Assembly: GCA_037783545.1 (NCBI GenBank)
Contig: JBBELK010001059.1
Span: 62,001-126,000, forward strand
Reading direction: 5' to 3'
Origin: Henricia sp. BOLD:AAB3569
Lineage: Eukaryota; Echinodermata; Asteroidea; Spinulosida; Echinasteridae
DNA: 64,000 bases
The stretch's first letter is position 1; each line of letters begins with the position of its first letter. The notes under the pieces were generated by a model. It saw only the letters and a list, made by a program, of their open reading frames with translations. It did not search any database and was not told where the DNA came from. Positions 1 to 64,000 of the stretch are shown one piece after another. Position numbers and translations under genes: made by a program.

Positions 1-8
1 TGACGAGA

Positions 9-435
9 GCTGCGTTTCCACATACGCGAACGGTTCGTTAACGTTGGCGCCAACGTTTGCTTAATGTGGAATGCCAGAATACATTGTCAAGATTGAAGAT
101 GGCGGGCCCCACAGTACCAGCAGTCGTATACGGACGTTGCAATGTGGCTCTATGCATGCTGCTTACCAAATGTTTAAGGAAATGTGACACGTTGCCATTG
201 ATTGTGTATCGCCAGCGATAAGGGAAAAAACCACGAAAGGTGCAATTTATTTGTAATTTTTCAAACTGCAAACCATCGTGTCGCGCACGCCATTTTAAAA
301 TGACTCGCGAACACCGCGAACAATCCAACAGTTTGTTGGCCAACGTTGGCGAATGTTGGTGGCGCACATTTCGTTCCAATCGAAATTGTTGGCCAACGTA
401 ACAACGTTTGCAAACGTTAGCGTATGGAACGCAGC
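9..435. mobile_element. Palindromic inverted-repeat element (MITE-like)
   Basis: The ends are imperfect inverted repeats (GCTGCGTTTCCA.ACGC on the left, GCGTATGGAACGCAGC on the right). The subterminal regions are full of CGTTGGCCAACG-type palindromes. The long minus-strand reading frame across it shows no known domain and looks repeat-derived. It lies in the intron immediately upstream of the first visible CBX exon. Confidence 0.55.
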
Positions 436-568
436 CCTGATGGTTGGCAAGAAACACTGTGCGCATGCTCTGGACTCGGAGCCGCTCTCGAAAGCAACCT
501 AATTAGTTTTCATTCGTCATATTAGTACTGCCAGCATTTAATTTTCGCTTTTTCTTGTTAATCCTCAG

Positions 569-612
569 GGCAAATTAGAGTACCTTGTGAAGTGGAAGGG
601 ATGGTCCAACAA
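569..612 (+). CDS. CBX: CBX exon a: chromodomain core strand
   Basis: A 44 bp exon preceded by a pyrimidine-rich tract ending TTAATCCTCAG and followed by the strong donor GTAAGT. It reads GKLEYLVKWKGWSN plus two bases of a split Lys codon (AA|G), so it enters in phase 0 and leaves in phase 2. The W..W pair of VKWKGW supplies two of the three aromatic-cage residues of the methyl-lysine pocket. Any preceding exon must end on a codon boundary, as in the RK|GK junction usual for the class. Confidence 0.93.
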
Positions 613-3600
613 GTAAGTATATAACATCTGACAAGTCCATGAACACGCTGTAAAAACATCGCAGTCAAATGTGACTAGAAAACAGGCAAACTATTGCACC
701 AAGCTGACCCTTATTACATGATTGGTAAACTGTTACAAATAGTTGTATCCCCCTGTGTGATTGAAGATATGCATGATTAAAACCAACCTGAGCACAACAA
801 AAACTACCTCCGTACTTCGTCTAACTTTTGAGAAAACGGTCAAAAAAGGGTTTGCAGTCATTTCGCCCTAAAACCATTTCGCCACGCCCCGTGCACCAAG
901 TGGTTTTAGGGCGAAGTAGCATTTGGGCGATGTAGTGTTTAGCCGAAGTGATTTGGGGCGAAATGGCACTCGGGCGAAGTGGTTTGGGGGCGAAATGGCA
1001 CTCGGGCGAAGTGGTTTGGGGGCGAATTGAATTTTCGTCTTATGAGACGAAAACTGTTTCTTTTGCTCATTTCTCAAAGACTATGGCACTTCAGACAAAA
1101 CCATTTCAGGGGAAGTTTTCTACGGTCATCATGTTTATATTGTGTAAGTTAGGTGTAAATCTGTGAACATTTCTGATTTTCGAGATACCATTCATGTATA
1201 CTGCCTTTAAAGGTTTTGTGAAATGGAATTTAACAACCAGCTGGTTTTACACACAAATCAAAGGATCAAACTGCTGCAAGAGGCAAACTCAAGTTTGTTT
1301 TTATTTCAGAAAGTGACATTTTCTCTACTTTATGATTTTGTTGACAGGCGAGGGCGCTGTTTATTGAGTTCACCCACAGTCGAAAAACAGAAAGATCATT
1401 TCAAAAATAACAGTAGCATGCAGTAGCCCACTGATCCATTTTGGACTAAAAATAAAATTGTTAGGATTGTTGCAAATGACATACTAAACAAACTCACTTA
1501 GTAAACTGACAGTTCATGACATCTAGAAGCCACTGAAAATCATGACACAAACGTTTGTACTCGAGTCTATGGAGAATTCCTCTGTTGTCCTGAGATGACA
1601 TCACAGCTTTGCTCATGGATAATTATGGAATTTCATTAGCATAAAAATAGAAAATTTGCAATTAGGCCTACACCAAAACACAACTATTAAATTATCTGAA
1701 ATTGATCGAAATGTGTAAAACACATCCTCTTTATACTATTGTTTTATGTAATAAAAATCCTGTTTCATGCTTCCTTTAAGGCATTACTGATAAATGACGA
1801 AATATTACTAACAATGAATTTGACTCCGCCTGGTAGTTGTTTTAACAAGATATCCATTTGATATTACGAGGATTCTAGTCATCCAGTTGCACCCAGCTGA
1901 CCCTTATTGTCTAGTTATTAGGTGATCGGGCCAACAGCCCGATCACCTATTACTCTCGTACGATTTCTTTGTCTTTTTTTTTTTTAGGTGATCGGGCCAA
2001 CAGCCCGATCACCTATTACTCTCGTACGATTTCTTTTTTTTTTTTTTTTTTCTTTTTCTTTTTCCACTCAAACGTTTCCAGAGCTTTTCTTCAAAACGGT
2101 TCAAGCTATCAACTTGAAACTTTGTAGGAACATCAACCCCAATGTGAAGGTGTGCATACAAGGGTGACGTCATTGTGACGTCATTGGGTATCAAATTACA
2201 ACCCAAAAATGACTAAAATATGCATGTTTTAAAATGCTTCCGTCTGGAAAACCACGTGACCCATGATTTTCGTATTTAGCAGGCTTATAGATAAGATCAT
2301 GGCCTACGATTTTCTTCGTGTGGGCATTTTCATCTGACCCTTCCTTCTGGGGTCAATCTGAGGTCAAAGTTCAACGAAAACGAAAATCGCAATTTTTGCA
2401 CTTATTGAGCAACAATGCCCATCAAACCAAGCTGAATCTTTAAGTAACTAAGTACAGGCATAGGTCCTATGGCAGACTTTCACCAGCGTGTATAATATTA
2501 TGATGGCATCAAGCGTGACGTCATCGTGACGTCATCAAGTATCAAATTACACCCCCAAAAAAACCAAAATATGCATATTTTAAAATGCTTCCGTCTTGAA
2601 AACCACGTGACCCAGGATCTTCGTATTTGGCAGGTTTATAGATGACATTCTGTGCTACAATTTTCTTTGTGTGGGCATTTTCATCTGACCCTTCCTTCTG
2701 GGGTCAATTGGAGGTCAAAGTTCAACGAAACTGAGAATCTCAGTTTTTACACTTACCAGCAACAATGCCTATCAAACCAAGCTGAATCGTTAGTAAATTA
2801 GATACAGACATAGGCCCTACGGCAGACTTTCACCAGAATGTATAGTATCACGATGGCATCAAGTGTGACGTAATCATGACGTCATCAGGTGTCAAATTAC
2901 AAAAATTCAAAGGTTATTATTTCCAAAATTCATATCTCAAGAACCGTAATAGATACTTGAACAATTCTTTCACAACATGATAAGTCTAAATGAACTGAAC
3001 AAATCATACGATGTCATGACCCCTGTGTGACGCCTACTTCCGGTCCAAACCGGAAGTTGTTCGAAAATGTGCATTTTGTAAGCGTTTTGAATGCAAATAG
3101 ATTCAAAGTGGTAGTGAATTTGACCATATTTATACGGAACGAAATGTTTCCACACATGTAGACTTTTTGACTATACCATTTGTGACGTCATCACATGGAC
3201 AGTGGTTACGTAATGTGGCGTCAAAATACGCTAATTTGGAGCTGAATTGTTTTAAAATGCTGTATCTTGAGAACTACAGCAGATATTTGCATGATTCTTT
3301 CGCCACATTTAAGAACTTGATGTTTATCAAATTGTTGAACAATTTGTGCACAACATTGTGACGTCATGATATCGTCACAGGTGTCAAATTACAAAAATTC
3401 AAAGGTTATTATTTTCAAAATTCATATCTCAAGAACCGTAATAGATACTTGAACAATTCTTTCACAACATGATAAGTCTAAATGAACTGAACAAATCATA
3501 CGATGTCATGACCCCTGTGTGACGCCTACTTCCGGTCCAAACCGGAAGTTGTTCGAAAATGTGCAATTTTTTAGCATTTTGAATGCAAATAGATTCAAAG

Positions 3601-6600
3601 TGGTAGTGAATTTGACCATATTTCTACGGAACGAAATGTTTCCACACATGTGGACCTTTTGACTATACCATTGGTGACGTCATTACATGGACGGTGGTTA
3701 CTTAATGTGGTGTCAAATCACGCAAATTTGGAGCTGAGATGTTTTAAAATGCTGTATCTTGAGAACTACAGCAGATATTTGCATGATTCTTTCGCCACAT
3801 TTAAGAACTTGATGTTTATCAAATTGTTGAACAATTTGTGCACAAAATTGTGACGTCATGATGTCGTCACAGGTGTCACATTACAAGATTTCAAAGGTTA
3901 TTATTTCAACAATTCATATCTCAAAACGGTGCAAGCTATCAACCCCCAGCTATGGCGGATATGCAGGGAGGAGATATTAGTTACCGGATTAGTGTATACA
4001 GCAGCCGATTTCACGAAACTTTACGCAATTGCGCAAGTCCACTTACGCCATAAGTTATTGCGCAAGTAATGGCGTAAGTGGACTTGCGCAATTGCGTAAA
4101 GTTTCGTGAAATCGGCTGCTGAACTTCCATTTTTGCCATTCCACAGGTGATAACAACGTCTGAAATTCATCACAAAATGTTCATTTAACCCGATCACCTG
4201 GCGTTTGTAACAACAAACGTCATACCTCTATTTGGCTTTTTCGTTTAGGACGAAAAAGCCTTTGTTTTCGTTTTGATTTTTTTTTTTTTTCCGTTTATTT
4301 CTTCTTCTGATTTTTTTCCCATAGACAAAGCGCATAGGCGTTGTCGGCGCTTTTTCAGGTTGTTCCCAAACATTGATCTTAACCAAACTTGGTCACATCA
4401 AAGACATAGTATAAGAGGTGTGCACCCAAGAATGGCTTCATTGTGACGTCATCAGTGACGTCATTACAACAGTTTAAAAATGCCTAAAAAGCCGAAAATT
4501 ACCAAAATATGCACATTTTAAAATGATTCCCTTGCCAAAACCGCGTGACGCAGGGTCTTCATATTTGGCAGACATATATATCAGATCCTAGCCTACAATG
4601 TTCTTAGTGTAGGCGTTTTCATCTGACCCTTCCTTCCTGGGTCAATCGAAGGTCAAAGTTCAGCCAATTCAAAAATCACATTGTTTGTATTTTGTTTTAC
4701 TTATGAAGCAATATTAGCTACTAAAGTACGCTTGATCTTCATAAAACTAGGTACAGGCATGGGCCCCATCACAAACTTCCACCACCATGTAGAACGTAAC
4801 CATGACGTCACTGATTACGTAATTATAATAATTTAAAAATGACACAAAAGTGGATTTTCGTCATAAAAATGAGCCAAATATGCATTTCGTAAGATGTTTC
4901 CCTCTATAAAACCACATGACCCAGGGTCTACATATTTAGCAGACATTATAGATCAGATCCTGGGCTACAATTTGCTTTGTGTAGGCATTTTCATCTGACC
5001 CTTCCTTCCTGGGTCAATCGAAGGTCAAAGTTCAGCCAATTCAAAAATCACATTGTTTGTATGTTTTTGTACTTATGAAGCAATATTAGCTATTAAACAA
5101 CGCTTGATCTTTATAACATTAGGTACAGGCATGGGCCCCATCACAAACTTCCACCACCATGTAGAACATCACCATGACGTCAATGATTACGTAATTATGA
5201 TAATTTAAAAATGGCAAAAAAGTGGATTTTCGTCATGAAAATGACCCCAAATGCATTTCGTAAAATGTTTCCCTCTATAAAACCACATGGCCCAGGGTTT
5301 TCATATTTAGCAGACATTATAGATCAGATCATGGACTACAATGTTCTTTGTGTAGGCATTTTCATCTGACCCTTCCGTCCTTGGTCAATTGAAGGCCAAA
5401 GTTCAGCCAAGTCGCAATTTGAGTAAAACCATGCATAAGCCACCCGGCCCGCCGCGCCCCAGGCCATGCACTCGCGTTTTGCTACCGTGAAAGTGATATA
5501 GCGCCCTCATAGTTATACATGTATAGCTAAAGAGAGAATGCGCAGTACGTGTAAACATGTACTTGTTGTAAGTTGCGCGAACATGCAGTGCACGTCCCAT
5601 TTAAAAACAAAAGCTTAATATAGGCCTGAAATAATTAAGTCATTGTCTGGATTTTATTGAACCATCTTTTAAAAATCTAAATACGAAATTGTCCTCCTTG
5701 GCCAAACTCTTTTCAATCTTAACTAATTATGTGCTCTGATTTCTGCCTAATATATGTATATCAGTATTTCGAGTAAACATCGCGTTTCCATCCCAAATGT
5801 GAACAAAACAAACTAAAAATGAACAGTTTAGAATTCGCAAAGGGAAATCAAACTTGCCTCTAAACTGAGTTTTCAGGATAATCTTTTTAAATATTTAATT
5901 TATAACTGCATGTGACATTATGACAAATAGTACTAAATTTACAGTAACTTAGGCCTAATCGATGTTTTTAAATGTGCAAAAACTGAAAATTGCCATATTT
6001 TCAAATCTAAACATATTTTCTGAATCGATGAAGGCTTCTGTACTATTTCCATTAAATGTACATGTTATTTTGTTTTATATGAAATTTGGCCCAAGACTCT
6101 CTTAGTATGAATCCTGAACATACATGTTATGATACTCCTCAAGGAGCTAATTAAGTAATCAAAAGTTTTTACCTGCGCCATGACTTGGTATCTCACAGTT
6201 CATCAAACACTTGGAAGTGGCAGATCTGTATAGCAGTACACTCAGGCAAACCGACACAACTCAAAAACTGTTCATCATCAGGTATAAGATTAAATGAGCA
6301 TACAATTTAATGTTTTCCATATTCAAACATTCGTAACAAATCAGCCGATTCACCTATGATCGTGATTCCTGCGCCATATACGGTAATTAACAAAGGTATT
6401 TAACTGATGATCTCATAATGACGTAATAACGTGTCAGATTAAAGGTGATACAAATATTATAAACCTTGATTCCTTCCCATATACGATCACTAGCAAAGCA
6501 AAGGTCGTTAACTTTTGGTTTTTCCGTTTATTTCTTCTTCTTCTGATGTTTTCCCCATTGACATAACGCATGGGCGTTGTCGGCACTTTTTGAGGTTGTT

Positions 6601-9600
6601 CCCAAACTTGAGGTTGTTCTTAAACAAACTTGGTAACATCAAAGACATAGTAGAAGAGGTGTGCACCCAACAATGGCGTCATCATGACGTCATCAGGTGT
6701 AAGTTTAAAGGGGCATGAAATTTAATGTTTCCATATGCAAAAATTCATAAAAAAATCAACCATTTGACCTACGATCTTGATTCTTTCGGCATATACGATC
6801 ATTAATAAAGGTCTTTCAGATGCCCCCATGCCTTCACATTTGACCTCATTCCCTATTGGTCAAACAGACTTTGCCTTGCCATTTGAAACTGGTAAGAGGT
6901 ATTTGGATGGGGTCAAAGGTGTTTGAGTTCGACTAGAGTGGGGTATCCAAAAACATATCGCTGTGACCTTGCTCACTTCCGGTAGAAACCGGAAGTGCAT
7001 TTAAATGAACCTATTTTGTAAAAGTGGGGAAAGCTGCCGAGATGTGGTTGGTAGTGTTAGTTTATAAGGTAAATAGGGTTTCCAAAAATGTAAGTTTCTA
7101 CGTCATTCCATAAAAGGGTGCCCTCTAGCGGCAAAATTAAAAAGTCTTAAAATGACCCTTTGATAGCAGTGTTTGCGCAAATTAGCCCAATAGTGGTGAA
7201 TATAGAGTGAGTGCGTCGACCACCAAACATGTCTGTATTGTTAAAACATTGATTACGTCATCAATCCTTTAAAGGTAACACATTAAAGGTAAACATTTTT
7301 TAAATTAAATACTTTATATACTTTTTGCAAGCTAAGCATGCTCATTTTTGAAGTTAAAAAAATTAGAAAAAGCCCTACGCTCTGTTCATAGAACAGACGT
7401 AGCTCTATTTAGGTGATCGGGCCAACAGCCCGATCACCTATTACTCTCGTACGATTTCTTTATTTTTTTTTTTTTTTTTTGGCTTTTTCGTTTAGGACGA
7501 AAAAGCCTTTGTTTTCGTTTTGATTTTTTTTTTTTTTCCGTTTATTTCTTCTTCTGATTTTTTTCCCATAGACAAAGCGCATGGGCGTTGTCGGCGCTTT
7601 TTCAGGTTGTTCCCAAACATTGATCTTAACCAAACTTGGTGACATCAAAGACATAGTATAAGAGGTGTGCACCCAAGAATGGCTTCATTGTGACGTCATC
7701 AGTTACGTCATTATAACACTTTAAAAATGCCTAAAAAGCGGAAAATTGCCGAAATATGTACTTTTTAAAATGGTTCCCTTGCCCAAACCACATGACCCAG
7801 GGTTTTCATATTTGGCAAACATTTAGATCAGATCATGAGCTTCAATGTTCTTAGTGTAGGCATTTTCATCTGACCCTTCCTTCCTGGGTCAATCGAAGGT
7901 CAAAGTTCAGCCAATTCAAAAATCACATTTTTTGTATTTGTTTGTACTTATGAAGCAATATTAGCTATTCAACCATGCTTGATTTTCATAAAACTAGGTA
8001 CAGGCATGGGCCCCATCACAAACGTCCACCACCATGTAGAACGTCACCATGACGTCAAGGATTACGTAATTATAATAATTTTAAAATGGCACAAAAGTGG
8101 ATTTTTATCATGAAAATTACCAAAATATGCATTTCGTAAAACGCTTCCCTGTATGAACCCACATGACCCAGGGTCTTCATATTTTGCATACATATATATC
8201 AGATCATGGGCTACAATGTTCTCTGTGTAGGCATTTTCATCTGACCCTTCCTTCCTGGGTCAATCGAAGGTCAAAGTTCAGCCATTTCAAAATTCACATT
8301 TGTTGTGTTTTTGTGTACTTATGAAGCAATTTTAGCTATTAAAGTACGCTTGATTTTCATAAAACCAGGTACAGGCATGGGCCCCATCACAAACTTCCAC
8401 CACCATGTTGAACATCACCATGACGTCAATGATTACGTAATTATAATTATTTAAAAATGGCAAAAAAGTGGATTTTCGTAATAAAAATTAGCCAAAAATG
8501 AATTTCGTAAAATGTTTCCTTCTATAAAACCACATGACCCAGGGTCTTCATAAATAGCATACATTAGAGATCAGATCCTGCGCTACAATTTGCTTTGTGT
8601 ACTCATTTTCATCTGACCCTTCCTTCCTGGGTCAATTGAAGGCCAAAGTTTAGCCAAGTCAACATTTCCGTATATACAGGGTGGATTTAAAAAAACGAAA
8701 CCGAGATATTATTGCTAATTGTAACTAAAGTAGGGCGCGTATGAATGAACGGGAGATATCATCTGTTAGGGTTGATTCTCCTCTTCAAAATGACACCATG
8801 ATCATGTCATTATGTTTTTGGTTGACTGAGCAGTGACCAGTGTTATGCAAGGGGCCTAGTTTTAGATTTGACCGTTCTCAATGCGAGCAAACGTCGTACA
8901 AATAAATCTTTACCGTAGCTGTCTATTCCGTGTGCCCTGTGTGACACGGCGTCGACCGAGACGGTGACACGGTAACTTTTAACTGTGTCTACCACGGACG
9001 TGTAATTCTACAGAAGATATGTGAGTAGGATACAATCTTTTATGTTATTTCAGTCTTATTTAAGAGAGTCCACTCTCTACAAGAAAGTAATTGTATGTTA
9101 TTGAGGGAATGTCGTAGTTTTGCCGTGAAGCATTCATTCCAATGTTTGTTTTCATCCTTTTAGGTTTAGTAAGGTGCAAAGCTTAATATAGGCCTGATAT
9201 CATTAAGTCATTGTCTGGATTTTATTGAACCATCTTCAACAAATATAATTAAGAAAATGTTCCTTCTTGGCCAAATTCTTTTCAATCTTAACAAATTATG
9301 TGCTCTGATTTCTGCCTTTGATGACTAATATGTGTAGGCCTATATCAGTTTTTTCGAGTAAACATCGGATTTCCATCCCAAATGTGAACAAAACAAACTA
9401 AAAATTAACAATATTTTTTCGCTGACTACATCGTGAGACAGCAGATGAAAATTACCAAAATATGCACTTTTAAAATGTTTCCCTCTATAAAACCACATAA
9501 TCCAAGGTCTTCATATTTAGCAGACATTATATATCAGATCATGTGCTACAATTTGCTTGGTGGAGTCATTTTCATATGATTCCTCCGTCCTGGGTCAATT

Positions 9601-12600
9601 AAAGGCCAAAGTTCAGCCAAGTCAAAATTTGCGTAAAACAATGCATAAGCCACCAAATGTCGACTTCTGTACGTGACCGGCAGAGGGCGTCATTCATAAA
9701 TTACGGTGATGCACAGACCTATAAACCTATAGACCAACGATCGTGCATTAAAAATCGTGACTTGGAAAAGTATGGGCAAATGACGACACAATGGGCTGCA
9801 TGAGCTAACAGCGCGGGTTTAAAGCGCTCACGGCTATTCCAAAACGCGCGTACGCCGTGTGTAATGTACGCGTTCCTATGAAGTATGGGCGATGGACGCA
9901 CGACGCTCGCAAAGCGGACTGACAGCGCGCACGAGGATTAATTGTCATGCTTCCAAACTACTTCTAAAAAAAATAATAAAAATTCATAAACAATTAATAT
10001 ATTACACATGCCATTTTAATATACATGTAGGCCTAGCATCTAAAAGCAAATTCAAACCTTGTCTGCATCACCCAGCTGAGCTCCATATTGTACTTTTAAT
10101 CTGCTGTTGTAATCCCGTAACTATATAGCCATTCATTATCGCTTTACGGTTACCGTAACTATAGCCACTGCGTAGTAGTTCTGAATCCGTTGCATCACCA
10201 AATACACACGCAGCGGCACGCATAGTGCACGCGACGTCAACTCAAATTCTCGAAACAATGACGAATCATACCCGACGATTAACGATAACGTCCGGACGTG
10301 CATTCGGGTAACTTCGGGAACATTTGCAAAAAGGAGCAATTCCTCCTGTTTCAATGTGGCGGGCAAACGTGTACATATTACGCGTGTGGTCTAGTGGATA
10401 TGAGGCGGGACTCCCAATCAGAGGTTCGAACCCCACTTCGACCAACGTGTCTGTGTCTCTGGGCAAGGCACTTAATCCCAGTTGCCTCGTAAACCCAAGC
10501 GATATATGGGAAGTTGTTAAGGGGAATGCCACAATCTAACTGCTGATAGTGTTGTGCGCCTGAAGCGAAATGGTTCTGGTGATTCCCTGATGGCAGCGGT
10601 AATAATGGTAACAACGCCTTGAGCACCCTGCTGGGTGGATATGTGCGCTATATAAATCTCATCACTATTATTCAGATGCCCACATGCTTTGACCTTTGAC
10701 TGACTCTGCTTGTAGTTTGAACGTGTTCAGAGCTAGTCTACTGTTTTATGGTTCAACTAGGGTAGGGTATTTAAAACTATGGTGTTGACCTTTGACCTTG
10801 CTCTACCAGAAGTGCATTTAAATAATTAAACCTATTTTGTAAAAGTGGTCAACGATGCCGAGATCGGATTGGCAGTGTTAGTGTCTAAGGTAAATGCTTT
10901 CCAAAAAATGCGCCCTCTAGCGGCGAAATTAACAAATCTTAAAATTACCCTTTCATAGCAATGTTTGCGCAAATTAGCCCATAGTGGTGCTTATAGAGTA
11001 CGTCGACCACCAAACATGTCTGTAGTTAAAACATTGGTTACGTCATCAGTCCTTTAAAGGTAACGCATTAAAGGTTAATATTTTAGGTTAAATAGTTGAT
11101 ATGTTAACAACATAAAAAAAAAATGTGAAAAAGCCCTACGCCCTGTTCATAGAACAGACGTAGCTCTAGTTTTTTTTTCTTTTTCTTTTTCCACTCAAAC
11201 GTTTCCAGAGGTTTTCTTCAAAACGGTTCAAGCTATCAACTTAAAACTTGGTAGGAACATCAACCCCAATGTGAAGATGTGCATACAAGTGTGACGTCAT
11301 TGTGACGTCATTAGGTATCAAATTACAAACCAAAAATGACCAAAATATGCATGTTTTAAAATGCTTCCGTCTGGAAAACCACGTGACCCATGATCTTCGT
11401 ATTTGACAGGCTTATATATCAGATCATGGCCTACAATTTTCTTCGTGTGGGCATATTCATCTGACCCTTCCTTCTGGGGTCAATCTGAGGTCAAAGTTCA
11501 ACGAAAACGAAAATCTCAATTTTTGCACTTATTGAGCAACAATGCCCATCAAACCAAGCTGAATCTTTAAGAAACTAAGTACAGGCATAGGTCCTATAGC
11601 AGACTTTCACCAGCGTGTTTAATATTATGATGGCATCAAGCGTGACGTCATCGTGACGTCATCAAGTATCAAATTACACCTCCCAAAAAACCAAAATATG
11701 CATATTTTAAAATGCTTCCGTCTCGAAAACCACGTGACCCAGGATCTTCGTATTTGGCAGGTTTATAGATGACATTCTGTGCTACAACTTTCTTTGTGTG
11801 GGCATTTTCATCTGACCCTTCCTTCTGGGGTCAATTGGAGGTCAAAGTTCAACGAAAACGGAAATCTCAGTTTTTACACTTACCAGTAACAATGCCCATC
11901 AAACCAAGCTGAATCGTTAGTAAATTAGATACAGACATAGGCCCTACGGCAGACTTTCACCAGCATGTATAGTATCATGATGGCATCAAGTGTGACGTAA
12001 TAATGACGTCATCAGGTGTCAAATTACAAAAATTCAAAGGTTATTATTTTCAAAATTCATATCTCAAGAACCGTAATAGATACTTGAACAATTCTTTCAC
12101 AACATGATAAGTCTAAATGAACTGAACAAATCATACGATGTCATGACCCCTGTGTGACGCCTACTTCCGGTCCAAACCGGAAGTTGTTCGAAAATGTGCA
12201 ATTTTTTAGCATTTTGAATGCAAATAGATTCAAAGTGGTAGTGAATTTGACCATATTTCTACGGAACGAAATGTTTCCACACATGTGGACCTTTTGACTA
12301 TACCATTGGTGACGTCATTACATGGACGGTGGTTACGTAATGTGGTGTCAAATCACGCAAATTTGGAGCTGAGATGTTTTAAAATGCTGTATCTTGAAAA
12401 CTACAACAGATATTGGTATGATTCCTTCGCCACATTTAAGAACTTGATGTTCAACATATTGTTCAACAATTTGTGCACAAAATTGTGACGTCATGATGTC
12501 GTCACAGGTGTCACATTACAAGATTTCAAAGGTTATTATTTCAACAATTCATATCTCAAAACGGTGCAAGCTATCAACCCCCAGCTATGGCGGATATGCA

Positions 12601-15600
12601 GGGAGGAGATATTAGTTACCGGATTAGTGTATACAGCAGCCGATTTCACGAAACTTTACGCAATTGCGCAAGTCCACTTACGCCATAAGTTATTGCGCAA
12701 GTAATGGCGCAAGTGGACTTGCGCAATTGCGTAAAGTTTCGTGAAATCGGCTGCTGAACTTCCATTTTTGCCATTCCACAGGTGATAACAACGTCTGAAA
12801 TTCATCACAAAATGTTCATTTAACCCGATCACCTGGCGTTTGTAACAACAAACGTCATACCTCTAGTTTTTTTTTTTTTTTTTTTCTTTTTCTTTTTCTT
12901 TTTCCACTCAAACGTTTCCAGAGCTTTTCTTCAAAACGGTTCAAGCTATCAACTTGAAACTTTGTAGGAACATCAACCCCAATGTGAAGGTGTGCATACA
13001 AGGGTGACGTCATTGTGACGTCATTGGGTATCAAATTACAACCCAAAAATGACTAAAATATGCATGTTTTAAAATGCTTCCGTCTGGAAAACCACGTGAC
13101 CCATGATTTTCGTATTTAGCAGGCTTATAGATAAGATCATGGCCTACGATTTTCTTCGTGTGGGCATTTTCATCTGACCCTTCCTTCTGGGGTCAATCTG
13201 AGGTCAAAGTTCAACGAAAACGAAAATCGCAATTTTTGCACTTATTGAGCAACAATGCCCATCAAACCAAGCTGAATCTTTAAGTAACTAAGTACAGGCA
13301 TAGGTCCTAAGGCAGACTTTCACCAGCGTGTATAATATTATGATGGCATCAAGCGTGACGTCATCGTGACGTCATCAAGTATCAAATTACACCCCCCAAA
13401 AAAACAAAATATGCATATTTTAAAATGCTTCCGTCTTGAAAACCACGTGACCCAGGATCTTCGTATTTGGCAGGTTTACAGATGACATTCTGTGCTACAA
13501 TTTTCTTTGTGTGGGCATTTTCATCTGACCCTTCCTTCTGGGGTCAATTGGAGGTCAAAGTTCAACGAAACTGAGAATCTCAGTTTTTACACTTACCAGC
13601 AACAATGCCTATCAAACCAAGCTGAATCGTTAGTAAATTAGATACAGACATAGGCCCTACGGCAGACTTTCACCAGAATGTATAGTATCACGATGGCATC
13701 AAGTGTGACGTAATCATGACGTCATCAGGTGTCAAATTACAAAAATTCAAAGGTTATTATTTCCAAAATTCATATCTCAAGAACCGTAATAGATACTTGA
13801 ACAATTCTTTCACAACATGATAAGTCTAAATGAACTGAACAAATCATACGATGTCATGACCCCTGTGTGACGCCTACTTCCGGTCCAAACCGGAAGTTGT
13901 TCGAAAATGTGCATTTTGTAAGCGTTTTGAATGCAAATAGATTCAAAGTGGTAGTGAATTTGACCATATTTCTACGGAACGAAATGTTTCCACACATGTA
14001 GACTTTTTGACTATACCATTTGTGACGTCATCACATGGACGGTGGTTACGTAATGTGGCGTCAAAATACGCAAATTTGGAGCCGAATTGTTTTAAAATGC
14101 TGTATCTTGAGAACTACAGCAGATATTTGCATGATTCTTTCGCCACATTTAAGAACTTGATGTTTATCAAATTGTTGAACAATTTGTGCACAACATTGTG
14201 ACGTCATGATATCGTCACAGGTGTCAAATTACAAAAATTCAAAGGTTATTATTTTCAAAATCCATATCTCAAGAACCGTAATAGATACTTGAACAATTCT
14301 TTCACAACATGATAAGTCTAAATGAACTGAACAAATCATACGATGTCATGACCCCTGTGTGACGCCTACTTCCGGTCCAAACCGGAAGTTGTTCGAAAAT
14401 GTGCAATTTTTTAGCATTTTGAATGCAAATAGATTCAAAGTGGTAGTGAATTTGACCATATTTCTACGGAACGAAATGTTTCCACACATGTGGACCTTTT
14501 GACTATACCATTGGTGACGTCATTACATGGACGGTGGTTACGTAATGTGGTGTCAAATCACGCAAATTTGGAGCTGAGATGTTTTAAAATGCTGTATCTT
14601 GAGAACTACAGCAGATATTTGCATGATTCTTTCGCCACATTTAAGAACTTGATGTTTATCAAATTGTTGAACAATTTGTGCACAAAATTGTGACGTCATG
14701 ATGTCGTCACAGGTGTCACATTACAAGATTTCAAAGGTTATTATTTCAACAATTCATATCTCAAAACGGTGCAAGCTATCAACCCCCAGCTATGGCGGAT
14801 ATGCAGGGAGGAGATATTAGTTACCGGATTAGTGTATACAGCAGCCGATTTCACGAAACTTTACGCAATTGCGCAAGTCCACTTACGCCATAAGTTATTG
14901 CGCAAGTAATGGCGTAAGTGGACTTGCGCAATTGCGTAAAGTTTCGTGAAATCGGCTGCTGAACTTCCATTTTTGCCATTCCACAGGTGATAACAACGTC
15001 TGAAATTCATCACAAAATGTTCATTTAACCCGATCACCTGGCGTTTGTAACAACAAACGTCATACCTCTAGTTATTGACTGAAGTTTTTAGTGTGCATGT
15101 TTATCTCCTTCAGTATGACATTGTAGTTTGCACATAACGCGTAACGATGCACTCATGACAGATTGAATAACATTGTATTAGATTGGAAGCGCACACATAG
15201 GGCGACACCACAAGATAAATTTCAAGCCACTGAAATGTCCAAAAAAAACTTGCCGAAAACAAAAATCATCTTGCATCATAATTTCGAGTTTCACTATAAA
15301 AGGTATATAGGCACAATTAGAATAACTCTTTATTCATCTGCATACATCTCAAAGAGCCAAAATTAATGTGTTAGATTTCTCATTAGATTCCCGATAGGTC
15401 AGAAGTTTACGACAGTCAAATATTCCTGCATGGTTTTCATAATTTTCTTTGTTTAGCCCCACACCACAGTGAATTGAAAAAGGATACGCAATTGTCTGAA
15501 AATATAAATTCTTGATCAGAACAGAAATTTGTTGAATAGGCCTACAGTGAGCTTATGGATAAGAAGGTACTGATCGACCCGTCACTTTGGAATCACTTTT

Positions 15601-18600
15601 AAGACTGAGCCTGCGTGGGATGCTGAGCTGACCTCAGGAGTCACGCGTCTCCCAAACAGCCCTGGAAGTGCAAGAGAAGCTCAGGGAGGCGCTTTGGGCA
15701 GCCTATGGCGCACCCTGCCTCAACGGCTCTTAAGGAGGCTGGTGCAGTCAGCGTTGCCACAAGATGTATACCCAGCACGATATGTGGCAGAGGGACTCCC
15801 CTCTAACGCCACTATACCTCAACACACTCTTCCCTTCTGTTAACGCACCAATCCCCCCTAAAAACTGAAAGGAATTCCTTGGAAATTCCTTGGATAGGGG
15901 AACAATGGTATATGGGGGGAGTCCGTTTGCCACATATCGTGCTGCATATGACAAAATGTGTCCGTACAAATTATCGTCCGATAAAAATTGTTTACATTTC
16001 TCAGCCGTACGGTCAGAGTTTAATTTAATTGCGTTCATTTTTTGAACCGTACTCGAAGCGAGTGATTAATAATTTGTTTCCATTTTGCTAACAGGCACAA
16101 CACATGGGAACCGGAGGACAACTTTCTGGACAAGCGGCTGCTGGACGGATACTCAACAAGGTGAACAATATTTTCTAGTGAGATGACTTGCCCTTTAGTG
16201 ATCATGTGTCTCGACATGGTATATAAAAATACCTTGGGCGATTCGATTCTGATTCCACTTAAGAATCGCGATTCCATTCGATTCCATTTTCAAAGCAGGC
16301 TTTATAAAAATATCTCTTAAACCTGATGCAAAACACTGCCAAACTTTTGAAATGTTGTCATTTCGATAATATTCAGAAATACGCGGGCATTTTCGCCAAA
16401 ATAATGTGAATCGATTCCACCAAAAGACGGAATCGCGATTCCGATGCTCAATCTGGAATCGATTATAATCGACTTCAACCCTGGAAATGAAGACTATATG
16501 AAGATGGCACCGTTAATATAGTTACCATTTCATGTCCGTAGGCTGAGGGTTTGGGGTTCGAACGAACTCCACCCCCTCCCCTTCCTTCCTTCCTTGTAAT
16601 CTGAAGCCCGAGGACCCGGCTCATTATTGCTTTTTTGACCTCAGACATTTCTTTTTTTTATGGCATCCTATAGACCGTATCGAATAGCCGCCATCTTGTA
16701 GGGCACATTTTGTTTCTCAAACTGTTCAACAATGTAAGCACATGCAATATGTGCAACCATGCATATACACCCACACAGGCACCCACCCAACGGGTCTGCA
16801 TGTCCCTACAAAATTCAACCCCACCCCGCCCTAAGACCTGAACATAATTTCGTGGATGTTTGATACATCATGGGAACACCGTGGAGGTACCCTCTGCCAC
16901 ATTCTCTCGCACCACACCACCCCCCCTCCCCAACCCCCACCCCAAACAAATTACATTTACACAATGCACTTCACACTTACAGCTGCACGCATACAACTGT
17001 GTATTTCTAAATCGGGCGAGCCGATCGTTTGTCGTGTGAAATATCCGTCGATCGAACGACGCTGCACAGCTTGTAACGTTGACATTGACATGGACTTTAC
17101 CTTATTTCGAGACAATCGCACAAATTACTAATTCATCTTGATAAATGCGTTATCACGCTATTTACATGTCAAACCTCTTAACCTGATTAACATAGAATGG
17201 TCTCTGAATGAGTGTTGCGCGAGCTCTGAGTGGATTCATAAATTAAACGTAAATTTGACAATAAATTAAACTCCAAATTCGAAAATACAAACAAAATGAA
17301 ATGCCTATTTTTTTTTATCAAAAGGCAAGTTTTTAAAATGAGTTTTGTCATTGTTAAATGAATGTAGTGTGAACATAGGAACAGCAATAACACATACTTT
17401 CATCGACTTACCCTTATTTTGAACATTTTTCTTTCTCAAAATTTCTCATTACAATATATACGAATAATAGAGAAATTTAAACAACGCTGAATGCCGCAAT
17501 GGGGCGACATTTCGGGAAGACTCTCACCGGAGACCACCGAAATTTCGGCAAGAGTGACTCAAAATGACACCTTATTTTTTTACCCAAAGCTTCCAAAAAT
17601 GGTTGAAGACCGAAGAGAAACAGGTCCAGTCCCAATAAAAATGGTTTTCGACCTAAATAAAATGAATTTTAAACTCAAAAATATTAGGGCGACACCAAAA
17701 TGTCGCCCTATTGAGCAGGTCGCCCTAATATAGCTTTTTTACACACGATTTGTCGCCCTATTCTAGCATTGATAGTAATTTGGGATTGAAAGAAAAACAT
17801 ATTTTTCACTTTGGTGTTTCTCCCAAATATAGCCTCAACGGTGTCTAAAGTAAAATGTTGTTTATCCAGGAAATATTGCTGTATGTACATTTTGCTTTTG
17901 CTTTATTTTTCAGATTTCTTTTAAAACTTCCTCTCTGTCAAGTTGTCAAAATATTATTTTGTTTAAATTGTGATCAATGATTCAGGATCTAGGAACAGAA
18001 AACAAGGAAGACTTGTTAGCAATAACAAACGACAACACAGGGAAAATAAGCTTTGGAGATGGGGTATCGTGTATAGGCTTGGGCGACTCCAGCATTTTCG
18101 GAGTCGACTCCGATTCCAAAAAAGAATCGGGATTCCATTTTTCACCTGAATGTGTGAGCATGTTTAAGTGCGTGTACATTGACGAGACTGCATTATTGTA
18201 CAGACGACGATCTAATTATTGGCACTAAACATCCATGAAATAATGCCGGCCTGTGCCATGCCGCACACGTTCCTAAATCATCAGAGGCTGAAAATGGAGT
18301 GTTTTGGCTTCGGAATTGCTAGGTAATTGCTGGGAATTGAATCTAGACGAAAGGATATCAATTTCTACGGGGAATCGATTCCTCAAAAATCTGGAATCGC
18401 GATTCCGATTCCTAGAGGGGAATCGATTCTACTCGACTCCGGCGTGGAATCGCCCAAGCCTATTGTCGTGGCCGAGTGGTTTGGGTGGGTTAGCATTGCG
18501 TTCGCACTGTGGACTCGAAACCCATTCAAGTCCACAATTTGCGGGAAAAAGTGACGGATTATGGACTTGCACTCGTTCGCTCAAGTCCACAGTCAGGTTG

Positions 18601-21600
18601 ACCAAACTTGGGAAAAGGGGTTAGGGTTGGGGTGGAGGGTTAAAAAAAAAGGTTAGGGTTCAGGAGTCAAGTTTAGAAACATGGATTAGGAAAAAATTGG
18701 GGTGGATGAGGGAAGAATTTGGAGAAAACAACGATTTTCCGACCAATTCTCTTAAGTGCACGAATACAAAGAAACGTCCACAGTGCGTACGTAATGTACA
18801 CAAGTGTGGTTGACTCGGTGTTTCGGAATGGTTCGGTACCCGGCCGTGGTATACTTGTGCCCTTGAGCAAGGCACTTAAACAAGTGCTCCATCCTTCGGA
18901 AGGGATGTAAAACCGTTGGTCCAGTGTCTTGTGTACCGCACAAAAAAATCCCACAGCATAATAGTATAATGGAATTCCCTTGTGTCTCTGGCCGTCGGCT
19001 GCCAATGGCGCAGCCCATATATGGGTGGAAGACACGTATATAGCTTCATATTATAATGTACAGGTCACGTACACATATCCATATGAAATGTGCGCTATAT
19101 AAATGCAATATTATACAAGTATTGACTGATCATGAGGGTGATGGTGCAAACTATCGTCCCGAGGTGATCTTGAAAGGGCAGTCAATATTTGTTTTATATA
19201 CCTCATACATTGATTTTTTTGTATCAAATGATTGGTATTTCAGGACAAAATTCAGTTTTTCAGTTGCCCACTGAAATGGTTGAACTAATCCATGTCGCGT
19301 GACCTGTTTTTAACCAATCAGTGAACGAGAATCAATGTATGAGGTATATAATTAATAAACCCGTGTATTACGGTATATGTATTTTGTAAGGCATTAGTTG
19401 GGGCTGTTTATTTCGCATGCAATTTCCCGTTCTCTATTGTCTTGAATGTGCATATATAAAGTAAGCATGTAAAACCAGCCATCGGTTCGTGTTACGTGTC
19501 AGTTTGCGTAAATTCTTCGCGCTTTCTGCACAAAATCGATATCATTTTTAAATCGAAAGGTTTTTTTTTTTATCTTCTACCTGCGAAAGAAACGTGCCGT
19601 CTGGTGTGCTGTTTGCCAACGTCATTTTTCTTTCGTTATTTGGTATTCGAATATTGTATTGCCTCCCCAATAAATAAAAAACCTTTCTTTCCTTTGCATT
19701 TGGCATAGACAATTGCCGTATTATATCTGTCGTGCGGCGAAAAACGGCGTTTGTTAAATCTATTATTTCAATATCACTATAGCAACGTTTGACGTCTGTG
19801 ATTAAAGGGACATTATATTTTTGTCAAAAAGTGTATTGCTTTATAATTTTGTTTCACTACATTCGTTAAACAGTTCCTATATTTTCTGGCCGTAGCATTG
19901 AATTTGATAAATGACATTTTTATTATTCGGCCAGAGGCGAATTTTGAACGTCAGGATATAAAAAAGAGCACGTGTGGTCTAGTGGGTATACAGCCGTGCT
20001 CGTGGTCGAAGTGTTATGGGTTCGAGCCCCACTCGTGCCAACGTGTTTGTGTCTTTGGGCAATACACTTAATCTCAATTGCCTCGTCAACCCAAGCGATA
20101 TATGGGGAGCTGTTAGGAGGAAATACCATGCACAATCTAACTGCTGATAGGGTTGTGCGCCTTAACCAGGTAGCCATCTAGTTGAAGCGACATGGTTCTG
20201 GTGGCAGCGGTAATCATAATAATAGCAACAGCGCCAGAAGCACCCCCGCAGGGGGGCAGACAAGTGCGCTATATATAAGTATCCACCACTACTATTATTA
20301 TTACTATCAAAAGAATTTCACTAAATTGGTACAGCATCAGCTACTAGCTGTTAGTACCACGTGGAAGTACCATCATGTATCATCTGAAAATGGTGCACGT
20401 ATACACTTAACAGTGCCATTGGCAGACTGACAAAAACTTAATTAGGGGCATTTGTGTATGTAAAAACGCCCTGAAGATGACAATCATTGTTTGCGAAAGA
20501 TTGTTCAAACTCCGCCCGTGTGCGGACGGTGACGAAAAACAGCGATTGCTCGCCGCACAATTAACGTTTTCCGTAATTTAAGTTGTCAAACATTAATCGG
20601 CTTTTTGCATGTTTCACATGAATAGCGTCTATTGTACTGACATACACTTGATCAAACTAAGTTGTTGTTGCTATGTGGTGCACATGGCAGGTGTGAAGTG
20701 CAGAATCAATACCGTGTTCACCGTGGGACAGAATGGCATAAAACTGTTGGTTGCTAGGCAATGGCATGCACCACGTAGTAACAAGAGCGTAGTAGGCCTA
20801 TGTGACTTTCTAAACTGCACCTCCGTTTGAAAGTGGAGAATTCGGGGCGCCTTGGCAGTGGGCTTTGTCAACAAATTGGAGAAAATGCAAAATTATGTTC
20901 GTCAAATTTATTTCCTCAGATATTTCAATCTTTAATTTTGAGACAAAAATAAAATGTTTATAGCTATATTTTCCCTTCTTTCATTGTGTATCTAAACAAA
21001 ATAACTATACGTATACATGTATATAGCCCGTACTTTAAGTCGTCTTATTATTGTTAGTGTTCAAATATATATTTTTCATACTACATGCATTATGTAGACT
21101 GGTGCAAATACATTTTCCATAATACATACACATGTACAGGCCGTAATGATATATATTTCGCATTTTCGAAGGTGCTATTGTCGCGAAGGTGTGGAGCTTC
21201 TGTTAAGGCACGCGTCTCTTTCGCTCAAATGAAGCCAATGTCGCAGTGGATTGGCGTGGCTTGTTACAGAATCAATAATTAATTTGATTTTTTAGAGAGA
21301 TACACTGTCGAAAACGACGGCAAAGGACCTAATTATATGCTTTTCTTGTGACTATCGTATCAGGATCGAGCCGTCTTGTTAACATTTGTTCAGTGAATTA
21401 CACAAGAAATGCAATTGCTTGCTCTTAAAAAAAGCATGTGTATAGTCTATGGGAGTCTGGGGTTATAAAAAAGGAAAAACAAACTAGAAGTAGGCTATGT
21501 TAGAAAAAAACAATCACGCACTCCAAGAGTAAACGACCTACTTAACGTAACGTTTTCTTGTCATATATTTGGCTTTGTTTGTTGGGTTTTTTTTCGTACA

Positions 21601-24600
21601 TAGGATACATGTATTTTGATTTAATTTAAGGCATTATATTGCGAACATTCGAAAATGAAATAGCCTGCAGGGAAATGTGGAACGGCTCGCTTGATGAATG
21701 TAAGATTATACAGAGTCAAACATCACGTGAAATTGTCCCGTCATGTGTGGTTATTTTGTAAAGCCAGTATACACGATTCGCAAACATTAAAAAACAAAAG
21801 TCTTTTGTCCGTTCCAAAAACGTCATTCTTCGCCCAGTTTTGGGACAACAAAATGGCGGCGCTCATAGTACACTGCATCGCTGCAATTGCCATTCTTTGT
21901 GGATTTCGTATATCCGCTTTTGAGTGGCTCATATTTCTTGTTCCTTGTATGACAATAATGTATGGGCTGCACTTGTTTAGCACAATGTCTTTTGTATCTA
22001 TAGGGTAGGCCTTCACTTTGGAGATCGGGATCGCTGGGTCTCAAAGGAAACCGTTATTCTTCAGCTTATGTTGCAACGTTTCACCCGAGGAATTCACAAT
22101 GCAGTTAGGGACAATCCCGTGTATTGATTTTGTGGTAACGTCACGGCCATCCGTGTATAGAGCACATGCCGTATAAACATGATTGTAACGATTTCCAAGG
22201 ATATCGTAAAAAACACCGATGTTTCGCAAACTAATTGGACAAAAACATGAAGCAGTGGAGTGATTACTCCAACTTTTTTGCTTCCACATCCAAATTGGAG
22301 ATTGCAAATTTCCCGTTTTTTTAGGTATTTTCACATGATTGTTAAATTAGATCAAAATCCGTTTTCTGGAAAAATCTGAACAAGCTCCTTTAATATATCA
22401 ATCAAAATTATGTGAAGGCGGATATACAGCAAATTAATATTTAGCTTCCGTGTGCTTGTCTTTCCCGTTCCATTTCCGTGTGAAACCAGGATCTTCAAAA
22501 TATGCGTCAGAACCATTGTAAGGGAGAGTGGGGTTAGTTGGTACATTTTTCACAAAATCGTGTATAAAACACTGACATAATTTATTAAAGAAAAAACAAC
22601 TATACCACTTATACATATTTGGGCTACAAATGGAGCCTATAAAATGTTAGGACTCGTTGATGGTTTCTCGTATAATCCACCTTGAACATGACCATGTCAG
22701 CTGTTCCGACTTACCCCACCTATGGGGTAAGTTGAAACACGGTATGGGGTTAGTTGAAACACGGTATGTGGTCATTTAAAAACTGTACTATAACTTCTGT
22801 AATCACCCTAATTAGCAAGGCAGACACTTATTCTTAAGCTGTAAATTTGGGGCCCTAATTAACCCTTTGGGGTACAGGGAGTCATTAACAACTGCACAAA
22901 ACAAGAGCAAAACAATTTCTGCATCAAGCGGTTAATATCGGTTTTTGCTCACTTATAATGCAGTGAAACTTGTATATAGTTGCCACCCTCGGGACCGTAA
23001 AAAAAAACTGGCCACTATTAACAGGTGGCCTCTTTATAGAGGTTACTTAAGCATTATACAAATGGCATTTAGGACCAAAGATAGGTGGCCACTATAAACA
23101 GGTTGCCTTAATAACAGGTTTTACTGTACAACTGTTTTTAACTTTAAAATGTTAAAATTAACAATAAAACATTATAATTTATTTAGATTATAAACTTTAC
23201 ATTTTGAAGTTTTGATCTTCTTGAGCTTTATCTTGCATTCATTTCTCGGCCATGTACACTTCACATGTACAATAGATGCAAAATATGTATGGCCTATACA
23301 TTAAACTAGATATAATCCAAATAAATGTGTAATTAAGGTTAGGATTAGCAGTAAAATATCTTACAATTTTTCAACTTTAAATTTTCCCCTTTTAAAAAAG
23401 TGAACGGCAAAATGTTCTCCCTACTGCACAAATGTGAGAAAATAAACTGAGTCTTCTATCCAAAAGGCACTACCTTCACCTATGGGTTAGTTGAAACATG
23501 TTCCAACCAACCCCCTCATTTTGTTCCAACTAAACCCGCTGGCCTGTTTGACATTTGCAAGCTTACTACGAAAAACAGGGACTACAATTTGACATTTCGT
23601 TAACCTCATTTTGTAGCTTTATACTCCTATACCTGAAAATACTCAAAAACTATATAGTCGAGTGAATCTATGAACATGATTAGCATAATGCAACTGAATG
23701 GTGAAAAAATTACTCAGAAGGTCAACAAACAAACATTCCTTTCTCATTTTAATACGGTTGTAGCACATGTGCTGTGGATACTATGGTGGATAGCTGTTGA
23801 TAATAGCAATATATGAGTGGCAGGATTTCATAAAAATAACTACAGATGTGGAAGAGAATATCAATGTTTCAACATACCCAGTGTTCCAACTAACCCCACT
23901 CTCCCCTACTATCAAATCACGATAAGAGCGCTGGTACAAAATATAATAAAATATTCCGCTTATAACAAGGAAAATTTAAATAACCCTGAATGCCGCAATA
24001 GGGCGACATTTCGGGAAGACTCTCCCCGGAGACCACCGAAATTTCGGCAAGAGTCACTCAAAATGACACCTTATATTTTTACCCAAAGCTTCCAGAGATT
24101 CCAGACCTAAGAGAATCGGTTCTATAAAAAATGGTTCTCGATTTTATAAAAATGGTTTTTGACCTAAAAAAATGATTTTTTAACTCAAAAATATTAGGGC
24201 GACACCAAAATGTCGCCCTATTGAGCAGGTCGCCCTAAAATACCTTTTTTTACACACGATTTGTCGCCCTATCCTACAATTCATAGTTTGTTAAGTTCAT
24301 ATTATTCCTAGTTTTCATTCATGATAGTGCAAGATTTCTGTTATTAGAAGGTAATTTGCAAAACACTAATGACTTAATGAGGTTCAACTGTATTAATGAG
24401 AATGCAGAATGGAATTTTCCAATCAAAACGTCCGTTTATATAGCCTTGCACGGCGCTCCGTTCTATTTTATAGAATAATGTTGCCTTGTAGAAATTTCAA
24501 CCACATTACTGATGCATTATACTTCAGAAAGCCTGACAAATCCATGCATGTTTTTGTGTTGAATGAATGGTAAAAACAAAATGTCTGCAGACAATTACTT

Positions 24601-27171
24601 TAAAAAAAAAACCACTTTCAGTTGGCAATTTCTCCCACAAAGGTATACCATTTTACACGGGAAAAATCACGTGGTGTTTGTTACCGTTGCTATTCAACAC
24701 TTTTAGTCAGATTTTTCTTTTCAACTTCTGAAGTCAAATTTTGCTTCATCCAAACATCCATGTACATTTTTTCTTGGAATAATTACAGTGTTTCTTACTT
24801 AAAACCCATTTTTATATAAAAGCTGTGCATGCAATTAAGACTTCCTGCTTCGCCTTGCGTACTTAAAAGATTACTTGGTTTGAATAGAAAGATCTTAAAA
24901 GCACCTGTACTTTTAGTCAGTGATCAACCATTTTGGTTTTTCATTGCAGACGTGCTGATGTGACGTCACGTCGCGGCAAACGACCCAGGAGGCAGCTATC
25001 GCAGGTGAGAAGGGAGCGAGAAAAAAGGCGCCAAAACAAAGCATCGCCTTTATTGTCTGGAGAAAGCGCGTCACTCGTTTTCCACCACGTTCATGCGTGC
25101 ATGTCATACTACACCAGAAGATCCGTACGACGGTCTGTATCCGCAAAAGAGCGCACTGTCTTTCAGAGGGCCATTGTCAACATATTGTTGTACATTTGTG
25201 TAGCATTTGTTTGTCATTTTTCGATCGATATTAAATACTGTTTAAAAGTATATAACCGACCGACGAAACACCGTTCATATTGATGTTTCGTGTGACAAAA
25301 AGATGACATATTGATATGCACATAATATATGTAAGACGCACAAATTTGACAAATTACATAGTGCAAAACAGCATACAATATTACGACATGAGCAGTGTAA
25401 AAAACGGAACAATTAAACTTCATATTTCTCCCTTTCATATATTATTTCTCCGTGCATACTAATTCGGGTGCTGTGTATTTTTCGGTCAAAAAATAATGTG
25501 TAGGCCCAGGCCTATATACAGTCATGCTGATGAACTTTGTTGTGCTATCATTTTTGTTCCCTGCACCAACTGAGGAGTGGTCCGAAAATGCAATGTACGC
25601 CGCCAAAATGTCATCAAAGGCGAGGCTTGGAACGCATACAGTGAAACCTGCTCTTAGGGTCACCTCTATAAAGAGGCCACCTGTTTATAAAGTGGCCATA
25701 TTTGTTCGGTCCCAAACCAGTTTGTACACAAACATATGGAGGTGAAACCTTGATATTAGGGCCCCTCTCTAACGAGGCCAGTGGCCAGGGCACTTGGATT
25801 CCTGTGTGTACAATCATATGGCAGTTAAACCTGGATAATCTGGCCACACACAGTAAATTGCCTCAATGAATCAAGCTACACTGGGAAATTTTATGAGGAG
25901 CTTAAAAATATTATTCAAAACTAAAAGATTTTCAACTTTTTAATGAGCAAACCTTTCATACACTTCACTTTAAGCAGTTTTTTTTTATCTATAGACATGC
26001 ACTTTGGTTTAATGATGTTTGGATATTCCGCTTAACTTCTATATAGTGGCCACCTGCGTATTCTGGCCACATTTCGTCGGTCCCTTGGGTGGCCACTATA
26101 TAGCCTTCAAGTTTCACTGTATTAGTCTGACATCTTCCCGATTATTATAATTCTATTTTGTGGAACCGATTCAGGGGACACGGTTGAAAATTCGTGAATA
26201 AGATCTATACAACGACAGTGTTCACTTTATATGTGCATGGAATTTGTGTTTTATCGATCACTAGGTTTCTTTGTAACTTTTTAATCTTTATGCAGCCATC
26301 TGCAATGTACCTCTCCGAATTATCATACAACTGGACGTGTAGTAATGCCTTCCCTGGGAGATTCCGGCTGGTTAAAGACCCCGTGAACGGGACCTGGCGC
26401 ACGGGCGGGACATCCACCGGGGATGGCACAACCCACCAACGAGAGGAACTTGACCATCGCCCGGTAGACGGTGTCCCCGAAACACGCTTGGAAAGTACCA
26501 CAACAGGCTACCCACGGCGGGCAGGCGTGGTGTACTCCCGGTCCACCTCAGCGCCGAGTAACTGCCGGCGAGTCAACCCGAGCGAGGACCGGTCCGACTG
26601 GACCTGGAGTCCCGGATCGGACCGGAGTCAAACTTCGGTCGCGAATGCCTCGGATGCCGGGGACCAAAGCTCCGCCGACCGTGACCTGGAGAGCTTCTAC
26701 GTGGACGAGTTGTCGGATTTTGAAATGCTTGAAACTTGTGGAAGCTCAGAGTCCAAGGTGTCTCCGAAACTCTCGCCAAAAATCGTCCTAAAAAGAATCA
26801 TTCCCACCGAATCGGCGCCCGCGCGGCCACGGGAAAACGACGACTTCAACACCAGTTTCTCAGACTTTGAAAATACCACGTACTACCAACATGACCCCAA
26901 ACCCCAGATGGCGCTAGACTCACGTTGCCATGACGACACGGTCAATAAACCCGTTCACCATGAACTCAAAGCGAAGTCTAGATTTCCACAGGCCGACAGG
27001 GAAGTTGTGCGACTACCGACAAAACCCACAGCTTTGGACGTCTCCATGCCTCGCCGAATGAGGGCGTCTGACGGAGTGGTGGTGACTGACGTGACCTCTG
27101 GTGGGGTCACAATCACCATCAGGGAGAGTGGCCAATCAGATGGGTTCTTTGGGAATAAAAAGGCCCCTTGA
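569..27171 (+). CDS. CBX: Polycomb-group chromobox protein (CBX2/4/6/7/8 class), 5'-partial, four visible exons
   Basis: CBX proteins are nuclear PRC1 subunits: the chromodomain binds H3K27me3 and the C-terminal Pc box binds RING1A/B. Joining 569-612, 16095-16160, 24950-25004 and 26296-27171 gives 346 visible residues. Residues 1-31 are the C-terminal half of a chromodomain, with VKWKGW (two aromatic-cage tryptophans, W9 and W12) and NTWEPE. Residues 44-51 (RRGKRPRR) match the basic motif that follows the chromodomain in this class. About residues 174-210 are acidic. Residues 316-340 (VVVTDVTSGGVTITIRE..GFF) are a Pc box, and the protein ends six residues later. There is no chromoshadow domain, so it is not HP1-type. 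The start codon and first cage aromatic lie upstream of the window. Introns are 15,482, 8,789 and 1,291 bp; intron positions agree with my recollection of vertebrate CBX genes. The exact paralogue is not resolved. Confidence 0.93.
862..1030. repeat. Short tandem repeat with inverted start
   Basis: A unit of about 32 bp (cgaaatggcactcgggcgaa plus gtggtttgggg) is present twice in near-identical form, with degenerate copies before it. The left edge carries an inverted copy of TTTAGGGCGAA. No coding potential is seen. Confidence 0.6.
1920..1948 (+). other. 5'-terminal hairpin of E1
   Basis: A perfect 12 bp stem with CAACA loop. The same 29 bases recur at 1986-2014 and 7411-7439, each followed by ATTACTCTCGTACGATTTC and a T-run. 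Each starts a family-1 element. Confidence 0.75.
2181..2885 (+). repeat. Tandem units of ~352 bp in E2
   Basis: Two head-to-tail copies, each carrying ATATGCAT.TTTAAAATGCTTCCG, CATCTGACCCTTCCTTCTGG and a double TGACGTCA block. The corresponding units are at about 11333-12010 (E4) and 13037-13725 (E1). Confidence 0.75.
2891..3874 (+). repeat. Tandem units of ~492 bp in E2
   Basis: Two copies starting GTCAAATTACAAAAATTCAA. Each contains the palindrome ACTTCCGGTCCAAACCGGAAGT and two TGACGTCA sites. E1 has two such units (13732-14715); E4 has one (about 12018-12510). Short repeated reading frames inside them are repeat copies, not genes. Confidence 0.75.
3999..4121. repeat. Perfect 53 bp-arm hairpin inside E2
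   Basis: Arms begin CAGCAGCCGATTTCACGAAA and end with its exact complement, around a 17-base centre. Copies are at 12634-12756 (E4, one mismatch noted) and 14839-14961 (E1). Just before it (about 3943-3998) is a stretch matching the terminal repeat of the MITE at 46541-46884. Confidence 0.75.
4234..7407 (+). mobile_element. Family-2 element E3
   Basis: Begins with hairpin GGCTTTTTCGTttaggACGAAAAAGCC broken as an 11 bp stem and 5-base loop. It continues through a T-tract and ~370 bp units with TGACGTCA and CATCTGACCCTTCC, and ends with AAAAAGCC (inverse of the 5' arm), a TCTGTTCataGAACAGA hairpin and CTCTA. The middle (about 5400-6500) is non-repetitive AT-rich sequence partly shared with E5 (5600-5820 resembles 9176-9410). 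Three T residues separate it from E2. Confidence 0.68.
7481..11168 (+). mobile_element. Family-2 element E5, inserted in the T-tract of E4
   Basis: Same 5' hairpin as E3, ~370 bp tandem units to about 8660, then a unique section. The 3' tail (10673-11168) matches the E3 tail (about 6830-7407) and ends in AAAAAGCC, the TGTTCataGAACA hairpin and CTCTAG. A SINE sits just before the tail. The unit near 9420-9640 is a degenerate repeat copy. Confidence 0.68.
10379..10672 (+). mobile_element. tRNA-derived SINE
   Basis: The head has A-box TGGTCTAGTGG and B-box GGTTCGAACCC. A central GGGCAAGGCACTTAATCCC block follows, and the tail is GAGCACCCTGCTGGGTGGAT..GTGCGCTATATAAAT ending in ATTATT. The tail nearly matches the 3' end of the LINE fragment at 49500, so that LINE lineage is the likely source of its enzymes. 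Inserted in element E5. Confidence 0.85.
12634..12756. repeat. Long hairpin inside E4
   Basis: The E4 copy of the 123 bp hairpin, with GGCGCAAGTGG in the right arm where the left arm predicts GGCGTAAGTGG. Confidence 0.7.
14839..14961. repeat. Long hairpin inside E1
   Basis: The E1 copy of the 123 bp hairpin; arms are fully complementary as in E2. Confidence 0.7.
15508..15745. repeat. Dispersed repeat, copy near CBX exon b
   Basis: Shares CTTGATCAGAACAGAA, CACTTTGGAATC.CTTT, GAGCTGACCT and GGCGCACCCTG segments in order with 49872-50215. Class unknown. Confidence 0.55.
15773..15944. mobile_element. MITE, CAGCACGATATGTGGCA family (copy 1)
   Basis: Inverted ends CAGCACGATATGTGGCA. The interior has GGAATTCCTTGGA and GTTAACGCACC. 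Related copies are at 32091-32264 and 43455-43630. It lies just upstream of CBX exon b. Confidence 0.75.
16095..16160 (+). CDS. CBX: CBX exon b: C-terminal chromodomain
   Basis: A 66 bp exon between acceptor CTAACAG and donor GTGAAC. The first base completes Lys15; the next 21 codons read HNTWEPEDNFLDKRLLDGYST, and AG of a split Arg codon ends the exon. WEPE is the family signature before the C-terminal helix. The usual ILDPRLL appears as FLDKRLL, so a conserved proline is lysine here. Confidence 0.92.
16230..16485. mobile_element. AATCGCGATTCC-rich element (copy 1)
   Basis: Made of GATTCGATTC and GAATCGCGATTCC words in both orientations; related to 18073-18462. It starts within 75 bases of the CBX donor at 16161. 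Confidence 0.6.
16669..16790. mobile_element. MITE, TATAGACCGTATCGAATAGC family (partial)
   Basis: The left end and interior are present (TATAGACCGTATCGAATAGC, CCATGCATAT), but the right inverted end is missing. Full copies are at 32884, 37410 and 43949. Confidence 0.65.
17487..17762. mobile_element. GTCGCCCTA element, copy 1
   Basis: About 276 bp, starting CTGAATGCCGCAATGGGGCG and containing the inverted set ATTAGGGCGACA / TGTCGCCCTATT and GGTCGCCCTAATA. Strongly similar to 23986-24272. Reading frames inside are repeat-derived. Confidence 0.75.
18073..18462. mobile_element. MITE, TAGGCTTGGGCGA family (copy 2)
   Basis: Inverted ends TAGGCTTGGGCGA / TCGCCCAAGCCTA with GGAGTCGACTCC and GGAATCGCGATTCC palindromes inside. 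A SINE-like element begins directly at its right edge. Confidence 0.75.
18464..19110 (+). mobile_element. Diverged composite SINE-like element
   Basis: A Leu/Ser-tRNA-like A-box (GTGGCCGAGTGGT) is followed by a degraded B-box region, a TTAGGG-rich insert, then SINE core sequence (TTGAGCAAGGCACTTAAAC, GTGCTCCATCCTTCGGAAGG) and a GTGCGCTATATAAATG tail. It is longer than the other copies, so it is either composite or interrupted near 18620-18720. Confidence 0.6.
19181..19352. mobile_element. MITE, TATATACCTCATACATTGAT family
   Basis: Inverted ends TATATACCTCATACATTGAT / ATCAATGTATGAGGTATATA and an internal TTAACCAATCAG. Related ends occur at 29500-30005. Confidence 0.75.
19967..20308 (+). mobile_element. 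tRNA-derived SINE, same family
   Basis: A-box TGGTCTAGTGGG, B-box GGTTCGAGCCCC, GGGCAATACACTTAATCTC core, CAAGCGATATATGGGGAGCTG and a GTGCGCTATATATAAG tail into ATTATTATT. Diverged from the copy at 10379 and carrying an extra CCAGGTAGCCATCTAG segment. Confidence 0.82.
20590..20835. repeat. Dispersed repeat with GTTGCTATGTGGTGCA hairpin (copy 1)
   Basis: An inverted pair GTTGCTATGTGGTGCA / TGCACCACGTAGTAAC with ACCGTG.TC interior; flanks such as GACATACACTTG and GACTTTCTAAACTG also match 38903-39170. Confidence 0.65.
22190..22393 (-). mobile_element. TTAAAGGAGCTTGTTCAGA family, partial
   Basis: In reverse orientation it shares TTAAAGGAGCTTGTTCAGAT, TTTCCAGAAAA and AAACATCGGTGT with 33708-34074. 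The other end is not identified. Confidence 0.55.
22521..23906. mobile_element. 1.4 kb inverted-repeat transposon, GAGAGTGGGGTTAGTTGG ends
   Basis: Left end GGGAGAGTGGGGTTAGTTGG, right end CCAACTAACCCCACTCTCCC. Subterminal copies of GGGGTTAGTTGAAACA-type motifs lie on the left and inverted versions on the right. No transposase is seen, so it is non-autonomous. It hosts another MITE at 22961-23128. Confidence 0.8.
22961..23128. mobile_element. MITE, CAGTGAAACCTG family, nested
   Basis: Ends CAGTGAAACTTGTATATAG / AACAGGTTTTACTGTA with TGGCCACTAT / ATAGGTGGCC interior motifs; same family as 25637-26121. Confidence 0.72.
23986..24272. mobile_element. GTCGCCCTA element, copy 2
   Basis: Same order of motifs as copy 1: GCCGCAATAGGGCGACATTT, CCGGAGACCACCGAAATTTC, paired GTCGCCCTA at the right. 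Ends ..TTTGTCGCCCTAT. Confidence 0.75.
24480..24745 (+). repeat. CTTGTAGAAATTTCAGCCAC family, partial (+)
   Basis: Shares TTGCCTTGTAGAAATTTCA, ATACTTCAGAAA.CCTGA, GGCAATTTCTCCCACAAAGG and CAACACTTTTAGTC with the full copy at 56961. It ends about 200 bp before CBX exon c. Confidence 0.7.
24950..25004 (+). CDS. CBX: CBX exon c: basic AT-hook-like motif
   Basis: A 55 bp exon after acceptor TTTTTCATTGCAG and before donor GTGAGA. The first base completes Arg37 and 18 codons follow, ending in phase 0 with ..QLSQ. RRGKRPRR corresponds to the K/R-rich motif directly after the chromodomain in Polycomb CBX proteins, involved in nucleic-acid contact in CBX2. The frame stays open past the donor to 25283, so intron retention would add a 92-residue basic tail, but phase 0 joining to the last exon restores the Pc box and is preferred. 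Confidence 0.88.
25637..26121. mobile_element. MITE, CAGTGAAACCTG family, in the last CBX intron
   Basis: Ends TACAGTGAAACCTG / AGTTTCACTGTA, with several internal GTGAAACC or TTAAACCTGGAT starts and GGCCACCTGT / GTGGCCAC words, so it looks built from repeated end modules. It fills over a third of the 1.3 kb intron and ends 174 bp before the terminal exon. Confidence 0.75.
26296..27171 (+). CDS. CBX: CBX terminal exon: linker and Polycomb box
   Basis: An 876 bp terminal exon after acceptor TCTTTATGCAG, giving 291 residues and a TGA stop. It is much more GC-rich than its flanks, as expected for coding sequence in this AT-rich locus. The linker is rich in S, T, P, D and R, with an acidic stretch (VDELSDFEMLE). 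The Pc box VVVTDVTSGGVTITIRES lies at 27076-27132, followed by GFF ending at 27150, and is the RING1-binding element. The frame is open upstream to 26194, but that is intron sequence before the acceptor. Confidence 0.92.
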   Translation, partial: PSAMYLSELSYNWTCSNAFPGRFRLVKDPVNGTWRTGGTSTGDGTTHQREELDHRPVDGVPETRLESTTTGYPRRAGVVYSRSTSAPSNCRRVNPSEDRSDWTWSPGSDRSQTSVANASDAGDQSSADRDLESFYVDELSDFEMLETCGSSESKVSPKLSPKIVLKRIIPTESAPARPRENDDFNTSFSDFENTTYYQHDPKPQMALDSRCHDDTVNKPVHHELKAKSRFPQADREVVRLPTKPTALDVSMPRRMRASDGVVVTDVTSGGVTITIRESGQSDGFFGNKKAP

Positions 27172-27508
27172 TTCGGTCATGTCTCCTATAGAAGCCTCGT
27201 AGAAATGGAAAACTCTCGCCGTCCGTTTATGCATGCAACTTTAATGAGGATGACGTGTGGTTTAACGCACAGTGCAACGTGTACTCGTGATTACGAATTT
27301 ATACAGTCGTTTCCGCGAATATGTTACGAGCTGTGCATAAATGAGTCATTTCTCGCACAGCCTGTGCCGAGTTTTTGGGACCATAACTAGAAATCAGTGG
27401 CTGACCCAGGCTCATTAAAACACAAATCCCCGTGGTACCAATATTATAAAAAAAATGCACAGAAGTAACCATGCACTTTAAAGTTATTCGAGTGCGCAAG
27501 TGACCAAC

Positions 27509-27795
27509 CCATCGATATGTATACACTGGATGAAGCAACGACGTCTAAAATTGAAGCCACCGTCCGCCATTGTACACCACCTAATACAATGCATTGCCTA
27601 GACTGGTCATACTGTCTTCACTAGTCTACGTCATGGTCAGTAAATGTGTTAAGTGTCATGCAAGCGATCGCATGGACCAGGGAGCAGTCTAGGCTAAGTA
27701 TTGTTCCTGGGGTACAATGGCGGCCGGCGCGTGGCTTCAATTCTCGTATAGCAACTGCTATTGCATACTTCATCCAGTGTATATATATCGATGGA
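27509..27795. mobile_element. MITE downstream of CBX stop
   Basis: Ends CCATCGATATGTATACACTG / CAGTGTATATATATCGATGG with further inverted blocks (ATTGAAGCCAC, GCCATTGTAC). It would sit in the CBX 3' UTR if the signal at 27888 is used. Confidence 0.75.
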
Positions 27796-27887
27796 CCAAC
27801 CGCATAATGGCCGCCATATTTTTTTCGGCAGAGCACCGTCATAAATTCCACACAAAACAGCATTAAACCATTAAACATTTCACTTGC

Positions 27888-27893
27888 AATAAA
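27888..27893 (+). promoter_or_regulatory. Candidate polyadenylation signal of the CBX gene
   Basis: AATAAA 717 bases past the stop codon; ATTAAA variants also occur at 27414-27419 and 27862-27867. Which one is used cannot be told from sequence alone. If this one is used, the MITE at 27509-27795 lies inside the 3' UTR. Confidence 0.3.
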
Positions 27894-28139
27894 ACGACAA
27901 TGCTACAACCTGTCATAAATCAATATCAATCATTTTGTTTGTAAAAATTGACACAAATATTACCCATAATGCTTTACGCGAGATGCGCACAACGCACGAA
28001 ATGCGGTCTCTTCTGCGCATATATATCGCTAACATCGCCGCTCTGAAGCAGGTCGATTTTTAAGTCGTTCTACCCATTGTCGACAGAGTACATTCGTATT
28101 AACCAACTTCAATCTAGACGTGTTTTACAAGACAAGAAA

Positions 28140-28690
28140 AACTGAGTGAATGGTGTACAACCAGGAGCCAACGGCACTGCAATCATTGAAAGGAGAACCA
28201 CTGGAGATTGTGGATGACTTCATGTATCTGGGGGCATGGATTGATTCTACTGAGAGAGACATCAACATAAGGATTGCAAAATCATGGAGAGAATGCCATA
28301 AGACGGTGAATATCTGGCGTTCTAACATGAAGCGACCTACTACTATACCCGCATGCTGAGACTGGCTTCTAACGTCCCAACACAAAGTCACGCTACAATT
28401 GCAGAGGTCTACGGTAATCTCCCTAATGTCACATCTAAGATCAGAAATAGGAAGCTTCGTCTAACTGGACACTGCTACCGACATTCAGAGTTGGTCGTTT
28501 CGCATCACATTCTGTGGGAACCACATGGGCGTGCTTCTAGAGGCAGAGGCAAATACACATACGTAGATACCCTGCGAGCAGATACGGGTCTGACTGATGC
28601 TATATAGCTGAGTGCTGTCATGGAGGACAAGGCAATATGGAGGCAATACTGGTCACATAGTGCTTGTGGAGGCAACTCCTCGCCCTAAGT
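28140..28690 (+). pseudogene. LINE reverse-transcriptase C-terminal remnant
   Basis: Frames at 28150-28359 (IVDDFMYLGAWIDSTERDIN) and 28342-28607 (YTRMLRLASNV..YGNLP..RLTGHCYRH..LWEPHGRASRGR) match the C-terminal end of a non-LTR retrotransposon polymerase. The YLG.WI motif lies after the polymerase core, and the RRLR..GHC..H..LWEP motif sits near the protein end. The region normally between them (YGSETW-type) is missing and the frame changes near 28340, so the copy is deleted and dead. The 5' end is truncated. Confidence 0.8.
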
Positions 28691-28966
28691 CAAGTCAGTG
28701 TAGCCAGCTTGACAAAATGAGTAGTTAATCAGAATCTATAAAATACACGTTCAACTATATAGGCCCAAGGCAGACAGTCTATTCATATCACGTACACAAA
28801 CGGTTTGTTCGCGGGGTTTTAACTCACTTCCGCGATGCGACAAACGTGCATCATCTGTATCATGCAATCAATTGCAACTGTATAGACTTTGGACTTCATC
28901 GATTAGTCTGGATTGAATGCGAAGAGGCACAAGAAAACACGCAATATAGTAGTTGAACAACACTCC

Positions 28967-29062
28967 CCCCACCCCCACCCCCACCCCCACCCCCCACCCC
29001 CCACCCCCACCCCCCCCCCCCCCCCCCCCCCCCCCTCCCCCTCCCCCTCCCCTTCCCCGTAT
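28967..29062. repeat. C-rich (CCCCCA)n / poly-C tract
   Basis: CCCCCAC units turn into pure C and then CCCCCT units. G-quadruplex-prone on the minus strand. Proline- and glycine-rich frames here are artefacts of the repeat. Confidence 0.9.
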
Positions 29063-29499
29063 AGTAGAAAGACAATACTTCTGCAGTACTTCTGATCAAA
29101 AGGCCTATTTAGTATTTACAATCTTACGTAGGGTCTTAACAAATCCTCAATATATTTGTTAGCATTTTAATAGATTTTCGTAATATATATGCAAATTCCG
29201 TGCATACTTTAATAACAAAAGACTGCTCTTAACGACCACAAAGCTTGTCCGGGGCTTGTCCTACCTAGCAACAACTAATATGTAAAATGAATTCCGATCA
29301 TAGAAATCGAATTTAAGGTAACATGTGAATAAATAGCTCATTACTATATAGGCAATGTCACAAGAAACATCCATGAATTTGGATACATTACGATTAGTAA
29401 CGACGTATAGGTTACTGCGTGCATGGAGGAAAATGTACATGTACTATTGACTACTTATGTATGGTCTCATCAATTACATGTACATACTATATAAATTTG

Positions 29500-30005
29500 T
29501 ATATACCTCATGCGTAGATTCCAGTCATCTGATTGGTTAAAAGTGGAGGCATTGAATCGGCTAGACCCGGCGCGTATATGCCCACCGGTCAATAGTCTTT
29601 GCCATGCCCCGGGCATAGTCATTTAGCGGGTTCCGGACGCGCGCATTACATGTGTTAGCATAGCTATAGCTGTGCACCAACTATGCAGCTGTGCGCTTCA
29701 CGTAAACATTCATCAGGACGGTAATGGCGGAATCTCGACGTCATTTTGTCGTCTGTGGTAGATGATGAAGTCCTTAAGAAAGTAAGAGAAGTGGCCTACA
29801 GTGAAAACTGTGTCAGGTGAAATGTGCTACTAAAGTGCCAGGTGATTATGCTATACAATGTTTGCTGTAAATATACAACTTTTCCGCCGTAGACCAGCTT
29901 CCGAAATCGAAACGCGAAGGACCACTGTCATGACTGTATGATGTCTCGTTACTTTTAACCAACCAGATGACAAAAATCTACACATTCGGTATATAAAACA
30001 AATAT
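29500..30005. mobile_element. ~500 bp inverted-repeat element, GTATATACC ends
   Basis: Left TTTGTATATACCTCATGCGT and TCTGATTGGTTAAAAGT; right ACTTTTAACCAACCAGATGA and GGTATATAAAACAAATA. Same end type as 19181-19352, but with a longer unrelated core. Confidence 0.65.
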
Positions 30006-30022
30006 TGTCTGCTGTTTATTCG

Positions 30023-30147
30023 GGTCATGGTTAAGATTATAGGCCCTCGGTGATCTCGAAGCCATGACTATGCCCCTCGGCTTCCGCCTCGGGGCATAGT
30101 CATGGCTTCGAGATCACCTTGGGCCTATATAATCTTAACCATGCCCC
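30023..30147. repeat. Near-perfect hairpin
   Basis: Arms of about 55 bases: GGTCATGGTTAAGATTATAG to CATGACTATGCCCC, and the complement back, around a CGGCTTCCG centre. Differences between arms are few, mainly around GGCCCTC/TTGGGCC. Confidence 0.8.
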
Positions 30148-30570
30148 TCATTGCAGTCAATATTTGTATACTATTCCCTGTATTGTATGTTCATTAGCCA
30201 GCCAAAGGACTATACGGCCTATTTAACAGATTGTACATCATTTCAGAGAATATACAAGTCTCACGGTGGTCACTAAACTCGGATTATGTACACACAGCAC
30301 GTGCAAAATCAATAATAGAGGCTCTCGCAAGATTTCTCTCGAAAGGTCAAGTGTAAGGCCGATTTCCGCTCAATAAAATGTCGACATGCGCATCCGTTTT
30401 GGGTCTTTATCGAATTCCCGGATAATGAGCCGAGCACGCGTTCACTCGATACAACTTACAAGATATATCGTTAAATAACGCAGTGTATAGACACTAGAAA
30501 GTATTTCTTCACGTATTTATCTGTTGGGTTTCAAAGTTCATATTTGTAATATAGCACGATGAACAACTAA

Positions 30571-30646
30571 CAATGGAAATTAGGCACACACCATTGTTAA
30601 TAACAATGGTTTGTGCCCAATTTCCATTGTTAGTTGCTCATAGTGT
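30571..30646. repeat. Short hairpin repeat
   Basis: AACTAACAATGGAAATT / AATTTCCATTGTTAGTT arms around ACCATTGTTAATAACAATGG, which is itself palindromic. Confidence 0.7.
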
Positions 30647-30908
30647 AGGCCTATATAAAATAAAAATGCTATAGCAGAAAACTAGTTTTGCGCGTTTTTC
30701 CTAATGTTTCATTAATTTATATAGAGCTGTTCCCATTTGCTTTTTCATTTTAGAATTTTATGGCGTTCTAAAACAGCCATGGGCAAATTCCGTGTGTGTA
30801 GGCCTCTACGTCAACGTTGTTTCACGAACGTCGATTTTTACGATCAAATTTCTGGATAGGCCTATGTTCCAAACTTTCAAACGTCGAGGTTAAATCGTTT
30901 GGCAGTTA

Positions 30909-31225
30909 AAGACAGATTACATGATTGGAAAACTTTTAAAAACAGATTTTAACAACAGAATTACATAATGAATAATGTTCATAAACTGCCTTGTAGAAAT
31001 TTCAGCCACACATACAGATGCACTAATACTATAGAAAACCTTAAAAATCAATGTTTGTTTTCGAATTGAATGAATGGTTAAAAACGATTTTTTATTTTTT
31101 TTAACAAAGCACATTCAGGGGCAATTTTCTCCTACAAAGGTATCATTTTACACAGGAAAATCATGTGGAGGTTTTATTTATTTTGTTTCAACTCACGAAG
31201 TAAATTTTTGGGTTACCGCAAGTGA
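30909..31225 (+). repeat. CTTGTAGAAATTTCAGCCAC family (+)
   Basis: Begins AGATTACATGATTGGAAAAC and continues through the diagnostic CTGCCTTGTAGAAATTTCAG to CACGAAGTAAATTTTTGGGT. Confidence 0.7.
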
Positions 31226-31585
31226 CGTATAACTGATGGCTATAAAGTAGGCATATGATATTTACTGTTCATTTTAGAACATCACAGTAGAACTATCTGC
31301 ATGCATCTGTATTTTCACTCACGTGATCGTCAGATGTTTAGATTGCAAGACATTTGCAATTAGTCCACCCAACCACAGGCACCGCCCACCCCCCACCTCC
31401 CATCCCCAGCCCCATCAAGTCATTAATAAAATAACTCCCAAATCGTAAACCATAGGCCTACATCGTTCTCAAACAGTTCTTGTTAAGACAAAATGCCCCA
31501 AATCAACTGAGATTTTTTTATCACCGAAATGTGGGAGAGATCACATGTGTGCGTTTTAGAAAAGCGATGATCGAATTTTACATTT

Positions 31586-31880
31586 ACACTCTAAAAACAG
31601 ATTGGTTGAATTCAAAATAACCAATCATATTGGTTAAAATAACCAATCATATTGGTTAAAATGACCAATCCGTATTGGTTAACCAATATTGGTCATTTTA
31701 ACCAATATGATTGGTTAAAATAACCAATATGATTGGTTAAAATAACCAATATGATTGGTCATTTTAACCAATATGATTGGTTAAAATAACCAATATGATT
31801 GGTTATTTTAACCAATATATTGGTTGGACACATATCTACCAACCAATTGGTTGAATTCAACCAATCTGTTTTTAGAGTGT
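31586..31880. mobile_element. MITE made of ATTGGTT/AACCAAT repeats
   Basis: Ends ACACTCTAAAAACAGATTGG / CCAATCTGTTTTTAGAGTGT, perfectly inverted. The interior is an irregular array of AACCAATATGATTGGTTAAA in both orientations, so almost the whole 295 bp can fold on itself. Confidence 0.85.
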
Positions 31881-32090
31881 AGATATATTTAAAATGGCCC
31901 ATATCCCCTCGTGAAATTGAATTTTAGGAGTGAGAGTTGAACTAATTTTATAAAAACAAATAATACTTCAGGGTGTCATAGACAAGGCACGGAATTCTAG
32001 AGAATGATGTCATGATTATCTAATAGTCAAATTTTAAACAAGGTACTTTTCCCTATAAAAGACAATGCGAATACTGATATACATTTGGTG

Positions 32091-32264
32091 CAAGATATGA
32101 GACAGAGTGACTCCCCCTCCATCGTTCCCCTATTGTGTGTAAAACATCCAAGGAATTTCCTTTCATGTTTTAGGGGGGTGGGGGAGTCGTACGTTAACAA
32201 AAGGGAACAGTGTGTTGAGGTATAGGGGCGGTAGGGGGGAGTCATTCGGTCTCATGTATCTTGC
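32091..32264. mobile_element. MITE, CAGCACGATATGTGGCA family (copy 2, degenerate)
   Basis: The ends have decayed (CAAGATATGAGACAGAG / CTCATGTATCTTGCA). The interior ACATCCAAGGAATTTCC and GTTAACAAAAGGGAACAGTG identify it. Confidence 0.65.
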
Positions 32265-32883
32265 AGCATATACTGCATGTTAGTACATGACAATATTATG
32301 ATACGACATTTTGCCTGGATGCACCGTGTCCATAGCAATAACATAGCGGTCCGCATTAAGATATAACGTGTCTTTAATGTGACGCACGCGCGTGACGTAA
32401 AATGAAGTGTAATTTAACTAAGAAAGGGCCCACAGGAACCCGGGATACTGTCATGAGATACAGGGTCCCGTGTACGGTGTCCGGATTGCAGAATTAACTA
32501 GTGAATTAGACACCATGCGATCTTTTCAATATGTGTGTGTCGAGGGTGCAGGCCTTGTACACTGACTTGCACCAAGAAAAGGTGATATTAGTCGCAAACA
32601 TGTTTAAAAGATATGAAATATGTTCATATGGTGTTCATATAATAACATTAGTATACCGAGAAAACGGGCTTTAAAAAGGTTGACCATGCATGTACCAGAC
32701 TCATGCTTGGAAATCTCCCTAACATGTTCCTCTCGTTAACCCAAATTAAAAGTGATTTTTCACCCACTTCCTGTAATTTCAGAGAATTTGTTTTACCCAG
32801 TTTTGGTGAGAAGGTTGCTTGGCACTATTCCTGATTTTTTTTTTTATTGATATAGCTCAAGTGGATTTCAAGATATGACTCAT

Positions 32884-33033
32884 TATAGACCGTATCGAAT
32901 AGCCGCCATTTCGTGGGGCAGTTTCTTTGTTCCTTGAGGACATGCACGGTTGCATATATTGTGCTTCCATTGTTGAACGGTTTAAGTAACAAAAGGTGCC
33001 CCACGAAATGGCGGCTATTCGATACGGTCTATA
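32884..33033. mobile_element. MITE, TATAGACCGTATCGAATAGC family (full)
   Basis: A 150 bp element with perfectly complementary 37 bp ends, so it is probably the youngest of four copies here. Confidence 0.88.
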
Positions 33034-33164
33034 AATAACATGTACAAAACTGGCTCGTCCAGCACGGGAGCTTCTTACCACTTTCGAGATTGTTAATGTG
33101 TTTAATCATGCTTATGAGAAACGAGGCTCCCGTGGCTGGAAGCAGTTTGCATGCAGTTACCCAA

Positions 33165-33256
33165 AGGATTTTACTTCACGAGTTGACAAGAAAAAAACGA
33201 CTAAAGGTGTTGATAGCAATAACAAAGACCACATGACCTACCCTCCCCCCGCCCAC

Positions 33257-33290
<34 letters not shown>

Positions 33291-33405
33291 CGCCCCCTGT
33301 ATCTTATTTAGAGGTTTTCTGTATCACTTCATCTATGTGGCTGAAATTTCGAAAAGGCAGGTTATCAACATTATTCGTTAGTTACGTAATGCTGTCGTTT
33401 CTGGA
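33165..33405 (-). repeat. CTTGTAGAAATTTCAGCCAC family (-)
   Basis: Inverse orientation: TTTTACTTCACGAGTTGACA, GGTGTTGATAGCAATAACAA, a poly-C expansion at 33243-33287, then CATCTATGTGGCTGAAATTT. Confidence 0.65.
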
Positions 33406-33707
33406 ATTCGTAAAAACAAATTATCTGCAAATGTGTATAATGGGCTTTTAAAATAATGTTTTACACGATTCTCTCATAAACCACCAACTATACACAACAC
33501 TTATCATGACTACCATCGCACATTCAAATTTACCCCGTGGTAAAAGCACTCGATAGTGTTTCAGCAAATTTATCTTGCCCTTTGCGTCGTGTTGTTAAGT
33601 TACACATCATCTTGAAAGAAAAGCCCACGCGCACGATTTAATGATTGCACACCTGATTTCGATTTATTCACTCGATTGAAGTTTGCAGACCGTCTGCCAA
33701 TGTCATT

Positions 33708-34074
33708 TTAAAGGAGCTTGTTCAGATTTTTCCAGAAAATTTATTTTGTTCTAACCTAACAATCATGTAAAAATACCTCCCCAAAATACTATCCATGGGA
33801 AGATAACAGGAAATGTGCAATTTACAATTTGGATGTGGTAGCAAAAAAAGGTCGGTATAATCACTGCACTGCTTTAAGGAACCGGAAAAATTAGTTTACA
33901 ATTACAAAACATCGGTGTGTTTGTTTTTTAACGATATCCTTGAAAATATACGGATTGAAAGCGTAACATTTCAGAATGGTAATGAGAAAAATATGACAAA
34001 TTATATGGTATCAAAATCTCAATACACATGAAAAAAAAGGGGCGTCAAAAATGTGATCTGCAACGCTCCTTTAA
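33708..34074 (+). mobile_element. TTAAAGGAG family MITE
   Basis: Ends TTAAAGGAGCTTG / CGCTCCTTTAA. TTAA at both edges would fit a piggyBac-type TTAA target duplication, which I infer only. Confidence 0.55.
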
Positions 34075-34972
34075 CGAGAACTGTCTTCGTCAACCAAATT
34101 AAAGGTAATTGTTATAAGGAAAGAGCAGCAAACGATTTTACTGTACGTCAACCGATGTGAAGTGTTTTTCTTTCATTTTATATTTTTACGAGTGACTGGT
34201 TCGATGGTCAAATGCGTGAAATGCATAAATAATACAAATACACAATACGTATGGATAGAATACTATATACGTCATGACTGCATGCGTTTTAATATATAGT
34301 TAATTTTTGTGGCAATTCGCAGCACATACATGTATACTGTGTAGGGACATTGTGTAAAGTGCTACATACAATCGACTGACACCCAACATTTTTTTTTAAC
34401 GAACTGACACCTATCGTAAATTAACAAATTGGGGAGTGTTTCGGTCAAACATTTACTATATTCCACAAGTATATGGATGAGATCATTAGTGTAGAGCTTT
34501 CCAATTTTTTTCCGAATAAATTCAACATTTTCTTGGGTGTCAGTTCGTGGAAACAAAAATTCATGGTTTTTGAGTCCATGTGTCGAGTGCGTGCGCACAC
34601 TTGGATGTCAGTTCGTAAAAGCCCGCGGGTTCATCTATTCAAACCGCGGACGTTTTCTCTGGTTTAACAAAGGGAACAATATCGTCCGCGATTCCATTCG
34701 TGTACAAAACAAACTAGAAGAGCAGGTAAAACAAAACTATGTCCAAACAAAAGAGGAACAATGCATGGGACGTCCGCGGTGGGAGGTGAATTCACACCTG
34801 GGCCTGTGTCCCCGTGCGCGATATTTTTTTCCGTACCGCTGTTTAGCGAACATTGCTTCTGATTGGTTTAACCCCCATGCATAAGTTTTGTCGATTAACT
34901 ACCTCAACATAACCCCACACCATACCACACTCTTTCCTCAATTAATAGTGAAAAAAATTAATACGACTCGAA

Positions 34973-35042
34973 GGAGATTGGAACCTGCAATCTCTCGATT
35001 GATAGTACTACGTCTTAACCACTAGACTACCAAACGACTCGA
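34973..35042 (-). pseudogene. tRNA-like sequence
   Basis: The minus strand shows A-box TAGTCTAGTGGTTAAGACG and a B-box-like GGTTCCAATCTCC. The T-stem and acceptor stem do not pair well, so this is more likely a tRNA-derived SINE head or pseudogene than a functional tRNA. Confidence 0.35.
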
Positions 35043-36854
35043 CAAATCCTTAAATTTTCTTCCTTATATTTAATAACTCTTGAAGGCGCTATATAGAAAA
35101 TATGAATATTCATTTATAATGCACCAATCAAACGCCTCGATGAAGCCCTATAGCGAATATGTGGTACGGAAAAAAATATCGCTCCCCGTGCACTGTGCGG
35201 TTTTCACGAACTGTATCAAAGTACGCTTGGGTGTCACTTCATGGTGTCAGCCACGAATTAATTATTAATATCATAAAGGCACAAAATTCATATGGGGGAC
35301 AAGTAAACTCTACATAATGAAGAAAGTGGTTTTCTACAAAATAAATCGGCTATATAGTATATACATGTAGAAAATAATATACTCTAAACCATTACACACG
35401 GGCCACTTCGGCAAACTTTCCGAACATATTTAAAATGAACATTTATTTTTGTAATGAATGTGAATACATGTATATGTTCTGTATATTGTGATTTTAAATT
35501 ATTTAAAAAACCACACACACACAAACGTGTTCACATATTTATAGTATTGTTGGAGCGAGGAAATGTGTGGATTGTATTAGTTACAATTTAAAAATGATAT
35601 ATTTATCTGATATTTGGCATTATATTAATACCAAGTGTATATGGTTTCATATTTATTTTGGTGGAATAAAGATAACTACACTCCAATATCACAAAACATT
35701 TACCTATCTCGTCTTGTTGTGACGTTATTTTGAAAAAGTTAAATGTCATTAAATGTTAAATGTTACATATGTTAAATGCACACACTGTAAAAAATTACTG
35801 TATTTATTTACAGCTGTTGGATAAAAGTTAACTTAAGCTATAGCGACAGATCAGCGAATAATACAATGTAGCAAGTTTAATTTTTACTTAAACAGCTAGA
35901 ATCCCCTCTTACATTTTTTGAGTTTTTCTGTTTATCATGGAGGTACAGGTGTATGTGTCTACAACACCATCACAACTTGTTTTTCACAAAAAAATCGACA
36001 GGCTTTTGCTTAAAACGTAAAGCAGTTCCGACCCTCTTCACTCGAAATTCTGAAACGCTCGAGGTCACTTGGTCTGTTTATCAACAGGGTTTTGACGTCA
36101 TCCTGAGAAACATACAAAACGGCCTGTGCAGTATTGAAAGGAAAATACACGAAGTGAATGTTTATCATGCCTGTTTTGTCCTTGTAATTCAAAATACAAA
36201 CGTGAAAAACACTTCATGTTATATGACAACAATCTACTATTACCCGTTTTGTGAAAAAACGGTGAAATTGTGGCTCACAATGAAGCTCTTTTGAAGTAAA
36301 TACTGGTGCATTGCGACGGGTGGTTTTGTCACGGAACGAACGGCATTCACAGCGGTCTGTCTGCAGCATTGAACGGTTCCCTGCGGGCCGTATAGTTCCC
36401 ACGTGTTACATCGGCCGGTACAAGTTAGAATGAGCGACTCATTTTTCTCTCTCTTGGTAATAGAAAAGAAAATCTTTCTGCTCTTTTTTTTTATAGTGTC
36501 TGGTAAAACATACAACCACGCAGCTACTGGGCATATATCTGGCTTTTTGGACCAACAAAATTCTTCATATAACAAGTTAATTCATCTCCGTCGGCCAACC
36601 ATGCATGGTACATTGTTCAACCTTGTACGATATTGGTATATAGCGGGTGGTATAGTTATCGCTGAAAATGGAAATGAACAATTATAAACATGCGTATTGC
36701 GTTCTTACCACGAAATTATCCTTTGCATTCGTCCAAATAAAAATATGAAAATATCAGTGATCTTAAAAAATCTTGAGTAGGTTATGTCTATCAGCGTTGC
36801 ACTGGATGGAAGTGTTTTAGTGTCCCTGTTTTGAACGCAATATCTTTTGAAGTG

Positions 36855-37215
36855 ACCCAAATATTTACTTCACGAGTCGACAAGAAAAACCCGACAAAAG
36901 GTGTTGATAGCAATGGTAACAAACACCACATTGAAAGATGAATTTGGAAACACGAGAAAACACCTCATTTTTTCCCGCATGTATAATGATTCGTGGATGA
37001 AATTGCCAACTAAAGGTACATGTGCAGTGCTAGTATACAGTGCTATAATATACGTCGCGTAAGGGCAAAAACAAACCCCAATTAACATGATTTTTATTAA
37101 CATAAATTCAACACAAAAAACATGTAGGCCTATGGATGATTTAAGGTTTTTCTGAAGTATCACTGCATCTATGTGGCTGAAAGTTGTATGGCGATTTATC
37201 AGCATTATTCTTTAA
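36855..37215 (-). repeat. CTTGTAGAAATTTCAGCCAC family (-)
   Basis: TTTACTTCACGAGTCGACAA, AAAGGTGTTGATAGCAATGG and CATCTATGTGGCTGAAAGTT in order. The middle has about 100 bp of unrelated sequence. Confidence 0.65.
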
Positions 37216-37409
37216 TTATGTAATACAATACCAAAATAAAATTGCGCTCTCTGTTTTTGTTCCGCCATACTTCTAAACGGGCTAATTAGTGTGCATGGCC
37301 GGCCAGATCTAAATTCTACTTCCCGTGTACATGGCGGCACAACATGCATGTAGTGATGTCACACGGTCGAACAAACTAGTTTGCTTCTTTTAGGCTTGCG
37401 AATTCCGTA

Positions 37410-37555
37410 TAGCGGTATCGAATAGCTGCCATCTTGTAGGGCAGTTTCTTTGTTCCGTGAGGACATGCATGGTTGCGCATTTTGTGCTTACATTGTTGAC
37501 CAAATTAAACAACATATTTGCCATGCAAGATGGCAACTATTCGATACGGGCTAGT
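37410..37555. mobile_element. MITE, TATAGACCGTATCGAATAGC family (diverged)
   Basis: Inverted ends around GTATCGAATAGCTGCCATCT and AGATGGCAACTATTCGATAC; the interior GGACATGCATGGTTGC is shared with the other copies. Confidence 0.8.
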
Positions 37556-37594
37556 TTGTCACCTATTGACCCCTTTCGAACACGTGCGAATATG

Positions 37595-37790
37595 CCATTT
37601 TGGGAGTCAAATAATGCTGAGTCATTGTGGAAGCAATGTGCGTGCGCATTGTGTGTGTCTCTGGTGGGCGTAACGCGGTTTAGTTCACCAATGGGAGCCT
37701 CAGCATTGCGCGTTACGCACGCTATGGACACACACAACGCGCACGCACATTGCTTCCACAACGACGCGGCATTGTTTTACTCCCAAAATG
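37595..37790. mobile_element. 196 bp hairpin MITE
   Basis: CATTTTGGGAGTCAAATAAT / complementary right arm ATTGTTTTACTCCCAAAATG, then GTGGAAGCAATGTGCGTGCG mirrored on the other side. The reading frames on both strands are products of the palindrome. Confidence 0.82.
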
Positions 37791-38094
37791 ACGTCATTGG
37801 CACGAGCTCAATACGACGAAACGAAACTGAAATTTGTAAACACAACTGTGCTTTTTCCCTAAATTAGGAGTCGTATATTGTATATTATTATACGTGTAAC
37901 ACACAACACTGACAAGGGACGGACATGTGTTAAATGGGGACGTGGCGTGTGGGCGGGAAAATAAAGTGCAAATACAAACCTTAAAACCAAATCGATTAAA
38001 TTGCTTATAGTAAAACTGATATGAAGTGGAACTCGACCTTAATTTTGGATATTTTAGCAGATTCCGGCCCATTGTATCATTTGCAATGACCCAA

Positions 38095-38760
38095 TTTTGT
38101 TTTTCATGAGTTGACAAAAAAAACCTTACTCAAAGTGTTGATAGCAATGGTAACAAACACCACATGAATTTATTTTCGTCCAAAATGGGAATTTCATGTT
38201 GGAAATTGACAACCGAAGGTGGTTTTATAAATAAGAAAATCCCGTGCACCATTCACTTTGTGTATACACAAAATCCATATATAGATTTTCAAGGTTTTCT
38301 GAAGCATTGATGCACATTTCTTCAGGCTAGTTTACCATCATTCTTCCTTAGATATGTTACGCTCTTATTCCACGAAACATTAAAAAGTTTTATCTTGCAA
38401 ATGATATAGGCATAGGGCCTTTATAGGTAGAGTACATGATTGGTAAACTGTTACAAAGGGCGTTATTTCCACTCGTGATTAAAAGCCCATGTTGATAAAA
38501 CTGCCTTGTAGAAATTTCAGCCACGTAATAATTTATAGAGGCAGTAATACTTTAGAAAACTTGAAAAATCCATTCATGGCTTTTGTGTTGAGTTAAATGT
38601 TTTTTTTTGTTTTTAGAAAAACCACCTCCAGTTAATTTCTCACACAAAATACCATTTTGGACAGAAATGAATCCATGGTTATTGGAACCATTGTTATTAA
38701 CTCTTTTAGTAAGGTTTTTCTTGCCAACTCATGAAAACAAACATTTGGGTCACCGCAAAT
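38095..38760. repeat. Two CTTGTAGAAATTTCAGCCAC copies in opposite orientation
   Basis: A minus-oriented copy (about 38095-38400) is followed by a plus-oriented copy from ACATGATTGGTAAACTG (38434) to 38760, which makes a large inverted repeat with the short joint near 38400-38430. Confidence 0.65.
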
Positions 38761-38773
38761 GATGTACTCTACC

Positions 38774-38890
38774 TTTAAAGGCAGAGGCTCGTCAATATGC
38801 GCGCGTGAGGCCAAATTCAAAGGCATGGAGCTGCGTATTTCGTGGCACGAATTTGGCCTGACGCGCGCATTGACGAGCCTGTGCCTTTAA
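38774..38890. mobile_element. Hairpin MITE, AGGCTCGTCAAT family (copy 1)
   Basis: TTAAAGGCAGAGGCTCGTCA arms with GCGCGCG blocks and GGAGCTGCGTATTTCGTGGC inside; same family as 48149-48292. Confidence 0.8.
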
Positions 38891-38902
38891 CACTCCGAGC
38901 CC

Positions 38903-39170
38903 GATTAGCCTTTTGTGTATTTCACATGGAATAGTGTATACTGACATACTTCCTTCCACGTGCAGCCACACTTAGTATCCACTTTACCAGACTAAACATT
39001 TGTTGCTATGTGGTGCACGCGGCTGCAGGTGTGAAGTACAGAATCGATACCGGATATATGAGAGAATGGCATAAAGCAACCAGACCATTGGTTGCTGGGC
39101 AATGGTGTGCACCATGTAGCAACAACTGCACTGTACGTAGACTTTCTAAACTGTACCCCACTGAAATGGC
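38903..39170. repeat. Dispersed repeat with GTTGCTATGTGGTGCA hairpin (copy 2)
   Basis: Inverted pair GTTGCTATGTGGTGCA / TGCACCATGTAGCAAC at 39002-39120, plus the shared flanks GACATACTTCC and GACTTTCTAAACTG. Confidence 0.65.
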
Positions 39171-39269
39171 ACCAGCCATTACGCAAACGTTACACGCAAA
39201 AAGCTAAGTGCAGTGCATATTTTATCGCCCAAACGTAGCCCAACGTCAGGCACAATATACATGCGCTGA

Positions 39270-39560
39270 TTCGGGGGTTTGGTTTTTTTTTGGGGGGGGG
39301 GGGGAGGTGGTCGTGGTCAAAACCTCCCCCTGCTCCAACTTAATAAGAAATTGCAATGGCAACGCCCCTCTCCCTAAATTGAAACAAAAAATGGTGGTTG
39401 GAGGGGAACGGGGGAGGGGAAGGGGGAGGGGAGGGGAGGGGGAGACCCCCGCCCCCCCCCCCCCCCCCCCCAACCCCAGCACGCTTAGCGACATTTTTGG
39501 CACTCGCACTGGCAAAATCCCTCCATGTGAAAAATTGGATCCGCCACTGTTATACCTTTA
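39270..39560. repeat. Poly-G / GGGGGA / poly-C block
   Basis: A G-run after T-run at about 39283-39305, purine GGGGAGGGGA units at 39400-39445 and a C-run at 39446-39471. The right edge AAAATCCCTCCATGTGAAAA, GGATCCGCCACTG resembles 58950-59015. Confidence 0.8.
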
Positions 39561-39569
39561 AAGATGAGG

Positions 39570-41690
39570 GGGGAGGGGGAAGGCATTAGACCTACTCAGG
39601 AAAAATACGCTGTCGCATTATCTCCTTTGTGCCGTATTAAGTCCGGGCCGTAAACCGATTTGTGCAATTTCACAGAAAGCTTCTCAAAGATGCGATGTAA
39701 ATGCTTGATATCAATCACAATTTACGTCACAGACGGCAAGGAATTGCCTCCTTTAAATATTTGTTTTTCCGTGGGCTATATCTGTGTATATATGCAGGCA
39801 GAAATGTTAAGTTTGCAACAACACAAAGTACAGCACATATTTCCCAGAATAAAAACAAAATACTCTTCTTATTTTGGGCAACAGGGGAAAATAGGCGCCA
39901 AATTAAACAAAATTGTCAAGGGAAGCTCCGGTTGGGGGATTATACATTATAAATTCATTTGATTTAAAGGAAGGGACAACACTTGCAAAGGGTTGACTAA
40001 CTCATACGCTTCATGTAAATCGCCATCATTTGCAGTTCGGCGCTCGGACTTGAGAGGGCGTGAGTCAGGACACAACAGATTTTTACATAGGCATCAATCT
40101 TGACGTCATCCATGCAATCGTTGCATGGTTGACGTCATCATCCCTTTCAAAATTTCAAATATGCCGCAGCACATCAAAATTAATTGTCTTGCCGACGTTG
40201 AAAACAAGAATCTCCGATTCTCATAAAGGTTTATGCACCGGGCAATACATCGGTAATCGTTTTGATTAAATTGTCGATAACTTCAAACAAGTGTTGTCCC
40301 TTCATTTAATTAAGCGAGCACTACGGAGCCGACGATGCGTATGACAATTTATAAAAGCAACCGCAGCTAGAAGTGGAAATGACTACTAAATTGCAGCCTT
40401 GCGCTTCGAGGTCAATGACACTTTCATCAAGACGGGAAAATAATCAATAATGTTCACGACGCATTGTTTCAGTGACTCGCGTCGGGATGGAATTGTTAAT
40501 TCCTGCCCCTACCACGCCCACAATGTTATCATTTCCAGAGCATGTATAAATATTAATATGTGCACAGTCACAATCATGGGTACACTGCATGGACGCCATT
40601 TGAAACATCAGAAGAAAATTAGCATGCAGTAAACTTTGACAAATCAAAATGTTATCATTCTTAAAAGACACTGTTTCTCTTACTTCTGAATGAATCACTT
40701 TTTTAAAGTAGGTTAACTCTGTCTGGGTTAGGTCTATATTTCTATGCTGTTCATAACATGTCCTTGTTGCACACGGATGCAAAATAATTATGCAGATCGT
40801 TTGTCAAATCTGCAATTATCTTTACCAAAACATATGGGCAATTCCATGATTAGTTACGGTACATTTTAAGGTGCTTTATACATTATGTTTGGACGCTATA
40901 TAAAGGTGGATACATTTTTTTTCCCCTTCATTTTGATGGTGTCAATACATCTGAACCAGACCTACTTTACGCTATCAAAACAAATCAAAAGATACATTTC
41001 TGCGAGTGATTTCAAGGACTTTAACTTTGGTTAGTTACGTTACATGAAAAGGACAGAAAAAATAAGTCTTTGTCCCAAAGGTTTCCCTAAACTGGGTTCA
41101 TCTGAAACAAAGTTTGGCAATCGTATTTCTCGACATAATCGTTACTGGTGTCATGGCAGGTTATTTGATATATGACTTGTAACAATAACTCTTTCCAATT
41201 TTAACTACAACAGCAAAAACGTGGTTAGTTACGTTGCGGCTAGTTACGTTACACTTTGTCCATCCATACAAATTGTGCCTGGTCCTGTTTTGCTGACATT
41301 TAGTGTGCATATAATTATGTCTCATTTGCTTTCCAGGCCTATTCTAATTTAGGATAGGTATACCATCTTCTACACATTTTCAAGCGAGATGTTAACACTC
41401 TATTTTTGCTGAAATTGAGTGTGTAAAGACGTAAAATGCGCCTTAATAATTGCTCAAATATTTCAAAATTTGCCGAACCCTTCATAAATTTACGAAGGGT
41501 TTTAACAGACAATGTTAACATTTAGGGTCATGTCCACTAATCCTTTCATATCGTTCGCCTGAAGAAAGCATTGAGTATAGTATACTGATATATTGATTAA
41601 ATACATCTTCAACGATATTCACAAGAAACACAAAAACGAGGATCTCGGTGCTTTCTTTTGTCATTGAATTTGCAAATGAAAAGACGCTTG
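39570..41690. other. Gene-free stretch
   Basis: Nothing recognised beyond short AT-rich words and three TTAGTTACGTTAC repeats between about 40850 and 41250. No coding support on either strand. Confidence 0.55.
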
Positions 41691-41698
41691 ATGTAATG

Positions 41699-41863
41699 CA
41701 ATAGACTACTAAAGTAAAAACGTCACCCTTTGTATGTTGCCATGGTTTTGGGGTCTACACTAAAACCAGTGAACTGTTTCCCTGCGCTATACCAATGGAC
41801 GTTTCAGATTACTAGCGAATGTTTAGACCATGGCAACGACGTCACACTTTAGTGGTCTATTGC
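41699..41863. mobile_element. MITE, CAATAGACTACTAAAGT family (copy 1)
   Basis: Ends CAATAGACTACTAAAGT / ACTTTAGTGGTCTATTG; interior CCAATGGACGTTTCAGATTA. Copies at 47621 and, partial, at 48480. Confidence 0.8.
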
Positions 41864-42077
41864 TTATACATGTAACATCCAAGACGAGGCTGTAAATGCT
41901 ATTTTGAAATTGTGTCCATTGCGGCTACGAACTGCGCATCCTAATTATAATATGCCATTTTGAGCGGCCAATGAGGACGCTTCTGTTCATCAGTTTTGCC
42001 CCGCCCTAATCCCCACAAGTATGGCGAGCGAGTTATTCGTGCCGCCTGTATGGCACAATTCCTCTTTGATTATAATG

Positions 42078-42427
42078 TTAAAGGAGTGTGACCAGATAAC
42101 TCCCTGGGACTTACCTTATGGGTCATGAGATGTTTATATCATAACATCCGTTATATTTTTCTGATTACGAAACTGAAACTCCCGCGCTTCTAGGCCGCAT
42201 ATTTCCGAGGATATCGTCGAAAATCCACCGATTATTTGTAAACTAATTTTCCAGTATCAACGTTTATCCGCTGAAAGCCGACTCGATAGTTTTGTTCAAT
42301 TTTTTACTGGAAATTGCGAATGTTTTCGGGTTTTTGGGACATGGGAGGTGTGTATGGGAGTTACTTGATAATATTGGTAAGTTACATCGAAAACTATTTT
42401 CCAGAAACTCTGGTCATGCTCCTTTAA
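42078..42427 (+). mobile_element. TTAAAGGAG family MITE
   Basis: About 350 bp with inverted ends TTAAAGGAGTGTGACCAGA / TCTGGTCATGCTCCTTTAA, differing by two bases. Interior includes ATTTTTCTGATTACG and CCGAGGATATCGTCG. Confidence 0.75.
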
Positions 42428-42499
42428 CGCGTGACATCCTTTCATTTTCTGAAAATTATCACAATAGCCCTCGGGCCTAAAAACAACAATATTATTACC

Positions 42500-43440
42500 C
42501 CGAGGTTCCGTTTCCAATGGTTGCGTTTCGAGGTTTTTGACCGGTTGTCACGCACCCGCGCCGTTGTCCCCAGGGCTAGGGTGCACCCCGTTAAATCGTG
42601 CTCCATTGGACAACAATAAATGCCCAATAATATCGTGGCGTACAAGGGACATCGCAATCGCAATTATATTTGCAAAAAAAACAGTCAGAAGTGACTGTAT
42701 GCAAAATTTTGCCGGGAGGGGGCGCTAAATATCAATCACGGTCTCGCCTGGTGATTTTTTTCCTTATCCCCTTCGATCAATTTGTGTACATTTGTTTCAA
42801 AGGATTTATTTTTCTGTCCAAAATCCTGTGACTGACGAGGTTATATAGCCTACACGTTCCTGCCAACTTGGCGGGGAAAAATTCAACATCCAACCACTGC
42901 ATGTGAACAAAATTGGCTGATTTTTTTTTCTCAGAAAATCGTTATTTTTTCACTCCTAAATTTAAATTTTTCAATTAAATCTGCACTTGCTTGAAAAGTC
43001 AGTTTATAAGGAAAAATAGTAATGGTCAACTCAATTCTTACTGGAATTTAACCCCAAAAAGATATTATTTTTTGTCTTACCTTGTTTTTCCTTTGTACCG
43101 GGGAAATCCATCAATATCATCCTCTGTTTTACGTTTTAGAGGGGTCAGTATATATACTCGATAGGTCTACGATCCAAACGAACACAACATGATTAGGCTT
43201 ACTCCATCGAAACGAAGCAATTATATTCCATTTTACGGCGTAGATCCATTTCTGATCCATTTCGAGCCCATCCATTGATGATTTTTCACTGCTCGAGATA
43301 TATAAACATTTGAAATGCATGTATAAACATTTGAAGGTACGCATACTTTTACGCTGATATAAAATATTCCACAACTGCAACTTCAAAATGCCTACATGTG
43401 ACACGTGCGTTCCACTGCTGTACCAAGCATGGTATATTAC
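42500..43440. other. Gene-free stretch
   Basis: Moderately GC-rich start (42530-42660), then AT-rich sequence. No domain-bearing frame and no clear repeat ends seen. Confidence 0.5.
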
Positions 43441-43454
43441 AAGGGACTCATATG

Positions 43455-43630
43455 CAGCACGATATGTGGCAGAGGGAGGGTATCCCCACTACCATGCATT
43501 GTTCCCCCATTGTGTCTCAAACATCCAAGGAATGTCCAGTTTTTAAGGGAGTTGGTGCGTTAACAAAAGGGAACAGTGTGTTGGGATATAGGGGCGTTAA
43601 GGGGGAGTCTCTTTGCAACATATCGTGCTG
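43455..43630. mobile_element. MITE, CAGCACGATATGTGGCA family (copy 3)
   Basis: Good inverted ends (CAGCACGATATGTGGCAGAG / CAACATATCGTGCTG). Interior GTTAACAAAAGGGAACAGTG is shared with copy 2. Confidence 0.78.
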
Positions 43631-43664
43631 GTATAAAGGGACTCGCCCTGCAACTGCCCATATA

Positions 43665-43937
43665 TGGTCGGGTTGGCGTAGTGGTTCTTTCCTCGCCTTT
43701 CACCTCTGGCGTCCCGGGTTCGAATCCGGGGCGTGTATGTGGATTGGGTTTGCAGTCCCTACTTGACCGCGTGGGTTTTCCCCTGGGGATTTCTCTGGGG
43801 GTTTTCCTCCCACTTCTAAAACTGCAACTCCTTCTTCGTCATCTCAAATTAATAATAAAGTATAGTTAAAGCTAAAACCGTATAGTTGATGGCATAAAGG
43901 GCCTTAGTTGCCGAAGATGCCATAAAATTAACAACAA
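43665..43937 (+). mobile_element. tRNA-derived SINE with 14 bp target-site duplication
   Basis: The head has A-box TTGGCGTAGTGG and B-box GGTTCGAATCCG; the body includes GGATTGGGTTTGCAGTCCCT and CCCCTGGGGATTTCTCTGGG. CAACTGCCCATATA occurs at 43651-43664 and again at 43938-43951, flanking the element exactly, as left by target-primed reverse transcription. The second repeat runs into the MITE at 43949. Confidence 0.85.
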
Positions 43938-43948
43938 CAACTGCCCAT

Positions 43949-44088
43949 ATAGACCGTATCGAATAGCCGCCATTTCGTGGGGCAGTTTCTTTGTTCCTTG
44001 AAGACATGCATGGTTGCACATATTGTGCTTCCATTGTTGAACGACAAAAGGTGCCTCACGAAATGGCAGGCTATTCGATACGGTATAC
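43949..44088. mobile_element. MITE, TATAGACCGTATCGAATAGC family
   Basis: A near-full copy with one extra base in the right arm (GGCAGGCTATTC). Its left edge overlaps the SINE target duplication, so the SINE inserted at the MITE boundary. Confidence 0.82.
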
Positions 44089-44169
44089 TGCAGTCACTGA
44101 CGTGCGCCCTCTCTTGAGTAAAAGCACACACAATGTTCAACGCATAATATACGCATCATCAGGACAAAA

Positions 44170-44310
44170 TAAAGTAGAGTCCACGATTGGTAAACTGTTA
44201 AAAACGGCGTTATTTCCACCCGTGACTAAAAGCGTATGTTGGTAAAACTGCCTTGTAGAAACTTCAGCCACATAGATGCAGTAATACTGCAGAAAATATA
44301 AATGGTTAGA
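44170..44310 (+). repeat. CTTGTAGAAATTTCAGCCAC family, 3'-truncated (+)
   Basis: GATTGGTAAACTGTTAAAAA to GATGCAGTAATACTGCAGAA only; the distal half is absent. Confidence 0.65.
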
Positions 44311-44577
44311 AAGTTCCACGAAACAGCTGGAGGCTCCGTTAGCAGAAAAACGGCTGCTATAACGCCGCCGTGAAATTAGGCCCGGGGCGCCCGAATACCT
44401 TTATCGTTGTTGTTGCAAATTAATTAATTCTTCTGCCGAGAGCCGTGAGTTTTCCCAACAAACATCCACCGATTAGCCGCTTTGCTGTTGACTGTACAAC
44501 GAACACCGTGTGCGGTGAAAACACCGTTGCCTATAGGCTTTAGGGTGTTAGTCTAGACAAGATATATGGGTCTTTCT

Positions 44578-44812
44578 ATAAATTAGGGGTCCGATGTTGG
44601 TGTCCCCCGTTACATTTTATATCTTGTTTTTGTAAATTCAGGACACATTCTTTAAATACTTTCCATCTCAGAGAGTGAGTACATGAAGTATAATTCATAC
44701 AAAATGGTTGAAAAGCCATTTTAATGATTTTTGTACGAAAAATAACGCATATCAGGTGTAACGGAGGACACCAAATGTCACACTTTTGGACCCCTAATTT
44801 ATAGAAAGACCC
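44578..44812. mobile_element. MITE with 25 bp perfect inverted ends
   Basis: GGGTCTTTCTATAAATTAGG begins the left end and its complement closes the right. ATAT flanks both sides and may be the target duplication. The minus-strand frame across it is not a gene. Confidence 0.82.
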
Positions 44813-45219
44813 ATATACGTTCACGAAGGGATGTTTCCGCAAAAAAGAACCGTTCCCCCTTGACGGCAGTGCTTGCGAGAAACAATAATAGCAAGTACGA
44901 TGGAGGTTGCTCAATGCTGTCCATGTGATGTCACCGAGTCTATTATGCTGGTTATGTAAAGCTCGTCTAAAATTATGCAAAGATGCTTGACTTGACGTCA
45001 TGCTTTCAAATAATCCACGGCGGACGCAAAAGAATCCTAACTTTGACGAAGCCTGTATGCAGGACCTGCAATGTCCCAAAATGTTACACCATGACCGAAA
45101 TTTTTTTTTCTCAAATGGAAGATAGAAGTGGTTTTAGCTGCCCAATGCAATTATTCTACCCAAGATAGAGTCATGAAACAGGTAACGCCGGGATTATTTC
45201 AAACATTGCTGTCCGTATA

Positions 45220-46259
45220 CTGTAAAATAATTGTGTTGAGTCACAGGTGTTTTTCTGTTGAAAAAGTCAAAATCGAACAGTAACTTTTACTGTTTTTGGA
45301 ATTTGTTGTTATTGCACAAACGTTCTTCCGTCTGTGTACATTTTAAAAATATTGTTCTGTATGATTACAGACGGTTTGCCGTTAAATTACAGGTTTGTTC
45401 AGAAACAAGAAACTTTTAATCTTCATCTGTTAAAATACAGCCATGTTACTGTTTAGTAACAGAGGACCTTCTGTTATCCCATCGATGTTCCCTGGTATGC
45501 GGCAGAAATTACGCGGCGTTGATAGCGAGTACCATGCTGGGAAATCACTGCAGTAAATTCAAACTGCGCAGTGCGCTTTTTGTAGTTGTGCCGTTCGTAT
45601 ATGAAATGACAGATTTTGGCGGGCGTTATGTCGAAATATATACTGGAGACTGTTCAGTTTATAGTGCCGACTTGAACGAGAAGTAGCTGCTCTACATGTC
45701 GTGAAAGGCAAGTCGGTATTTTCGTACATTTTTTGGTTTTTATTTGCGTTTTATTTGCCGTGCAATACTGCCTGCAGTGGAGATACACGGGAGCATGTAA
45801 CCTGCCTCAAAGTGCGGGAATGCAGTAAACTCAGGCAGAAATTCCCCCTGAATTTATCATATTCCTGTATTTCAGCGAGTCGGGTTACATTTTTGGTAAA
45901 TTGTACACCCTGTTGAAACTCCACTGCACCCCGGCATGCAAATAAAAACTAGGAAATTGAGAGAAACATGCCGACTTATTTTACATGAAGTGTGGTGCAT
46001 CTACAACACAAAAAGTGAACTGTAAAGGTCAACAAGAAACAGTCGTCAATAACCTGGACTGCTTCGTTCAGTTACATTAGTCGTCTGTTGAAAAACAGAA
46101 GAATCTTCTGTAAATTTACAATTCCAAATAACAGTAGAGTCTACTGTTTGCAAACAGATAAAACAAAAAAGTAGAATGTACTGTTTAAAAACAGTACGCT
46201 ATGTAATGCCAATTGACATATGAATGTACTGTAAATGAACAGAGATTTTTTTAACAGTG
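45220..46259. mobile_element. ~1 kb element with CTGTTNNNAACAG-rich arms
   Basis: Both flanking arms (45220-45480 and 46020-46259) are dense in ACAG/CTGT words, with end-like TACTGTAAAATAA and TTTTTTAACAGTGA. The central part has no clear coding. A similar left end lies at 35784. Boundaries are uncertain. Confidence 0.45.
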
Positions 46260-46540
46260 ATATATAGGCGCGGGTTTTATTTTTTAGTTGAAGCGTGGAG
46301 GAAGGAAAACAACTAAACTCATTAACCATGCAGTGAAGTATTGTTGCTATGTCGATGCACTGTCATTGTACACCCTAATGTAATTTTGTTATAAACTTTT
46401 TTGACCATTTCTCTCGAAAATTACTGCGAGTTTAGACGTCAACGTGTTTACTAGTCCTCCGCCATATATACACCGATGTGGAAATCTTATAGCGTGTTTA
46501 CACAGCCTCCGGCGTCAACTGGTTAAAAGAAAACGATAGG

Positions 46541-46884
46541 CTATACACCAATCCGGTAATAAGGTCTTCTTCCCTGTACATCCGCCATAGCTGGGGGGCT
46601 TCCACTGAATGAACTGTATGTTTTTGTTGTTGCTGAAGCTGCTTTTGTTTGCTTCGAACAAGTTGCGCGTCTTTGTAGGGTTGTGTGCGCGCGAAGGCGG
46701 GCGCGTCGCGTGTACGCAAAGGCGGGCGCGTCGCGTATACGCGAAGGAGGCTCGTTCGTGCATGTAATGGATGAGCGCTTTTCGTTCTAACAGCAACACA
46801 AAACGCACAGCCCATGCACTGGACGTCCCCCAGCTATGGCGGATATGCAGGGAGGAGATCTTAGTTACCGGATTGGTGTATAAT
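46541..46884. mobile_element. 344 bp MITE with ~60 bp inverted ends
   Basis: TATACACCAATCCGGTAA / TTACCGGATTGGTGTATA ends continuing into CCGCCATAGCTGGGGG. The interior has three GGCGGGCGCGTCGCGT-type tandem units at about 46690-46755. A solo copy of the same end is embedded in family-1 elements (about 3943, 12578 and 14783). Confidence 0.82.
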
Positions 46885-47091
46885 CAAAGATAAATTTAAG
46901 TTTTTAACAAGGGCGATCTTGTGTGAACGAAACCAGTCCCCTGATTACAGTGTTATAATGTGGCTCCGTTTTATGTGCAGTATAGCCATAGAAACCAGCC
47001 TATATGACAGTGGCTTCACACATTTTCTTGAAAGCAAGTTTTTGTTTTATTATTTTCTTGGAACGTGGATGAGGTACTAAGCTGACTTACA

Positions 47092-47257
47092 TAAAGCGGG
47101 CCTCCCACTGTGCGATTTTTGCCACGAAATACCCACGATTAGGTACGATTTGGTGAGATTACCAGAGACTGTCTATAGACTCTACAATCGTACCAAAATC
47201 GTACCTATTTTCGTTGTAAATTCGTGGCAAAAATCGCACAGTGGGAGGCCCGCTTTA
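47092..47257. mobile_element. 166 bp MITE with 37 bp perfect inverted ends
   Basis: Ends TAAAGCGGGCCTCCCACTGT and its complement, extended through GCGATTTTTGCCACGAA. TCGTACC-type repeats pair in the interior as well. End layout resembles 56395-56567. Confidence 0.88.
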
Positions 47258-47620
47258 GGTTTAATCATACACATCCTCATTCACACATATGGGGATAACG
47301 CCGTTTGTAACAGTTTCGTAATCACGTACTACATGTGTATCTTTGAATAGATTCGTGCGCGTTTATTGGCTGTATCTGAGTTGAAAACAGCCATCTCCGA
47401 AGAAAGTCAGACCAACTTTGAATGATCGGGAAACCATGTAGTCCCAAGTCATCTCTAGGGGGGAAACGGATGCGCTTAACCGTGTCCAACACGCCGGGCA
47501 GGAAACGGCGTCTAGCCCGGCCAAGAGGCTTCCTGTGATGTTGATAAGATGTAGCAGCCGCTAGCTTGAGTGCGTTCCTTGTTTCTGCATTGGAGAATTA
47601 TTGTCAAAAAATTAAGTATT

Positions 47621-47794
47621 TAATAGACTACTAAAGTGAAAACGTCACCCTTTGTGTGTTGCCATAGTTTTTGGGTCTACACTAAAACCAGTGAACCGTT
47701 TCCCTGCGCTATACCAATGGACGTTTCAGATTACCAGCGAATGTTTAGACCCAATTACCATGGCAACTGACGTCACACTTTAGTAGTCTGTTGC
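47621..47794. mobile_element. MITE, CAATAGACTACTAAAGT family (copy 2)
   Basis: TAATAGACTACTAAAGTG / CACTTTAGTAGTCTGTTG ends; interior nearly identical to copy 1. Confidence 0.8.
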
Positions 47795-48148
47795 CGTCCA
47801 TTTTAGAAACGAAAACTCCAAGGATGTAAAACGACAACGTTGGATAAATTATAGCTATGCCACGCGGACCGCGTGCTCGTACCAATGTTTTTTTACACAG
47901 TGAAATTTTTGGGAAAACGATTTGTGTTGAAAAATCCTCAAAAACTGTGATAAAAAGATCTCCCCTGTTTTGCCCATGTATGGGGGGTCGTTATTCTCCT
48001 TTCGTAGAAAAAAAAGGGGAATACTTATGGACATTTTGGTACGAAATGGGTGAATGCGGTTGCGGCGGCGAGCGCTTTTGCCACCCGTTTCCCACACGGG
48101 ATGCTGGATGGACCACATTTTTTAGACTCGCATAATCAAACAAAATTA

Positions 48149-48292
48149 TTAAAGGCACAGGCTCGTCAGCAATGCGCGCGCGCCAAATTCGTGCCACGAA
48201 ATACGCAGCTCCATGCCTTTGCTATGGAGCTGCGTATTTCGTGGCATGAATTTGGCGCGCGCGCGCGCATTGCTGACGAGCCTGTGCCTTTT
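48149..48292. mobile_element. Hairpin MITE, AGGCTCGTCAAT family (copy 2)
   Basis: Almost perfect arms AAAGGCACAGGCTCGTCAGC, GCGCGCGCGCCAAATTCGTG and their complement, with ATGCCTTTGCTAT at the centre. Confidence 0.85.
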
Positions 48293-48479
48293 ATGCATAG
48301 GCCTATGGGGGCGCACTCCTAACTAATAAACTAGATGTATAGTTTGTCCAAGATTGGAACTTTGGCTAGTTCCACACAGTGAAGTTCGTTATCATAGAAC
48401 ATCATCGTAAAAAAGGCACAAAATTAGGATTTGTTTGGGGGGTGGTGGGCGATAAAAGAGGTTATGGGTTTCCAAAATG

Positions 48480-48603
48480 ATCAGAAAAACAAGTGAACTG
48501 TTTTCCTGCACTTTAGCGAGACGTTTCAGATTACCAGCGAATGTTTAGATCCAGTAGCCTTTGCAAACACAAAGGGTGACGCTTTTACTTTAGTACTCTA
48601 CTG
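48480..48603. mobile_element. MITE, CAATAGACTACTAAAGT family (copy 3, partial)
   Basis: Lacks the left end. CAAGTGAACTGTTTTCCTGC, ACGTTTCAGATTACCAGCGA and CTTTAGTACTCTACTGC remain. A fourth distant relative may lie at 57955-58060. Confidence 0.65.
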
Positions 48604-49021
48604 CGCCGTGGGTTTAAAGTGGCAACGCGAAAAGAAAAAGAAAATGAAATTGAGGCATACTTTTCAATCATCGGTACAACGGAACAATAACATTTGCACA
48701 AGTATCACAAGTTTGCCGTTCTATTCATAGAGTAGAGATTGTGTTATATTGTATATTCCACAGTAGCCCAGCATGCAAGATAATGACGCGGTCGTGCAAT
48801 CGCCTGCGGCAGTGTAGCCCCATCGGGGATGTTCCGCGGTCCACTGACAGCAGACAAACACATTCGTCCGCACGAAACGGGTTGCAAGGCAGGATGCACG
48901 GCTATAGAATTGCTTTTTCCCCCTCTAAGCAATGCTCGTCGCATTTACGCGCGAAGATGCTGTGCGACTCCATTTTAACACAAGTGGGAAGATACTTGTG
49001 CTGAGCTTATTAATTTCATTG

Positions 49022-49315
49022 GGCTTGACAACCGGTTGCTATCCGCCATTATACTGTGTCCATACTTTGACACGCCAAAGCTAAAAATAATTCAACACTG
49101 ATAATTTTGCCATCAACCCTGAAAAAACAAGTCTCAACATTTAAAAAAACTTCAAACAGTTTCAAACATTTAAAAGTCATGGCAACCTCCTTTTTTTTTC
49201 TTGCGCAACATTTGCGAAAATATGCGTTAACATTAAATTATCAGCGTTGAATTATTTTTCGCTTTGGCGTGCCATGATGGACACAGTAATGGCGGATAGC
49301 AACCGTTGTCAAGCC
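49022..49315. mobile_element. 294 bp MITE, GGCTTGACAACCGGTTGC ends
   Basis: Left GGCTTGACAACCGGTTGCTA, right TAGCAACCGTTGTCAAGCC, continuing through ATCCGCCATTA.ACTGTGTCCAT. The interior is AT-rich. Confidence 0.85.
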
Positions 49316-49496
49316 AAGTGAAACCCAAGAATAGCACACACAAAGCCTAGGTCTAGTCTATACATGCTTGCAACTTCGGGTGAAGAGAAGGCCGAAAAGT
49401 GGCCTCTTAAGCCCTGTTGTGGACCTGGGTAATTCTCGGTGGTGTGAAGGAGGGTAGTCTTCTTTTTAATAACTTTTAAATATTCGTTCCATTCAA

Positions 49497-49870
49497 ATAA
49501 TAATAATAATAATAATAATGAGATTTTAAAAGCGCACATATCCACCCTGCAGGGTGCTCAAGGCGCTGTTAACAACAACAAGTAATTAATTCTCGAAAAT
49601 TTGCGACATCAAGTAAGTTTTTAGAAGTGATTTGAACCTAGTTGTACAGTGGCATGATCTGAGGTCAAGTGGCATGCAATGAATTCCAAAGTCGAGGAGC
49701 TGCAACAGAAAAAGATCTGGCGCCCCATGTTCGCTTAGAATTTGGTTCCTTGAGAAGTTGCTGGTTACTTGATCTAAGAGTTCTTGCTGGAGAATATTCA
49801 TGTAGTAGTTCCTTAATGTAGTAAGGAGCCTTGTTGTTGAAACCAGAACAAAATTTTCTTAATAAATTAT
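49497..49870 (-). pseudogene. CR1/L2-like LINE 3' end, frameshifted
   Basis: Read on the minus strand it gives APYYIKELLHEYSPARTLRS, RTWGARSFSVAAPRLWNSL, a frameshift, then TTRFKSLLKTYLM: the C-terminal tail typical of CR1/L2-type ORF2 proteins. The 3' UTR GAGCACCCTGCAGGGTGGAT..GTGCGCTTT ends in an (ATT)n run. That tail is shared with the SINEs at 10379 and 19967. Confidence 0.8.
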
Positions 49871-49871
49871 C

Positions 49872-50215
49872 AATTCTTGGTCAGAACAGAAGTCAGTGTT
49901 AATAATAACACGACGGTGCACTGATAGACAAATCACTTTGGAATCGCTTTCAAGACTGTTCTGAAGCTTCAGTGATTTCCTCCAGATCCAAGAGGACCTG
50001 TTTGAACAAAGTGATTCCCACGGCAATGAAACGTGACGTTTTCTGCGACAACCCTGCAGTTTGAGGGCTAAAAAAAACCCTCATTTTGTTTGGTTTTCAA
50101 CCTGATTGAACCTGCGTGAGATGAGCTGACCTGGGGTCACTTCGGGCAGAGTGGCGCACCCTGTCTCGGCGGCTCTTACAGAAGCTGGTGCAGCCAGCCT
50201 TGCCATAAGGGGTGG
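49872..50215. repeat. Dispersed repeat, second copy of the 15508 type
   Basis: Contains CTTGGTCAGAACAGAA, ATCACTTTGGAATCGCTTT, GATGAGCTGACCT and GTGGCGCACCCTGTCTC in the same order, with about 100 bp extra in the middle. Confidence 0.55.
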
Positions 50216-50799
50216 TCATACTCGTTACTGACCAATAACATGTTACATATCTCAGCCTCTTAATATTCGATCTTTTAGTGAGTGTACTATAATTGAAAGG
50301 AAAACTAAATGAAAAAAACAAACGGAGTTTAAAAAGCGATAACACGGGACCGTAAGACATGCTTCTGGGGCTGCCGAGAGAAGGCGATATGACAGGCCGG
50401 GGTCTAGGGCCGCTTAGCTCCTGAGGTTTGGCATGCCTGGGAGAGAGGGGGAGAGCTAGAGACACCTGTAACGAGTTAATCGAGTGTCAATTACCGCAGG
50501 AAATTGACTAGAGTCTGCTTGGGGTGCTCAATAAGACAGCACCTTTAAAGTAACCGGCGCTCTTCCTGCGCGCTATAATGAACAGTCCTTACGTGAAGCC
50601 ATAGGGTACAGTTTCACATTCAAATTAATTTCGTATTCAAATTAATTTCACGTTCGTAATTAAAACAATGATGGACAATGCAGGTAACTTTTTTGCGTCT
50701 AATGTTTTGGCAAAAAGTGGAGTTTATCGGAACCGAGACGGGCTACTAACTGTATTGTCGTAATGTGTTTGCCCCTAGAATGGGTATGTTTCTTAAAGC

Positions 50800-50821
50800 C
50801 CTATATATATATATATATATA
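50800..50821. repeat. (TA)n microsatellite
   Basis: About nine AT/TA steps following CCCTATA. Confidence 0.85.
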
Positions 50822-50849
50822 GTTTACAGCATTTGCAGTTACCCAACAT

Positions 50850-51125
50850 TTCACTTCATGAGTTGACCTGACTAAAAGTGTTGATAGCATTGGTAGCAAA
50901 TACCACATAAATTGTACCTTTGTGGGGGAAATTGCCAACTGAAGGTGCTTTTTTTAAAATTGTCTGCAGACAATTTTTACCATTCATTCTACACAAAAAC
51001 CATGCATGGATTTTCAGGTTTTTACTGCATCTATGTAGCTGAAATTTCTACAAGGCAATTTATCAACATTATTGTTTAGTATGTTATGTTCCTGTACTGC
51101 TTCTGTTCCTGTTTTTAATCTGTCT
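50850..51125 (-). repeat. CTTGTAGAAATTTCAGCCAC family (-)
   Basis: CACTTCATGAGTTGACCTGA, GTGTTGATAGCATTGGTAGC and CTATGTAGCTGAAATTTCTA in inverse order relative to the plus copies. Confidence 0.65.
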
Positions 51126-51217
51126 TTAAGAATTCGAGTGTTTTTCATTTGATCAGTTGTGATATTTATGACATCTTTTACCACGGTATTAGCTCTAATT
51201 TTACTTCAACATCAACT

Positions 51218-51455
51218 TGGGATGACGAAGAAGGAGGTGCAGTTTTAGAAGTGGGAAGGAGATTCAGTTTTAGAAGTGGGAGTAAACAAACCCAGAGAAA
51301 TCTCCTGGGGTGGGGGAACCCACGCGGCCAAGTATATAGGGACTGCAAACCCAATCCACATGGCCTACACGCCCAGGAATTGAACCTGGGACTTCAAAAA
51401 TTAAAACAAAATTTAAAAAACAAACACTACTACGCCAACCCGACCCAAATCGATG
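51218..51455 (-). mobile_element. SINE of the 43665 family, degraded
   Basis: On the minus strand it shares the GGATTGGGTTTGCAGTCCCT, CCCACTTCTAAAACTGAATC and CTTCTTCGTCATC segments. The tRNA head is broken: GTCGGGTTGGCGTAGTAG is kept, but the middle is replaced by an A/T-rich stretch. The CCCACTTCTAAAACTG segment is duplicated. Confidence 0.65.
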
Positions 51456-51489
51456 GGAATTTCCAGCCTTTCGATAGTCCAGGTTATTT

Positions 51490-51900
51490 AGCTCTATAGG
51501 TTGACAGGCAAAAGGCCCGGAGTCCCTCACCGAGGGCCATGCGCTTGCCCCAATCCCTGTACCGTCCAATGATCGATCCGGCCCCATGACAATACGCCCT
51601 GACGTGCGCTCCATCACCGTGCGAACCTTAATCATTCTGTTAATACAGGGTTTATTAAAAATGCCTTCTCATCTGGCCGCTGTATAGCGTGTGTGCTAGC
51701 GATGCGGTGTGTTCTTAGCTCGGTTGCTTCCGCTCTCAGCTTGGGTCCTTTCCTGCCGCCTCCGGGTCCTAGCGATGAGTCACGGTATGGGCGCAGCGTG
51801 GTTCCAAAGTTGGATTCGATTAGAACTCCCAGTTTTACGCCAGATTCGATCAAAAAGGGGTTTGGCCGACCTTAACCCGCACAGAATATACTGGGTTGGT
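51490..51900 (-). other. GC-rich block of unknown origin
   Basis: Distinctly GC-rich against its surroundings, with open minus-strand frames at 51632-51853 and 51456-51635 that show no domain I recognise. On the minus strand, TTATATAACC (about 51897) and AATAAACCCTGT (about 51652) could be LTR-like promoter and poly(A) signals, but no matching second repeat is seen. Confidence 0.3.
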
Positions 51901-53280
51901 TATATAAGTTCTTGCGTGCATAGGTCTGCTTGTGCTCAAAGTCTGAGATGTTTTGTTTCTCGAAAAAATAAATTAAAATTATTTTTAAAAAATGTTCTGC
52001 TCTCCTTTCAATTGCAAGATAAATATACACTGCTCACACAAAAAAAAGAGATTGAAGAGAAAAAACAAATCAATTTTTATAGGCCTTGCTTTGTTTTCTT
52101 GTTGTATGCCTATAGGCCCTATATACACGAATAAAATAATAATTATGGCTATCTGAGTGGAAACACGTATTGTAACAATTAGAAATAAAGGGAAAATGAA
52201 GGCCGAAAAGATTCGGAAATCTTGGCAAAATTCCATTTGTGAGTCTCATTCTTTCTTGCATGTGAGCAGTATGTTAATTGATTGAATCTTGTAATTTCCG
52301 GCGCAGTTCTAAACCCGAAAAGTGTGGCAAGGGTGCCAAAACCAAATTGGATACGCGAGATAAAATACCTTTTTATTGTTTACTGTGCTAGATAATAAAA
52401 GAGTAAATGCTGCTTCTTGATAATAAAATGAAGTAACAGTTTAGCAGCCTGTTATTTCTTAGGGCTAAACCTTATAACTGTTTTTGCAAATCGTTAATTT
52501 CATTTAAACTGGTAGTTTCAGTAAAAGTGGAGTTTGTTTAAACGTCGATAGCACGGCAAGCGTCTTTTGTCCGCCGAAGATCAATATTGTGCTGGTACCT
52601 TTATTTATTTTAGTCCTAAAGTTTTTGTTTCAGTTTGAGACCTAGCAAATTATGCCGTGCATTTTTATAAAATTTGGGCATATTTGCTCATGACTGTATT
52701 TTGTTTCAAAAATACAGAAAAAAATTATCTGTGATTCATTTAGAAAATGTTTTTCTGCAAACCCATTATTTTACGGGTTATGGGTTGTAGAATGCTGCAG
52801 ACGCATGTAGCGCGTCCCTTTTGGTATGCGGAACATGGCACATTACACAGAATGAACTTCTTTTTTTTCAAATATTATTTTCAAAATGCGGGGAAATTTG
52901 AGTTATCAGTTTTAAAATTTACGATACCGCAAAATTTAAGAGCAATAAGCTTATAGTTGTTAATGTCAACGCGTGGCGCCGCATGCAGTTCTGTTGTTAG
53001 TCTTCCCGGTTTCGCCGTTTCTGCTGCTTGAGATGAGGACTGGCAATTTTTCCAAAAACGGTGGTAAAAAATGTTTTGTGCCCTACAAATTTATAATTAG
53101 GCCTATCCTTTGTCATACATATCCTTCTCCCTGCAAAGTTAGTATATATGGGCCTGATTTATACAAAAAATGTGTAAAGCCTTTGTTTTTATATCACATA
53201 TGTTATTGTTTTTAAATCACAACGCGTTTAAGAATTTGTTTTAGCTCGACAGAGATTAACTGATCTTATACAGCCTGCAC
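51900..53280. other. Gene-free AT-rich stretch
   Basis: No supported gene, RNA or transposon end noticed. Short frames are isolated and low-complexity. Confidence 0.55.
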
Positions 53281-53284
53281 TGAA

Positions 53285-53505
53285 AAATTACCTGGGTTAT
53301 TTTAACCCACGGAGGGTGAAAACTAAAACTACCAAAATTTTGGGTCGTTTCTACATGCTTATTTGGTGTAAAAGAACCTAAATTTGGGTATCAACTTCCC
53401 AAAATTGGGTTCATTTACACAAAATAAACGGGTATAAACGACCCAAAATTTGGGTAGTTGCAGTTTTCACCCTATCCGTGAGTTAAAATACCCAGGCAAT
53501 TTTAA
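53285..53505. mobile_element. MITE, CCTGGGTTATTTTAACCCAC ends
   Basis: AAATTACCTGGGTTATTTTA left and its complement right; internal CCCAAAATTGGGT palindromes. Confidence 0.75.
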
Positions 53506-53660
53506 TTTATTTTTAATTCATAAATACCTTAGACAGTTTACGCGTCCCTATTGGCTGAGAGCACGTCACATTGGGCAGTTTTAAACAGATGATAAAGGCC
53601 TATAGTCAGTCTTGAAGTTAAACATGCACTTTTGAGCCTATGCCTCGCGGCCCATATACC

Positions 53661-53859
53661 AAAGGTGCGTATCGTAAGAAGCGCGCTACTCATAAGATTT
53701 ATCGTTGGTAAATCGTCGTTGTTAACTTGTAAGTAAGTGCGTCAACACGGTCACTAAGTTTACGAGCTTACTCACGAGCGCCCACTACCAACGACTTAAC
53801 TTTAAGTTAACAACCATCGTCTGAACGCACCTACAAGGTGCGTTCAGACGATGGTTGTT
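53661..53859. mobile_element. MITE plus adjacent end making a 24 bp-arm hairpin
   Basis: AAGGTGCGTATCGTAAG opens and AACGCACCT closes the first element. Directly after it AGGTGCGTTCAGACGATGGT begins, so 53809-53859 is a perfect hairpin with a 3-base loop. The second element is not complete. Confidence 0.7.
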
Positions 53860-54054
53860 GACAAGTACCCGGTCGTGTGTGTGCGCGTACAACACGCTTG
53901 CATTATGCGTAACGCGCGCGATCGAACAAAAACAACTCACGCACAGCTAGCAGTTCATCATACGAACGCGGTGTAGGGAAAGTGAATGCAAAACATGGCA
54001 AAACGACAAGCTAATTTTTTTGAGTTTTACCGATTTACACAAAAAAAGGTACTT

Positions 54055-54231
54055 ATGAATGGGATTAAAAGTGGGTTTGGCAGGTCTTAAACAATCCGTT
54101 TAAAACCGGATATGAGCCTGGACGCTGATAATGGCCCGCGCTTTCGGTTTGGGCCATTTTCAGCGTCCAGACCCCTATCCGGTTTAAAACGCATGTTTAA
54201 GACCATTCAAACCTTTTAATCCCTAATTCAT
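54055..54231. mobile_element. Hairpin MITE with ~85 bp arms
   Basis: ATGAATGGGATTAAAAG left and CTTTTAATCCCTAATTCAT right, continuing through TTTAAAACCGGATA and GGACGCTGA.AATGGCCC to a TTTCGG centre. Confidence 0.8.
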
Positions 54232-54339
54232 TTATCGTTAATTCTTCCGGAAACCAGGGATTCATAAAATGTGCCTATGGCACTGTAGCTCATAAGCCTG
54301 AAGAAACATGTGAAGAGAAGAAATAATAATAAATAAATA

Positions 54340-54720
54340 ATAATGAATATTTGTAATGCGCCGGTATATCCATCAAAAAGATGCTCAGGGCGCAGCAACA
54401 CACAAGTATGAAAAACACATGTAAATATCACAACCAAGGTACTAAAATATTAAATTAATATATTTTCATAAAATATGTTTTAAGTGATGATTTAAAGGAG
54501 GCCATAGATGTTGAGAGTTTGATGTGTTCCGGTAACTTGTTCCATAATGTTGCGGCTGCTGATGCAAATGTCCTGTCACCCCAGGATCTCCTAGACCGGG
54601 CTTTCTTGAGAAGAAGTTTGTTGTTTGATCGCATGGAGTCCCGGTTTGTATGATGTAATTGTAGTAACTCTGATAGATACGGTGGTAGATGCTCAGTTTT
54701 AGAGGTGCACTGCAAAAACT
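54340..54720 (-). pseudogene. CR1/L2-like LINE 3' end
   Basis: A minus-strand frame at 54455-54715 encodes LPPYLSELLQLHH..RSWGDRTFASAAATLWNKLPEHI..SFKSSLKTYF, an intact version of the same ORF2 C-terminus. The 3' UTR reads GCGCCCTGAGCATCTTTTTG..GGCGCATTACAAAT and ends in ATTATTATTTATT. It is 5'-truncated at about 54720, where it abuts the MITE at 54708-54900. Confidence 0.82.
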
Positions 54721-54900
54721 AGGGTGTTAAAAATAACACCAGTTGGTGTTAAATAGGGACCACACGCATATGTGTCAAAATAACACCCAAGAGTTTTGAC
54801 ATAACACCACAGAGTGTAAAACTAACACCGGCGTAAATGTTTGGTGTAGTCCTCTATTAACACTGGGGGTGTTAATTTCAACACCCTGGTTTTTGCAGTG
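54708..54900. mobile_element. MITE, CACTGCAAAAAC ends
   Basis: CACTGCAAAAACTAGGGTGT left, ACACCCTGGTTTTTGCAGTG right, with repeated AACACC/GGTGTT inside. It overlaps the truncated start of the LINE fragment. Confidence 0.83.
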
Positions 54901-55230
54901 TGGGAGGAAAACCATATAATTATACAAAAGGAAAACCCACAGAATCAAGCAGGAACTGAAACTCAATCCACATGACTTGGATGATTTCACCCAAAAAATG
55001 CAGACTTTACCACTATACCTAAAGTCAAAAATGGTATGTCATGTCTGATAATTTGGTAATTTTGCTTCAAGTTTGTTAATTTGTTTTCCTGCATACGGGA
55101 CTGAAATTGAAGCTATCCTGCTAAATAAAGATATTTGTGCACATGCGGTAACACCAAGATCGTACCGCGTTCCAATTTCAACGTTCCAAATTCAAGATCA
55201 TTGTGTCTGCATGCTTGTTTTCATTTTATG

Positions 55231-55473
55231 GGTGGATTCACACCCAGCTTTGTCGCGCGTAAAATATTGCGACGCGCGTCGCTTTGAGAAAAGAGGGAAT
55301 TTGGAGTGAAAAGATGCACTAAAAATCACAGAATCACAAAAAAAACCACTTTCCACCCAAGTTGATTGTGCGGTTCTCATGGTGTCGTTTAAAACCAAAT
55401 CCCCTCCACACTTCTTTTTCCCAAAGCGAAGCGCGTCAAAGATACGGGAGAACAAGTTTAGTGTGAATCCACC
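55231..55473. mobile_element. MITE, GGTGGATTCACAC family (copy 1)
   Basis: GGTGGATTCACAC / GTGTGAATCCACC ends; interior GACGCGCGTCGCTTTGAGAA and its degraded complement. Related to 59365-59600. Confidence 0.8.
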
Positions 55474-55499
55474 TTTATGCATTGACGCATTAACATTAT

Positions 55500-56390
55500 A
55501 CGCCTCCACCCGCACCTACAGCTATACAGGCCGAGTCGACCAGTCGAACCCGCCAAATGTGCACCGTATATTTAATTGAATTTTGTGCGGAAGATAAGAA
55601 ACAATTTATCTCCAGCTTCTGACTGCGGCGCGGCGATGTTAACACTGGCGGATCTTGCCCTTTCATCGGTCATTTTGGTTAATTATTATACTATTGCCTT
55701 GGTAACGCGGAAATCGGTGGAAAATGGCGGGCTTTTAACTGCACCTTGCGTCACCATATGGTCGTTTTGCCGGCCGGAAACTGGCGCTCTTTGCTTCGCG
55801 AATATTTATATTGTATCATTTTCTATTACGGCACTTATGACGTAACTTAGGTCCACTTTGCTGAATTATTTTTTTAACAACCAACATATTGTGATTAGAT
55901 TAGTTAAATTTAAGTGAAATATTAATATTTTACTGCTGTTTTGCTTGGTCTTCTATTTCGAGTACTATTCTTGGCAATAACATTTGTAGTTTTACTTGAC
56001 GATTATAATAGGAGAGTAGCCTTCTTGTCCAATATTCCAAGTTTGAATCCTGATTCGGGGTTAAAGTTTAAAAAAATAATACATGCAGATCGATTCAAGT
56101 TATCAAGAACAAACATATGCATATTGCAGTCAAACTTAATTGTCTACAGTGGCCAGTGGATAAAGAGACCACCCGCCCCACCCCGCCCGAGTGGCGAGGT
56201 GAATGTTTAATGGAAGAAATAACTAAAATATTGCATTCAAATCCCTGTCCTGAAACCTTTTAAGAAGCCCCTATAAAGTGCCATTGTAGGAGAAAGCACC
56301 TAAATTTCAATTTTTCAAATTTCAATTTTTTTCCCCGACACCCCCAGATGGGCGTGATTTCGGCACACAGTAGGAGCCATGCACAACCTC
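55500..56390. other. Gene-free stretch
   Basis: No supported feature. GTGGCCAGTGGATAAAGAGACCACC near 56150 resembles the ends of the CAGTGAAACCTG family but is too short to call. Confidence 0.5.
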
Positions 56391-56394
56391 ACCA

Positions 56395-56567
56395 TTAAGC
56401 CCGCCGCACACCTTTGCGATTTACCGGCCCAGCGGGCCACATTTTTTTTATACCGGAAAGGTGTGCGCTAACCATAGACGTAGACCGGAGCAAATCAAAC
56501 TTGTTTGATTTTCCGCATCCGATGGTCCGGTGTCCGATAAATCGCAAATGTGTGCGGCGGGCTTTAA
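56395..56567. mobile_element. 173 bp MITE, TTAAAGCCCGCCGCACAC ends
   Basis: ATTAAGCCCGCCGCACAC left, GTGTGCGGCGGGCTTTAA right, followed inward by TTTGCGATTTA / TAAATCGCAAA. It looks like a relative of 47092-47257 in length and end design. Confidence 0.8.
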
Positions 56568-56585
56568 CCAAAAGCGAAATCCGCC

Positions 56586-56625
56586 CCTGTGAGTAAGAGG
56601 TCTCTGGTTCGAATCCCGATAAGAC
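56586..56625 (+). pseudogene. tRNA-like B-box fragment
   Basis: GTCTCTGGTTCGAATCCCG resembles the T-arm of a tRNA, but no A-box or acceptor stem is visible upstream. It abuts the MITE at 56395-56567. Confidence 0.25.
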
Positions 56626-56960
56626 CCATATGATTTCAGGCCTATCATCTCAAGTTTGGTCGTTTCATTTCAATGGTGATTAGGCCTATATAACATACCG
56701 AATAAATATTTTAGAGGCATATCTAGGACAAACAACTTGCCTCGCAGACATGGACAATGCATTTTTAGTTTTCGAATTTTTTTTACCTTCCAACTGCAAA
56801 GGAGGTGATTACTTAACACGCCATCTGAGCCGGGGGAAACGACGGCCTCGCGGGTATTCACACGACACCTGTTTGGTCATGTCATAACACGGAAACGCCG
56901 TATCTTCACCGCAGTGTGCGTGCGTGGCCTACATTTCAGCAAACACGAAACATTTAAAGA

Positions 56961-57795
56961 CAGATTACACGATTGGGAAACTTTTAAAATCAGGAACATT
57001 TGTAGTATCGAAGAATATTGTTGATAAACTGCTTTGTAGAAATTTCAGCCACATAGATGCAGTAATACTTCAGAAAACCTGAAAAATCCAGGCATGTTTT
57101 TGTGTGTGAGTGAATTAATAATAAAGCACCTTCAGTTGGCAATTTCTCCCACAAAGGTACAATTTTACACGGGAAAAAATCATGTGGTGTTTGTTACCAT
57201 TGCTATCAACACTTTTAGTCGGATTTTTCTTGTCAAATCGTGAAGTAAAACTTTGGGTAACTACAAATTTTGTATTGGGCATTAAATTTTATTTTAAGAG
57301 TTGACAAAAAACACATTTCTTAAAGAAGTGTTGATAGCGATGGTATATAGCAAACAGTCAAACACCGCATGATTGGTCTGTGTCAAAAATGTTACAGGCC
57401 TATACCTTTCTGCTGCTGGTGGTTTTGAAATGTGTGTGCACACATTTCTTAATTCAATGCGTAGATATTAAAGGTTTTTTTAAACATCGCTCCATTGCAC
57501 AAGTATTTTTTAGTGAAAGCCCCAATACATCATTTGCAGTGACCCAAAATTTTACTTCACGAGTTGACAAGAAAAAAACAGAATAAGTGTTAATAGCAAT
57601 GGTAACAAACACCACATGATTTTTTCCCGTGTAAAATGGTAGCTTTGTAGGAAAAATTGCCAACCGAAGGAAGTTTTTTTCTTTTTAAAGTTCTATACGG
57701 CTTAAATTTATACATAAGGCATATTTATCAACACTATTCTTTAGTTATGTAATGCTGTTGTTCCTGTTTTTAAAAATGTTCCAATCATGTAATCC
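56961..57795. mobile_element. Full-length palindromic element of the CTTGTAGAAATTTCAGCCAC family
   Basis: About 835 bp. The left arm starts GATTACACGATTGGGAAACT and the right arm ends with its diverged complement (TTCCAATCATGTAATC). Both arms carry CAACACTTTTAGTC / GTTGATAGCAATGG modules, and a third partial module lies at 57293-57375. This explains the many single-arm copies in the window. No coding region is seen. Confidence 0.68.
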
Positions 57796-58202
57796 GGGGA
57801 TAACAGAGATTAACGGGCCGTGAAGACCGTTGCACGCGGGCCGACCCAAGGGGACCGCGCCGTGTTCGGTTTCAATACACTGGCGACTGAATGGGAAGCA
57901 TTAGGCCGAAAGCAAATTTAAATGAATACCCTTTTTTCGTCACTTGCCCTAAGGTGGTGGCTTTAGACACAGATCACTGAACCATTTTCTGCATTTTAGC
58001 AATGGACGCTTTAGCGGACTGAAAGTCGCTATGACGTCAACTGACGTCATACGTCGCCTCTCTATCGTGAGAGCCAAGCGTCCGTGGGTTTCATTTTTGC
58101 TTCGTGACAACTGCGCAAACACTTGAAATAAAACGAAATAGGTCATCCGTCGTGGTAATCGAATAATAATAAAATACTCTTCATTAAATGAAATGTATAC
58201 TT

Positions 58203-58331
58203 GCCCTTTCACGACGCGGTGTGCGCAATTCAGTAAGTGCATTTTAAACGATAACAACTATAGTACCACGGAGCTGATCTGAGCGGAGAAGAGGCACTTC
58301 GTATAGTGTATACCGCGTCGTGAAATGGCAC
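58203..58331. mobile_element. MITE, TTTCACGACGCGGT ends
   Basis: TTGCCCTTTCACGACGCGGT left, ACCGCGTCGTGAAATGGCA right. It lies just before the poly-C/poly-G region. Confidence 0.75.
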
Positions 58332-58409
58332 GTAGCCTATATTTCTAATTAAAGGTGAATTACAGGATTGGAAAACTGCTATACAAACGGCGTTATCTCC
58401 AGCGGAGAT

Positions 58410-59015
58410 GGAGGGGGTGTGGGGGAGGGGGGGGGGGGGGACTCCCCCTCCTAAAAAGTGTCGTGCCCACCCACCCCCTTGTGCCCCCCCCCCCCCACCC
58501 CACCCACAACCCCCCCCACCCCACCCACAACCCCCCCCCCCCAAAAAAAAGCTGCTAATTTCCATAATTATGTGGGGTTGAGGATATGTATGATACGCTC
58601 AGTACTTACAAAATTGAAAAAAATGTGTTCATGGGTTTGGGGGGGGGGGGGGGGGGGGGCGGGGGGGGGTTGCTCTGACTCAAAAAAGTACTACATTTTC
58701 TGTGTGTCCACCAGTTTCCGCAACAAGCCGATACATATAAAAATGACTGGTAACCACACACCCCCCCCCCCCACCCTCCCCCCGCCCCCACCCTCCCCCC
58801 GCCCAACACCCTCTCCCTCGGTCACCCCTAATTGAAACACACTACGTTATGGGTTTTTTTGCCCCCCCCCCCCCCCCCCCCCCCCGGGGTTGGGGGGGGG
58901 GGGGGGGGGGGGGGGGCGGGCAACCGGTCCTCCCCCCGCCCCTCCCGCTGAGCGACTTTGTCGGATTTTCCCGCAAAACCCCTCCCTGAAAAAAATTCCT
59001 AGATCCGCCCCTGCA
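58410..59015. repeat. Cluster of long poly-C and poly-G runs
   Basis: G-run near 58426-58440, CCCCACCCA units at 58487-58542, a G-run at 58638-58669, C-runs at 58760-58800, then C-run and G-run facing each other at 58862-58920. The end is AAAACCCCTCCCTGAA, GATCCGCCCCTG. Homopolymer lengths may be unreliable. Confidence 0.85.
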
Positions 59016-59364
59016 GTAGTAATGTTTTTTTAAACAAGTAATCCCTCATCCCAGCAAAGACTGCGTATGAAATTAATATCATTTCAAGGCCCTTTAAATC
59101 ACCTTTAATATTTCCTTTTCGCGACATGCCAAAAGTTGCGTCTATTCGCCGAGATATCTAGTGTGTAAACACTGAAAGACACCCCAACAATACTGATATT
59201 GACAGGCATCTACGTGAATCATCGAAGCCGCCGTGGACTTCGGTCGAAACGGTCTACGGCACAAGACTCGCTTTTGGTTTCATTCGAGTCTTTGCGTATC
59301 AATCATTTTTCTGCCTTTTTATCCACGACGATCTGACCTCACATCAGGCTTCATTTTCGGGTGC

Positions 59365-59600
59365 CCCATATTCGTGCGTAAACGCGACGCGCGTTGCTTT
59401 GAGAAAAAGCGATGTGAAAGGAATTTGGAGTGAAACGACAAACTGAAAATCACTGAATTATAAAAACACTTTCCGCCAATGTTAATTTTGTAGTTTTTAG
59501 CCCGTCGTTTTATTCAAATTCCCTTCACATTGCTTTTTATTCTTTTCAAAGCGACGCGCGTCGCATTACGCGCGACAAGGCTCAGTGTGTATACACCGTT
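59365..59600. mobile_element. MITE, GGTGGATTCACAC family (copy 2)
   Basis: Interior GACGCGCGTTGCTTTGAGAA / CTTTTCAAAGCGACGCGCGT; the ends are decayed (right GTGTGTATACACC). Confidence 0.7.
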
Positions 59601-59609
59601 ATACAAGCC

Positions 59610-60385
59610 CTCATATTTTCTTTTGGAACAAACGATAAAGCGAGCCACTGTTCGTAAAATAGTGTCGAGTGCCGATTGTATTGGCAAAGTGCACTGTACC
59701 TGTTTCAGTCATTTGGAACAATAAAAATTGGAACAAACATTATCTGAGAGTGTGCAAAAATTAATAAGCTGGGACCGTGTCGTGCTACACCTGTCTGGGC
59801 TATATAATCATGTGACAGATTGCGCAACCCGGCCAAATCCACATTTTTAACAATCACGCCACATTCAGCCTTTGTTCACTTTCGGTATGATCCTCGGATT
59901 ACGAGAAATCGTGATTCAATAACCTGAAATTCTATTGTCGGCTTTTATTCAATTTTTATTCAACACTGTGCCTGAAGCGAAACCACAACCGACCCTGGTT
60001 ACTGAGCACACTGCGGCTATGGTCCCGCCGATCCCGACCGTACCGCGCCGCCAAGGTCCCGGGGACGGTCAGGGCTGCGCCCGGCCAAGTGTTGGTGGTT
60101 TGCCGGTGTTGAACGGGGAGGTGACAATTTAATCTGGTTCCTTCTTTGAACTGTAGGGGTGAGGTTCCGGCCTCGTATGGAAAAACAATAAACAGAATGC
60201 GAAAGCGCATCTCATGAAAAAGTATACATTTTCTTCAAATATCAACATGCAAAATTATTGTTATATGAAATATCGTTTCGACTGCATGTGATTTATCCGA
60301 ACCCATCGTGTGTGGTCTCAATTTCATGAAAAAAATTATGCATAATTTGTTTAGCAACTGTTGGTCAACAATTGATGAAAGCACA
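59610..60385. other. Gene-free stretch with a GC-rich island
   Basis: 59990-60130 is GC-rich and open on both strands, without a recognisable domain. It could be a retroelement remnant; nothing else is supported. Confidence 0.45.
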
Positions 60386-60990
60386 GGGGTGGATTGCAAT
60401 AAAGACAGTTAGGACGTCCTAACCCCTAGGACGTCCTAAGTCTGACATCACTAAGACATCATAGATTATTTTGCCTTGCAATAAACATTTATGTATCCTA
60501 ACTTGTGTCCTAGGACACATAAAATTTAAGACACCTAATATGTGTCCTAAGTTATGTCTTTGGAAAAATTTCTAAATTTCCTGCTAAATTTTGACAAAAG
60601 GAGCATTGTGACTAGGATCAAAAGTTTATTTGTTGATAGTTTATCTTTCTTAAACTCAGTTTCCACTGAAAGGAAATTACGATTCAAGCTGGACCTATGT
60701 TAATTCTGAAAGTTTTCACGATGTTTTTCACGCCACTGTCACGCGTACGTACGGCATCAACAACCGGCAAGTAATGTAGTGCACATGCGCGATGGTATGC
60801 AAACGCACGAATGCGATTGAAACGCCGCTCACAACAGTAAAGACATACAAGCTTTTATGTCTTAGCTAAGACGTACTAACTTTTGGATATTGCAAGGCAT
60901 TTTTCAATGTGTCGTAGCTAAGATGTCATAAACTCAGTTAGGACACATGATGTGTCTCAGACTAAAGACGGTTATATTGCAATCCACCCC
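60386..60990. mobile_element. 605 bp transposon, GGGGTGGATTGCAATA ends
   Basis: Perfect 16 bp inverted ends. Inside are many TTAGGACGTCCTAA and GTGTCCTAGGACAC palindromes and TTAGCTAAGAC motifs. No transposase frame, so non-autonomous; superfamily not assigned. Confidence 0.82.
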
Positions 60991-60991
60991 A

Positions 60992-61915
60992 GGACTTTTT
61001 CTAATACTGCCTAACGGCAAGCAAGTTGGTATTCATTCCATGACTCGAAAACCCATTATTTTGGGTTAAAATTATTTAAAAGGGTGAATAAAAACTAAAC
61101 AAAGAAAAACCACGTTTTTTCCAACATCTAAGAATTTATAAGTTTTTGAGCATGTTGTTGTGTTACCAAAGGTTATGGGGCTTCGGTTTTCAAATATTCG
61201 GTTTTGATTCTATAGGTTTTCTCGTTCAGTTTTAAGTACCAAGTTCGTTTCAGATGCACTCGTTTTAGCGCAAATTTGATTGCAGTTTGGGATCATCCTT
61301 CAATTATTAAAGAGAGCATTCAATTTGGTTTTTCGAGCACGCAATCGGGAAAATTCCGCACCCAAATTCAAAACTACGCGCATTCAATTTTGAAATACTA
61401 GCGAAAATCATTCAAATTTGCCCAAGCCCCGGGCTTGTGCTAATTGAATGAAGATTCAATGCTTTGTATTTGAATGACGCAAATTCTAATCTGGATGTCT
61501 TAGCGAACAAATGTGGATGTCTTTAAACGAGATTGAATAACGTGCAAATGAATAAGAACCAGAGAAATTGCGTCCTGATCAAAATCACTTGAATTCGTAC
61601 TTCCACAAACGAAATCGAATGCATTTCTGATGAATTCGAGCGAGAAAACATATGTACTATCCGGTTTCACACTTGGAAACCGAATACCCGAAAATGAACG
61701 GTCAAAAATCGATTCTCCATTACTTTTTAACTAGACGCGAAATTTATGAAGTGTGTGAAGCTAGTATGAATGCACAAATTATTGATCCAAACGAAAGTTT
61801 ATTTTATACCTATAGTCCGTCAACGCTGCTCTAATCGCATTTGCAGCAGCGCTATAATCTAACAAAATATAGGTGCATGCCAAACATATCTGTGCTTGCT
61901 GAACCGGCTTCAAAT
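60992..61915. other. Gene-free stretch rich in ATTCAAATTTG-type words
   Basis: 61240-61640 repeats CATTCAA/TTGAATG and GAATTCG words in both orientations, suggesting a degraded palindromic element without clear ends. Confidence 0.4.
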
Positions 61916-62410
61916 AAACTCCTCAAAAAAAGTTCGGAAAGTCAAGTTTGACTGACGATTTCTCTCTTGTTGCAAAAACATATTCCTTGAATTTTATATC
62001 ATTGGAAAGCCCTGTTATTCCTCTTTACGATGATGTGTCATTTGTTATGATTAAGCAATTGGGGGATGTGCAGCACAGCTGAATACGGGGGCGGGTGTAA
62101 AGTGAAATGTCACAAAATGCATTGCTATTGTCAAAAAGTGGATTGACACATTCCCGGATCCCATCCTCCAAGCAAAGGGGAATGCACTGCATGACAATAG
62201 CAGTGAATTTTGTGACATTTCACTTTCCACCCACCCCTGTATTCCGCTATACTGCACATCCCCCCAATTGATTAATCATAACAAATGACACATCACTGTA
62301 AAGAGGAATAACAGGGCTTTACAATGATACCAAATTCAAGGGAAATGATTTAGTAACAGGAGAGAAATCGTCAGTCAAACCTGACTTTCCGAACTTTTTT
62401 TGAGGAGTTT
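61916..62410. mobile_element. 495 bp MITE with ~200 bp inverted arms
   Basis: AAACTCCTCAAAAAAAGTTC and complement at the ends; the arms stay paired through TGACTGACGATTTCTCTC, CCCTGTTATTCCTCTTTAC and ACAAATGACACATCA up to a core near 62160. Confidence 0.87.
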
Positions 62411-62730
62411 AGATAGATTGTGGGTAGATTGTTAGATAGATGTGGGTTTTGTGGGTAGAGTTCCGATTTTGGACTCCAAACTTCAAGAGGACGGTAAATC
62501 CCGAAGCGTTTCATGATTCAGTGTAGCGGATTGTACAACAAATATTTTATGCTTTATTTTTTTTCGCGCGCGTGGAATACGATTTGCCAAAGCGGAGGAT
62601 AGATAATGCGTTTTCAAAATTCCAATTTCCAAATATATAGGCTATATTCCCATTTTGAGATTTTCGGTTCTCACTAATCCTTGGTGTATTAGGCCTAACC
62701 TCTCGTTGCTGAAAATGACGGGAGAAGCGC

Positions 62731-62808
62731 GGCGGATCCAGCCTCATTAAATCAGGAATACAATGGATTTCAATTGTATTCCTGTATTTTAATGAGGCTG
62801 AATCTGCC
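62731..62808. mobile_element. Short hairpin element, GGCGGATCCAGCC ends
   Basis: GGCGGATCCAGCCTCATTAA and its complement around CAATGGATTTCAATTG. GGATCCGCC-type ends also appear alone at 39538-39548 and about 59000-59012, a pattern known from hAT-like elements (inference). Confidence 0.7.
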
Positions 62809-63129
62809 ACTGGGGAGAAGCCATTCCTCTTCATTGCCTTTATGAGGTATAAGGTCATTGACCCCACAGCAGCCTCCAGGCAGGAAAACCAAAAGTGGCC
62901 CTTTGCCTATAATACATTGTCACCGCAATCACGAAGTGACATAATTGCCCGCTGAGCGTCAGAAAGTGTTTTTGAGAAAATCGAGTTTGAAGTTGGTCAC
63001 TTTTTGAAACTAAAACTGTGTGCATTTCTTCAAGGTCTATTTAGTAATATGTGATCTGTATAAAAAAGTTGGGATCTTGAATTTAAAATCTGTACCAATA
63101 AAATATTAATTTAACCATTAAAATCGTAG

Positions 63130-63360
63130 TAATTAATTTCCAAAGACATTCGTCTCTTTGTGAAACGCGAAACGCTGTTTTTGTCCCAGCGCGCCTGTGT
63201 TAATCTCATCCTCGCAGACAGGCATGCAAAGTAATCTTTCTCTCTTCGTGAAAACGGACCTTTTGTGATCTGTCTCTTTGTGAAAACGCGAAACGCTGTT
63301 TTTGCACCAGCGCGCCTGTGTTGATTCCATCTTCAGACAGGCAAAGTGATCTTTTGCTGT
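63130..63360 (+). repeat. Tandem duplication, unit ~115 bp
   Basis: Two copies of a unit with TCTCTTTGTGAAA.CGCGAAACGCTG, CAGCGCGCCTGTGTT and CAGACAGGCA..TTCGTGAAAACGGA. Confidence 0.8.
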
Positions 63361-63465
63361 TCGTGAAAACGGAAAATTTGACTTTTGTGAAATTTTTCCA
63401 CGTGGCTAATTACAGTAATTAGACTTCTCGTTATATTTTCGACAAATGGACCTCACCAGGTTGTA

Positions 63466-63625
63466 GACCCGTTTTCACGAACACAACCAGAACACATTTC
63501 TGACGTAACGGCGTATTCAACCAATGGTCAGTTTTGGTCGTTACCAACAAAAGCCGGTCCTGATTGGTTGAATCAGTAATTACGTCAGAAACATGTTTCT
63601 AGTTACGGTCGCGAAAACAGGTCCC
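63466..63625. mobile_element. MITE with inverted TTTCTGACGTAA and CCAATGGTCA arms
   Basis: GACCCGTTTTCACGA / TCGCGAAAACAGGTC ends; TTGAATCA / TATTCAACCAAT inside. Some mismatches between arms. Confidence 0.72.
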
Positions 63626-63708
63626 TTGTTTCGGGAAACAAAATTGTTGGGAACATTTCGTGGGGTAGTCGGTCGCTCACATCGTGTAAACTGGAATTTA
63701 AACATCTG

Positions 63709-63745
63709 CGAACAAGCTTGAACAAGCTTGAACAGGCTTGAACAT
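63709..63745 (+). repeat. Decamer tandem repeat (GAACAAGCTT)n
   Basis: About 3.5 units; the first two units are identical and later ones are GAACAGGCTT and GAACATG. Two perfect RRRCWWGYYY half-sites lie head to tail. Confidence 0.75.
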
Positions 63746-64000
63746 GTTGGACGATGTTCGATCATGCACATTAATTTCAACAAATGTATGACAGTGATCA
63801 ACCTCTAAGCCAATCGGGTTACAGATCTGGGTCACGTAGTATTTTAGCTCAAATGACAATCCACAAAATCCATAAAATAATCGATGGTGAACAATGTATG
63901 GTGTGAACTAGGACTTCAAGTAATCTTGAACAAGAGTTTGCCCTGAGAAATAATAAATGAAATGAAACATAGTCATACATTTTATTGGATGAAGTTCTTT

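Follow-up and report, generated by a model that had tools for sequence, protein, structure and literature searches.

Nested stacks of non-autonomous Helentrons in the Henricia genome, probably built by repeated insertion into the T-tracts of resident copies

An intron of a CBX gene in Henricia sp. carries an array of five elements that is very probably a stack of non-autonomous Helentrons (HINEs), built by repeated insertion of new copies into the T-tracts of resident ones. Table 1 shows the elements, E1 to E5, in the window, by which we mean the whole 64,000-nucleotide stretch of DNA analysed. They belong to two types, A and B, and all ten of their boundaries, five starts and five ends, were confirmed. 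Read along the window, the typed brackets run A( A( A) B( B) A( B( B) A) A) and balance as E1[E2,E3,E4[E5]], the arrangement given in a preliminary description; ten typed brackets in random order balance with a chance of 1/60 (420/25200; simulated 0.0166). The two pieces of E1 rejoin to 66 + 2205 bp, compared with 2245 bp for the uninterrupted E2, and the two bodies show 11 differences in 2188 bp, while E4 has exactly one 492-bp repeat unit fewer than either. We place the outer unit of E1 at about 1919-15072 because genome copies show the type-A unit to be TAGG...CTCTAGT between T and T; the termini of these copies coincide with the hairpin starts and CTCTA ends proposed beforehand, plus one or two further nucleotides. 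CBX chromodomain exon parts, located by tblastn with a chromobox query, lie on either side of the array and therefore place it within one intron, as had also been proposed.

Table 1. Coordinates in the window of the nested elements and of the CBX coding parts around them.
Feature	Position	Strand	Details
CBX chromodomain exon part (QGKLEYLVKWKGWSNK), upstream of array	566..612	+	tblastn E 1.9e-5
E1 5' arm, opens outermost type-A element	1920..1985	+	palindromic subTIR hairpin, GATTTC, then TTTGTC + T12
E2, uninterrupted type-A HINE within the T-tract of E1	1986..4230	+	serves as insertion-free paralogue of E1
E3, type-B HINE	4234..7407	+	hairpin GGCTTTTTCG...CGAAAAAGCC; 3' end ...ACGTAGCTCTA
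E4 5' arm	7411..7480	+	TTTA-T18 tract
E5, type-B HINE within the T-tract of E4	7481..11168	+	
E4 body and 3' end	11169..12865	+	
E1 body and 3' end	12866..15070	+	
Right-hand rest of the T-tract of E1 (T19), behind nested block	12867..12885	+	
Next CBX chromodomain exon part (HNTWEPEDNFLDKRLL)	16093..16161	+	tblastn E 5.7e-4
Frame with CBX C-terminal motif (Pc box)	26188..27168	+	Pfam CBX7_C, E 4.3e-7

The window elements have the anatomy of HINEs, that is, of non-autonomous Helentrons. Subterminal inverted repeats are present at both ends (GGTGATCGGG / CCCGATCACC in type A and GGCTTTTTC / GAAAAAGCC in type B), and there is a palindrome at the 5' end and a hairpin near the 3' end; five end pieces fold as single-stranded DNA with z values of -4.05 to -6.15. 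As judged from filled sites, the elements are flanked by T on both sides and have no target-site duplication. All 40 sampled type-A 3' ends read CTCTA-GTT, and the outermost left flank ends in TT at 20 of 21 loci, the exception being L026, whose first arm is irregular; the outer flanks of the window and of seven of the eight complete stacks are compatible with a simple T^T site, L026 again being irregular. The array is non-coding (longest open reading frame with a start codon, 88 aa) and contains internal tandem repeats of about 350, 371 and 492 bp. Four longer copies, three of which were not followed to their end, have no stop-to-stop frame above 140 aa. A canonical Helitron, with 5' TC, 3' CTRR and insertion between A and T, was considered and rejected, type A having 5' TAGG, 3' CTCTAGT and insertion between T and T. 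Also rejected was a true target duplication at E1, where the 6-nt string GTTATT stands on both sides (chance 0.0004); it is partly explained by the genome copies, according to which GT belongs to the element. Searches with the hairpins and ends gave no matches in the viral_contigs and genome_contigs collections.

Stacks of this kind occur at many loci of the genome and are not confined to this one intron; the HINE-like anatomy, the nesting and the T-rich landing pad brought by each element, all described earlier, recur in the genome copies. A search with a double-arm query gave 722 candidates, of which 40 were scored, and 20 of the 39 outside the window were read. All 20 have at least two arms because the query was itself a double arm, which also favours first arms like that of E1, found in L009, L012, L015 and L016. 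The left side of a stack gathers the arms, up to seven of them, and the right side the bodies, in mirror order. What follows the innermost end was not selected for; at the 21 loci including the window it is an A body at 13, another arm at three and neither at two, and was not reached at three. With the window included, nine stacks balance exactly, six are unbalanced and six were not followed far enough. The locus L021, with arms A B B B B A A and closings A A B B B plus an A body, likewise shows two families in mirror order, except that one B closing is absent. Double arms as a fixed family trait were dropped as an explanation, matching right-hand bodies excluding this at most loci but not at L016 and L017.

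Each copy brings a 5' hairpin with a T-rich tract behind it; in the 23 free type-A arms that were read, the distance between GATTTC and the body is 24-39 nt. A newcomer very probably enters this tract with a T on either side, oriented like the resident and without target duplication, as a TAGG...CTCTAGT unit in the case of type A. The resident is thereby cut into a short left-hand arm and a right-hand body, a fresh tract becomes available for the next copy, and repeated cycles give n arms followed by n bodies (arms^n bodies^n) in mirror order. Type-A tracts receive guests of types A and B and of a third, related family, A'. Within the window, only E2 and E5 are visibly placed in the tract behind a 5' hairpin; for these the earlier claim that insertion always directly follows a hairpin is borne out, but E3 and E4 are joined through CTCTA-TTT to the preceding 3' ends, of E2 and E3 respectively, lacking the G present elsewhere. 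The E2/E3 and E3/E4 joints are atypical, and E3 and E4 presumably sit in the tract of E1.

A second sample, drawn by the 3' end and independent of arms, comprised 40 perfect type-A ends, 10 of which are nested in the T-tract of another A element (L037 and L038, one local duplication, are counted twice among the 40, and L057 and L059 may be one event). Among type-A elements with genomic right flanks, the element's own tract is occupied in six of 18 readable cases, once by A, once by B and four times by A' (28 chosen, 20 fetched; the duplicate L038 and L060, the outer end of L019, excluded). Guest and host have identical orientation in all 16 cases, and likewise in 35/35 occupied arms of the double-arm set, where the query favours this. 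The resident tract is probably chosen over other T-rich DNA through recognition of the resident's own 5' hairpin, which the Rep/helicase machinery would bind before nicking or opening the adjacent tract. That resident HINEs attract further copies, a complex at the resident hairpin steering new single-stranded copies into the tract beside it, is a proposal that we make tentatively, with slightly more doubt than belief.

It is possible, though unlikely, that any long T-rich tract serves and that the elements' own arms simply rank high among such sites. A preference of HINEs for T-rich sites has been published (PMC4067079, as far as the sections used here go), and the six T-runs of at least 12 in the window all lie in HINE arms or tract remainders. 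The T/T preference of helentrons, to which the preliminary description appealed, is seen in the flanks but is insufficient: the T-run directly after the G is only 2-5 long at 30/30 genomic type-A ends, and a density of 11 T in 12 bases is reached within the following 40 at just one of them. The T-run of the outermost left flanks is 2 in 18/21 (5 in two). A plain liking for poly-T is therefore a poor sole explanation, since genomic insertions do not adjoin long T-runs. Outside the array, the 50,820 bases of the window contain eight sites with 11 or more T in 12, which would make roughly 116,000 in the genome if it resembles this one window, against HINE arms counted in hundreds, a lower bound. 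The T-tract explanation would be rescued if insertion required tracts above a sharp and very high length threshold, since no pure T-run of 12 occurs in the window beyond the array. Moreover, a 12-base stretch with 10 or more T lies within the 40 bases after six of the 30 genomic ends, and five of the 10 nested ends have only four T's directly after the G; these findings shift weight slightly from recruitment by the hairpin to plain T-tract preference. Surroundings of (ATT)n were seen at 11/30 genomic ends.

Less probable still is that most of the nests are ready-made composites, copied whole by rolling-circle replication from outer arm to outer end, with few real nesting events. Composites of this kind have been described or suggested for Fusarium (PMC5148889) and maize (PMC3288121), in the parts of those papers drawn on here, and L017, with two arms and one end, is as expected of a partly mobilised nest. 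L057 and L059 have guest (0.999), host (0.998) and junction string in common, and some nests were therefore probably copied as units. Against this, guest/host lengths differ from stack to stack (1754/2153, 2248/2191, 2245/1711, 1749/2197 and 1897/2194), as do lineages and outer flanks. For 31 of 34 stacked bodies (stacks with at least two readable bodies, L020 and L021 omitted) the nearest relative lies in another locus, which indicates that most nests arose from separate insertions. Within the window, the body nearest to E2 is the first of L018 (99.8%) and that nearest to E1 is the second of L019 (99.8%), whose bracket-predicted arm likewise has TTTGTC; E2 as a local copy of E1 was rejected, both being closer to these relatives than to each other (99.5%). 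In the nests compared, guests are 99.4-100% alike and hosts 78-99.8%, the direction predicted by nesting but weak support, because guests were selected for perfect ends.

Repeated insertion into resident tracts also has to be set against multiplication of arms by slippage, with right-hand bodies that are 5'-truncated or locally duplicated, which we consider very improbable. The arms are short tandem repeats and slippage-prone, and arm and body counts disagree in six stacks: L017 has two arms and one end, L016 two arms with one young end and one of an older family, L019 five and six, L024 and L025 each three arms and three ends with an extra body start, and L021 lacks one B closing. Two bodies of L025 agree to 99.94%. 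At L019 it is the second body that most resembles the sixth (99.8%), and the fourth and fifth are 99.9% alike; judging by these near-identical bodies, local body duplication may account for both loci, while the remaining unbalanced stacks are not explained by it. Slippage is contradicted by the window and L021, where two families close in the reverse of their opening order, and by bodies that, after an end, start in the T-rich tract or a T-rich stretch just behind. Arm type also tracks body lineage under bracket pairing. Considering the nine balanced stacks only, sister bodies of identity at least 0.995 have the same arm type in 10/13 pairs (within-locus shuffle mean 4.2, p 0.0015) and at 0.996 in 8/8 (p 0.003), weakening at looser cut-offs to 14/26 at 0.993 (p 0.02) and 14/30 at 0.990 (p 0.07). 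The other stacks, except the mixed or branched L020 and L021, were scored separately; for all scored loci at 0.996, parallel pairing gives 8/17 pairs and nested pairing 18/23. An assembly artefact is the least probable explanation of all, for although near-identical 2.2-kb copies are difficult to assemble and unbalanced stacks could be assembly slips, the stacks recur on numerous contigs, including some several Mb long, where their flanks and lengths vary and diagnostic differences set them apart.

HINE / DINE-1 elements (Thomas et al. 2014, PMC4067079) share with those described here the 5' palindromic subTIR, a subTIR about 32 bp from the 3' end, the 3' hairpin, internal tandem repeats, T..T flanks and the lack of target duplication; the sections of that paper used here attribute clusters to bypassed termination or neighbouring insertions and do not describe nests in an element's own T-tract. 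Cg_HINE of the Pacific oyster (PMC7492417) has the same modules, satellite-like tandem repeats and T-rich insertion sites, but self-nesting is not described in the portions of the text consulted. The account of FoHeli, a Helitron2 of Fusarium oxysporum, is closer in that the first 31-85 nt are repeated, self-insertion is invoked and one FoHeli lies within another; it differs in having several 5' termini with a single 3' terminus, and the excerpts used describe no stacks in which n arms are matched by n bodies. For maize, stepwise nesting is proposed as the origin of nested helitrons with multiple termini, but these are canonical Helitrons, the path is hypothesised for one element and no shared landing pad appears in the passages available. 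Zepp LINEs of Coccomyxa (PMC3446292) are one mobile family in self-nested clusters, and plant LTR retrotransposons (PMC6911290) prefer their own family and particular regions in autoinsertion. As far as the extracts of these two reports go, Zepp is a retrotransposon with approximately one cluster per chromosome and an unrelated mechanism, and the plant elements are of an unrelated class without a landing tract of tens of bases.

These results suggest that self-insertion, seen in a quarter of the arm-independent sample, can be a main fate of young rolling-circle copies rather than an accident. It offers a route for one intron to gain 13 kb without hitting new sites, and the arms on the left with the bodies on the right form a structural archive from which insertion order can be read. 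If recruitment by the resident hairpin is true, it would be the reverse of transposon target immunity, with an address common to three families, each copy a renewable landing site and stacks growing by positive feedback. The many natural junctions could be used to deduce the target rule of Helentrons, for whose mechanism the 2014 paper, in the part cited, asks for biochemical work.

Two further features of the type-B elements were noted. E3 contains a second B head (6513-6696), and the idea that this is a private fossil nest was rejected, as a weak match (74-75%) occurs at a similar place in two B bodies of L021; the head may instead mark a long form of B. In E5, a tRNA-like SINE was identified by eye near 10378-10680.

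Two kinds of end structure, type A and type B, are present in the window (table). The ten boundaries assigned in the preliminary description proved exact, with all five starts (three A, two B) and all five ends (three A, two B) lying where it had placed them, and its proposal of a balanced nesting, E1[E2, E3, E4[E5]], also held: the ten ends balance when treated as typed brackets, which a random order does in 1 of 60 cases. Hairpin folding was found for five end pieces of these elements. Once their guests (the copies inserted into them) are taken out, the A elements E1 and E4 measure 2271 bp and 1767 bp, and the uninterrupted A element E2 measures 2245 bp. The bodies of E1 and E2, that is, the parts downstream of the 5′ arm of hairpin and T-tract, differ at 11 of 2188 positions, and E4 is shorter by exactly one 492-bp unit. 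The A and B repeats are ~69–73% identical over 500–760 bp, indicating that the two families are related. Within the array, ORFs that have a start codon reach at most 88 aa.

Features of the window and arm and end counts of the stacks read in the genome
Feature	Window position	Sequence or content
Type A start		AGGTGATCGGGCCAACAGCCCGATCACCT, then ATTACTCTCGTACGATTTC, then T-tract
Type A end		CCCGATCACCTGG, hairpin CGTTTGTAACAACAAACG, then TCATACCTCTA
Type B start		GGCTTTTTCGTTTAGGACGAAAAAGCC
Type B end		GAAAAAGCCC, hairpin, then ACGTAGCTCTA
E2/E3 joint	4226-4234	CTCTA-TTT
E3/E4 joint	7403-7411	CTCTA-TTT
CBX exon parts bracketing array	~566-612; ~16093-16161	matches to a chromobox query
CBX7_C motif	within 26188-27168	
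tRNA-like SINE	10378-10680	inside E5; box B by eye
Partial second SINE copy	20019-20165	84% identity; outside array
Palindromic insert	3943-4121	near 3′ end of type-A bodies
Inverted pieces matching insert	46542-46597; 46827-46882	
22-base direct repeat	694-715; 1887-1908	TTGCACC(A/C)AGCTGACCCTTATT; one mismatch
TGACGTCA and AGGTCAAAGTTCA-like motifs	2043-4000; 4443-5444; 7690-8662; and copies	abundant by eye in central A and B repeats
Balanced, 2/2		L009, L010, L018, L023, L026, L028
Balanced, 3/3		L011
Balanced, 4/4		L022
Balanced, 5/5		window
Unbalanced, L017		2 arms, 1 end
Unbalanced, L016		2 arms; 1 young end, with one of an older family ~1 kb further
Unbalanced, L019		5 arms, 6 ends
Unbalanced, L024, L025		each 3 arms and 3 ends, plus a further body start (as far as read)
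Unbalanced, L021		B arms four, B ends three; final A body read short of its end

The E2/E3 and E3/E4 joints lack the G that was found at all other A, B and A′ ends examined (A′ being a third family, below). If E3 and then E4, each bringing TTT, had entered between the A and the G of the preceding end, a single G would be left after E4; one G does stand there, matching this scheme.

If the bracket pairing is true, sister bodies of different stacks should share an arm type at the place that the brackets predict. Arms were typed by the sequence after GATTTC (TTTGTC, TTTA or TTTT), and agreement was scored across nine balanced stacks with p derived from shuffling arms within loci. Agreement was seen in 8/8 pairs at a body identity of 0.996 (p 0.003), 10/13 at ≥0.995 (p 0.0015), 14/26 at 0.993 (p 0.02) and 14/30 at 0.990 (p 0.07). 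As predicted, the three closest arm-assigned bodies to E1 (L019, L028, L022) all have TTTGTC arms and those to E2 (L018, L011, L026) all have TTTT arms; for E4 the prediction held for two of three.

A search with the double arm of E1 and E2 in the assembly that contains the window (740.7 Mb in 2104 contigs) gave 722 candidates, of which 40 were scored; each of these spans both arms, 39 of them over the full query length. We read 20 of the 39 loci outside the window; all 20 carry at least two arms, as the query demanded, and arm counts ranged from 2 to 7. The innermost end was reached in 18 of 21 loci, window included; what comes next is an A body in 13, a further arm in three and neither in two. 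These bodies start in the T-rich tract or, in one L021 case, in the T-rich stretch just behind a B tract. Balance was counted at 15 of the 21 loci, the stretch read being too short at L012, L013, L014, L015, L020 and L027; over longer stretches nine stacks, including the window, balanced out to the genomic flanks and six did not. At L021 the openings run A B B B B A A and the closings A A B B B, with another A body after them; this is a mirror order, as expected from nesting. The unbalanced stacks other than L019 and L025 (below) call for arm loss or gain by slippage, or for partial remobilisation of nests, as proposed in studies on Fusarium (PMC5148889) and maize (PMC3288121).

Among stacks with at least two readable bodies (L020 and L021 left out), the nearest relative lay in another locus for 31/34 bodies, often at 99.5–100% identity. 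The other three were the sixth body of L019 and, in L025, a pair of bodies that are 99.94% alike. Neighbouring bodies are near-identical in both loci (L025 second and third, 99.94%; L019 fourth and fifth, 99.9%), which suggests recent duplication within the locus, and, given the own-locus nearest relatives, the extra body in each may have arisen in this way. In L021 the two A bodies are sister to each other. At seven nested loci sampled by their 3′ ends, the guests were 99.4–100% alike and the hosts 78–99.8%, the age order expected from nesting, although the guests had been chosen for perfect ends. The L057/L059 pair looks like a nest copied whole.

Because the double-arm query is biased, nesting was also sampled by the type-A 3′ end, with downstream DNA no criterion. 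Forty of 541 candidates were scored, each an exact match to the query across 110 bp; two of them (L037 and L038) represent one local duplication. Ten ends were nested, a T-tract and then an A body following, 30 continued into other DNA, and none of the 40 ran into a B body. For 28 of the 30 elements that continue into other DNA the body start was sought; the stretch expected to hold it was fetched for 20, and the tract was occupied in 6 of the 18 that were readable: once by A, once by B and four times by A′. This third, related family, with ends ...ACGCGAAGCTCTAG, was found at L080, L085, L093, L096, L016 and L024, and enters the same landing pad as A and B; an A-like arm in L015, AGGTGATCGGAACTCATTCCGATCACC, may be its start. 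Guest and host were co-oriented in all 16 cases (10 nested ends and 6 occupied tracts). At L046 an antisense type-A end lies at 2374 (oriented) within the body of another A element, so nesting outside the T-tract also happens.

All 40 sampled type-A ends read CTCTA|GTT, and TT closes the outermost left flank in 20/21 loci; the type-A unit is therefore TAGG...CTCTAGT, set between two T's. This agrees with published HINEs, which have a T on either side of the insertion (PMC4067079). At genomic sites the T-run after the G was only 2–5 in 30/30 type-A ends, and the T-run was 2 in 18/21 outermost left flanks. (ATT)n stood at 11 of the 30 genomic ends (L035, L036, L037, L038, L041, L042, L051, L063, L064, L069, L073), and such microsatellites may be a second preferred target.

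A plain preference for T-tracts might also bring copies into arms. Nearby T-richness is not absent from genomic sites, at least 10 T in 12 occurring within the next 40 bases at 6/30 ends (one with 11); the same holds for 10/10 nested ends, with just four T's directly after the G in 5/10. The window minus the array (50,820 bases) has 8 stretches in which 11 or more of 12 bases are T, or ~116,000 in the genome if this one window is representative, far above the arms counted. Yet a quarter of the 40 sampled insertions lie in arms and none abuts a genomic tract of this kind. A plain preference might still explain this if it had a threshold at very long T-tracts. We favour recruitment of new copies by the resident element; the recruiting part would be its 5′ end, which the rolling-circle machinery must recognise. 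Self-insertion and nested helitrons are already known, and a literature search that covered few subscription papers turned up no account of stacks with matching arms and bodies, and none of a landing pad in a T-tract common to several families.

The array and its surroundings hold other sequences, among them the tRNA-like SINE in E5. The inverted pieces matching the palindromic insert suggest that in this insert the A family has captured a MITE. The 22-base direct repeat, which lies immediately upstream of the array, resembles a target duplication made by a different insert, ~1.2 kb long. The TGACGTCA and AGGTCAAAGTTCA-like motifs look like CRE and nuclear-receptor sites.
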